Assembly: GCA_019721035.1 (NCBI GenBank)
Contig: JAHEAA010000019.1
Location: forward strand, 1 to 37,385
Source of the DNA: Candidatus Sysuiplasma acidicola
GTDB lineage: Archaea > Thermoplasmatota > Thermoplasmata > Sysuiplasmatales > Sysuiplasmataceae
Direction of reading: 5' to 3'
DNA length: 37,385 bases
Shown: positions 1-37,385 of the stretch, piece by piece
Layout: the number at the start of each line of letters is the position of its first letter
How positions within the stretch are numbered: the first letter of the stretch is position 1
The notes under the pieces: model-generated
Database searches by the model: none
Seen by the model: only the letters and a program-made list of their open reading frames with translations
Told to the model about the DNA's origin: nothing
Translations under genes and position numbers: made by a program

Positions 1-50
1 TATTCTCTATGCCCTGTGCTTCCATTCTCAAACACTCCTAATGTTCAAGA

Positions 51-662
51 GTGAAGGTACAGGGTCTATTGAAATTTACAGCAAAAGGTGTACACGTCCA
101 AAAAGCGGTCAGGGAAAACAAAGATTCGATGATTAATGCTCTGATTGACAAAGTGAGCATGCAGGCAACCGTGGGAGGAGCTCACATAGGTAATGAGGAG
201 TTTATGGATACATTGTCATCATCGATTGGGCAGCAGCAACTTTTTCAATTAGTTAAGTCTCTAAGACGAACTTCCAAGGGACTTCAAATTGAAATTCTCC
301 TTAAAGATTTGATTGAAGATTTGAGTGAAAAGGTGAAGAAAACTCGCATTGAACTCCTGGAGCAGGATTGGTCAAAGGAGGAGAATATACTGCCATTAAT
401 TCTGACCAGCGAAATACTGTCTATGGCAGACAAGGTCGCAAGCACGCTTTCATCAGAGCTGTCAGTCTCATCACTTTCGATTGACAGGAGTGTCTTGGAT
501 GTGATGTTGTATGCTCCCCTTTTACTGATAGCCAGCCTGATTGCATTTTGGCGCGGGAAATTGGATATTGATGGTCTTGAGAGGAACATTTCACGTGTCG
601 AAGCGTCTCTATTGGGCGTGAGCGATAAACTGGAAGTCGCTTCTGCACAGATGGCAGCTTAG
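51..662 (+). CDS. Unknown protein with one predicted membrane helix
   Basis: Function not recognised. The 203-residue product has a mostly helical, charged middle (about residues 60-110) that could form a coiled coil. One strongly hydrophobic segment lies at about residues 148-167, followed by a short helical tail, so it is probably a single-span membrane protein. The frame is closed by a TAA at 39-41, so the gene is complete. The GTG at 51 is the first usable start, and the in-frame ATG at 129 (codon 27) is an alternative. Its stop lies 2 nt before the TTG start of the PIN-like gene, so the two are almost certainly co-transcribed and translationally coupled. That layout resembles toxin-antitoxin or membrane-anchored nuclease pairs, but I see no recognised antitoxin DNA-binding domain. 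Confidence 0.6.
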   Translation: MKVQGLLKFTAKGVHVQKAVRENKDSMINALIDKVSMQATVGGAHIGNEEFMDTLSSSIGQQQLFQLVKSLRRTSKGLQIEILLKDLIEDLSEKVKKTRIELLEQDWSKEENILPLILTSEILSMADKVASTLSSELSVSSLSIDRSVLDVMLYAPLLLIASLIAFWRGKLDIDGLERNISRVEASLLGVSDKLEVASAQMAA

Positions 663-664
663 AT

Positions 665-1120
665 TTGTTGATCGAAGAGCTGAGTGTATTGTTCTACGTC
701 GACACTTCTTTCCTTCATGCTTTTACGGATGATAGATATCCAAACAGTCACAAAGTCATTTCATTTTACCGAAATAAATTTCCTTCCCAATTCGTTGTCA
801 CTTTGACCGTGGTCACTGAATTTTTAACGAGAATACGCAGAGAGCCACGAGCTCTGCAGAGGAGTGTCCTGAATGTTCTGCCTTCGCTTTCGACCAACCT
901 TAATAATGCCGTTCTGGTTCAGGACTTCAATGTGCTCGTGGATCAAACGGAAGCGCGAGTCATGAATGACAATAAGAATCGCTTCTTTCAGAGAGATATA
1001 TTGCGCGACGCATCCGTAGCGCTCAAGGAGCGAGTTCGAAGACGGGCAGCCGGATCAGCGAGAATTAAGCTCACAGACCTTAAGCGCATTGTGAGTGAAG
1101 GCGGTAAGTCTTTGCGCTAA
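665..1120 (+). CDS. PIN-like domain protein (putative ribonuclease)
   Basis: This 151-residue protein resembles PIN-domain nucleases. It opens with a beta-strand and a conserved acid (YVDTSFL, D13), has a second acid in a TEFL motif (E52), and has further acids at D111 and D115 before a helix, where PIN proteins carry their third metal ligand. PIN proteins use Mg2+ or Mn2+ to cut RNA and often serve as VapC toxins. The C-terminal third is unusually basic (RVRRRAAGSARIK) and lacks the clear final Asp motif of VapC, so this is a divergent member or only a structural relative. Translation appears to start at TTG, 2 nt after the stop of the upstream membrane protein, with no ribosome binding site, which suggests coupling. 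Assignment rests on motif reading only. Confidence 0.5.
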   Translation: MLIEELSVLFYVDTSFLHAFTDDRYPNSHKVISFYRNKFPSQFVVTLTVVTEFLTRIRREPRALQRSVLNVLPSLSTNLNNAVLVQDFNVLVDQTEARVMNDNKNRFFQRDILRDASVALKERVRRRAAGSARIKLTDLKRIVSEGGKSLR

Positions 1121-1323
1121 ACGGGCCTCGAAACTGTGCTTGCAGGTGAAAAGTGAGCAATCTGCTGAGATTTGGGACTCATTATCGGGTTAATCAGGCA
1201 CCTATGATGGCCCGATTGCGGCATATCTAAAGCAAACGTTTATCAGTTCTGACACAGGAACTGGTATGGTGCCGGATCCTGGCATAGACCATCATGCGCT
1301 CGGCAGAGGGGTCATATAAACTT

Positions 1324-1782
1324 TCATGCTGAAAACCGCTTAGAGCGTTTCCAGATTCCGGCAAATTCGCCGCCGATTGCAATAATGGAGATAAAAATGC
1401 CATCGCCATCGATAACAGGCGCAAGGTTCCCAAACGGAAATGTTAGAACGTGCCCGATCAAAATCCAACCCACGAAGCTCCCGGCAAACGAACCGAATAT
1501 GATGGCAATGAAAATAGCCTTCAATGATACGGCATTTTTCGCTCGGCTGGCAATTAAATAGAATATTAAGAAAATAATCACTGGCAAAACCGCATTTACA
1601 GCCTGAACAACAAAAATGGAATAAGGCGGGTAAGGTGAATGAAACCCTGCTGGAGGTGGAATGGTGAGAAAGAACAGGTAAGCTAAGTAATTCTGGGCAA
1701 TTCCGGCAAAGAAACAAGTAAAGAAGCGGGAAGACATTATTGCGAAAAATCTTGAATTTGAGTTTATGTTTCGCACAGTCAT
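1324..1782 (-). CDS. Small polytopic membrane protein
   Basis: Function not recognised. The product (152 residues from the ATG at 1782) has about four hydrophobic segments and a basic C-terminus (WKRSKR). A glycine-rich stretch, GSFAGSFVGWILIG, in the third segment resembles a stretch in the other small membrane protein at the right end of the window (AYLGSFLGFVLISG). The start is ambiguous: a strong GGAGG motif sits only one base from the ATG, whereas the in-frame GTG two codons later (1776) lies 7 nt from it, the usual spacing. The gene follows the secreted-protein gene by about 13 nt on the same strand, so the two probably form an operon. Confidence 0.6.
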   Translation of the reverse strand: MTVRNINSNSRFFAIMSSRFFTCFFAGIAQNYLAYLFFLTIPPPAGFHSPYPPYSIFVVQAVNAVLPVIIFLIFYLIASRAKNAVSLKAIFIAIIFGSFAGSFVGWILIGHVLTFPFGNLAPVIDGDGIFISIIAIGGEFAGIWKRSKRFSA

Positions 1783-1795
1783 TCCTCCAATGGCT

Positions 1796-2368
1796 TCAGC
1801 AGCTACCTAATGAAGTAGAATTAGTATTTGAGTTTGGCCCGGAGAAAGCTTTCAGAGACACTTGGAAATACACTGTACTCGACGGAGCCAAGAACTGATT
1901 GGAATCGACGATTATTTGCCACGTCCCTTCGCCTTGTATCGAATACTCAACAGCGGTAGAATTGAATTGAGTAACAGTGACGGTTCCCTTCCCAGAACCT
2001 GGTACAAAATAATAGGATTGTCCACCATATGTATATCCAACATCTACGATGACTTCTCCACTAATTCCAGATATCGTTATGTTCCCAGAATATTCAATAT
2101 AATCATACTGGATATATGGTCCTCCCGAAGACTCTATCACAAAGTCTGAGTTCATTGTTCCATTAATGTATGTCTGATCAGAGCCCGATATGCTCCCAGA
2201 ATCACCACCATATGATACGAACTCATTAAGTGTTTTGTGGCTGCAAGTTCCATAATCTGTATAAGTTGATCCCAGCGCCAATCCCGCTGAAACATTTAAC
2301 AAAATAAAGGTAGCTATGACACAAAATGCAATTTCACGAAAACCAGTATTTTTTTTTGCGTCGCACAT
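1796..2368 (-). CDS. Secreted or membrane-anchored surface protein
   Basis: Exported protein of about 190 residues with an N-terminal hydrophobic segment (about residues 12-33: IAFCVIATFILLNVSAGLALG), consistent with a signal peptide. The mature part is rich in Ser, Thr, Gly, Tyr and Asn with many potential N-glycosylation sequons (NGT, NIT, NST), typical of archaeal surface beta-sandwich proteins. The start is read as the ATG at 2368; a GTG directly upstream (2371) is in frame. A TATA-like element at 2396-2403 lies about 32 nt upstream, giving a very short or absent leader. It heads a two-gene operon with the small membrane protein downstream. No enzymatic motif seen. Confidence 0.65.
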   Translation of the reverse strand: MCDAKKNTGFREIAFCVIATFILLNVSAGLALGSTYTDYGTCSHKTLNEFVSYGGDSGSISGSDQTYINGTMNSDFVIESSGGPYIQYDYIEYSGNITISGISGEVIVDVGYTYGGQSYYFVPGSGKGTVTVTQFNSTAVEYSIQGEGTWQIIVDSNQFLAPSSTVYFQVSLKAFSGPNSNTNSTSLGSC

Positions 2369-2395
2369 CACTTAGCGTCTATTAAATGCATTTTT

Positions 2396-2403
2396 CTATA
2401 TAG
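2396..2403 (-). promoter_or_regulatory. TATA-like box for the secreted-protein operon
   Basis: CTATATAG centred about 32 nt upstream of the ATG at 2368, the spacing expected for an archaeal promoter with a very short leader. Confidence 0.45.
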
Positions 2404-2424
2404 ATATTGCGAGTGTGCTCGCTT

Positions 2425-2442
2425 TGGGACAAATTTGTTCCA
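2425..2442. promoter_or_regulatory. 18-bp near-perfect palindrome (candidate operator)
   Basis: TGGGACAAATTTGTTCCA pairs at 8 of 9 positions between its halves. It lies about 22 nt upstream of the TATA-like box of the secreted-protein operon, where an archaeal activator or the TFB recognition region would lie. A near-copy (GGGACAATTTGTTC) occurs at 36938-36951, upstream of the other small membrane protein gene. Confidence 0.35.
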
Positions 2443-2885
2443 CGATTCCATTTTGAACACATTCTCCGTGGGTAACGTGCTTGCCCGTACGTCTTACAAT
2501 TTTCGTAAGAAATACCGGTTATAGCACTCGATCAGTTAGTCATAGATATACCCTTCTAAATTGTTTACAAACCGGCAACAATCCTGAAGAACCCCATGGG
2601 TTTTCAATTCGCCAGGATTCTTGATATCATGTCATGGCTCACAACTAAACCCATTCCTGCGGTAAAAGCGGCGCCGCATTGCAGATTCAGTCAATATCGC
2701 GTCAAGGATCCGAATCTGATCTGACAGGGATATGAGTCATGGGGGCGAGAAATAGAAATCCCAATTGTTCTTTTCTTGACTTTGCAGCGAGTCAACGAGC
2801 TGACAAACGCTCGGATGCAACAGCCTTCGCTGCGCACCGGCTGTTAACGGAAAAGTATTCCTTGTACCGGTGACTTCCTCCCTCA
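2443..2885. other. Non-coding stretch with a nested hairpin
   Basis: No credible gene. Nested inverted repeats lie at 2580-2619: an outer stem AATCCTG/CAGGATT encloses an inner stem AACCC/GGGTT with a 3-nt loop. A smaller stem (TCTTAC/GTAAGA) lies near 2492-2510. The right end holds the presumed promoter of the DUF1275 gene, with an AT-rich AAAAGTATTC about 30 nt before the TTG start. Confidence 0.4.
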
Positions 2886-3614
2886 TTGACTTCCGTAACG
2901 ACAGGTGTAGAAAACGCCACTGCTGACGACCAGGATCACAAGGGCAACGTTGCTGCAAGGGACTTACTGCTCTACGCGCTGACATTCGTTGCCGGAAGCA
3001 TGGACGCCATCAGTTTCATCGGACTCGGACAGGTGTTCACTGCAAACATGACAGGCAACACGGTCCTCATGGCCATAGCTGTCGGGAGCGGCAAGTTCCT
3101 TGCGGCGAGCAGGTCAGTCGTTGCACTGCTGGGTTTCGCGGCTGGAGCGATGCTCGCGGGAAGAATGGTAGATCCGGGAAGGCACAAGATATTGTGGTCA
3201 AAAAGCGTGACAAGAGTGCTTTTTGTCGAGTTTGCAATTGCTGTTGTTTTTGCGCTGGCGTGGTTCTTCAACCACGGCTCTGACAACCAGTTAGATATTC
3301 AGGGGCTTATCGTGCTGAGTGCCCTTTCCATGGGTCTTCAGAGCGGCGCTGCAAGACGTCTTTCAGTTTCAGGAGTCTCGACAGTTGTCGTGACAAGCAT
3401 GCTCACCAGCCTGATGGCTGAGCTGGCTGCACTGGGTGCCGCGAGTCCGAACAGGGTGAGGTGGACAATGGTTTTTGTATCTCTCTTCGCCGGAGCCGCT
3501 GCAAGCGGTGTCCTGCTGGTGACAGTGAGAATACTTGCCCCGGTACTGCCGGCAGCAGTACTCTGCCTGATTTGCATTGCGGCGATCAGGAAATTCCACA
3601 ATAGTCTGCCATGA
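2886..3614 (+). CDS. DUF1275 (YoaK-type) membrane protein
   Basis: A 242-residue polytopic membrane protein of the DUF1275 family (PF06912), whose molecular role is not established. The family signature is clear at about residues 30-60: a transmembrane helix with AGSMDAISFIGLG followed by FTANMTGNTVLM. Six to seven hydrophobic segments follow and the length is normal. The start is a TTG with no ribosome binding site. It is supported indirectly by a diverged duplicate of the 5' end at about 31.85-31.99 kb (opposite strand), which keeps the same TTGACTTCC and the downstream 'AARDLLLYAL' reading. The gene is single and converges on the VOC gene. Confidence 0.85.
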   Translation: MTSVTTGVENATADDQDHKGNVAARDLLLYALTFVAGSMDAISFIGLGQVFTANMTGNTVLMAIAVGSGKFLAASRSVVALLGFAAGAMLAGRMVDPGRHKILWSKSVTRVLFVEFAIAVVFALAWFFNHGSDNQLDIQGLIVLSALSMGLQSGAARRLSVSGVSTVVVTSMLTSLMAELAALGAASPNRVRWTMVFVSLFAGAAASGVLLVTVRILAPVLPAAVLCLICIAAIRKFHNSLP

Positions 3615-3710
3615 TGCCATGTCCGCAGACAGGCGATCCTTGAATTGAAACGCTTCAGACTGTTTTAGATCATCTGAGGTAACCGGACGCACGGTGTTTC
3701 TTTCAGCACG

Positions 3711-4136
3711 TCACCGTGGAGGCACCGGCCATAGGCCATGCTCTATCAGTTCAATAACATTCCCGTCGGGGTCACGAAAATACATCGAGCGGGAACCGTT
3801 ATCCCATCTCACTTCCTGTTCGATATCCACTTTGCTGGCAGCAAGATGTGCCTTCCAGGCGTCGTAATCAGGCGGGTCAATTTCAAACGCTATATGTGTC
3901 CGGCTTGTTTCATAGATCTGTGGAATCGCACTCTCACCTTCCAGTTCCTTCTCCTTCTTGAGGAATCGCGGATTGAACAGAAGCAGCATATTCCTTCCAG
4001 CTACCAGAAAAACGTCTCTGTCTTCCTTCCTGCTGTGAACACGCAGACCGAGTACGCCGGTGTAAAATGACTCGCTAAGCTCAAGATCGTTGACATACAG
4101 AGATGTTTCAACGATTTTGAAAACAGGCGGAACCAT
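3711..4136 (-). CDS. VOC-fold (glyoxalase/bleomycin-resistance/dioxygenase) protein
   Basis: A 141-residue single-domain member of the vicinal oxygen chelate superfamily with the two beta-alpha-beta-beta-beta modules visible. The N-terminal module (ETSLYVNDLELSESFYTGVLGL) and C-terminal module (RTHIAFEI ... YFRDPDGNVIELIE) carry H81 and E129, the positions usually used as metal ligands. These enzymes act on glyoxal adducts, fosfomycin or catechols; the substrate cannot be read here. The start is ATG. A TATA-like element at 4162-4169 lies about 29 nt upstream, implying a nearly leaderless message. It is divergent from the small membrane protein gene with overlapping promoter regions. A frameshifted relative lies near 35.7-36.0 kb. 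Confidence 0.85.
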   Translation of the reverse strand: MVPPVFKIVETSLYVNDLELSESFYTGVLGLRVHSRKEDRDVFLVAGRNMLLLFNPRFLKKEKELEGESAIPQIYETSRTHIAFEIDPPDYDAWKAHLAASKVDIEQEVRWDNGSRSMYFRDPDGNVIELIEHGLWPVPPR

Positions 4137-4161
4137 TGAATCGCAATTGAGCGCAGGATAT

Positions 4162-4169
4162 TAGTATAT
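4162..4169 (-). promoter_or_regulatory. TATA-like box for the VOC gene
   Basis: ATATACTA on the minus strand, centred about 29 nt from the ATG at 4136. No ribosome binding site is seen, consistent with a near-leaderless transcript. Confidence 0.45.
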
Positions 4170-4213
4170 TATGATTTCTGATGCATCAGAGTTATTACAA
4201 TCGTCGAAAAAAA

Positions 4214-4220
4214 CATATAA
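4214..4220 (+). promoter_or_regulatory. TATA box deciding the start of the small membrane protein
   Basis: CATATAA is centred 26 nt before the ATG at 4243 and lies inside the longer reading that would begin at 4171. The position favours a leaderless start at 4243. Confidence 0.5.
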
Positions 4221-4242
4221 GTTCGGCACGATCCGCAATCCA

Positions 4243-4671
4243 ATGCTGGACAGAGATGCCAACTCGGCAAAAACGTTCACCTTTTTTGCGATCATGCTGC
4301 AGTTACTGTTTTTCCTGATAGATCTCGTTGTAGTAACGCCATCCCTTTCGCTTTTGACTATACCGTCTGGCTCTCCAGCGACGCCTCCGCCTGGCCTCGG
4401 CTCTTTCAGCATTCTCTTTGCAAGCTTTTTCTTTTTCGGATTCGTGTGGGTACTGCTTGACTACCTGCTGATTTACAAAAACCTGGAAGATGAGAGAATC
4501 AAAGAGGCTAAAACGCCTGCCCTGATTCTCGGCATTCTTCAGATTCCCCTGGGCGGCATAATAGTCGGCATACTCCTTCTCGCCGCTTATACCAGGATAA
4601 AATGTTCCCTTGCCAGCAGCAGTCAGAGCGGTGTAGCAATGCAACAGAACCAGCAGAACCCGTGGCAGTGA
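4243..4671 (+). CDS. Small membrane protein of unknown function
   Basis: The product is 142 residues from the ATG at 4243. It has about three hydrophobic segments (one right after the N-terminus, FFAIMLQLLFFLIDLVVV; one FASFFFFGFVWVLLDYLL; one LGILQIPLGGIIVGILLLAAY) and a Gln/Asn-rich tail. Function not recognised. A longer reading from 4171 exists, but the TATA box at 4214-4220 sits 26 nt before 4243, which supports the shorter form as a leaderless message. The gene converges on hyuB downstream and diverges from the VOC gene upstream. Confidence 0.6.
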   Translation: MLDRDANSAKTFTFFAIMLQLLFFLIDLVVVTPSLSLLTIPSGSPATPPPGLGSFSILFASFFFFGFVWVLLDYLLIYKNLEDERIKEAKTPALILGILQIPLGGIIVGILLLAAYTRIKCSLASSSQSGVAMQQNQQNPWQ

Positions 4672-4733
4672 AAGTGTTTCGCCCTGGTGCCTCTACTGTC
4701 CTGCTTTAGGTTGAACAGTCCGAGACCAGAAAG

Positions 4734-6362
4734 TCAGGGGCGGCGGATCAGGCGATCTCTGCTGTCGTGTTCCAGTAATTCCGGGGCCCTGTCTTCATAT
4801 GGGCCATACCCTCCACCGCCTGCTGTTTTTATCGTCACGACATCGCCCGAAGCGAGATCAATCGAACATTTTGTAGGTATCCTTTTCACCTGCCCGTCAT
4901 GTTCCACATAGACCTCCGTTCTGCTTCCTTCCCCTCCACCCTTGAGACCCGGGGGCGAATGCCACTCCCTTTCGGCCATTACTGTGAAGCGTGTATCATC
5001 ACTCCTTACTCTGTAGGAACGTTCGATGCCTGCCCCTCCTCTCCATTTCCCGGGACCGCCGCTGCCTTCTCTGAACTGATACCGCACGATAGACAGCGGA
5101 TAGTAAAGCTCCACAAGCTCAGCGGGTGTGTTGAGTGTGTTGGTCATGTTGCAGTGTATGCCGTCTGCGCCATCCATGCCACTGGAGGCGCCCATGCCAA
5201 CCGCATTTGTCTCGTAGAATGACCATGTTCTGCCACGGCAGATGCCTCCGATCATGATGTTGTTCATCGACCCGCCGCAGGCAGCCGGTATCCTGTCCGG
5301 GACAAGGCCGTAGAATGCTCTCAGCAGAAGATCGGCGTTCCTCATGGTGGTCTCCGTGTTTCCGGCAGAGACCGGGTAGGGGAAAGTGGGGTTCAGCAGT
5401 GTGCCTTGCGGCACGTTGACAGTTATCGGCCTGAAGCATCCGTCATTCATCATTATATCCGGATCTGTGATGCACTTCAGAACGTAGTAAACGGCCGAGA
5501 GAGTGACACCGTATACTGCGTTGATCGGGGCCCTGACCTGCTTTGAGGTGCCAGTGTAGTCGATTGCAATTGTGTCATTGTGCCTTGTTACGCTCACACG
5601 CATAGGGATGTCATCCATGCCTGGCATTTCCATACAATCCGCTGCCTCTCCCGCCGCACCAGGGAAAGAGCTGATCGCAAGACGCGTCATCCTTTCGGAA
5701 TAGTCGAGCGCTGATTCTGACGCCGATTCGAACGATCGAATGCCGTATTCAGACACCATGGACATGATCCTTTTCTCACCGAGAATGTTTGCCGCAATCT
5801 GGGCACGCGCGTCGCCCTTTCTCTGGTAAGGATCCCTCGAATTGGAGGACAGCAGACTCAGCACATCACCGTTTATCCTCCCCATGTTTACGAGTTTTAC
5901 CGGGTCAATTATCATGCCTTCCTGGAACAGGTCGGTTGCGTCCGGAGGAATGCTGCCCGGGACCTTGCCGCCGACATCGCTGTGATGCGCCTTGTTTGCG
6001 GCGTAGGCGACTATCCTGCCTTTGCTGAAAACCGGGCTGATCAGCGTAATATCGTTGAGGTGTGTTCCGGAGAGATACGGGTTATTCACCATGACCATGT
6101 CTCCACTGAAAAGCTCCATGCCCTCTCTTTCCACGTATTCAAGCGTCTTCTTCAGTCCCCACGGCAGCGAGCCGAGATGGACAGGTATGTGTTCTGCCTG
6201 TGCCAGAAGCCGTCCATGGGGATCCATTATTGCACAGGAATGGTCCATCCTGTCCTTGATGTTCGGCGAATAGGCCGAATTCCGCAGTGCTGTGCCCATC
6301 TCCTCGCTGCAGAAGGTGAGTGAACTCCTGATAATCTCGGAAACAATCGGATTCTCTCTCAT
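4734..6362 (-). CDS. hyuB: Hydantoinase/oxoprolinase subunit B
   Basis: A 542-residue member of the hydantoinase B/oxoprolinase family (PF02538). With HyuA it hydrolyses cyclic amides such as 5-oxoproline or N-methylhydantoin, at ATP cost. Family landmarks include the N-terminal SSLTFCSEEMGTALRNSAYS, DRMDHSCAI, the MVNNPYLSGTHLNDITLI block, the HHSDVGG motif with likely metal-binding histidines, NGDVLSLLSSNSRDP, and the glycine-rich end (GGPGKWRGGAG, PGLKGGGEGS, TAGGGGYG). Length is normal. The ATG overlaps the hyuA stop by 4 nt (ATGA), so the two are translationally coupled. The neighbouring divergent pcp gene favours 5-oxoproline as substrate, but acetophenone, acetone or hydantoin-type substrates occur in this family. 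Confidence 0.92.
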   Translation of the reverse strand: MRENPIVSEIIRSSLTFCSEEMGTALRNSAYSPNIKDRMDHSCAIMDPHGRLLAQAEHIPVHLGSLPWGLKKTLEYVEREGMELFSGDMVMVNNPYLSGTHLNDITLISPVFSKGRIVAYAANKAHHSDVGGKVPGSIPPDATDLFQEGMIIDPVKLVNMGRINGDVLSLLSSNSRDPYQRKGDARAQIAANILGEKRIMSMVSEYGIRSFESASESALDYSERMTRLAISSFPGAAGEAADCMEMPGMDDIPMRVSVTRHNDTIAIDYTGTSKQVRAPINAVYGVTLSAVYYVLKCITDPDIMMNDGCFRPITVNVPQGTLLNPTFPYPVSAGNTETTMRNADLLLRAFYGLVPDRIPAACGGSMNNIMIGGICRGRTWSFYETNAVGMGASSGMDGADGIHCNMTNTLNTPAELVELYYPLSIVRYQFREGSGGPGKWRGGAGIERSYRVRSDDTRFTVMAEREWHSPPGLKGGGEGSRTEVYVEHDGQVKRIPTKCSIDLASGDVVTIKTAGGGGYGPYEDRAPELLEHDSRDRLIRRP

Positions 6363-8452
6363 TTCCGTCGCCTCATTATCAGGTTGCCGTAGCCGTCGAC
6401 CCCGACCTTCCAGTTTCCCGGTATCAGTGTTGTTGAATCATACTGCTCTATGACAGCCGGCCCGGAGATTGAGTTGCCGCTCCTCAGTTCTTCTCTCGAA
6501 TATATTACTGATAGCCTCTCTCTGTCCGCATACAGCACATTTCTTTCGCCGACACGTGCCCTGGGGCTTACAGCTGCGCTCCCCATCCCTGTCTTGTTTC
6601 TGCGCACTTTGGGTAAAACGATAACGGACGTCAGGTTCAGCGAAACAATATTTACTGGATCTGCAGGCGAGGCGTAGCCGTAAACCTGCCTGTGTTTCCT
6701 GCTGAAATATGATAAGAGTGTGGAGATGTCCAATGCCCTTCCTGAAGGCTTGCGGGCGGGCTTGAATCGCACGGGAATGGTAAGCTCCCAGCCCTGGTTA
6801 GAGTATTGAACACTGGCAGTTCTGTGAAAGAGAACCCTGCTTCCCTTCCACCCCTCTGCTTCTGCCTCCTCCACCGCCTTCTTCTCGAGCTCGCCGTAAA
6901 AAGCGGCAAGGTCCCGACCATTCATTTCATCTGCCAATTTCATTACGGCCTTCTTGTACTCCCTCTTCAGATCCGCCGTAATCAGTCCGTAGGCAGAGAA
7001 CAGGCCGGGGGATGGCGGTATGATAACAGACTCCACGCCGAGCGATTGTGCAACCTCGGCAGCGTGGAGAGGGCCTGCGCCACCGAACGCTATCAGTTCA
7101 AAACGCCTTGGATCATGTCCCCTCTCGACGCTGACTATACGCATGATCTTTGACATCTGATTGTTCGCTATCGCAATGATGCCCAGCGCCGCGTTCCCGA
7201 CATCGAGCGAAAGTGCGCTGGCAATTTTTCTTTTCACAGCCTTCTCCGCCCCTGATCTGCTGATGGGCATTGTGCCTGAAAGCAGGCTTTTCTGATTGAG
7301 CCTGCCTGCGACTACATTTGCGTCGGTGACAGTCGGCTCTGTTCCTCCCTTCCCGTAGCAGACTGGTCCGGGAAACGAGCCCGCGCTTGTCGGGCCCACA
7401 CGGAGGACGCCACCTGCATCAATCCATGCAATCGAACCGCCGCCCGAGCTTGTTTCGGCGAGGTCTATGAAAGGGAAACGGACGGGATAACCGCTGCCCC
7501 GGATGGAGCGGCCGCTGTGTGTTTTACCTGCCGCCTCAAACTCCTGTGAATATTCTACCTGTCCATTATGGATCATGCCGGCCTTGGCCGTTGTTCCACC
7601 CATGTCGAACGTCAGTAGGTTCCTCTTCGAGAGAAGGTCGCTCATGTGCAGTGCAGAAACGACTCCGCTAGCAGGGCCCGATTCAATGATTGATACAGGC
7701 ACGTCGATGGCACCCTTTACCGATGTTGCGCCGCCGTCCGACTGCATTATGTAAACAGGAACAGGGCCGAATTCGTCCTTCACAAGTGAACGGAGTCTGC
7801 TGAGGTATGTAGAAACAATCGGGCAGAGGAGGGCGTTAACGGCCGCGGTGCTAGTGCGCTCATACTCCTTTGGAAGAGGGTCTATGTCCGAAGCGCATAT
7901 GACAGGTATATCGAGCTCGCCTGAAAGGATAGAGCACGCCGTATGTTCATTCTCCTGGTTCAGATAGGCGTTTATGAAGGAGATGCAGACCGCCTGCACC
8001 TTTTCATCCCTCATTCTGCCTGCCAGGGCATCGATTTCTCTTCTGTCGACAGGCATCTCCACTTTCCCGCTGCCATCTGTCCTTTCATTCACTGTGAAAC
8101 GGAGATGCCGTGGCACAACAGGCGGCGGTCTTTCAACCCTCAGGTTGTAAAGCTCCGATCTCTTCTGCCTGCCAATTTCCAGAACATCCCTGAATCCCTC
8201 CGTTGTTATCAGCGCAATCTTCGGCCAGCCGGTCCTGGTGAGAAGTGCATTTGTTGCAACGGTGGTGGAATGAAACAGAACGCTGAGTTTCCTGCCGTCA
8301 GCCCTCATCTGAGTAAGGCCGCTCATCACGCCCTCCTCAGGTTTCACAGAACTGGGCAGTTTGATGAATGAGAAATCATGAGACTCTTCATCATAGGCGA
8401 CGATGTCTGTGAAAGTCCCGCCTATGTCGATGCCTATCAGACAACCGGCCAC
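6359..8452 (-). CDS. hyuA: Hydantoinase/oxoprolinase subunit A
   Basis: A 697-residue member of the hydantoinase A/oxoprolinase family (PF05378 then PF01968), an actin/Hsp70-fold ATPase subunit. Landmarks are the N-terminal phosphate loop LIGIDIGGTFTDIVAYD (about residues 5-21), HSTTVATNALL (61-71), the ESGPASGVVSA block (257-267), a second phosphate loop LLTFDMGGTTAKAG (279-292), and VERGHDPRRFELIAFGGAGPLHA further on. The start is GTG with no ribosome binding site. A TATA box about 26 nt upstream indicates a leaderless message. HyuA is first in the operon and is coupled to hyuB. A divergent pcp gene 247 nt away supports a role in 5-oxoproline opening; this is inference. Confidence 0.92.
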   Translation of the reverse strand: MAGCLIGIDIGGTFTDIVAYDEESHDFSFIKLPSSVKPEEGVMSGLTQMRADGRKLSVLFHSTTVATNALLTRTGWPKIALITTEGFRDVLEIGRQKRSELYNLRVERPPPVVPRHLRFTVNERTDGSGKVEMPVDRREIDALAGRMRDEKVQAVCISFINAYLNQENEHTACSILSGELDIPVICASDIDPLPKEYERTSTAAVNALLCPIVSTYLSRLRSLVKDEFGPVPVYIMQSDGGATSVKGAIDVPVSIIESGPASGVVSALHMSDLLSKRNLLTFDMGGTTAKAGMIHNGQVEYSQEFEAAGKTHSGRSIRGSGYPVRFPFIDLAETSSGGGSIAWIDAGGVLRVGPTSAGSFPGPVCYGKGGTEPTVTDANVVAGRLNQKSLLSGTMPISRSGAEKAVKRKIASALSLDVGNAALGIIAIANNQMSKIMRIVSVERGHDPRRFELIAFGGAGPLHAAEVAQSLGVESVIIPPSPGLFSAYGLITADLKREYKKAVMKLADEMNGRDLAAFYGELEKKAVEEAEAEGWKGSRVLFHRTASVQYSNQGWELTIPVRFKPARKPSGRALDISTLLSYFSRKHRQVYGYASPADPVNIVSLNLTSVIVLPKVRRNKTGMGSAAVSPRARVGERNVLYADRERLSVIYSREELRSGNSISGPAVIEQYDSTTLIPGNWKVGVDGYGNLIMRRRK

Positions 8453-8457
8453 AAAAT

Positions 8458-8467
8458 AGAATATTCT
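8458..8467. promoter_or_regulatory. 10-bp palindrome at the presumed hyuA transcription start
   Basis: AGAATATTCT is a perfect palindrome between the TATA box and the GTG start of hyuA, where a repressor would block initiation. A 10-bp palindrome of A/T-rich composition can arise by chance, so confidence is low. Confidence 0.25.
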
Positions 8468-8473
8468 GTCTCA

Positions 8474-8481
8474 TTATTAAA
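8474..8481 (-). promoter_or_regulatory. TATA box of hyuAB
   Basis: TTTAATAA on the minus strand, centred about 26 nt from the hyuA GTG at 8452. Transcription would begin at or next to the start codon. Confidence 0.5.
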
Positions 8482-8670
8482 CAGTCGGGGAAACGCGTGA
8501 GTGCGACAAAAGTGCTGTGTAACACAGTCCTTCAGTTTGGCGACAGGCTTCTCCTGACAGTATAATTTTCCTCAGGAAGCAGCCTGCAGGCTAATCGCGC
8601 ATCACAGTGTCAGGCAGGCAACAAATCAACTGAACAGTCGATGTTGCGCTCTGAAATCGGTGCACAACTG

Positions 8671-8678
8671 CTATATCG
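8671..8678 (+). promoter_or_regulatory. TATA box of pcp
   Basis: CTATATCG centred 26 nt before the ATG at 8700, implying a leaderless transcript. It shares the 247-nt divergent region with the hyuAB promoter. Confidence 0.45.
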
Positions 8679-8699
8679 GCCGAGCAATTAGCGGTCTGC

Positions 8700-9323
8700 A
8701 TGCCGCGATCCCCTGTTGTTCTGTTCGGTTTCGAACCATTCCTGCAGTTCAGGGAAAACCCATCTGAGAAGATTGTCCGGGCGCTGAATGGAACCTCAAT
8801 TGGAGGAAGGAAGATCATCGGCAGGATACTTCCGGTCGATTATGGCTCCATTGAAAAAAGGATCATGTCTGAAATCGACAGGAGCAGACCGGCAGCAGTT
8901 ATTGGCACCGGCCTCGCTGCAGGCAGGTCCAATCTCAGCATCGAGAAGGTGGCAATCAATTACAAATTCTCAGAGGAACCTGACAACAGGGGAAAGTCTG
9001 CGAACGGCGGTCCAATTGACAGAAATGCTCCAGACGGCATATTCTCCAATATGCATCCTGAGGAAGCAGCCGGGCGACTGAACCGGCTTGGCATACCGGC
9101 ATCCGTCAGCCTCTCTGCAGGCGCATATCTGTGCAACTTCGCGATGTTCATTATGGCAAGGGAGGCGTCAAGACGGGGATTTGTCAGCGGTTTCGTTCAT
9201 CTGCCCTGCGACGAGGAGATGGCTTCCAAGACCTCATACAGGAGATTCCCTTTCATGAGTCTCGATGCAATGAAGAGCGGGGTAGAATCTGTAATAGAAC
9301 ATGCTCTGGCAATACGGACGTAA
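8700..9323 (+). CDS. pcp: Pyroglutamyl-peptidase I
   Basis: A 207-residue cysteine peptidase of family C15, which removes N-terminal pyroglutamate (5-oxoproline) from peptides in the cytoplasm. The catalytic triad is readable: E82 in NLSIEKVAIN, C145 in SAGAYLCN, and H167 in GFVHLP. The N-terminal VVLFGFEPF and the NPSEKIV motif are also family-typical, and length is normal. The start is ATG with a TATA box 26 nt upstream and no ribosome binding site. It is divergently arranged with hyuAB, whose product class can hydrolyse the 5-oxoproline that Pcp releases, so the two operons plausibly form one salvage route. It converges on the MarR gene. Confidence 0.95.
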   Translation: MPRSPVVLFGFEPFLQFRENPSEKIVRALNGTSIGGRKIIGRILPVDYGSIEKRIMSEIDRSRPAAVIGTGLAAGRSNLSIEKVAINYKFSEEPDNRGKSANGGPIDRNAPDGIFSNMHPEEAAGRLNRLGIPASVSLSAGAYLCNFAMFIMAREASRRGFVSGFVHLPCDEEMASKTSYRRFPFMSLDAMKSGVESVIEHALAIRT

Positions 9324-9448
9324 TCATACCGACCGGAGTCCATGTTTGGCAAGGGAATTGCGGACATCAATAAATCACCGGCGCCGGTTCAACAATTCGT
9401 TAACACACACAGGTACACGCGTGCAGATGGCGCCATCATTAGAAGCAG

Positions 9449-9904
9449 CTACGTGGCAGGAACAGGACTGTCTTCAGTTTTAGCCGCAGTATTCATTTTT
9501 TCCATTATTTCGATGAGCCTGGTTATATCGCCGTCGTTCAGCACTTCGAACTTTGATTTAACCATCCTGATATAATGCCTGTTGGCCCTCCTGAACAGTT
9601 CCCTGCCTTCCTTCGTGGTTGTGACAAATATCAGGCGCCTGTCCCCTTCCATTCTCGTCCGGGCAAGGAGCTGCCTCTCCTCGAGCCTGTCGGTAAGCAA
9701 AGTGACGCCCGCCTTTGTTATTATCAGCTCGTCAGCAATGTTCGCCATGGTCATCGGTCCCTTGAGTTCCAGGAGGGAGAGTATCTTGAATTCAACATAG
9801 GAAATGCCAAAATGCTGAAGGCCATGATCAAATTCCCTCTTCATGACTCTTCCAACGTCAATCAGTCTGGTCCATGCTTCCTGCAATTCCCTGTCTCCCG
9901 CCAT
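9449..9904 (-). CDS. MarR-family transcriptional regulator
   Basis: A 151-residue winged-helix regulator of the MarR family. The DNA-binding core is readable at about residues 48-105 (GPMTMANIADELIITKAGVTLLTDRLEE, then the wing with EGDRRLIFVTTTKEG), flanked by the dimerisation helices. Such proteins repress efflux genes and release DNA on binding small aromatic or lipophilic compounds. It starts 3 nt after the stop of the MFS exporter gene, with a GGAGGT motif inside the end of that gene, so it is the second gene of an exporter-regulator operon. The palindrome at 11748-11763 in front of the exporter is its likely operator, which would give autoregulation. Confidence 0.9.
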   Translation of the reverse strand: MAGDRELQEAWTRLIDVGRVMKREFDHGLQHFGISYVEFKILSLLELKGPMTMANIADELIITKAGVTLLTDRLEERQLLARTRMEGDRRLIFVTTTKEGRELFRRANRHYIRMVKSKFEVLNDGDITRLIEIMEKMNTAAKTEDSPVPAT

Positions 9905-9907
9905 ACG

Positions 9908-11743
9908 CTACTTCGAACCTCCACTTTGAATCCCCGATCGATCCACATCCACGTTCTCAGTGTATTCTTCATCTGCATTATGAATATTCCCGGATCTCAA
10001 ATTCCTGTTTCTGACCTCTGCGGGTTTTTCCGGCAATGGCTGCGCGGTCAGAAATGCGCCGCGGGCTTCAGGCACTTCCTTGCTTTCCTCAAGGTCATAG
10101 ATGTAAATCTTTCCCCTGAAAAGCGAAACAACAGCCGCAGTCACGGAGAGCATTGCGCTGATGAGAAATGCCAAATGGAGCGCGCTCATGAATGGCACAG
10201 CGATTACGGAAGGGAACCAGTGTTTGCCTGTGAGCAGGGCGTATGTCTGAGGCGAAAGCGTAGAAGCCAGCCCAGGGTATGCACTGAATATTGACAGCAC
10301 CGGGTTGATGCCGAGGAATGCGGAAAATAGTGCACCCGTCGGCGGGAGGGAACTTATTGATGCGGCGAGCTGCGGTGGAACGCCGCTGGAATTCAGGGCG
10401 GAGGACAGCGCAGCCGGGAGCGAAGAGGAGAGCGAGTCGATTATGATTATGAAGAATAATGCGAGACTCAGTGTCTGCCCCGAGTTCTGAAGGGTCGCCC
10501 TCATGCCGGAGGCCGCACCTCTCTGTTCTGGCGGGACAGAATTCATGATGGAAGCGGTGTTTGGTGCGGCAAACATACCCATTCCCATGCCCTGCGCCAG
10601 CAGAAGTATTGCAAACTGCCAGTACTGAAAGTTATAAGGCAGGTAAAGGAAAAGAATGAATGAAACAGCGGCGATCATCATGCCTGCCGTTGCAAGTATT
10701 CTCGCGCCGTGCCGGTCCGACAGCCAGCCGCTAAGGGGTCCCATGATGATGAAACCGGCCATCATGGGCGTCATGTAGATGCCGGCCCAGAACGGTGTAG
10801 AGGTGTAGCTGTAACCATGCAGCGGAAGCCAAATGCCCTGAAGCAGTATTATGAGCATAATCATCATGCCGCCCCTGGCTATTGCACCAAGCATGCCGGC
10901 AAAATTTGCAGCTGCGAATATCCTTCGCCTGAAAAGTCTGAGGTTGAACATCGGCTGCTCCACTTTCAGTTCGACAAAAGGGAAGATTATGAGGAGGATA
11001 ATGCCGGCTGCGATGCTCGAGATCACCCATGGACTCGACCATCCCATGCTGAGCTTCCCGTACGGCAGGAGGCCATAAGTCACACCAATCAGAAGAAGCG
11101 TGAGTCCACCGGCGAAGGTGGCATTGCCGGCTATGTCAATTTTGCTCTTTCTCTCCGGTGTACTCAGCTCCTTCAGTTTGTAATAAGACCAGAGCGTACC
11201 GAAGAGGCCGAATGGAACGCTGACAAGGAAGACATAGCGCCAGTTGAACGTTGAAAGAACGCCACCGAGTATCAAGCCGACGAGTGAGCCGGCAAGAGCG
11301 GATATCTGATTAACGCCGAGCGCCTTTCCTCTTTCAGTGTGAGGGAAAGCGTCGGTCAGTATCGCGGCGCTGTTGGAAAACAGAAATGCGGCGCCGATGC
11401 CCTGAACGATCCTGAAAAATATCATGTAATCTGCTGCGGCATCCCCTCTTCCCGGCGTCAGGTACAGTGCTATCGATGCAACCGTGAAGACGGCAAAGCC
11501 CAGATTGTAGAGCCTTACGCGGCCGAAAATATCCGAAAGCCTCCCGAAGCTGACAAGAAGTGTCGCCGTCACTATGTTGAAACCGAACAGTAACCAGAGG
11601 AGGTACTGGAATGATGATAACGGGTTTATGCCGATACCTCTGAAAATTGCAGGCAGGGATATCAGTATGATGGTGCTGTTTATCATCGCCATCATTACGC
11701 CGAGTGTTGTGTTGGAAAGCGCAACCCATTTGTATTCGACCAT
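9908..11743 (-). CDS. MFS exporter, DHA2 (EmrB/QacA, 14-helix) type
   Basis: A 611-residue major facilitator. Length and the roughly fourteen hydrophobic segments fit the drug:H+ antiporter-2 group. The cytoplasmic loop-2/3 motif A is clear ([14 protein letters not shown], about residues 67-80), with [19 protein letters not shown] in helix 4 and [28 protein letters not shown] in helices 5-6, typical of the group. A second motif-A copy, [16 protein letters not shown], begins the second half. The last ~50 residues are hydrophilic. The gene heads an operon with marR, so expression is probably induced by its own toxic substrate. Start is ATG with a TATA box about 32 nt upstream. Confidence 0.92.
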
Positions 11744-11747
11744 AATT

Positions 11748-11763
11748 AGTTAAACACTTGACT
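11748..11763. promoter_or_regulatory. Candidate MarR operator
   Basis: The imperfect palindrome AGTTAAAC/ACTTGACT (6 of 8 positions pair) lies between the TATA box and the start codon of the MFS gene, over the expected transcription start. This is where a co-encoded MarR repressor would bind. Confidence 0.4.
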
Positions 11764-11770
11764 GTCATGC

Positions 11771-11780
11771 CATATAAATA
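11771..11780 (-). promoter_or_regulatory. TATA box of the MFS-marR operon
   Basis: TATTTATATG on the minus strand, centred about 32 nt from the ATG at 11743. It predicts a leader of only a few nucleotides. Confidence 0.5.
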
Positions 11781-11973
11781 GTTGAGCATAACCTGCCGCA
11801 TGCGGTAATAAGGAAATGACAGGAGCTGTAAGGCGCGCTTAAGCCTGGAAGATGTTCGAACATCGGCCGATGCCCCCTGTTCAGCTTCCAATAGCAAAAA
11901 ATCCACTGCAATTACCTGGAAAACGGCCTCATGCCCATGGCTGCCGATGCATCAGCGGGATGTATATTCGGTT

Positions 11974-12606
11974 CTAAAGCGACAGTGGTTTGCCGTGCCC
12001 CGATAGGATAAGCGACGGCTGCATCGACATTATCTTTTCAACCGACTTTCTGGCTGCATCCATATCGAGCGTAAACATCTTCGACAGTTCCGGTTTTCCG
12101 CCTCTTATCACTATAGCATCTCCGACAAACACGATTCCCCTTTCCCTGAGCATAAACGAAACACTGCCTTTCGTGTGGCCGGGCGTTTCAATCACTGTTA
12201 TCTCACTCAGCCTGAGATCTCTCAAGTCATTGACAGAGGATATGGCATCTGTATGCGCAAGGGCAGCCACCATTTTTGACAGAAGACTGCGGGCAGGAAT
12301 GACTTTCTCTGTTCCAAGCAGGACACCTCTGTCTTTTTCATGAACATAAACTCCCGGATGAAACTTGTCTACAACGCTTTTCAATCCTCCTATATGATCG
12401 GGATGGTAATGTGTCACAAGGACAGTATCCGGTTTCAATTTCCTCTGCGAAAAATATGAAATTATCTTCTTTGCTGAAATTTTTGTTCCTGCATCGATGA
12501 GTATTTCGTTTCCGCCTGCACTCACATGATATGCGTTTGCCATTGTGTCATCAATCAGCTCAACGCCTTCTGCCACTTTCAGCCTTTCACCATGCATCAA
12601 TAGCAT
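11974..12606 (-). CDS. Metallo-beta-lactamase-fold hydrolase
   Basis: A 210-residue MBL-fold enzyme with a full set of metal ligands: H66, H68, D70 and H71 in THYHPDHIGG, H144 in TPGHTKGSVSF, D163 in FVGDAIV and H204 in SGHGKP. This arrangement fits two-metal hydrolases of the glyoxalase II or quorum-lactonase-like type; the substrate (thioester, lactone or other) cannot be told. Length is typical for a stand-alone domain. The first ATG (12606) is taken; another ATG three codons on is possible. No strong TATA box or ribosome binding site is seen. It stands alone on the minus strand between the MFS operon and the exporter. Confidence 0.88.
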   Translation of the reverse strand: MLLMHGERLKVAEGVELIDDTMANAYHVSAGGNEILIDAGTKISAKKIISYFSQRKLKPDTVLVTHYHPDHIGGLKSVVDKFHPGVYVHEKDRGVLLGTEKVIPARSLLSKMVAALAHTDAISSVNDLRDLRLSEITVIETPGHTKGSVSFMLRERGIVFVGDAIVIRGGKPELSKMFTLDMDAARKSVEKIMSMQPSLILSGHGKPLSL

Positions 12607-12919
12607 GACTTTACTATTTGGGAGTGCGCCCCAAAATTACTGCTCCCTCATCGCGGCCATGGCATAGCGTACGTTAAGATTGAGCACGAGCAGGCATGCT
12701 ACGTAAATGCAACCTCATGTCACCGTCGCGTCACCCGCTTCGATTTCCGGCAAACTTTGCATCTTTCCGAAAAGATCTCCGGCGCCGAAACAGCATTGAC
12801 TGCCAGGAAACGCGGGTGTTTGCATCCTTCACCGCTCCGGCAATATTCCAATGTTCAAGTCAGGTTGGCAGGCTGCAGAGTCTGGGAAAGTTAAAGTTGG
12901 AGATGCTGTTAGGAGCTGG
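12607..12919. other. Stretch without a credible gene
   Basis: I see no gene here. A plus-strand reading frame of about 105 codons crosses it, but it has no family resemblance and overlaps the exporter gene in another frame, so I treat it as chance. Confidence 0.4.
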
Positions 12920-12926
12920 TATAAAA
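12920..12926 (+). promoter_or_regulatory. TATA box of the ABC exporter operon
   Basis: TATAAAA predicts a transcription start near 12946-12950, upstream of the first canonical start codon of the exporter (GTG at 13042). It is followed by AGGAAGG at 12931-12937, which may be a weak ribosome binding site or chance. Confidence 0.45.
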
Positions 12927-12945
12927 CCACAGGAAGGAATGCAAA

Positions 12946-14682
12946 ATAAATCTAAAGAGGGCACTGTCTGTATTCTCACCGCTCGTCTTTGCCCTGAAGT
13001 ACCTGAAAAGTGAGAAGAAATTCATCTTTCTGGTCTGCGCGGTGGGCGGCCTCACCTCCACGTTCACGCTCCTCATCTCCATCTTCATCGGAGATGCGGT
13101 AAACAAGGTCATCAGTTCAGGACTGGCTGGCGTGGAATTCTATGTCCTGCTGATAATACTGGTTTCAGTATTTGCCTCTCTTTCCCAGTTTGTCGTCAGT
13201 TATGGTGCACAGTACCTTTCACAGCGGTTTGCCTTCGAGCTCCGTGAGGACGTATTCCGCCACATGGTCAGCAAGAAGTTCAAGTTCTTCGAGAGCGAGA
13301 CCTCCGGAAACCTTCTGTCAAGATGCACAATGGATATCGAGGCAACAAGGAATTTCGTACTCAACCTGCTTTCTCAGCTGATACCCACTATTCTGCTCAT
13401 AGTCATAGCCTTCTACTTTCTTCTGACGCTGAATGCCTTCTACGCACTCTTCTTCCTGGTGGCAGTTCCACTGCTGATTTACCTGGGCATGGAGTTTCAG
13501 AGGAAACAGAGGGTACACTGGAAGAAAATACGCGATGAATACGGCGTGATGAATGAGAGGCTCCAGGAGAACATTACCGGCCAGCGGGTGGTTCGCAGTT
13601 TTCTGGGCGAGGACAGGGAGATTGACAGGTTCAGGGATACAACAGACACGTACTTTCAGGAATATCTTTACGTTGCGAAGCTGAGGGGCGTATATAACAA
13701 TCTTATGCCGCTGCTGATAAGCGTGGCCGCCACCGCAGTAATTCTGTATGGCGGCTACAGTGATATCATAGCCATTGCTTCCGTCGGCTCGCTCGTTGCA
13801 GCCGTGAACATATTCAACACTATGATCTCTCCGGTCAGCATCATGGGAAGGCTAATAGTCTGGTCCGAGAACGCCAGGGCAGCAATAGACCGGATAAACG
13901 ACATAACGACCGGGACAGAGGAGGAAGCATTCGATGCTGCCATAGTGACGGAGGCCGAGCCGCCGGTTGCAGTCAGCACAATAAACTTCTCACGCGGAAC
14001 AAGGGTGATTCTCAACAATCTCAGCTTTGAAATCGGGAGGGGGGAATTCGTCGCAATCACCGGAGGGACGGGAAGCGGAAAGAGCACGCTGATAAGCATG
14101 CTTCCGAGATTCTATGATGCCGATTCCGGGAACATCTCATTCAACGGCAGGAGATATGATGGCTTCTCCCTGCCTGAGATCCGGGGGAGCATCGGAGTCG
14201 TGCCCCAGGAGGTCAGCATACTATCCGGTACATTGAGGGAGAATATTGCATTCGGAAACGGAGAATACAGCGATGAGGAAATAGAAGATGCAGCAAGGAT
14301 AGCTCATATTGCGGACTTCATAGACTCGCTTCCGGACAGATACGAAACAATGGTAGGGGAAAGAGGTATCACGCTGTCTGGCGGGCAGAAGCAGAGAATG
14401 GCGATCGCCAGGGCCGTGCTGCCCAGACCAGAACTGCTCATATTCGATGACGCTACGTCAAGCGTTGATGCCGAGACCGAACTTGGAATATTCCGTTCCA
14501 TACGGGAAAAGCTCAGGGGGACTTCTGTCATAATCATATCACTCCGTGAAACCGGGCTTCTGTTTGCAGACCGCGTGCTGAAAGTGGAGGACGGGAAGCT
14601 GACAGAGGTTTCCGACGTCAGGAAGGAGCTGTTGACGATTACTGCCGATCCAGAAAAGAAGGAGGGGAGCTCGAATGCCTAA
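12946..14682 (+). CDS. ABC exporter subunit 1 (membrane + ATPase, degenerate ATP site)
   Basis: Half of a heterodimeric ABC exporter with an N-terminal six-helix membrane domain and a C-terminal ATPase. The ATPase has an intact Walker A (TGGTGSGKST) and LSGGQ signature. The residue after the Walker B aspartate is Asp instead of catalytic Glu (LLIFDDATSSVD), and the H-loop His is replaced (IISLRE). This matches the degenerate-site subunit of TM287/288- or BmrCD-type exporters. The first canonical start (GTG 13042) would cut off half of helix 1. The same frame stays open upstream to 12925 and encodes a fitting N-terminus (KYLKSEKKFIFLVCAVGG), so I extend it to an ATA at 12946. The gene overlaps the next by 8 nt. 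The true start is uncertain. Confidence 0.85.
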   Translation: MNLKRALSVFSPLVFALKYLKSEKKFIFLVCAVGGLTSTFTLLISIFIGDAVNKVISSGLAGVEFYVLLIILVSVFASLSQFVVSYGAQYLSQRFAFELREDVFRHMVSKKFKFFESETSGNLLSRCTMDIEATRNFVLNLLSQLIPTILLIVIAFYFLLTLNAFYALFFLVAVPLLIYLGMEFQRKQRVHWKKIRDEYGVMNERLQENITGQRVVRSFLGEDREIDRFRDTTDTYFQEYLYVAKLRGVYNNLMPLLISVAATAVILYGGYSDIIAIASVGSLVAAVNIFNTMISPVSIMGRLIVWSENARAAIDRINDITTGTEEEAFDAAIVTEAEPPVAVSTINFSRGTRVILNNLSFEIGRGEFVAITGGTGSGKSTLISMLPRFYDADSGNISFNGRRYDGFSLPEIRGSIGVVPQEVSILSGTLRENIAFGNGEYSDEEIEDAARIAHIADFIDSLPDRYETMVGERGITLSGGQKQRMAIARAVLPRPELLIFDDATSSVDAETELGIFRSIREKLRGTSVIIISLRETGLLFADRVLKVEDGKLTEVSDVRKELLTITADPEKKEGSSNA

Positions 14683-16453
14683 GACCTATGAGGAGGTGGA
14701 GGACGAGATCATCAGGGGCGGGAAGGGTTTCGCCTCATTCAAGAGGATGCTACGCGACATGCTGAACCAAGGAAGGACTTTCCGGCTGCTTGTCCTGTCG
14801 ATCCTGGTTACGGCCGTAACTTCAACCATAGCATATTATGCGATTGGTCTTGTTGCCGATCAGATAAAAGCCAGGAACATCGACATGCTGATTGTTTACG
14901 CCATGGTCTTCCTCAGCATGTATGTGATTCAGTTTTTCTCCAACAGGCTCAGGACCACAACTTCGACTTTCCTGTCACAGAACACCATCAAGAATCTCAG
15001 AGACGGGGCCTTTGCCTCGCTTCAGAAGGTGCCCGTCTCGTTCTTCAGCAAGGTCAAGACCGGTTATCTGATCAGCAGAATCAGCAATGACGGTGAATCG
15101 CTCAGTGAGTTCCTGACGTTCCAGCTCCCTGCCGTGCTGTCGGGTGTGGCAACACTGATCATTTCTGCCTGTTTCATGCTCTATCTGGCACCGACACTCG
15201 CTCTCTATTCGTTCATCGTCATACCTATCCTCGCAGTATTCACATTCTCCATCCAGCCGCGTGTGAGGAAGAACTACCTGAGGACAAGAAGGGCGATTGC
15301 ACGCATTACCGGAAACCTGGCGGAAGACATCGGAGCGATAAGGGCGATAAAGAGTTTCAACATTGAGGACAAGGTCTCCGGGAAATTCAGAGACCTCAAC
15401 ACTGAAAACTATGAGGCAAACATGAAGGCCGGCAGGCTTTCCTCGTCCTACAGTGCCGTCATAAGGGTCATAGAAGCGCTCGGCATAAGCATAGTCCTGT
15501 TTGAAGGCGGCCTGGAAACGCTGCACGGTGTCATATCCCTGGGCATACTGGTTTCATTCGTTTTTTACGTCCAGGGATTCTTCAATCCGGTGGTGCAGCT
15601 GTCACAGACATACAACGCATATCAATCCGCTATGGTTGGTCTTACGAGGATATATGGCATCATTGACGCCGAAAAAGAACCTCAACCTGATAATCAGGTC
15701 CGGATAGATTCGTTCAAAGACAGTATAGCACTCAAGGATGTCACGTTCTCCTACGGAGAGGGCAACGCACTTAACAGAGTGAACCTGAATATCAGGAAGG
15801 GGGAAAAGATAGGGATCGTGGGGCACACGGGTGCAGGCAAGACTACCATTTCAAATCTTATACTGAAGTTCTACCATCCGACGGATGGCGTCATACAGAT
15901 CGACGGGAAGAATCTCGAGGAGGTGCAGACGGCTTCCTACCGCAGGCTCATTGCCTCCGTGCTGCAGGATCCGTTCATGTTCAGAGGCACCGTTCTTGAG
16001 AACATACGCTTCTCAAGTCCCGATGCAACCAGGGAGCAGATTCTCGAATGCATAGAGCGATTCGGTCTTGGTGCCATTTTCAGGAGGATGCCTGATGGAA
16101 TCGATACGGAGATCGGAGAAATGGGCAGGAATCTTTCCGAGGGACAGAGACAGGCCATATCGATACTCAGGGCTTTCATACGCGATCCGGAGATCCTCGT
16201 TCTGGATGAACCGACTTCACAGATTGATCCGCAGTCCGAACGGGCAATAATAAGCGCTCTGGAAAGATTCCTCAAAGACAGGACGCTTATACTGATTACC
16301 CACAGATTCTCTCTCATCCGTCTCGTCGACAGTGTCGTCGTACTGGATCATGGCAGCGTCGTGGAGGAGGGTGACGTGCCGACACTGCTGGAAGGCAGCG
16401 GCAAGTTCTCACAGCTCTATGAATACCAGAGGCAGGACTACGAACTGATGTGA
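14675..16453 (+). CDS. ABC exporter subunit 2 (membrane + ATPase, catalytic Glu present)
   Basis: The 592-residue partner half-transporter. Six membrane helices fill about residues 35-320 and the ATPase follows. Visible motifs are Walker A GHTGAGKTT (about 383), Q-loop LQDPFMF, a non-canonical signature LSEGQ (about 486), Walker B ILVLDEPTS with the catalytic Glu (about 508) and the H-loop His in ITHRFS (about 542). In the heterodimer, its Walker A/B pair with the LSGGQ of subunit 1 to form the active site, while its altered LSEGQ faces the degenerate site of subunit 1. The ATG overlaps the end of subunit 1 and is preceded by GGAGGGGAGC, so translation is coupled and probably also independently initiated. 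Substrate unknown; lipid or drug export is typical. Confidence 0.93.
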   Translation: MPKTYEEVEDEIIRGGKGFASFKRMLRDMLNQGRTFRLLVLSILVTAVTSTIAYYAIGLVADQIKARNIDMLIVYAMVFLSMYVIQFFSNRLRTTTSTFLSQNTIKNLRDGAFASLQKVPVSFFSKVKTGYLISRISNDGESLSEFLTFQLPAVLSGVATLIISACFMLYLAPTLALYSFIVIPILAVFTFSIQPRVRKNYLRTRRAIARITGNLAEDIGAIRAIKSFNIEDKVSGKFRDLNTENYEANMKAGRLSSSYSAVIRVIEALGISIVLFEGGLETLHGVISLGILVSFVFYVQGFFNPVVQLSQTYNAYQSAMVGLTRIYGIIDAEKEPQPDNQVRIDSFKDSIALKDVTFSYGEGNALNRVNLNIRKGEKIGIVGHTGAGKTTISNLILKFYHPTDGVIQIDGKNLEEVQTASYRRLIASVLQDPFMFRGTVLENIRFSSPDATREQILECIERFGLGAIFRRMPDGIDTEIGEMGRNLSEGQRQAISILRAFIRDPEILVLDEPTSQIDPQSERAIISALERFLKDRTLILITHRFSLIRLVDSVVVLDHGSVVEEGDVPTLLEGSGKFSQLYEYQRQDYELM

Positions 16454-16781
16454 GCACTGGCAGAGGAGCCGAAGTGTGTATCCTGCGTAAGCACCGGATA
16501 TCCTGCGCCGCTTTACAGCGCTGGCAATTGTGCCAGTAAGTGAGGAGTGTTTGCGCAGCCTCTGATGAATTCCAAAGAGCGTGAAGGTGTTTCGGATCGA
16601 GCGCAACGTCAGGAATGGAAGAGGTTCTCAGCCGGCAATGTCAAGCACGTTCACTTTGCAAGACGTCTTCCAGCCTTCCCTGCACAATTCAGGCGTTCCT
16701 GTATGTCTGTCGAACCGCCAGCCAGCCGGCACATCGGCTTCCCCGTTCAGCTATGCCGGTAAAACCGGTCTGGAAATTGTG
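16454..16781. other. Intergenic stretch with one hairpin
   Basis: No credible gene lies between the exporter and the convergent enolase-family gene. A 6-bp stem with a 4-nt loop (CTGGCA/TGCCAG) lies at 16521-16536, without a following T run. Confidence 0.4.
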
Positions 16782-17879
16782 TCAGCGTACTCTGAATTTT
16801 TCCATTTTTTCCCAGTCGAATAATACGCCATGCCCGGGATCTCCTGGCGGAAAAGCAATTCCCCCGCTGATGGAAAACTGCTTCTTCAGCAGGCCGGAAT
16901 CCCTGAGATTCGATCCTGGAAGATGTTCCAGGAAAAGGGCACTATCGCTTGCGCAGAGGGTGTGTATGGCAATTTCTTCGCAAAAGTGAGGTGCAACCTG
17001 TATATTCATTGATGCGGCAAGGCCCGCGAGCCTCATCCATTCTGTTACACCTCCGGCCCTGATGACGTCTATCTGCGACACATCGGCACATTTTTTCTTC
17101 AGAAATTCCTCCATTTCATATCTGTTGTAAAGACTCTCTCCGCCCGCAATCATTAAATCAAGCCGGTCGCTGAGAAACGCATAACCGTCCAGCAGGTCGG
17201 ATTCAATGGGTTCCTCCAGCCAGTAGACACCCATCTTCTGCAGTTCCTTCCCGTGCGACAGTGCTTCCTTCAGCGTCCACTTTCTGTTCGCATCCACCAT
17301 TAGAAGAGCGTCTGGTCCGATGACAGATCTCACCGCTTCAAGGCGCTTCAGATCCTCCCTGAAATCCTCTCTTCCCACCTTCACCTTAAACGAACCGTAC
17401 CCCTCCTTTCTGTAGTTGTCTATATCGCGGCACAGTTCCTCAGTCGTCATATTGAGGTCAATGGCACTCCTGTACGTTCTGATGCTTGCTTCCTCCCCGC
17501 CGCCGAGGAACCGGAATAGCGGCAGTCCTCTTTCCCTGGATAGCGCATCGTAGAACGAGATATCAAGCGCCGCATATGCCAGCCTTCCCAAACCTTCCAG
17601 TCCAAAAGCATAGGTGTAGTCCCACACCTTCTTCCTCAGCATCTTAGGAGATGTGATTTCATCCCGTATTACGGCCGGGGCAAGATAATCGTTAATCAGA
17701 TGGAGTATGGCGGTTCCGCCCGATCCCTGCGTATACGTCCATCCGACACCCTCGATACCGTTGTCGAAAACAATTCTTGTTGTAATGTACTCATATTCCC
17801 TGAAAACATGAGTCGCATTCTGCTGAACGTTACGACTCGGTATCCTGTAGAGGGACGCAGAAATGTCTTTTGCATGCAT
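16782..17879 (-). CDS. Enolase-superfamily enzyme (mandelate racemase/acid-sugar dehydratase group)
   Basis: A 365-residue member of the mandelate racemase/muconate lactonizing family, with the capping domain first and the barrel after. Readable active-site elements are the K-x-K motif (SFKVKVG); three metal ligands in LLMVDANRKW, YWLEEPIES and IAGGES; and an Asp-His pair in QIDVIRAGGVTEW and VAPHF. The His base places it nearer the mandelate racemase/sugar-acid dehydratase subgroup than the muconate or dipeptide-epimerase subgroups. The open frame runs 136 codons further upstream, but that part has no family resemblance. The ATG at 17879 has a TATA box about 24 nt upstream, so a leaderless start there is preferred. 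Substrate not determinable. Confidence 0.9.
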   Translation of the reverse strand: MHAKDISASLYRIPSRNVQQNATHVFREYEYITTRIVFDNGIEGVGWTYTQGSGGTAILHLINDYLAPAVIRDEITSPKMLRKKVWDYTYAFGLEGLGRLAYAALDISFYDALSRERGLPLFRFLGGGEEASIRTYRSAIDLNMTTEELCRDIDNYRKEGYGSFKVKVGREDFREDLKRLEAVRSVIGPDALLMVDANRKWTLKEALSHGKELQKMGVYWLEEPIESDLLDGYAFLSDRLDLMIAGGESLYNRYEMEEFLKKKCADVSQIDVIRAGGVTEWMRLAGLAASMNIQVAPHFCEEIAIHTLCASDSALFLEHLPGSNLRDSGLLKKQFSISGGIAFPPGDPGHGVLFDWEKMEKFRVR

Positions 17880-17898
17880 AATTATACAATCTGGCGAA

Positions 17899-17906
17899 GA
17901 TAAATA
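17899..17906 (-). promoter_or_regulatory. TATA box of the enolase-superfamily gene
   Basis: TATTTATC on the minus strand, about 24 nt before the ATG at 17879. It supports a leaderless start at that ATG over the longer upstream reading. Confidence 0.5.
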
Positions 17907-18286
17907 CCATTTACGAATAAGGCGGCTCATCGATGGTAGTGGGCGCCTGTGCAGGTGAAAACGATCAGGTGCTGTTCCCGCGTCATTGGCTCCGGGCCAC
18001 GTGCGAACGCATGGCCGTCCGTTGAGAGACGACTTCAATATGCTTAGGAACGCCTTCGATGCGCGCACCTGTTCTGTCGGCACTCGATATGTACCGCCTT
18101 TCCATGCTGCCGAAAGTGTGATGAGAATGCGTGGAGTGGAATGTGTCGATTCCATGCCACATCTGCCGGAAAGATTCACGCCCGGCTCTGAGCGTGCCGC
18201 CACTGAGTTCATAGGCCAACCGTCTCCAATCGGTTTTGACGGCAAACGCACAGGCCCTAGGGCGGGCGCGCAACAGAAAAACGGCA
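17907..18286. other. Intergenic stretch, nothing recognised
   Basis: Between the enolase-family promoter and the end of livF. Several overlapping reading frames cross it on both strands, but none has family resemblance or promoter support. Confidence 0.35.
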
Positions 18287-19003
18287 TTACAATCTGAAGA
18301 ACGTTTTCGATATTGTCTCGTTCATAAGCGCTTCGTCTCTTCTGCCAAGGAAACTGATGTTGCCCATTTCCATCAGCACTACCCTGTCGGCGAGTTCAGA
18401 AAAACCCGCATTCTGTTCGGCGAGCAGGATTGTCCTGCCTGAAGCTTTTATGAGCTTTATGGACTCAATAATTTTTTTCACGAAAGCAGGCGAAAGTCCA
18501 AGAGACGGTTCATCCAGGAGCAGGAATTGTGAATCTGATGCGACGACCATGGCGAAGGAGAGAAATTTTCTCTGGCCGCCAGAAAGGGATGCCGCCTTCT
18601 TTCTTTCGAATGGTTTGAGATCGCCGAAAATATCGAATGCCTCCCTTATCCTGTTCCGTGCATCGGCCGGCCTCATCCTGTGGGACGCAACCTCCAGATT
18701 TTCCCTTACGGTCAGCGTGGGTATGATGCTCTGTTCTCCTATGAAAATAAGTCCTCTGGACGTTCTTGTATGTGGGGGAAGATCGGTTATGTCTTCGCCA
18801 TTCAGCATTATCTTCCCTGACATGGGTCTTATGAGCCCTATTATTGTTTTGAGAAGAGTCGTTTTTCCCGCGCCATTGAGCGAAAGAAGAAGAAGTGTTT
18901 CTTTGTCCTCCACTGTAAGATTGATGCCGTGGATAATTTCAAGATCGCCGTAGCCTGCCCTTAATTCCTTTATTTCAAGCGTAATTTTCACCCAGATATA
19001 CAT
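18287..19003 (-). CDS. livF: Branched-chain amino acid-type ABC importer, ATPase LivF
   Basis: A 238-residue ATPase of the LivF group, powering import with LivG at the cytoplasmic face. Signature LSGGQ (AASLSGGQRKF) and Walker B (FLLLDEPSLGLSP) are intact. The H-loop reads LLAEQNA, with Glu at the His position as is usual in LivF proteins. The Walker A region reads LLSLNGAGKTT: the first Gly of the P-loop is replaced by Ser, unlike the usual G-R-N-G-A-G-K-T. The ATG at 19003 is preceded at 5 nt by GAGGT inside the end of livG. The genes overlap by 29 nt, indicating translational coupling. It is the last gene of the livHMGF operon. Confidence 0.92.
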   Translation of the reverse strand: MYIWVKITLEIKELRAGYGDLEIIHGINLTVEDKETLLLLSLNGAGKTTLLKTIIGLIRPMSGKIMLNGEDITDLPPHTRTSRGLIFIGEQSIIPTLTVRENLEVASHRMRPADARNRIREAFDIFGDLKPFERKKAASLSGGQRKFLSFAMVVASDSQFLLLDEPSLGLSPAFVKKIIESIKLIKASGRTILLAEQNAGFSELADRVVLMEMGNISFLGRRDEALMNETISKTFFRL

Positions 19004-19691
19004 TCAGGACCTCGGGATTTTTCACCACGCTCGCATAGTCTCCCTGCGCTATGATTCTTCCATCGCTGAAGGCTGTTACAATCCCTCCAAGTTTACTGAC
19101 GAGGCTCATTATGTGTCCGATGTATATTACCGACACACCCCTGTCATTAATCTTCCTCACAAGATCTGCCACATTATCCAGCTCCGATTTTGAAAGGCCT
19201 GCTCCAAGCTCATCGATGAAAAGGTAGCGAGGGCTGCCTGCAAGGGCACGTGCGAGGTCGAGCAGCTTCATCTGAGAGCTTGTGAGTTCCCGTGCACGTT
19301 TGTATTTTTTATCGTAAAGGCCGACGAGTTCCAGCATCTGGTCAGACAATTCCATTGACTCTTTTTTCCCCATGCCTGAGCCGAAATAAGCGCCAACAAG
19401 CACGTTCTCAAAAACGGTGAGATCTGCGAATGGTTTCGGTATCTGAAACGTACGGTTTACGCCCAGCCTCGCTCTCTTGTAAGGCTGTTTTCCTGAAATC
19501 TCACTGCTGTCGAGTGTGATGGAGCCCTTATCTGCAGTGTATACTCCTGTCATGATGTTGACAAAGGTGGTCTTTCCCGCGCCGTTGGGGCCGATGATGA
19601 CATGCTTTTCCTTCTCTCCGAACTGCATGCTCACATCGTCCAGGACCTTCATTTCACCGAATGATTTGCAAACATTGGACGCAACCAGCAT
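18975..19691 (-). CDS. livG: Branched-chain amino acid-type ABC importer, ATPase LivG
   Basis: A 238-residue ATPase of the LivG group. Walker A (IIGPNGAGKTT), the family motif GVNRTFQIPKPFADLTVFENV with the Q-loop, Walker B (YLFIDELGAGLS) and the H-loop His (YIGHIMSLV) are present. Two positions are unusual: the signature is LTSSQ instead of LSxGQ, and the Pro after the catalytic Glu is Leu. Because signature and Walker A come from opposite subunits, the altered LivG signature would pair with the altered LivF Walker A, leaving the other site canonical. The gene follows livM by 1 nt and overlaps livF. Confidence 0.92.
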   Translation of the reverse strand: MLVASNVCKSFGEMKVLDDVSMQFGEKEKHVIIGPNGAGKTTFVNIMTGVYTADKGSITLDSSEISGKQPYKRARLGVNRTFQIPKPFADLTVFENVLVGAYFGSGMGKKESMELSDQMLELVGLYDKKYKRARELTSSQMKLLDLARALAGSPRYLFIDELGAGLSKSELDNVADLVRKINDRGVSVIYIGHIMSLVSKLGGIVTAFSDGRIIAQGDYASVVKNPEVLNVYLGENYA

Positions 19692-19692
19692 G

Positions 19693-20625
19693 TTATATCA
19701 CCTCTACTCCCGACCGTTTCCTGATTATGTCTATCAGGCCGTTCGGGATGAACAGAACGGTGAGCACAATGAGAATTCCAAAGGCTGCCTGAAAGTACAG
19801 CGGATAGCTGAGGCCTATGAAGTAATAGAGGGAAAACAGAATTACCGTGCCCAGGACAGGTCCTGTGATTGTGCCCCGTCCACCCACTATTACGAAAACC
19901 AGTGCAAAGAGCGTGAAGGTTATGTCGAACACCGCCTGAGGATAGAAGAAAGAAATGTACCAGCCATAGAGGGAGCCCGCTACACCCGCGAAAGCTGCAG
20001 TTATCCACCAGGCAATATTGCGGTCAAGAGAGACGTTGACGCCGGATGCAGAAGCGCTGAGCACATCATTCTTAATGGCCTGAAGGGAGAGGCCGAGCTT
20101 GCTTCGCTTGATCCGGTAGCTGACGAGTAACGCGAGCACGAGCACAGCAACGGCAATGTAATACGTCTCGTCAGGCGAGTAAACCTGCGGAAGCGATAAA
20201 CCAAGCGGGCCTCCAGTATAGTGCGCGACGGCAGGTGTGGAATTGGACATGAAATAGTATACGGCTTCAAAGGCCCCGAGCGTTCCAATGGAGAAAAAAA
20301 CGCCACGCAGCCGGAAGAGCGGAAGGAACACAAGACTCAGCAGAACCGACAGGCCCGGACCAATGAGCAGAGAAATGGGAATGCCGTAGCCGAACTTCAC
20401 CCCCATGCCGAAACCGTATGCGCCCATGGCAAAAAAGACCGCAAAACCGAACGGCAGGTATCCGGTATAGCCATAAATTATATTCAGCGAGGATGCTAAT
20501 ATCAGATATATCACGAGTGTCATGAAAAACGCCTGATTGACATAAACCAGCGGCCCTGCAATCGCCAGCGCTACAATGAAAACAATCGTTCCGAGCAGCA
20601 TCAGGAATTTTTGATCAAGCTTCAC
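19693..20625 (-). CDS. livM: Branched-chain amino acid-type ABC importer, permease LivM
   Basis: A 310-residue membrane permease of the LivM group (PF02653) with eight or more hydrophobic segments. The family block ASSLNIIYGYTGYLPFGFAVFFAMGAY lies near residues 42-68. The cytoplasmic coupling region (LGLSLQAIKNDVLSASASGVNV) matches the usual 'G-R-A-L-R-A-I-R-E-N-E-x-A-A-x-x-x-G' region in position, followed by GGRGTITGPVLGTVI, a hallmark near the C-terminus. It overlaps livH by 11 nt and precedes livG by 1 nt, so it belongs to one tightly packed operon. Confidence 0.92.
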   Translation of the reverse strand: MKLDQKFLMLLGTIVFIVALAIAGPLVYVNQAFFMTLVIYLILASSLNIIYGYTGYLPFGFAVFFAMGAYGFGMGVKFGYGIPISLLIGPGLSVLLSLVFLPLFRLRGVFFSIGTLGAFEAVYYFMSNSTPAVAHYTGGPLGLSLPQVYSPDETYYIAVAVLVLALLVSYRIKRSKLGLSLQAIKNDVLSASASGVNVSLDRNIAWWITAAFAGVAGSLYGWYISFFYPQAVFDITFTLFALVFVIVGGRGTITGPVLGTVILFSLYYFIGLSYPLYFQAAFGILIVLTVLFIPNGLIDIIRKRSGVEVI

Positions 20626-21499
20626 GGAGAGATCTCCCGAAAATTCCCTGCGGTCTTATTACCATGACGACAACAAGGAAAGTGAACACTATGACAAAGC
20701 TCCAGGACGCGGCATAGACATCACTTATGCTTATGATCACGCCGTAGAGAAGGCCTCCCAGTATGGCACCCAGCGGGTTTCCGAGAGCGCCTATTATGAT
20801 TATTGTGAATGCAATGATGGTTATCAGTGCTCCCTCGTAAGGGACAATGGCGCCGAAAACCCAGGGGGACATGATGCCCGCGATACCTGTTATGGCAACA
20901 CTGATGGAAAATGCCAGCAGCGCAATCCGCTTGCTGTTGATTCCAAGGGACTCGGTTATGTCTTCGCTGTACATAACGGCCCTCGTGATCTTTCCAATCC
21001 TTGTGACATACAGGTAAAAGAACGTGAGGGCAGAAATGGCGACGGAAATGATGGCGATTACTATGAAGTTAGTGGATGTTGAAAAACCGAAAATGTCTAC
21101 ATGTTTTGAATTCAGTGTGATCAGCGGCAGTGATCTGGGCGTAGTGCCGTAGGCAATTGAAATAATTGCCTCTATACTCATTGAAATGCCGAAGAATGCA
21201 ATCAGCGAATTGATTTCCCTGTCATCAGATCTGTTGACCCGGGGAATCAGAACGGTGTAAAGGGCATATCCTCCGACAAAGAATGCGGGGGCAACGATGA
21301 GGAACGACATCCAGAGCGGGACATGGTACAACCGCAGCAGGAAAAATGCAAGCAGTCCGCCGAGCATTATGAAATCGCCATGTGCGAGGTTTACTATTTT
21401 CATCGTTCCAAAAACAATGTTTAGCCCGAGAGCCATAAATCCGTAAAATGAGCCCAATAATAATCCTATTACAATGGCAAATAGGAGTAAGGAGATCAC
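20615..21499 (-). CDS. livH: Branched-chain amino acid-type ABC importer, permease LivH
   Basis: A 294-residue membrane permease of the LivH group. The signature ALGLNIVFGTMKIVNLAHGDFIMLGG (about residues 23-48) is canonical. The coupling region reads RIGKITRAVMYSEDITESLGIN, and the C-terminal GALGNPLGAILGGLLYGVI is also typical. The start is GTG with no ribosome binding site. A TATA-like GATTAAAGTA lies about 26 nt upstream, so livHMGF probably has its own leaderless promoter in addition to any readthrough from livK. Confidence 0.92.
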   Translation of the reverse strand: MISLLLFAIVIGLLLGSFYGFMALGLNIVFGTMKIVNLAHGDFIMLGGLLAFFLLRLYHVPLWMSFLIVAPAFFVGGYALYTVLIPRVNRSDDREINSLIAFFGISMSIEAIISIAYGTTPRSLPLITLNSKHVDIFGFSTSTNFIVIAIISVAISALTFFYLYVTRIGKITRAVMYSEDITESLGINSKRIALLAFSISVAITGIAGIMSPWVFGAIVPYEGALITIIAFTIIIIGALGNPLGAILGGLLYGVIISISDVYAASWSFVIVFTFLVVVMVIRPQGIFGRSLREA

Positions 21500-21520
21500 G
21501 TTGACCGATCCTGTTCATGA

Positions 21521-21530
21521 TACTTTAATC
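21521..21530 (-). promoter_or_regulatory. TATA-like element of livHMGF
   Basis: GATTAAAGTA on the minus strand, centred about 26 nt before the GTG start of livH. It lies in the 224-nt gap that separates livK from the other transporter genes. Confidence 0.4.
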
Positions 21531-21723
21531 TTTGTCGGATTTTATTTTCCGCTTTCCAACATCTGGATTTATCGGTCGAAATAATTTCATTATGCCTGAT
21601 ATAAATTGCTCTCGAGCTCTAAACAACAGTGCGCTATTTTGACGAATTTCATGCGTTGAAGGACAGGCTGGTCACAGCGGAAGCGTTGAAAGTAAAAGTG
21701 AAAATGGTTTGGGTTGAAAATCA

Positions 21724-23049
21724 TCATGGTGCAGGATAAATCGCAGTTCCGGTTGCCATTGAAGCAGGATAAACGAGCCTTACGCTGAATGTTCCTCCGG
21801 TGCCTGGAATAATCTGCGCTATTGGCGGTGTTTCACCAATCTGTGCGCCGGTCGTGGTATTGATTGTGAATGTGCCCATCAGCGTATCCAGTTTTCCTGA
21901 GAAAGTGTTCATCGCAGCCCTAAGACTGGGCGTGGTCATGCTCGTGGATGTTTCGAGTGCCTTTTGAAGTATCAGTCCTGCATTGTATCCCGCAAGGCTC
22001 AGGAAGTTGACCGGGATCGACGGATAGGTGCTGTTCCACTCGGTCTCGAAAGCGGACTGAGTGAGACCATAATTTACGTTCTGGTAAGCGAATTCAGGCG
22101 GGAAGCTGAATGTGTAGGTATAGCTCATGTTTGCCCCTACCGAACTCACAAAGTCCGAAAACAGCTGGCCCGGGAATACTGTAAATGTATAGTTAAAGTG
22201 ATAGCCACCTGATGCAATCCCGTTCAGGAAAGGTATGTCGTTGGTCGGAAATCCATACTCGACGACGGCCTGTGGATGGGTTGCCTCAATGGCAGCAAGT
22301 TGCGAAGAAAACGATGTTGTACTTGTAGGGTAACCCTGATCATATACAGGGGTAACGCCGTGTGCGGTCAGAACAGAGACCAGGGCAGTGGCAAGGGGTT
22401 GAGTGAAATCGTTTTCGGCATAGAGTACGGCCACCTTTGTTATATTCATTGAGAGCAGGTCGTATGGTGCGTTGTACATATATGAAGGCGTGAACGGTAT
22501 CGATGTCAGAACGACATACGGGTTCGGGCTCGATGCATTGAAGAAATTGGCAGATGAACCGGTAACATCTATTAGCAACACCTTGTGCGCAAGTGCAACC
22601 GAAACCGCCGGAGCTGTCAGAACTGAGCCGAAATCGGCGACTAGCACATTGACATGGTCTGATGTTATGAGCTGGTCGTAATAAGTTGTGGCCTGCGAAG
22701 CACTGCTGGCATCATCGTAGCTGTATATCTTTATCGGCAGTTTCTTTCCATATTGCGGTACCAGAATGCCGCCGTTTTTATTGACGAGGTGGGCCCAGAG
22801 CGAAAAGCCGTCAAACTCAGAAATAGAAGAGGTTGCAAAACTGCCTGTGCTTGCGTAAAGTATTCCTACCTTGATATCTGAAGGCACGGCTGATGTTTTT
22901 GCCGATGGCCTGGTAATTTCGTAGCCTACAACGGCTCCGATGATAATGATGATGATCACAACGGCGACTATGGCAACAAGGGAATTACTTCTCTTTTTGC
23001 CGCCGGTCGTAGGCACAGACTTATCTCCTGAAACTCCCCCTGCAGTCAT
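21724..23049 (-). CDS. livK: Substrate-binding protein of the Liv-type importer
   Basis: A 441-residue periplasmic-binding-protein-fold receptor (Leu/Ile/Val-binding type, PF13458-like). A basic N-terminus and one hydrophobic helix (about residues 23-45, rich in Ile and Val) anchor it to the outside of the membrane; no lipobox Cys is seen. The receptor begins at DIKVGILYASTGSFATSS and contains LWAHLVNKNGGI, typical of the family start (I-x-x-x-N-x-x-G-G-I). The ligand could be amino acids, short amides or peptides. The start is ATG with a TATA box about 27 nt upstream. It lies first in the liv locus, separated by 224 nt from livH. Confidence 0.92.
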   Translation of the reverse strand: MTAGGVSGDKSVPTTGGKKRSNSLVAIVAVVIIIIIIGAVVGYEITRPSAKTSAVPSDIKVGILYASTGSFATSSISEFDGFSLWAHLVNKNGGILVPQYGKKLPIKIYSYDDASSASQATTYYDQLITSDHVNVLVADFGSVLTAPAVSVALAHKVLLIDVTGSSANFFNASSPNPYVVLTSIPFTPSYMYNAPYDLLSMNITKVAVLYAENDFTQPLATALVSVLTAHGVTPVYDQGYPTSTTSFSSQLAAIEATHPQAVVEYGFPTNDIPFLNGIASGGYHFNYTFTVFPGQLFSDFVSSVGANMSYTYTFSFPPEFAYQNVNYGLTQSAFETEWNSTYPSIPVNFLSLAGYNAGLILQKALETSTSMTTPSLRAAMNTFSGKLDTLMGTFTINTTTGAQIGETPPIAQIIPGTGGTFSVRLVYPASMATGTAIYPAP

Positions 23050-23072
23050 ATTTCGAAAAACGAATTCATGCC

Positions 23073-23080
23073 TAATAAAC
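23073..23080 (-). promoter_or_regulatory. TATA box of livK
   Basis: GTTTATTA on the minus strand, centred about 27 nt from the livK ATG at 23049, consistent with a leaderless transcript. Confidence 0.45.
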
Positions 23081-23089
23081 GTATCGATT

Positions 23090-23420
23090 TACCGAGGAGG
23101 GGGAGGTTCTGAGTGAGTTGAAACCATACCATTGCTTTTCCAACAGATTTCTGTTCATTTTGAGTCTTGGGAGTCGCTTCTTATCTTTTCGGAGTACTCA
23201 GAGAAATGCCACTTCTTGGTAACCGTTCTCTGCGATAGTGGGACATCAGTCCCACCCTATCACTTTACTCAGTAGCACTGGCGTTGCGTCGATAAGTGGG
23301 CAGATTTTGACAGATGAAACCCTTCCGCAGCACATTCAATGTTCACGCATTTGAAACATGGGAGATATTTGCACCATTGTGTCACTTCTGATCAATCTTA
23401 CTCCGCACAACCAGGTAAGA
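23090..23420. other. Intergenic stretch with a strong hairpin
   Basis: No credible gene. An inverted repeat at 23234-23261 (GATAGTGGGAC, 4-nt loop, GTCCCAC then CTATC with a 2-nt bulge) is the main structure. It could be a mobile-element end or a structured RNA, since a transposase scrap follows. Confidence 0.4.
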
Positions 23421-23421
23421 A

Positions 23422-23739
23422 TTGCAGTGCCACCCCCCTGCGAGGATATTCCGGGTAGCGCCGGAGCTCCACTCTATCCCCGGTCAGTACAGAAAGCTGA
23501 AGAGTCACTTGTTTGCTATGGAACTAGTCGGCATTGCGCATGCAAACAACTCCCTCGAGGGTGCTTTCAGAAAGGTTATTCGCAATGACAGGCGCAGATC
23601 GGGCAACATGGCGCAAGGCCGTAATCTTTTGCGAAAGGGCGAACTGCCGCTGCCCTTCCAGATTCGGACTATGATGTATATGTCCGGGCTGTATTCTTCG
23701 GCAGTGACATCCTCTCAGTATTCAGAGCAGGGAGAGTGA
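23422..23739 (+). pseudogene. Probable transposase C-terminal remnant
   Basis: The 105-codon reading frame contains HANNSLEGAFRKVIRNDR followed by RRSGNMAQGRNLLRKGE. This layout (Asn-Asn-x-x-Glu, then Arg-rich and SGN) resembles the end of DDE transposases, where the last catalytic Glu sits in an N-x-x-E context. No upstream catalytic domain is found in any frame, so it would be a decayed fragment. The assignment is by pattern only. Confidence 0.35.
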
Positions 23740-24000
23740 TTTCACTCTGATGAGAAGGTGGCAGTTGCTTGAAACGGCGAGAGAAATGCGCAGGTCAGGC
23801 AGTGCTCCCGAAACAGTTTAAACTTCATAGATGAGCCGATGACAGAATGACAGGCGCCTATACAAGTGCCCAGGTGCATCTATTTTATCGCTGCTTTCGG
23901 TAAGTTTGCATAGTACTCGTAATGGGCGATGCCTTCTGGAACCATCATGGTTTATGCCACGTTACAGAATGGTTCTGGCCGTTATTGCAACCTAGATTAA
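23740..24000. other. Intergenic stretch before the surface protease
   Basis: Nothing recognised apart from the thermopsin promoter at its right end. Confidence 0.35.
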
Positions 24001-24008
24001 TATAAATA
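24001..24008 (+). promoter_or_regulatory. TATA box of the thermopsin-like gene
   Basis: TATAAATA centred 27 nt before the ATG at 24032, with no ribosome binding site: a leaderless promoter with a strong consensus box. Confidence 0.6.
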
Positions 24009-24031
24009 CGCGTATTGGAGATACTGGCGCT

Positions 24032-27000
24032 ATGTCTGGTAAGACTTTTGCTCTTAGTATAGCTGTTGCACTCCTTCTGGTGATCTCCGGCGCGTTTGCT
24101 TTCGCAGTAACCGCCGTTCACCAGTCTGGTGCAAATTCAAACACTACTGAATATTCACAGTTCGGCAGCAGCATTCCAGGTGCTCGTGTGACAGCCGGAT
24201 CGACGGCTGCTTCATTGTTCGGTGCTTCCGGACAGGCAGCAGCATTCGGTGCAGGGCGGTTTCCCAATTCCACTTCCGCAGCTTCCCCGTTTATAAACGC
24301 TGCCAAGAATGCCGGGGTACCGCTTCAGTATGTTTATGTGCCCGCTCCGAAGAAGGCGCCGGTCATTAATGGCAACGTCGTTTTGCCCGGCTATCTACAG
24401 GGACCGGCACCGTTCGGCATAGGCGCATATGGAATAAGGAACGTTTCAGGCACACTCCAACCGTTTATGTATACGACAACAGGATTCAATTCAAGCTTCA
24501 ATGCGACTCAGCTGAATGCTTTTGATGTTAATTCATTTGATCCTAACGGCGTATCGGTACAGCTTAATGCTGTGCTGACAGGAACTACGGTTGAGGGTGT
24601 AACAGGCTACACCTACTGGACTCAGAACGTGATGTTCTATGACAGCTATGCACATCAGTTCGAAATGTTGGACAATATATGGAATTTCAGCTCTCCCGGC
24701 GCAACCATGCCTTCATCCACGATATACAGCCACACTGCGACACAGTTTCCGTACCGGTACGCTTACATCGGAGCCGGACCGGTAATAAATAACGTGAGCA
24801 CGCCGTTTGTTGGGAATCTGTCGATGCAATCCGCCGTGGTCGGCGGAATGAGCACTGTATTTTTCAATTATACAATTACATTCACAAACCACAGTACAGG
24901 TAAAACCCAGACAATAGGCGGCGTCTTTGACGAAGTGCAGTTCAACTCTCTGAACGGTGTACTCGGATATACTGCGCCACTGCCACTTTACAAAGTCGAC
25001 GGTGGGAACGTTACGCCGACTGGCTACATACCATATGATGCAGAGGTTGCCATCATCGGCCCCGGTGGTGGAAGCCAGATTAACATACAGTCAATAAGCG
25101 GAACGCTCAGTCTGGATTACAAGAACGCTGCAGGAAAGATGGTAAACGTCCCGAGCGCCTACGACGTAGGTTCCGAAACAGGCGAAACTTCGACAGGAAT
25201 AGCGGAAGCGTGGCAGCCCTCAGGAGCGGTAACGCTTTCTTCAGGCCCGTCGCTTGTTTACGGCATGTGGAACATTACGCCATTCAGTGGCATGACGCAT
25301 TACACCGGAACAATCAGTCCTGCAAATTCGTTCATGTTCGTGAGTCCAGGCAGTTCGCTTTCTCTAGGGCAGTATGGATATGTGACAACGTCAACTGGCG
25401 GGCAGTACAGCTTCTGGCTGCCCACAGGCACGTACTCGCAGGGAGTGATGTTGAGCTACCACAACCCTGAATACGGCGCACTTTCTGCGTCCGAGAATAT
25501 CGTTCTCACTCTTAACTCATCGATGGGCGTCTACACGCCGCTGTACGCAATGGGCAACGCGGAGGCTGCAAACATATCGCTCTCCGGCAAGGGCACGCTT
25601 GCCAGCCCCTATCTTGCATACAACAACCAGCCTGGTTATATCAGCCCGTTTTTCGGCATGATGAATGATTACGGCTTCCCCGTATTTTCAGGCATACAGA
25701 TAGTGGACACCAGCGCTCATATCGACTTCAACAATTCCCCGTCATTCAGCATAATGTACGAACAGCCACAGACGACTCTATATCTCGGGCTGCTGTACTT
25801 CGTTCCCTCTGTAAACAATCTCGGCTACGTGTTCTACAACACATCCAATCTTTCAGTTTATGGTGCAAAACTCATAACCGGCACGATACCCGCCGACGCT
25901 GCAGCGGGCTTCTACGGTGCAAATATAATGATGTGGAACTCAACGCACGACCTTATTGCCAACTCAACCTTCGTAGGCACTCCTTTCCTGCCAGCCCAGT
26001 TCTCCATTCTCATCTATAATCCAGGCACAACGAACGGCACGAACGTGCTGTTCGGCAACCACTTCTTTGACAGTTCATTCTACCCCGGTAGCATTGGTCT
26101 TGGCATTGCCAGCTCGGGAAACCTGATATTCAACAACTATTTTGCCGACCGCCTTTCCGATGTATACCAGTTCCCGTCCAATCTTTACGCAGGACTGAAC
26201 ACTGGAGCCTTTGTCCTCTACACTGACACATGGAATGTAACACCGGCAGCGGCAAGCACATTCGTTTACCACTTCAACGGATACAACCTTGAGGGCAACA
26301 TCGTTGGCAACTCAACAATGGGAGGAAATTTCTGGAATGTGTATGTACCGGGCGTCAGCACACTGCCGTTCAATGACGGCGGCGCAATATTTGTCGGCGG
26401 AGACCACGCACCAGTGACCTATTCCGGGGCATCATATGCACCATACGTCCCTCTTATTTTCTTCGAGACAGGACTCGAAAGCGGCCAGTCCTGGTCTGTC
26501 AATCTTTCAGGTTATGTCCAGACCACTACATCCGATATGACGATATTCTACGCGCTTCCAAACGCATACTACAATTACACAGTACAGAGCGTACCGGGTT
26601 ACCTCGACTTCTTCTCAAACACCGGTTCCGTATACGTGTCCGGGAGTGGTGCAAATGTTGTAAGTCTGCTATATCTGCCCTATTACACGATAACGGTCAG
26701 GGAAATTGGTCTGCCACAGGGATACAGCTGGGAGGGAGCTATCCTTACTCGCACATTATCCCCCGTCACCAGCAACACGAGCAGCACCAGCGTGACAACA
26801 TTAGAGTGGGTGCCCGGCATTTGGTACCTCGGTGTTTCGCCGGTTGGCAGTTACTACAACTTCCCGGAGTACGACTCCTATTCATACAACATCACCATTG
26901 TTCCGCTCTTCAGCAACATATCTGTGACAATGCGCATGTCCCCGATATACAATAATTTCACGTTCACGCCGGTAAACATTGCGCCCGGCACGCCGTGGAG

Positions 27001-27844
27001 CGTGACAGTCTGGTTATTACTGCATGGAGGACCTCACGGAACAGAAGTCCTGGTAGGCACATTCTCGTCGACGAACACTAATCTGACTTTACCGCTCATT
27101 GAGGCTCAGTACGCTTACAGCTTCAGTTCAGGCAGCTACTATAAGGAAGGGAGCAATCCTTCCGGGTTCGAATTTGCACCTTTCTACTACCCGGGCATTT
27201 CATTCAATGTCTACACAGGATATCCAGTGACCTTCGACGTGAGCAACCTGCCTTCCGGTACTCAGTGGTATCTTGAAATATACGCGTTCAATGTCTACTA
27301 CGATCAGTCAGTGATAACTTCCTCAGGCAGTGTTACTGTGACTGTTCCTGCTGGGGGAATTGCTTATTCGATAACGCCGGCTAACAGCTCTTATCAGTCA
27401 TACAGCAACTCTGTTCTCGTTAACGCTCCTACGACCGTCAACGTTGCGATGGAGCTGAATCCCAATGTGCCGGTGACTGTGACATTCAGCGAAAGCGGCC
27501 TGTCTTCCGGTGCATCGTGGCATGTCACATTCAACGGTCAGACGCAGTCATCGACCTCATCCACGATCTCCTTCACAACTACGCCGGGAACCTACTACTA
27601 CCAGGCATATTCCAACGGGAGCATATCATCCCAGAGCTCCGGTACTCTGAATGTACAGCAATCCATGAGTGTTGGCATATCGTTCTCTGCACAACCGGCA
27701 CACAAAGCTGTCACAACGGACGCTGCCTCCTCTATGCTGATTGACGTGGGCCTACTGATTCTGGGACTAGTTGTCGGTGCAGTTGTCGCCTACGCAGCGG
27801 TAAAGTATGATGCATCCAGGAAGAAGGACAAAGGAAACCAGTGA
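24032..27844 (+). CDS. Thermopsin-family (A5) surface protease with repeat modules
   Basis: A 1270-residue exported protein. An N-terminal signal segment (LSIAVALLLVISGAFAFAV) is followed at about residues 115-460 by a thermopsin-like domain: APFGIGAYGIRN, VSVQLNAVLTG, YTYWTQNVMFYDS, EMLDNIWNFSS. Thermopsins are acid proteases of archaea. Around residues 600-720 an Asn/Gly-rich stretch (HDLIANSTFVG, GNLIFNNYFADR) suggests a beta-helix. About five modules of roughly 80-90 residues follow, starting near 810, 885, 974, 1065 and 1147, with the motif G-L-x-x-G-x-x-W (for example FFETGLESGQSW, FSESGLSSGASW). A C-terminal helix (about 1235-1260) with a basic tail anchors it to the membrane. It probably digests external protein for the nearby importer; that link is inference. 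Confidence 0.88.
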   Translation: MSGKTFALSIAVALLLVISGAFAFAVTAVHQSGANSNTTEYSQFGSSIPGARVTAGSTAASLFGASGQAAAFGAGRFPNSTSAASPFINAAKNAGVPLQYVYVPAPKKAPVINGNVVLPGYLQGPAPFGIGAYGIRNVSGTLQPFMYTTTGFNSSFNATQLNAFDVNSFDPNGVSVQLNAVLTGTTVEGVTGYTYWTQNVMFYDSYAHQFEMLDNIWNFSSPGATMPSSTIYSHTATQFPYRYAYIGAGPVINNVSTPFVGNLSMQSAVVGGMSTVFFNYTITFTNHSTGKTQTIGGVFDEVQFNSLNGVLGYTAPLPLYKVDGGNVTPTGYIPYDAEVAIIGPGGGSQINIQSISGTLSLDYKNAAGKMVNVPSAYDVGSETGETSTGIAEAWQPSGAVTLSSGPSLVYGMWNITPFSGMTHYTGTISPANSFMFVSPGSSLSLGQYGYVTTSTGGQYSFWLPTGTYSQGVMLSYHNPEYGALSASENIVLTLNSSMGVYTPLYAMGNAEAANISLSGKGTLASPYLAYNNQPGYISPFFGMMNDYGFPVFSGIQIVDTSAHIDFNNSPSFSIMYEQPQTTLYLGLLYFVPSVNNLGYVFYNTSNLSVYGAKLITGTIPADAAAGFYGANIMMWNSTHDLIANSTFVGTPFLPAQFSILIYNPGTTNGTNVLFGNHFFDSSFYPGSIGLGIASSGNLIFNNYFADRLSDVYQFPSNLYAGLNTGAFVLYTDTWNVTPAAASTFVYHFNGYNLEGNIVGNSTMGGNFWNVYVPGVSTLPFNDGGAIFVGGDHAPVTYSGASYAPYVPLIFFETGLESGQSWSVNLSGYVQTTTSDMTIFYALPNAYYNYTVQSVPGYLDFFSNTGSVYVSGSGANVVSLLYLPYYTITVREIGLPQGYSWEGAILTRTLSPVTSNTSSTSVTTLEWVPGIWYLGVSPVGSYYNFPEYDSYSYNITIVPLFSNISVTMRMSPIYNNFTFTPVNIAPGTPWSVTVWLLLHGGPHGTEVLVGTFSSTNTNLTLPLIEAQYAYSFSSGSYYKEGSNPSGFEFAPFYYPGISFNVYTGYPVTFDVSNLPSGTQWYLEIYAFNVYYDQSVITSSGSVTVTVPAGGIAYSITPANSSYQSYSNSVLVNAPTTVNVAMELNPNVPVTVTFSESGLSSGASWHVTFNGQTQSSTSSTISFTTTPGTYYYQAYSNGSISSQSSGTLNVQQSMSVGISFSAQPAHKAVTTDAASSMLIDVGLLILGLVVGAVVAYAAVKYDASRKKDKGNQ

Positions 27845-27877
27845 CAACCTGCCTGGTACAGACTGAGCCACAAACCT

Positions 27878-27912
27878 TTTCCAACTAAAATCTCTTATCT
27901 TCTTTTATCGAT
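27878..27912 (+). terminator. T-rich tract after the thermopsin-like gene
   Basis: A pyrimidine-rich run with several T tracts lies about 35-65 nt after the stop codon. Archaeal RNA polymerase terminates at such tracts. No stem-loop is obvious. Confidence 0.3.
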
Positions 27913-28040
27913 GTCAGATTGCATCTTAACTCACGCATGCTCTGCGAGCTACAGTTCATTTTTATTTTAGCGGAATTTCAAGGTTGCTCAGAATTAAATA
28001 ACTCTAAATTTGAGTACATGCTAGTGCCACGTGTGAAAAG

Positions 28041-28424
28041 ATGGTAAGCAGAGGAGTGGAAATCGGGATTCACCTGTCTCCCGGTCTTGCGGATGAAGGA
28101 TTTGTTGCTCTTGCACTTGGAAATCTTGCTGCATTTAAGCTGGCATCGGAGAAAAAGGATAAACTGCAGTGGCAGGTACTGAGAATTACAGGCGGTGATT
28201 CACATCACTTCAGGCTGGTGGTGAGGCATCCGGAAAAGATGGTGGAAATGGGCATTCGCAAGAAACTGGAAGAATACATGACTGATTTGTCAATGTACTC
28301 TGAATCAAAGCTGAAAGCAGCGTTTGACGATGCGGCAAAGAACGGCCTGAAGGCAGTGCCGTTGCGAACCATTCCTGAAGATCTGGACTTGTGGAGCGAT
28401 AATTTCTGGAACTGGCTTGGCTGA
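28041..28424 (+). CDS. Hypothetical protein
   Basis: Function not recognised. The product is a 127-residue soluble, charged protein. The middle (WQVLRITGGDSHHFRLVVRHPEKMVEMGIRKKLEEYM) alternates strand-like and helical stretches, and the C-terminus is rich in Trp and Asp (LDLWSDNFWNWLG). The start is ATG. A TATA-like AATTAAATAAC at about 27992-28002 would give a leader of roughly 18 nt with no clear ribosome binding site. It stands alone between the thermopsin-like gene and the convergent GNAT gene. The codon usage and composition look like the rest of the window, so it is probably a real gene. Confidence 0.55.
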   Translation: MVSRGVEIGIHLSPGLADEGFVALALGNLAAFKLASEKKDKLQWQVLRITGGDSHHFRLVVRHPEKMVEMGIRKKLEEYMTDLSMYSESKLKAAFDDAAKNGLKAVPLRTIPEDLDLWSDNFWNWLG

Positions 28425-28652
28425 ATGAACACTGTCTTTGTTCTTCCATGCATACAACTGAATAAAGATGCTGATGATTTGAAAATCAAGTGTGCAAAAT
28501 ATACACCGGTATTCGCCATTCTTTGTGTCATGGGATGAGTGCTTCAGCACGGCAGTTTTGACTTCTGCAATTTCAGTGGCGACGGGTTCGTTGGCACCTC
28601 CAGGCTCGAAGTCCTTAACGTGATATGCTCAGCGCCGGGTACGAATCAAACT

Positions 28653-29252
28653 TCAGGCCCTGCTCGCTTCTCGCTTTGTCCGCGCGGGGAGAATCTTCTT
28701 TACCACGACCCACCGCCGCATTGCGATCTTGCGCGTCTTCTCAAACCCCGTCTTCTCAAACATGCCCAGGGTACCGCTGCACAGGAATGAAGAGGAGACC
28801 TTCTCGCCAGTGTAGTCCTCGGGGTAGCCCTCGACCGTTCCGCCGCCGAGCTGAGCGATATATCGAAGCGCCTCGCGGAGGGCGAGTGTGGCAATGCCCT
28901 CGCCCCTTCGTTCACGGTCAATAAAGAAGCATGTGATGCGCCAGTCGGGAAGCTTATGCAGTCCTTCCTCATAGGTCTTCTTGCTCCTGATATTGGGTAG
29001 TTCCGCTGTCGAGCCGAACTGGCACCAGCCGACCGCGTTCCGGCCATCAAAGACGAGCGCGGCGTGCGCGCGGCCTTCCCGCACTCGCGCCTCTTTCATC
29101 GCCCGGTACGCCGCCGCGCCACGCTTCCCCTCCCCCGGCTCGAGATGAAACGCGATGCACCAGCATCCACCGAAGATCCCGTTGTGCTTTTCTACGAGGC
29201 GAGCAAAGGCAGGCCAAGTCGAGGAGGACAGTTGTTTCGTCGTGAATGACAT
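28653..29252 (-). CDS. GNAT-family N-acetyltransferase
   Basis: Acetyl-CoA-dependent acetyltransferase of the GNAT fold, 199 residues from the ATG at 29252. The acetyl-CoA-binding motif is readable as CFFIDRERRGEGIATLALREAL (R/Q-x-x-G-x-G/A pattern), preceded by AVGWCQFG and followed by GTLGMFEKTGFEKTRK. The sequence NGIFGGCWCIAFH at the N-terminus belongs to a subgroup common in bacteria. An ATG six codons upstream is possible, but the chosen one has AGGT about 8 nt ahead. The GC-rich codon use, like that of the next two genes, differs from the neighbours and suggests recent acquisition. Substrate unknown. Confidence 0.88.
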   Translation of the reverse strand: MSFTTKQLSSSTWPAFARLVEKHNGIFGGCWCIAFHLEPGEGKRGAAAYRAMKEARVREGRAHAALVFDGRNAVGWCQFGSTAELPNIRSKKTYEEGLHKLPDWRITCFFIDRERRGEGIATLALREALRYIAQLGGGTVEGYPEDYTGEKVSSSFLCSGTLGMFEKTGFEKTRKIAMRRWVVVKKILPARTKREASRA

Positions 29253-29372
29253 TTTTTGGTTACCTGTCATGTGGTAATGGCGGACATGCTCAATAATCCT
29301 TCCAGGGCGGGGTTGAATATTGGCAGGGCCCTGCGTAAGTGGGCTACGCGGCTACATGCTCACTCGAGAATC

Positions 29373-30215
29373 TTATATTCTCCGATCTCCGATGACTGAA
29401 ATGAAACTGGAGAGCGCCGCATCGAACGTATCCGGGGCTGAAAGGTTCAGGAGGTGGTCCGCGCCGGGAACGAGCTGCACGCTGGCGCCGGTGACACCCC
29501 TGGCAAGAAAATGCGCGCAATGAGGCATCACGGGATTGTCGCGGTCCCCCACCAGAATCCGGGTTGGGACGCGGATTTCATTCAGCCGGGCGGCGGCAGG
29601 TCCACCCTCACGCCGTTCGTGCTGGCCGGAACGCTCCTCAAAAACTTCTTTCGCATTGTCTCGGACCATTACTCGGAAAAGGTCGAGCGTGCTTTCCTTG
29701 AGTGCCGAAGCCCAGAGCTGCCGCAGGTGTTCTGTAGCCTCCTCTAGATTTCCGGCTGCCCATGCATCCGCGGCTGCCTTGGATAACCGCTCGTCCCGTT
29801 CAAACGTGGACTTCCCGCCCGGTACATGATCGTAGTCCATTCCGGAATAGCCCGGCGCGATGAGCAAGAGTCCACCCACCCTGTCGGGATGCGCGAGTGT
29901 AAGGTCGAGCGCGATTTTCCCGCCAATGCTGGGACCTACGAACAGCGGCCGCTCCATGTGCAAACGGTCGATCAGTGCCACAGCATCTTCGACAGGGGAG
30001 AAATCCGAGGACGCCGGTTCAGAACCACCGTACCCGCGCAAATCGTAGCGCACGACTCTATGGTTGCGCGCCAGAAGGGGGAATTCACGGTTCCACATGC
30101 GTCGGTCCGTTATGCCTTCATGAAGGAGCACAATCGGTGAACCGCTCCCCATGACCTCGTAGGCTAATTTCCCGCCGGACACGTCCAATGTCTGTGTAAC
30201 GCTCGTGGTGCTCAT
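29373..30215 (-). CDS. Alpha/beta hydrolase
   Basis: A 280-residue alpha/beta-hydrolase-fold enzyme. The nucleophile elbow is G-P-S-I-G-G (Ser at about residue 96), the acid is one of the Asp residues in VGDRDNP (about 224-226), and the His is in PGADHLLNL (about 254). The oxyanion region reads LLHEGITDRRMW and the strand-4 motif reads VVRYDLRGYGGSEP, close to esterases, lactonases and haloperoxidase-like hydrolases. The start at 30215 (codon 11 of the open frame) gives the usual N-terminus; the first ATG is at 30245. It lies divergent from the DHFR-like gene with 159 nt between. GC-rich, with a bacterial-style sequence. Confidence 0.9.
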   Translation of the reverse strand: MSTTSVTQTLDVSGGKLAYEVMGSGSPIVLLHEGITDRRMWNREFPLLARNHRVVRYDLRGYGGSEPASSDFSPVEDAVALIDRLHMERPLFVGPSIGGKIALDLTLAHPDRVGGLLLIAPGYSGMDYDHVPGGKSTFERDERLSKAAADAWAAGNLEEATEHLRQLWASALKESTLDLFRVMVRDNAKEVFEERSGQHERREGGPAAARLNEIRVPTRILVGDRDNPVMPHCAHFLARGVTGASVQLVPGADHLLNLSAPDTFDAALSSFISVIGDRRI

Positions 30216-30374
30216 CTGTGAAATTGTAGTGCAGATATTGTGCAAATACTTTGTCTCGAAATCTGTGGCGGACAGGCATGTAACAGGTCAGCCCTGGAGC
30301 GCACGCGTAAGATTATACGAATGTTCGGCCTATCCATCCCCGGTAAACGCGTAGAGCGTAGGTGGGAGAAAGCA

Positions 30375-30956
30375 ATGAGCCGAAAGATTACTGTCAACCT
30401 CTACATGACTTTGGACGGGTACGCTGAGTTTCCACCATATCCCGGGTCGGACACTCCTTCGGCAGAACCGGGCGAAGTATTCCTTGACATGTGGATACGC
30501 CGATACGAATCGGTAGACACAGTCGTCTTCGGCCGACGGTCTTTCGAGGATCACTTAAATTTTCACTCTGAAGCTGCCCGCAAGCCCTCCGATCCAAAGT
30601 TCTTGTTCGAGTTTTCACGGTGGCTCGATAGATGCAACAAGATTGTTCTGTCACATCACATGAAGAAATCTGAGTGGCAGAATTCAACGATCATGAGCGG
30701 CAATCTGGAGGAGATAGTTTCACGTCTCAGGTCGGCACCAGGTCGCGACATCATCGTCGATGGCGGTCCTTCACTCGTCCAGGAGTTCATTCAGCGCGGT
30801 TTGGCCGACGACTACCTGATCGCGATTTGGCCAGTGCTCCTCGGGCGTGGGAAATCCTACTGGGGGGCCATGCTGAATCAGCAGACCCTGAAGCTGCTAT
30901 CAGTCAAAACTCTGCCGTACGGTGAGTTGCTGCTTCATTATGAAACGGTGCGTTAA
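30375..30956 (+). CDS. Dihydrofolate reductase/RibD C-terminal family protein
   Basis: A 193-residue NADPH-dependent reductase-fold protein of the RibD C-terminal/DHFR-like family (PF01872). Landmarks are KITVNLYMTLDGYAEFP at the N-terminus, VVFGRRSFED, NKIVLSHHMKK, DIIVDGGPSLVQEFIQRGLADDYLIAIWPVLLGRGKSYW and a short final strand. Stand-alone members are common in bacteria and often of unknown substrate. The start is the ATG at 30375, preceded by GGTGGGAGA at suitable distance. A longer open frame upstream (from 30240) lacks family similarity and overlaps the hydrolase promoter. Confidence 0.88.
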   Translation: MSRKITVNLYMTLDGYAEFPPYPGSDTPSAEPGEVFLDMWIRRYESVDTVVFGRRSFEDHLNFHSEAARKPSDPKFLFEFSRWLDRCNKIVLSHHMKKSEWQNSTIMSGNLEEIVSRLRSAPGRDIIVDGGPSLVQEFIQRGLADDYLIAIWPVLLGRGKSYWGAMLNQQTLKLLSVKTLPYGELLLHYETVR

Positions 30957-31084
30957 GTCAGGAGATTAGACGCCTCCTCCAGTGGCATTGAAGTAGCCAT
31001 TGCCTCTGGCCAGAGTGCTGGAATGAGCTTTCGAACCTATTGACACTCACTGTCGACTTAACTCGATGGCGCTAACTACCGTAT

Positions 31085-31092
31085 TCTTTATT
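31085..31092 (+). promoter_or_regulatory. TATA-like element of the RHH/PIN pair
   Basis: TCTTTATT lies about 38 nt before the ATG at 31126, predicting a transcription start inside the adjacent operator. Confidence 0.35.
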
Positions 31093-31097
31093 GATGG

Positions 31098-31123
31098 GTT
31101 ATCATATGTTATCATGTGATAAC
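31098..31123. promoter_or_regulatory. Operator with three GTTATCA half-sites
   Basis: GTTATCA occurs at 31098-31104 and 31108-31114, and its inverted copy TGATAAC at 31117-31123. The second and third form a perfect 7-bp inverted repeat around TG. The array ends 2 nt before the antitoxin ATG, a standard place for autoregulation by a ribbon-helix-helix antitoxin. Confidence 0.65.
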
Positions 31124-31125
31124 AA

Positions 31126-31377
31126 ATGAAAACATCAGTAATAGGGATACGGATCGATGCGGCAACATCTTCCTTGATAGATCGCATAATCAAGTATAAA
31201 CTGGCCAATTCAAAAGCAGATGCGATTAGATTCATCATGCTCAATGGAATGAAAGGAGCCACGGGCATCGTGGAAAGAAAGGAAGCGGCTGAAAAGATAT
31301 TGAGTTCCTGGCACAAGAAGGGATTTCCCCGACTCCCAAAGGATCTTTCAAAGATGGCATTGAAGGAGAGGGAGTGA
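31126..31377 (+). CDS. Ribbon-helix-helix antitoxin (VapB/CopG-like)
   Basis: An 83-residue protein with an N-terminal ribbon-helix-helix: strand KTSVIGIRIDAATSSLIDRIIK, then helix LANSKADAIRFIMLNGM, the CopG/Arc-type pattern. The basic C-terminal tail (about residues 48-83) would wrap the toxin. It lies directly behind a three-half-site operator and overlaps the PIN toxin gene by one base (TGATG), so this is a classical toxin-antitoxin pair. Binding of the antitoxin, or the complex, to GTTATCA repeats would repress the operon. Start is ATG. Confidence 0.85.
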   Translation: MKTSVIGIRIDAATSSLIDRIIKYKLANSKADAIRFIMLNGMKGATGIVERKEAAEKILSSWHKKGFPRLPKDLSKMALKERE

Positions 31378-31802
31378 TGGATTACATAGACACAAGTGTT
31401 GTCCTCTCACGCATCAACCCGAATGACGCAAACCATCCATCAGGAATGCGGCTAATCGAACAGTCTAGGGACATGGTGGTTTCCGCGATTACGCTTCTTG
31501 AGATGAAATCGGTATTTTCGAGAACCACAAAGCTGACAGAAGAGGAAATAGAAGCCTACCTGCGACATGTGGATGAGATTGGCATTGAAAGTAAGATTGC
31601 GAACTTTAACCGGGTTTTCACACGGGCATTAGAGATATCCTTCTGCTTGAAGATGAAAACACTCGACGTATTGCATTTGGCGGCATGTCTCGAAATAGGA
31701 GCTGAGGTCTTTGTCTCCCTCGATCAGGAGTTTGAATCACGGGCACGTGAAATCAGCAACCTGGGTATCACTGTCAGAACATCACGAGATATTGATTTGT
31801 GA
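31377..31802 (+). CDS. PIN-domain toxin (VapC-like)
   Basis: A 141-residue VapC-type ribonuclease. Metal-binding acids are readable: D in MDYIDTSVVLS, E in TLLEMKS, D in MKTLDVLHLAAC and D in FVSLDQEFE, the usual four of a PIN active site. VapC toxins cut tRNA or rRNA when released from the antitoxin. The ATG overlaps the antitoxin stop; a GTG one codon upstream is less likely. The last codons and about 60 nt downstream are repeated at 34044-34134, so this 3' end was duplicated. Confidence 0.88.
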   Translation: MDYIDTSVVLSRINPNDANHPSGMRLIEQSRDMVVSAITLLEMKSVFSRTTKLTEEEIEAYLRHVDEIGIESKIANFNRVFTRALEISFCLKMKTLDVLHLAACLEIGAEVFVSLDQEFESRAREISNLGITVRTSRDIDL

Positions 31803-31861
31803 TTGCGAAAGTATACAGTAAGCCAGTCTACAGATACGACTTCGACTTTCAAGTTCCGGCG
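31771..31861 (+). repeat. Repeat A, copy 1 (tail of the PIN toxin gene and downstream)
   Basis: About 90 nt covering the last codons of the toxin and its 3' flank matches 34044-34134 in the same orientation. The block GTCAGAACATCACGAGATAT is identical in both. Similarity continues through the stop codon (TGA here, TAA in the other copy) and across ATTGCGAAAG, ACAGT, GCCA and ACGACTTCG. Confidence 0.75.
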
Positions 31862-31995
31862 ACGAATGCCAAGTGCGTAGAGCAGTAAGTCCCTTGCAGC
31901 AACGCTGTCCTTAAGATACTGGTCATCAGCAGCGGCAGTTCCTCGACCAGCCGTTTTGGAAGTCAACGAGTGTGGAAGTAATCAGAAAATGGAAA
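31850..31995 (-). pseudogene. Truncated 5' copy of the DUF1275 gene
   Basis: On the minus strand this stretch matches 2855-2996: it keeps the TTGACTTCC start region and the block GCTGCAAGGGACTTACTGCT (identical), encoding AARDLLLYAL. About two thirds of the first 32 residues match the intact protein. A one-base insertion after the Leu codon breaks the frame, and similarity stops at CCGGAA. The remainder of the gene is absent. It lies immediately beside the PIN toxin tail. Confidence 0.8.
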
Positions 31996-32110
31996 ACATC
32001 TCATTGAATCGGTGGGGCGTCAGAGCAGTTGCCAGGTCGTTGTCTCACTGCATGCTTACAGGCGATGTTAATCGCCGCAACTTACGATTCTGTTTACAGC
32101 GTCTGGTAGA
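31996..32110. other. Short non-coding stretch
   Basis: Between the DUF1275 fragment and the hairpin downstream of the ice-binding-like gene. Nothing recognised. Confidence 0.3.
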
Positions 32111-32135
32111 GGTTCATGACTATTGATCATGAACC
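32111..32135. repeat. Perfect 9-bp inverted repeat with 7-nt loop
   Basis: GGTTCATGA, loop CTATTGA, TCATGAACC. It lies downstream of the ice-binding-like gene and may act as a second terminator, an mRNA 3' end stabiliser or a protein site. Confidence 0.5.
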
Positions 32136-32168
32136 CATGAAAAAGGTTTCAGGCATTGATTTAGTAAA

Positions 32169-32196
32169 ATTCCATTTGCAAACGCAAAAATGGAAT
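32169..32196 (-). terminator. Stem-loop terminator of the ice-binding-like gene
   Basis: Directly after the stop codon. On the minus strand the arms ATTCCAT..TGC and GCAAATGGAAT form an 11-bp stem with a small bulge and a short loop, followed by TTTTACTAA. It resembles an intrinsic terminator. Confidence 0.55.
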
Positions 32197-33645
32197 CTAT
32201 AGCTTCTTGTGCCTCAATATTCCGATAGATGCCCCTATGGCTGCAATTGCAATTATTGCACCCGCGATCAGGTAAAGGTCCAAACTGCTGGATGACGAAG
32301 TGGGTGAGGTCGTTGTAGTCGTGCTGCTCCTGGAGAACGATACAGCGTGAGTTAAGGAAGAGCCGTTAGCTGTGAATGTTCCACTTGGTGCTTTGAATGC
32401 AGTGTCGGTTGTTCCTGCAACATACGCATATGTTCCATTCCCGAGGATGGTTGAGTAGGAGGTCGCTGTTATTGGACCGGATGATGCCATACCCGTTATG
32501 TTCACGAACCATGTCGAACCTGAAGGCAGTCCGGACTCCGTTATTGTAACCGTAAAAGTTGTAGTCGCAATATTGGACACCCCTGTGGGCGATGTTACAT
32601 TGTCTGCATTAAGTGTAACATCTGACTGTGCCAGTGCTCTGCCGTTTAGTGTTGAGCCGGTGTTAATTGTTATTGCAGTCTGAGACAGAATAATGCCATA
32701 AATAGAAACGGTTGTCCCTATTGTGGCTCCTCCGGCTACCTGCCAGAAGATGTTCTTGGCCCGTGCTCCACCACTCAGTATTATGTGTGCGCCGTTAGCA
32801 ACGGTTAATTTTCCAGATATCTGGAAAATCCAGACGGCACTTGAATTGCCGGCGAGAGTTGCACTCGTTGGTATTAAAAGCCCTGTAGACCATTTGTAGA
32901 GACCAGGTCCGAGTGTCATTCCACCGATGTTTCCTGCACCGAGGTTCACGTAGTTGGGATTGGTTCTTCCTGCTGCATTGGTGTAAGCGGTCATCATGTT
33001 ATCGACTGATGTGGTTAACATTGACGGGGTTGGAGATGCGTAGTTGGATGCATACGCTTTACCGGTGACAACAGATGACGTGGAAAACTGACCGGTTGAG
33101 CTCATGATTAAGCCGAATCCGGTAATATATGTGGCAGCGGCCGGACTAACACCCAGATTTCCGACGATCTTTGTGGTTCCAGTTGTTGATATTCCTGTCT
33201 TGCCCAGAATGGCGAAATTGCCAGCTGTTCCAAGGTCGACGGATGCTATTGACGTGGAAGACGTCGAGAACATAACTGTTACATTCTGCGACGTGCCATT
33301 TACGGTTACAGTTCCTGAACTCGGAGAATTGGAGTAACCTGCGATGCCAGTGATGGTATAAGCGTAACTTCCGATTGCCATGTAAAAGTTAACATGACTC
33401 GTTGTTGACGAGTTTGACGAACCGTTAAGCGTTACAGACCAGGATGTTCCGCCTACAAGGCCGGTTTCAATGAAAGAAACAGTATACTTGGGGCTTACCG
33501 CATTAGTTGCGGAAGTGTTTCCAAATTGAGACAAATGTGTCTGGGCAGGGCTGTTGCTGGGAATCACCATACTCGCTGATATGAGAAAAGCAATAGTCAT
33601 GAAGAGAACTATTGAGATTTTCACCTTCTTATTTTTCTTATTCAT
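32197..33645 (-). CDS. Ice-binding-like (DUF3494) surface protein with archaeal repeat modules
   Basis: A 482-residue exported protein. A basic N-terminus and hydrophobic segment (VKISIVLFMTIAFLISASMVI) form the signal. A first module (about residues 54-128; FIETGLVGGTSWSVTLNG) matches the repeats of the thermopsin-like protein. Residues about 135-352 are a DUF3494 domain (PF11999), the ice-binding beta-helix family: VDLGTAGNFAILGKTGIST, GNLGVSPAAATYITGFG, LGAGNIGGMTLGPGLYKWSTG, WIFQISGKLTVANGA, ILSGGARAKNIFWQVAGGA, GIILSQTAI, LNGRALAQSDVTLNA. A second G-L-x-x-G-x-x-W module and a C-terminal helix with basic end follow. Most characterised family members bind ice or serve as adhesins; function here is open. 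Start is ATG 33645, with a GTG three codons upstream. Confidence 0.9.
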   Translation of the reverse strand: MNKKNKKVKISIVLFMTIAFLISASMVIPSNSPAQTHLSQFGNTSATNAVSPKYTVSFIETGLVGGTSWSVTLNGSSNSSTTSHVNFYMAIGSYAYTITGIAGYSNSPSSGTVTVNGTSQNVTVMFSTSSTSIASVDLGTAGNFAILGKTGISTTGTTKIVGNLGVSPAAATYITGFGLIMSSTGQFSTSSVVTGKAYASNYASPTPSMLTTSVDNMMTAYTNAAGRTNPNYVNLGAGNIGGMTLGPGLYKWSTGLLIPTSATLAGNSSAVWIFQISGKLTVANGAHIILSGGARAKNIFWQVAGGATIGTTVSIYGIILSQTAITINTGSTLNGRALAQSDVTLNADNVTSPTGVSNIATTTFTVTITESGLPSGSTWFVNITGMASSGPITATSYSTILGNGTYAYVAGTTDTAFKAPSGTFTANGSSLTHAVSFSRSSTTTTTSPTSSSSSLDLYLIAGAIIAIAAIGASIGILRHKKL

Positions 33646-33702
33646 ATTACTCACTTACAATCACGACAATTATTGACGCGATGGCGATACCACACTATAT
33701 TG

Positions 33703-33714
33703 ACTATATAAATA
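33703..33714 (-). promoter_or_regulatory. TATA box of the ice-binding-like gene
   Basis: CTATTTATATAG is centred about 60 nt upstream of the start, giving an expected leader of roughly 30-40 nt, unlike the leaderless genes around it. A second AT-rich TATA-like stretch follows at about 33755-33768. Confidence 0.5.
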
Positions 33715-33769
33715 GATGTATTAAAAATATAGAATATCTGTTGAATATATAAACTATATACGCAATGAC

Positions 33770-34040
33770 GTGACAGCCATACAGTTGATCAGGCCTTAAT
33801 GCGATGAGACTCTATGAGACTCAATAATTGAGTTCACAAACACAAGGCAGGGCACGCATGCGCTCAATGAAGATTTCTGCGCTCATTCCCCGCAGCATAA
33901 CGGACCGTCAAAGTACTCTTTCACCATCTGCACGGGTAACCCGTCCCCCGTGAATATTGATGAAACAGAGTAACACGGTGTTGCTACAGACACATTCGGC
34001 AGGCGCCCATCGGCAACGAGAAACTTCGTGCCGCAACACT
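33770..34040. other. Non-coding stretch with several small palindromes
   Basis: No gene. Two direct repeats ATGAGACTC (33804-33812, 33814-33822) run into the palindrome ACTCAAT-A-ATTGAGT (33819-33833). Another palindrome ACGGGT-A-ACCCGT lies at 33932-33944. Confidence 0.4.
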
Positions 34041-34043
34041 ACC

Positions 34044-34134
34044 CTGTCAGAACATCACGAGATATTGATTTGTAATTGCGAAAGAAGACAGTGGGCCATT
34101 GCGCAAACACGACTTCGGCTTAAAACTGGCGGGC
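34044..34134 (+). repeat. Repeat A, copy 2 (decayed PIN-gene tail)
   Basis: Matches 31771-31861. It encodes the same VRTSRDIDL ending followed by a stop, but no PIN body lies upstream, so this is the remnant of a deleted or duplicated toxin gene. Confidence 0.7.
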
Positions 34135-34184
34135 GATAGACATGTGGCTCACAGACGAGCTGTTGACTGTGCGCTTAGTGCACA

Positions 34185-34400
34185 ATGCAGAAAACGTCGT
34201 CTTCCCGGGAACACCAGGTTTCGACATCGCTGGACAGAGTGTTGCACCTCTCTGTCAATGTGAACTTCTGGGGAGAATCGTTCCGGTTGAGGGAGAAGAA
34301 GTCAGTATATTTCGGTGCAAAGGAGGAAGTGCGAGAAATTCGAACACGTGTCGTGAATGAGATAATTAGATTCTACACGATTTCAGCGCTTGGATTTTGA
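34185..34400 (+). pseudogene. Possible transposase (integrase-core) C-terminal remnant
   Basis: The frame ends with NVNFWGESFRLREKKSVYF, then GAKEEVREIRTR and NEIIRFYTISALGF. The order (residues around a Glu, a middle basic part, then an I-x-F-Y segment ending in A-L-G-F) resembles the end of IS3/IS481-type transposases (...E-S-F... F-I-x-x-Y-N... A-L-G-Y). Only the last ~50 residues look coherent and nothing matches upstream, so it is a fragment at best. Confidence 0.3.
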
Positions 34401-34578
34401 GCCTGCTTACCCCTTCTGTTGACCGGGTAGTCAGTCTAACCAGCCTGAGTAAGGCGGTTTGATGTCAGGCCGCAAAACAGGCATGAAAGCTCACTTTCCA
34501 ATGTAATGTCGCACAGTTTGTTGCAGCTTCAGCGCATGTTTCAATGACAGCTGGAAACAAAAATTAAGCGACTTGCGA
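34401..34578. other. Short non-coding stretch
   Basis: Between the transposase-like scrap and the end of the PIN gene. Nothing recognised. Confidence 0.3.
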
Positions 34579-34989
34579 CTACCTCCATATAGTCTTGAGC
34601 TGTTTGACTGTGGCGAAAGACGGATCGTTAGATATTAATGGCAATCCGCGACTCATGGCTTCTGCTGCAATCATTCTGTCATGCAATTCTGAAATATTCA
34701 GGCCCAAGAACGTTTTCCACGCCTCTAACGAAAGTGGGGACAGAGTTATGTAAGCCGCACTTCTCAATTGATCCAGCACTTCTCCGACGAGACTCCCTGG
34801 ATCGGATATTCGAACCCGCCCGCGAAGCGCAATGTATAGAAACTCGCCAAGGGCTATTTCAGGTAGGAATATCATAGCCCTCCCACGCTCTGCTTCTTTG
34901 AATGCCCTATTGGCGGCAGGAGGTAGGCTATCCTCAAGATAGCGAACCAAACCAACTGTGTCGGCTACGAAATCAGTCACAGGATCCAT
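34579..34989 (-). CDS. PIN-domain toxin (VapC-like), second pair
   Basis: A 136-residue PIN protein with acids in the expected places: D in FVADTVGLVRYLED, E in EIALGEFLYIAL, D in ELHDRMIAAEAMSRG and D in PLISNDPSF. It overlaps the upstream AbrB-type antitoxin gene by 13 nt, so the two are a toxin-antitoxin operon independent of the RHH/PIN pair 3 kb to the left. The likely activity is RNA cleavage, as for VapC proteins. Start is ATG. Confidence 0.87.
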   Translation of the reverse strand: MDPVTDFVADTVGLVRYLEDSLPPAANRAFKEAERGRAMIFLPEIALGEFLYIALRGRVRISDPGSLVGEVLDQLRSAAYITLSPLSLEAWKTFLGLNISELHDRMIAAEAMSRGLPLISNDPSFATVKQLKTIWR

Positions 34990-35204
34990 TCCTTTCTGAG
35001 TTTGCGAAGCTGTTCCTCAAACTCATCCGAATCAATCTTTCCCTTCAGGAGTCCTCTCAGGCTGGTACGGCCGTGTTTTATCAATATGCCCTCACCGGAG
35101 TCAAGCAGTATGGCTGTTTCTCCTTCGTTCAGATGATATTTCTCGCGCAGTTCCTTCGGGAGCGTCACTTGGCCCTTCGAACTGATCGTCACCGCTTTTG
35201 ACAT
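34977..35204 (-). CDS. AbrB/MazE-type antitoxin
   Basis: A 75-residue protein (from the ATG at 35204) with an N-terminal SpoVT-AbrB swapped-hairpin DNA-binding domain: KAVTISSKGQVTLPKELREKYHLNEGE, the defining family motif. The C-terminal tail, with paired acids and bases (DSDEFEEQLRKLRKE), would bind the PIN toxin. A frame start nine codons upstream (35231) is less likely because the AbrB domain normally begins a few residues from the N-terminus. The 17-bp palindrome at 35240-35256 lies 35 nt upstream and is its presumed operator. Confidence 0.88.
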   Translation of the reverse strand: MSKAVTISSKGQVTLPKELREKYHLNEGETAILLDSGEGILIKHGRTSLRGLLKGKIDSDEFEEQLRKLRKEWIL

Positions 35205-35239
35205 GAATGTGGCGATGTGTTTGAAGCTCAAATACTTTG

Positions 35240-35256
35240 CTTTACTTTAAGTAAAG
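35240..35256. promoter_or_regulatory. 17-bp palindromic operator of the AbrB/PIN pair
   Basis: CTTTACTT-T-AAGTAAAG is a perfect 8-bp inverted repeat, located 35 nt upstream of the antitoxin start in the promoter region. Confidence 0.55.
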
Positions 35257-35377
35257 AATTAGAACATGACGTTTTAAATGGCGTGATAGGGGTATTCAGG
35301 TTGTGATGCAGTGCACAGCACGTACTAAACAGAACCTCGGAACCTCGGCCGATTATGTTCATATGCAGGGTTTGCCA

Positions 35378-35395
35378 ATTTACCAATTGGTAAAT
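35378..35395. promoter_or_regulatory. 18-bp perfect palindrome
   Basis: ATTTACCAATTGGTAAAT is fully self-complementary. It ends 2 nt before the TTG start of the nuclease-like ORF. A regulator site is likely, but the cognate regulator is unknown. Confidence 0.55.
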
Positions 35396-35397
35396 CC

Positions 35398-35604
35398 TTG
35401 GAATTGAGTAAATATCTCCCAACTAATGAATTTCAGATTGAGCAGTCATTGAAAGACAAACTCGCTGAGTTGTTAGGTGGCCTAAGAATAGACAAGATTG
35501 CCGTTCAAGGGTCAATGAACAGGTTTGCTGCTGACATGATAGCCGATGTTTCGGTTGGGAGGACAAAGCGCACCCCGGTGATCGAAATAAAATCCATTGG
35601 CTAA
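35398..35604 (+). pseudogene. Short PD-(D/E)XK-like ORF, probably truncated
   Basis: The product (68 residues) ends with AADMIADVSVGRTKRTPVIEIKSIG. An Asp followed after about 14-17 residues by E-I-K is the PD-(D/E)XK nuclease core (D46 or D50, E63, K65). A typical nuclease domain continues with a further helix and Gln/Lys after E-x-K, but here the frame stops three codons later. It is therefore probably a 5' remnant of a nuclease or nuclease-fold protein. TTG start directly behind an 18-bp palindrome. Function of the short product, if made, is unknown. Confidence 0.4.
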
Positions 35605-35689
35605 CCCAGAAATGCGCAGAGAGTGATTTTCCAAATGCACGAAGCTGTTACTCGCATTGTCAACGCTTATCCCGTCTTTGCATCCTCAT

Positions 35690-36001
35690 ATGTAACGGAA
35701 TCAACATGAGATTTGTGCAAGGCTGCAGGGATAGGGCACATTGACCTGGCAGGCAACATACATCTTCGCTTTGCAAATGTCATAATCGATAAAATCTCTC
35801 CCACCTCTCCAGAACGTGAGCGCAGGGATTCCATTGAAGCAAAGCGGAGCACAGGTCCGCCGAGCCTGAGTTGAACTCGAACAGACTTTCATGTCGGGGA
35901 GTGCTGAAAGTCTCGCTGAAACCGAAAAGGTCCCTGTAAAACGCGACAGATGTCTCCACGTCATCGACATACAGGTTCACTTGCGGATCTCTAAACACCA
36001 A
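35690..36001 (-). pseudogene. Frameshifted VOC-fold (glyoxalase-like) gene
   Basis: The minus strand opens with VFRDPQVNLYVDDVETSVAFYRDLFGFSETF, an unmistakable first half of a VOC protein, starting near a TTG/GTG at 35998-36001. The frame then continues with HESLFEFNSGSADL and is lost at a TGA. A neighbouring frame continues as FASMESLRSRSGEVGEI, which resembles the middle of such proteins, and no clear second half follows. At least one frameshift and a 3' truncation are implied. The relative at 3711-4136 is intact but not closely similar. Confidence 0.5.
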
Positions 36002-36254
36002 TCCCCAAACCGTCAGCGATGAATTGAATATTTCTGAACGGTGCTGTGAACACGGAAGTTTAGCAGCTGGCAAATTCTGGGCATGCACATACAGACAGGA
36101 ATCGCCGCGGTTTGCTTTTCCATTTTTGATTTTCAGAACAAGACAGTTTCATGCCTGCCAACATGTGATGATTCTGTCTCATCATCGTCTGTCACGAAAT
36201 TGACTTTCTCACTTGCTTCTACTGAGTCCAGTGCTTTGACTTGTTTCCTTTCAG
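36002..36254. other. Non-coding stretch
   Basis: Between the VOC relic and the small membrane protein. Nothing recognised. Confidence 0.3.
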
Positions 36255-36737
36255 TTAACGCTTTTCCCTGAGGCTCTGGGAGAAACCAGTCATATAACCT
36301 CCGATGTAGCCCGCAGTTATTGCGCAGGCAAAAGGTATACTGGTCGCGAGTATGAGGTCTAGGTTCTGGGACATTGTGAGACCGGGAAAATCGATGTATC
36401 TGAAACCTGAAATCAGGACGAACCCAAGGAAAGAGCCTAAATATGCTGCTAATGCCGTAAGTACCAAAAGAACGGGAAACTGTTGGTTGCCTAAAATGAA
36501 CCTGCCTACAACATATGCCAGTACAAATACAATGACTGTTCCCAGCAGAAACTCCACGTTGGCAATCGTTGTGATGGTCATCAAATTCTGGTAAATTGTT
36601 CTAAACGTGTGTCCGGTGGCCTTTAACGCGATATTCCTCCATGCCGAAATTGTGGTGCTCAAAACGAACGGAATAAGGAAGTCTAATGCATATCCTAATA
36701 TATTGTGGTCGGCTTGTTTTGTCACTGCGCTAGACAT
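36255..36737 (-). CDS. Small polytopic membrane protein
   Basis: The product is about 160 residues from the ATG at 36737. Four hydrophobic segments are visible: YALDFLIPFVLSTTI; FLLGTVIVFVLAYVVGRFIL; PVLLVLTALAAYLGSFLGFVLI; and LILATSIPFACAITAGYIGGYM. The C-terminus is basic. Function not recognised. The third segment resembles that of the small membrane protein at 1324-1782. A TTG ten codons upstream (36767) is also open, but an ATG without upstream coding signal is preferred. AT-rich sequence about 35 nt upstream may hold the promoter. Confidence 0.55.
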   Translation of the reverse strand: MSSAVTKQADHNILGYALDFLIPFVLSTTISAWRNIALKATGHTFRTIYQNLMTITTIANVEFLLGTVIVFVLAYVVGRFILGNQQFPVLLVLTALAAYLGSFLGFVLISGFRYIDFPGLTMSQNLDLILATSIPFACAITAGYIGGYMTGFSQSLREKR

Positions 36738-37127
36738 GATTCCAACGGCGTGGAATATTTCAAACAAGTATTAAATCGTAACTCCGTCAACAGTATCTTA
36801 GAAGCTTTATAAAAATAGTTAATCACACCTAAATTGAGTATCATGTACCTTCAGATGGATAGTGCCACGAATCCTGTAATGGGCCATTGTATTTTGAATC
36901 ACGCCGTTGTCGTAAAGTAGCAAATATTTGTCTATTTGGGACAATTTGTTCGTAATGAATGGCAATTTCTCAATTGCCAATTGTGGGAAAATTGCGAGGA
37001 CTATGTTCATTCGTGACACAAGTTCTATCAATCCAGAATGGTCTGCTCCCCTAAATACTGCGACATTATTGGCTTATAAGGATCCGGAGAAAACAAGTCA
37101 GAATGAGGGTGGTTTGGAGGGAGCATT
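36738..37127. other. AT-rich intergenic stretch
   Basis: No convincing gene; two overlapping ORFs on opposite strands (36819-37031 and 36928-37131) have no family resemblance. It includes the palindrome CAAATATTTG (36921-36930) and GGGACAATTTGTTC (36938-36951), a near-copy of the palindrome at 2425-2442. The left end of an insertion element should lie somewhere in the right half, before the transposase start; its exact boundary is not identifiable. Confidence 0.4.
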
Positions 37128-37385
37128 GTGACGGCGAGAACAAGAAGGAGATGGCAGCCTGAGGAGAAACTCGCTGTCATCAAGGAAGTGCAGGAGAAGG
37201 GATCTGTCGTCGAAACGTGCAGGAAATACTCCATCGACCCTGCCATGTACTATCGTTGGAAGGCATCCTACGACGCATTCGGAGTCGACGGTCTCAAGTC
37301 ACACTACAGAAGGATGGAACCGGGCCTCAGGAAACTGATGAAGGAGAACTCAAGACTGAAGAAGCTGCTCGCTGAGAAGGATCTC
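37128..37385 (+). CDS. IS3-family-type transposase OrfA, cut by the window edge
   Basis: A frame starting with GTG at 37128 stays open to the last base, giving 86 residues with no stop. It has GGAGG 7 nt upstream. The product starts with TARTRRRWQPEEKLAVIKEV, then KGSVVETCRKYSIDPAMYYRWK: a helix-turn-helix of the Tnp_1 (PF01527) type. It continues with a Leu-rich heptad pattern (LRKLMKENSRLKKLLAEKDL), the oligomerisation zipper of OrfA of IS3-type elements. OrfB would lie beyond the window. This is the clearest intact mobile-element gene here. Confidence 0.8.
   Translation, partial: MTARTRRRWQPEEKLAVIKEVQEKGSVVETCRKYSIDPAMYYRWKASYDAFGVDGLKSHYRRMEPGLRKLMKENSRLKKLLAEKDL

Follow-up and report, generated by a model that had tools for sequence, protein, structure and literature searches.

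The salvage pathway for pyroglutamyl peptides, an archaeal two-gene enzyme and the PxpABC system are all already in print. Pyroglutamate (5-oxoproline) arises spontaneously in hot acid and is inhibitory to thermoacidophiles; as sole carbon source it supports growth of Sulfolobus acidocaldarius, in extracts of which ATP strongly boosts its degradation (PMC6507225). From these growth and extract data, Saci_0368 and Saci_0369 (505 and 640 amino acids) are predicted to form a two-subunit 5-oxoprolinase, and the Sulfolobaceae candidates are 29–40% identical to eukaryotic 5-oxoprolinases (Vetter et al., 2019; PMC6507225). Two later papers take up this prediction: in one the gene pair is without differential regulation under nutrient excess, and in the other it is listed as most upregulated under 1-butanol. 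In Bordetella, a TRAP uptake system lies beside a eukaryotic-type 5-oxoprolinase (PMC13274462). Annotation at the family level cannot separate 5-oxoprolinases from other lactamases that depend on ATP, hydantoinases included, and recurrent linkage to the pyroglutamyl peptidase gene pcp provides an independent clue to the substrate of the archaeal two-subunit clade.

Here, we consider a locus from an acidophilic archaeon, a Sysuiplasma-related member of the Thermoplasmata, in which a hyuAB pair lies head-to-head with pcp. The window, that is the whole stretch of 37,385 nucleotides that was analysed, belongs to a genome (G000) of 1.97 Mb in 35 contigs with a single hyuB. Pcp and HyuAB probably constitute a real pyroglutamate-salvage pair of a known kind with a predicted substrate. 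The genes and coordinates of the divergent arrangement, as given in the first-pass annotation, were confirmed, with Pfam matches far over cut-off for all three proteins (Table 1). The reading frames of hyuA and hyuB share an ATGA overlap. On the hyuB side, the pair is flanked by a gene of the glyoxalase family and by a 166-aa ORF that matches nothing in Pfam. Beyond pcp follow genes for a MarR protein, an EmrB-like MFS protein, a metallo-beta-lactamase and two MsbA-like ABC half-exporters, then a Liv-type cluster, which includes a gene of the enolase superfamily, and a thermopsin-domain protein. The window also encodes a protein with an ice-binding-like domain, which is unexpected for an archaeon of this group.

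Table 1. Position, strand and supporting evidence of the features of the window
Feature	Position	Strand	Evidence
hyuB, metal-site (beta) subunit of a predicted ATP-dependent enzyme of 5-oxoprolinase type with two subunits	4734..6362	-	PF02538 E 4.4e-188; metal-ligand positions; Saci_0368 group
hyuA, alpha (ATP-binding) subunit	6359..8452	-	PF05378/PF01968/PF19278; DIGGT, DMGGT, GSFPGP; Saci_0369 group
divergent intergenic region, two separate TATA-like elements	8453..8699		247 nt; G004 aligns at either end
pcp, pyroglutamyl peptidase I (peptidase family C15)	8700..9323	+	PF01470 E 1e-37; PDB relatives; E82, C145, H167
enolase-superfamily gene, last of the Liv cluster	16782..18287	-	domain match starts at residue 156
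Liv-type importer	18287..23049		
thermopsin-domain protein, 1270 aa	24032..27844	+	thermopsin domain at residues 119-389; remainder without Pfam match
protein with ice-binding-like domain, 485 aa	32197..33654	-	PF11999 E 3.8e-71

Pcp matches PF01470 over its full length (residues 6–203; 130.6 bits against a cut-off of 22.7). Its residues E82, C145 and H167, which we take to be the Glu-Cys-His catalytic triad, are the same in all 12 Pcps of the alignment. These residues align to the P. furiosus pyrrolidone carboxyl peptidase (1iof), and the PDB relatives of Pcp are pyrrolidone carboxyl peptidases. The protein stays under the NCBIfam equivalog cut-offs, with a best score of 220 against 271 bits. 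Relatives in the named genome collection were sought with a 7-row alignment as query, the 12-row one being too diverse. Pcp was not found in G001 or G003, in a search without positive control. In G435 (L242), a near relative of S. acidocaldarius, pcp is truncated and contains one in-frame TAG, reflecting either decay or sequencing error.

The assignment of HyuA and HyuB to the hydantoinase/oxoprolinase family is upheld by matches to PF02538, PF05378, PF01968 and PF19278 and by family motifs. HyuA contains DxGGT twice (at residues 9 and 283) and GxxPGP once (at 358), and the two phosphate motifs and the adenosine motif described for caprolactamase are all found in it (PMC8453981). In HyuB, D40, H101, D104 and H126 correspond to the CapB metal ligands D41, H99, D102 and H124; the four positions are kept in 67/67 type-2 and 11/11 type-1 HyuB rows, a split that we drew from the tree and that leaves two bacterial rows within type 2. 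All 67 type-2 rows also share N-I-[KR]-[ED]-R-x-D-x-S beside the first metal ligand, as well as N34, R38, H58 and N335 of the window HyuB, which are absent from CapB, from N-methylhydantoinase (NMHase) and from all 11 type-1 rows. Since the CapB pocket is very hydrophobic (PMC8453981), such conserved polar residues round the HyuB site would fit a charged substrate, for example 5-oxoproline. The nearest solved structures are those of N-methylhydantoinase, CapAB, acetophenone carboxylase and acetone carboxylase. The NCBIfam CapA and CapB equivalog models match under cut-off (468 and 244 bits against 1000), and the acetophenone carboxylase cut-offs are likewise missed (66–236 bits against 1250–1500).

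Phylogenetically, the window pair groups with the S. acidocaldarius enzyme. In quick maximum-likelihood trees, built without bootstrap, HyuA shares a clade of 18 rows with Saci_0369 and HyuB one of 36 rows with Saci_0368, both with an SH-aLRT of 99; identities are 45.6% and 44.4%, respectively. The HyuA tree comprises 28 rows from 106 hits and 2 references, after removal of duplicates and rows shorter than 600 aa, and the HyuB tree 78 rows from 109 hits and 2 references, with duplicates and rows below 480 aa removed; the split-frame HyuA of G433 and the HyuB of G007, truncated at the end of a contig, are not in the trees. HyuAB of G092 lies outside the Saci clade, yet within type 2, and the deep order is uncertain because the reference branches are long. 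In the S. acidocaldarius genome used here (G434), HyuB and HyuA measure 505 and 640 aa, and HyuB is 62.5 and 65.3% identical to two G427 copies, themselves 79.4% identical to each other; the published values for Saci_0368/0369 and the Saccharolobus solfataricus proteins are 505, 640, 62.3, 64.9 and 79.4 (PMC6507225). G434 (L253) and G427 (L248) also possess a further, distinct type-1 HyuAB pair, with some 35% identity to HyuA of the window, which the accessible part of PMC6507225 does not name as a candidate. A record titled 'Euryarchaeota archaeon isolate CPBay_Spr30G08_79' (L112/L251/L256) groups with the Sulfolobaceae, as does its HyuAB, and the title looks wrong.

The gap between hyuA and pcp contains two TATA-like elements. 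On the hyuA side, TTTAATA (coordinate 8481, - strand) begins 29 nt before the GTG start codon; on the pcp side, TATATC (coordinate 8672, + strand) begins 28 nt before the ATG. Such spacing is typical of leaderless archaeal messages. Both elements occur at about the same spacing in G004, and the flanks align to that genome with 82% identity over 102 nt on the pcp side and 74% over 84 nt on the hyuA side, coding starts included. Because both persist in G004 although about 8.5 kb parts the genes there, pcp and hyuA have two separate putative promoters. Of the 247-nt shared promoter region proposed at first, the distance stands, but it reflects adjacency and not one shared element; any co-regulation of the two genes is presumed.

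Co-occurrence was surveyed in 200 or 400 genomes of the class drawn from a larger group. Among the 200, Pcp scored over cut-off in 13, hyuB was present in 63 and both in 11; hyuB thus accompanies pcp in 11/13 genomes, against 52/187 of the others (Fisher p 7e-5, relatedness ignored). The 400-genome draw yielded 41 genomes with Pcp (not 42, G180 with a match under cut-off being excluded), of which 21 have hyuB, 3 PxpA, 0 both enzymes and 17 neither; hyuB and PxpA are both missing from 6 of 19 good-quality pcp-bearing class genomes. In the Sulfolobaceae, the family of G405, hyuB is found in 27/31 genomes and pcp in 11/31, all 11 with hyuB.

Physical linkage is sparse. Five of the 32 genomes with both (G000, G004, G092, G401 and G433) have pcp and hyuAB no more than 10 kb apart, where 0.60 would be expected (P ~2e-4) under random placement with rounded genome sizes and contig ends ignored; these represent three lineages only, for which the probability of at least three is 0.02. 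In the remaining 27 the distance exceeds 10 kb or the genes fall on separate contigs, assembly fragmentation hiding some cases. Among the best 80 of 151 Pcp relatives, hyuA or hyuB was present in the fetched flanks of 2 (the G004 and G401 records), and many contigs of these loci are short, so that absence is weak evidence. The conserved linkage that the first-pass annotation proposed to look for is real in 5/32 genomes of three lineages and fails in the same-genus G005 and G007, which carry both genes unlinked; absence from every relative, which it had named as decisive against the proposal, is not what G004, G092, G401 and G433 display. No earlier report of pcp-hyuAB linkage in archaea was found in open-licence PMC text.

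The linked loci differ in anatomy. The divergent gene order of the window recurs in G092, from another family, with hyuB-hyuA (-), pcp (+) and a glutamyl/glutaminyl-tRNA synthetase-family gene (+). In G004, from the family of the window genome, pcp (-) is followed by a PKD-bearing SBP_bac_5 protein (+), ATPases and permeases of the Opp/Dpp type (-), an unmatched ORF of 310 aa (+) and hyuA-hyuB (+). The Sulfolobaceae G401 and G433 present hyuAB, a divergent Opp-type importer, pcp and a gamma-glutamyltransferase gene. An oligopeptide importer hence lies between pcp and hyuAB in three of the five linked genomes (G004, G401, G433), and a gamma-glutamyltransferase gene flanks pcp in two (G401, G433); a Pfam scan of 20 window ORFs yielded no importer of the Opp/Dpp type. 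Importer proteins of G401 and G433 are 83–88% identical, whereas their permeases share only 25–30% with those of G004, so that recruitment to the two kinds of locus was probably separate. In G433 (L254), hyuA and the gamma-glutamyltransferase gene are each in two frames, again from decay or sequencing error. A 538-aa neighbour divergent from hyuA in G005, considered as a binding protein by its length, is lysyl-tRNA synthetase.

In some relatives, PxpABC is found beside pcp instead. PxpA (PF03746) had no match in G000, in a search whose controls matched in 5/14, in line with the expected absence of pxpABC. PxpA was found in 5/200 class genomes and PxpABC occurs in Thermococci (PMC9258230), hence the system is not purely bacterial, as it had been called. 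Of the three pcp genomes with PxpA, two have the genes linked (0.013 expected): pcp lies beside pxpABC in G019 and G359, both without hyuB. The G359 pcp converges on the gene in pxpC position and directly abuts it; only PxpA is family-matched there, the other two being assigned by size and order. The corresponding coordinates are 7626–11525 in L190 and 3192–6221 in L191. At L190, an alanine-racemase-N gene separates pcp from pxpABC, and two MsbA-like ABC genes follow; such MsbA-like pairs are found near pcp in both the window and G019.

Taken together, these data make it likely that the final two steps in the salvage of pyroglutamyl peptides are encoded at this locus, with HyuAB as predicted 5-oxoprolinase. 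Pcp would cut N-terminal pyroglutamate off peptides, as established for its family, and free 5-oxoproline would come either from Pcp or from glutamate that cyclises spontaneously in hot acid. By the family mechanism, the actin-like site of HyuA would spend ATP to activate 5-oxoproline, the presumed substrate, and the HyuB metal site would open the lactam to glutamate, flux being assumed to run in this direction. HyuAB would represent a two-subunit form within the OPLAH-like, eukaryotic-type family of 5-oxoprolinases. HyuAB probably also takes free pyroglutamate, which forms chemically from glutamate in hot acid, with Pcp as an optional feeder. The far wider occurrence of hyuB compared with pcp suggests that the general substrate is pyroglutamate of chemical origin, to which Pcp would contribute a further supply. 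The core of the first-pass annotation, in which Pcp releases 5-oxoproline for ring opening by HyuAB in place of PxpABC, draws support from the grouping with Saci_0368/0369, linkage in three lineages and the pcp-pxpABC loci of two hyuB-less relatives; its extension to thermopsin and the Liv importer does not. Counting against salvage are the 17/41 pcp-bearing class genomes without either enzyme, the excess of hyuB over pcp, and the action of related enzymes on caprolactam or hydantoins.

This last point raises the question whether HyuAB could be an ATP-dependent hydantoinase or another lactamase with a different natural substrate, placed beside pcp incidentally. The closest structures (N-methylhydantoinase and caprolactamase), the matches to both caprolactamase models under cut-off and the lack of linkage in most genomes would agree with this, but linkage recurs in three lineages and in two of these spans a peptide importer, the four HyuB residues N34, R38, H58 and N335 set type 2 apart from CapB, NMHase and type 1, and no hydantoin racemase or carbamoylase turned up in the Pfam scan of 20 window ORFs; we hold it improbable. 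HyuAB could also be a 5-oxoprolinase for chemically formed pyroglutamate, with an independent Pcp and no dedicated module, which gives HyuAB a role overlapping with that in peptide salvage. The Sulfolobaceae numbers, the 52/187 class genomes with hyuB and without pcp, and the spontaneous formation and inhibitory action of pyroglutamate (PMC6507225) all suit such an arrangement; co-localisation above expectation, three times with an oligopeptide importer in between, weighs against it and renders it possible but rather unlikely.

The idea that the entire 4.7–27.8 kb stretch is one island for proteolysis, import and salvage (thermopsin, Liv, Pcp and HyuAB) appears highly improbable. All its genes are present in the window, and both the Liv-type importer and the thermopsin-like protease do lie downstream, but some 9 and 15 kb beyond pcp, behind MarR, MFS, metallo-beta-lactamase and ABC-exporter genes, with efflux-like and exporter genes thus in between. 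In 117 loci longer than 5 kb (90 with pcp, window and duplicates included), livJ/livH and the thermopsin domain matched no pcp-bearing locus except the window. The two were thus rejected as parts of the module, being near pcp in no relative examined, and the scheme of thermopsin digestion followed by Liv import is not supported, the importers that are linked to pcp being of the Opp/Dpp type. As the domain match of the window enolase-superfamily protein begins well inside the frame (Table 1), its true start is probably internal; the protein resembles sugar-acid dehydratases, under cut-off, a hint that the Liv system may not take amino acids. In G005 (L050 7799–8893), an enolase-superfamily gene lies 3 kb from hyuAB, with L-Ala-D/L-Glu epimerase as best match (238 bits against a cut-off of 500). 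An epimerase link between the two genes was discarded: they are only 24% identical, and that of the window is dehydratase-like.

More tentatively, and with somewhat less confidence than doubt, acidophilic archaea may have repeatedly built compact salvage loci for pyroglutamyl peptides around pcp, with two unrelated 5-oxoprolinases, HyuAB and PxpABC, able to replace each other. An Opp-type importer, joined in Sulfolobaceae by gamma-glutamyltransferase, would have been added on at least two separate occasions. If so, the Opp-type importer would be specific for pyroglutamyl or glutamine-rich peptides. The prediction made for S. acidocaldarius can now be tested by deleting the genes, and three of the genomes named here offer a candidate importer. 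The locus points to how thermoacidophiles cope with pyroglutamate arising spontaneously in their habitat.

Compared with known systems, the window Pcp is an ordinary member of peptidase family C15, with the conserved E, C and H, but belongs to a divergent archaeal branch under the NCBIfam equivalog cut-offs. The prokaryotic 5-oxoprolinase PxpABC is proposed to catalyse the same reaction as HyuAB and adjoins pcp in G019 and G359, but its proteins are unrelated. Eukaryotic-type 5-oxoprolinase (OPLAH/OXP1) is one fused chain, in contrast to the two subunits of the window, the family likeness being taken from published comparison only. Caprolactamase CapAB (6yra) and N-methylhydantoinase (7hk5/9h03) have the protein family and ATP-site motifs in common with HyuAB at 30–36% identity; the pocket residues of both differ, and while CapB agrees at all four metal-ligand positions, N-methylhydantoinase has Q at one of them. 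Closest is Saci_0368/0369 of S. acidocaldarius, an adjacent gene pair sharing clade and motifs with the window HyuAB, but situated away from pcp.

Follow-up and report, generated by a model that had tools for sequence, protein, structure and literature searches.

A DUF3494 ice-binding-type domain in a membrane-anchored, acid-adapted archaeal protein whose gene was probably gained horizontally

DUF3494 is usually interpreted as a domain for antifreeze activity or ice adhesion, and polar microbes use its fold to hold on to ice. Its presence in a membrane protein of Candidatus Sysuiplasma acidicola, an archaeon that is probably acid-loving, raises the question of what the domain might bind there and how its gene arrived. 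We addressed this question for the gene at 32197-33645 (minus strand) of the 37,385-nt stretch of DNA analysed here, which we refer to as the window.

Architecture of the DUF3494 protein

The gene encodes 482 aa plus a stop codon from an ATG at 33645, as judged from the list of open reading frames, Pfam and an AlphaFold2 model. A GTG at 33654 would give 485 aa (ORF 33654..32197, minus strand); we regard the ATG as the likelier start, and residue numbers below are those of the 482-aa version, in which the range originally given for the domain, residues 135-352, is right. A Pfam search of the protein found PF11999 (Ice_binding) as the sole family, at residues 146-351 (32593-33210, minus strand), with 239.5 bits against a gathering cut-off of 28.7, an E value of 3.8e-71 and coverage of profile positions 1-208 of 208; the domain, which had been predicted to be near full-length, is complete. 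The match was also found at the nucleotide level (33210-32593, E 2.8e-72). Given the E value, the single copy in the 1.97 Mb window genome and the absence of PF11999 matches from all 14 control genomes, we conclude that the match is far above chance. The NCBIfam equivalog NF045625 (IBP_CFB) scored 223.6 bits, below its 400-bit cut-off.

An AlphaFold2 model of the protein, built from a 62-row alignment, has the expected DUF3494 fold: a beta-solenoid with a series of strands and a long helix at residues 206-225 (32971-33030, minus strand; DSSP on the model), with pLDDT mostly >90. The best Foldseek match was 9LHN (rmsd 0.8 Å, 62% identity, target TM-score 0.97), followed by FfIBP, LeIBP and TisAFP. 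9LHN, 9LI0 and 9LHS, from Candidatus Cryosericum odellii SMC5, share the solenoid with the window protein at 60-63% identity and 0.8-1.0 Å over complete coverage, and a further structure of the ice-binding protein of this organism is 9LHR. However, C. odellii is a bacterium, and the 9LHN sequence, which is 100% identical to one of our loci (L062), lies in a 595-aa ORF that lacks the flanking modules described below. The antifreeze proteins FfIBP, LeIBP and TisAFP have the same fold as the window domain (0.7-2.6 Å, 45-55% identity), but their source organisms, bacteria and fungi, are polar or cold-adapted, and their solved chains lack the archaeal modules.

The DUF3494 domain is flanked on either side by GLxxGxxW motifs, each within a predicted Ig-like beta-sandwich module. 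Module 1 spans residues 50-130 (33256-33498, minus strand), as delimited by the motif, model strands at 54-128, an alignment of modules and a match to a thermopsin-like protein encoded 5 kb away. Module 2 spans residues 358-440 (32326-32574, minus strand), as delimited by its own match to that protein and a model of the lone module (23 rows, pLDDT 84.6); in the model of the whole protein, the second sandwich covers residues 364-436. The matches lie at residues 1142-1223 (module 1, E 5.2e-5) and 1130-1257 (module 2, E 7.6e-5) of the thermopsin-like protein, in agreement with the original prediction that the two proteins have modules in common. On this sequence evidence, the modules of the DUF3494 protein are homologous to those in the C-terminal part of the thermopsin-like protein. 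A PDB fold search with the lone module returned nothing significant, just weak Ig/FnIII-like matches, and a Pfam search returned no convincing family. Hence, "Ig-like" should be read as a statement of predicted fold class only, and, since the modules are absent from Pfam, it is their position and not their family that makes them stalk-like. The gene for the thermopsin-like protein itself (24032-27844, plus strand) encodes a PF05317 domain (E 2.4e-48), a series of GLxxGxxW modules and, at the C-terminal end, a hydrophobic stretch; this protein matches 11 places in the window genome, many of them module-only.

At the N terminus, the model has a signal-peptide-like hydrophobic helix at residues 3-24 (33574-33639, minus strand), followed by a disordered stretch; an N-terminal hydrophobic stretch is also found in six relatives. 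At the C terminus, a low-confidence Ser/Thr linker separates the second beta-sandwich from a terminal helix that forms a transmembrane anchor with a short basic tail (residues 455-481; 32203-32283, minus strand), conserved in all five relatives that were aligned as far as the C terminus. We conclude that the window protein is a type I membrane protein in which, as predicted, DUF3494 sits between two GLxxGxxW modules and ahead of a membrane anchor. This layout resembles that of fibrillar adhesins, with an adhesive domain (DUF3494 is among the listed adhesive domains; PMC8286594), two Ig-like modules and a transmembrane helix. Ice adhesins that tether cells have also been proposed to combine a DUF3494 domain with an Ig-like tether and an anchor (PMC9957290). 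SfIBP_1 of Shewanella frigidimarina (PDB 6BG8), cited in PMC9957290, combines an ice-binding domain with beta-sandwich domains as a proposed cell tether; its domain is 29% identical to that of the window protein, from which it also differs in host type and stalk modules.

Relatives, distribution and probable horizontal gain

The same sandwich of modules around DUF3494 is found in Ferroplasma acidiphilum Y (G034) and in G052, G338, G329, G415, G189 and HSP1.bin27. In a tree whose bootstrap was not fully settled, the sandwich proteins form one domain clade (support 100/99) with the window copy basal and the remaining copies grouped at 98/86. The nearest neighbour of this clade is a Micrarchaeota copy, with weak support (77/76), and 9LHN falls outside it. 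More distant DUF3494 relatives are spread over numerous phyla of both bacteria and archaea; to judge by record names, their sources include groundwater, lake and fen samples. The protein of F. acidiphilum and 'F. acidarmanus' (L009, L010) has the same order of parts as the window protein (signal helix, module, DUF3494, modules, transmembrane helix) and a domain 72-73% identical to it; unlike the window protein, it has two extra C-terminal modules and a regular, uncharged B-face. G052, which is probably 'F. acidarmanus' fer1, is 99.2% identical to F. acidiphilum Y across the 17 kb locus, with an identical DUF3494 domain (L113, L114). A second copy in HSP1.bin27 (L035, 5611-7440) has two tandem DUF3494 domains, with modules before and between them.

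DUF3494 has already been reported from archaea, including Thermoplasmatota (Poseidoniales, Methanomicrobiales; PMC9957290). In the papers searched, Ferroplasma is joined with ice-binding domains in passing mentions only, and none describes its DUF3494 surface protein. The form seen here is a mobile, acid-adapted DUF3494 sandwich with Thermoplasmata-type modules.

The gene is patchily distributed: it occurs in one of eight genomes of the window's order (the window genome only) and in 8 of 77 Ferroplasma-family genomes, and 35 of the 400 genomes sampled from the class have a match. In a genus mate (G064, L178), the sequences corresponding to 23894-31865 and 34044-36625 are collinear with the window and 91% identical, but the 2.18 kb between them (31866-34043), comprising the gene and both its spacers, is absent, with nothing in its place. 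Since both flanks are collinear with the genus mate, contamination or misassembly is unlikely. The domain is also more similar between genomes than a core enzyme is. Window and Ferroplasma domains are 72% identical, as compared to 54% for adenosylhomocysteinase from the same pair (partial 16S rRNA, 78.8%); Ferroplasma and G338, which belong to different genera, have domains 91% identical and adenosylhomocysteinases 65% identical. Most copies in the Ferroplasma family are 83-91% identical between genera.

An imperfect direct repeat bounds the insert; its two copies, 85% identical over 78 nt, lie on the plus strand at 31771-31848 (left copy, at the end of a PIN-toxin gene) and 34044-34121 (right copy). 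Of the positions at which the two copies differ, the single copy in G064 matches the left one at 12 and the right one at 11, and these positions are interleaved. We reasoned that a crossover between the repeats would leave a single switch from one to the other; hence, the G064 copy does not look like a crossover product, and loss of the gene from G064 by such a deletion is unlikely. Rather, G064 appears to retain the ancestral state from before the duplication, and it was the insertion that doubled the end of this PIN-toxin gene. Within the insert, downstream of the DUF3494 gene, a 68-nt stretch (32101-32168, minus strand) matches the starts of three related 308-aa transposase genes in G329 and HSP1.bin27, both of the Ferroplasma family. 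It covers sequence upstream of the transposase gene together with the opening codons (MNLYQT), and is the remnant of one end of an element that, from our own reading of the protein, is of IS5 type. This transposase had no match in the window genome and, but for a marginal one in G064 (E 3.8e-4), none in four other genomes of the window's family. On its left side, the insert begins close to a 144-nt stretch (31854-31997, minus strand) that partially repeats, in inverted orientation, the start of a membrane-protein gene (2886-3614); it is 79% identical to 2997-2855. Toxin-antitoxin-like pairs flank the insert at 31126-31802 (plus strand) and 34579-35231 (minus strand); both have PIN toxins, the second with a MazE/AbrB-type antitoxin. 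At the sandwich loci of the Ferroplasma family, queries with the IS5-type transposase or TnpB found no homologue; by eye, there is a TnpB-like ORF 1.4 kb downstream of the sandwich gene in L032.

The patchy occurrence, the empty site in the genus mate, the IS5-type remnant and a domain identity that exceeds core-enzyme identity together argue that the window gene was horizontally gained, with a Ferroplasma-family-like genome as the likeliest source. The alternative, ancient vertical inheritance within Thermoplasmata followed by many losses, had been named beforehand as the outcome that would count against the original prediction, and is not seen for this gene. In its favour, the tree does not reject the grouping of all Thermoplasmata copies in one clade (p-AU 0.11), but it would have to accommodate the 1/8 and 8/77 distributions, the ancestral-type single repeat at the empty site, a foreign element remnant in the insert and a domain 91% identical between genera whose core enzyme is 65% identical; we consider it very improbable. 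Placing all archaeal copies in one clade is weakly rejected (p-AU 0.034), and the domain may have been transferred between domains of life. The original prediction also held that the domain had been captured into an archaeal surface scaffold. The complete DUF3494 domain and the modules in common with the thermopsin-like protein fit such a scaffold; however, the capture did not take place in the window genome, since the sandwich is common to Ferroplasma and its relatives and arrived whole.

Host, B-face and candidate ligands

The lineage had been described as acidophilic or warm. Growth temperatures estimated from IVYWREL content, with a rough formula, were 39.5 °C (window genome), 45.7 °C (F. 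acidiphilum) and 72.7 °C (the single-contig control G013, presumably the thermophile Aciduliprofundum boonei). In a genus mate whose partial 16S rRNA is 99.7% identical (G020), the GC content of the 16S rRNA is about 55%. Given this value and the proteome estimate of about 40 °C, the host appears to be a mesophile: a warm habitat is not supported, and a cold one is not evident. The acid-adapted setting, by contrast, stands. Low acidic-residue content is the pattern expected of acid-exposed proteins, and Asp plus Glu make up 1.7% of the window domain and 2.0% of Ferroplasma-clade copies, as compared to a mean of 5.3% for bacterial and other archaeal relatives. Among window proteins, the values are 11-12% for cytosolic proteins and 4-6% for other secreted ones. 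The 430-residue ectodomain has 7 acidic and 12 basic residues, 33% Ser plus Thr, no Cys and ten N-glycosylation sequons.

The ice face of DUF3494 proteins consists of T-A/G-x-T/N rows. We placed the B-face rows using this motif, the alignment and predicted strands; in a published column analysis, too, the B-face is marked by one column of small residues and another of Thr/Ser (PMC12337378). With rows so inferred, the face of the Ferroplasma copies is regular, uncharged and of Ser/Thr/Ala/Gly type (p2 small in 7/7 rows, p4 Thr or Ser in 6/7), whereas that of the window copy is only partly regular (p2 small in 4/7, p4 Thr, Ser or Asn in 5/7), with three charged residues (K159, K279 and D342) as well as L257. 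Corresponding counts, with rows inferred from the alignment, are 6 (p2) and 7 (p4) for the FfIBP variant and 4 and 5 for LeIBP. Conservation at the outward B-face positions does not exceed that at other positions with polar or small residues (P 0.83 in the Ferroplasma clade, P 0.996 in the family), and we rejected B-face conservation as evidence for a ligand. The lack of charge is likewise weak evidence for ice binding, since acid-exposed proteins here are charge-poor anyway. Given the partial regularity, the charges in the window copy and the lack of special conservation, the face neither proves nor excludes ice binding.

F. acidiphilum, which was grown in culture at 37 °C and pH 1.8, is able to attach to pyrite (PMC4408177). 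These traits, together with the tether-and-anchor layout, favour a surface adhesin whose target is not mainly ice, an explanation to which we would give roughly an even chance and which we prefer to ice binding. We infer that the DUF3494 solenoid would be held off the membrane by the Thermoplasmata-type Ig-like modules and the C-terminal transmembrane helix, displayed outward, with its flat Ser/Thr/Ala/Gly-rich side turned toward a solid or polymeric target such as a grain of mineral, the polysaccharide of a biofilm or an adjacent cell. A surface ligand in place of ice, as originally suggested, is plausible. It is a good deal more speculative, and rather improbable, that in extremely acidophilic archaea the ice face of DUF3494, which matches a lattice, has been turned to the binding of a mineral lattice (for example sulfide, sulfur or iron sulfate); if so, mesophilic acidophilic archaea would have a horizontally mobile mineral adhesin.

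Two other explanations have to be set against a surface adhesin. The solenoid might be a rugged, acid-stable, glycosylated module of the cell coat, in a structural or protective envelope protein that has no specific ligand. The unexceptional conservation of the B-face, the Ser/Thr-rich, Cys-free ectodomain with its ten sequons, and modules in common with other surface proteins all fit such a role. However, most Ferroplasma-family copies are near-unchanged between genera (83-91%) and keep a regular face, and the gene is accessory, unlike that of an essential coat protein; we regard this role as unlikely, though less so than ice binding. The protein could instead be a working ice-binding protein or adhesin, if its hosts meet freezing in acid waters, sediments or soils that are cold or freeze seasonally, where the anchored domain would tether cells to ice or blunt recrystallisation. 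In its favour are the 62-63% identity and 0.8 Å fit to 9LHN and 9LI0, deposited as ice-binding proteins, the face of most Ferroplasma-family copies (p2 7/7, p4 6/7), which is near that of FfIBP, and close bacterial relatives some of which, by record name, come from fens and Chersky material. F. acidiphilum is nevertheless mesophilic and, as far as is known, the hosts are not cold-living; the window proteome also predicts growth at about 40 °C. K159, K279, D342 and L257 on the window B-face argue in the same direction, yet LeIBP, a real ice binder, is also charged there. On balance, ice binding seems doubtful.

DUF3494, in a conserved anchored architecture, moves between archaea of acid habitats, one of them grown near 37 °C and pH 2, and F. 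acidiphilum offers a cultured test case for ligands other than ice. Caution is warranted in that such genes should not be annotated straight as ice-binding proteins.

Other features of the window

An Rfam search across the window matched nothing. A secreted-looking protein (1796-2371, minus strand) and a membrane protein (36255-36767, minus strand) have no Pfam match. The start of a transposase gene lies at 37128-37385 (plus strand; HTH_Tnp_1, E 4.9e-16), where it is cut by the end of the contig.
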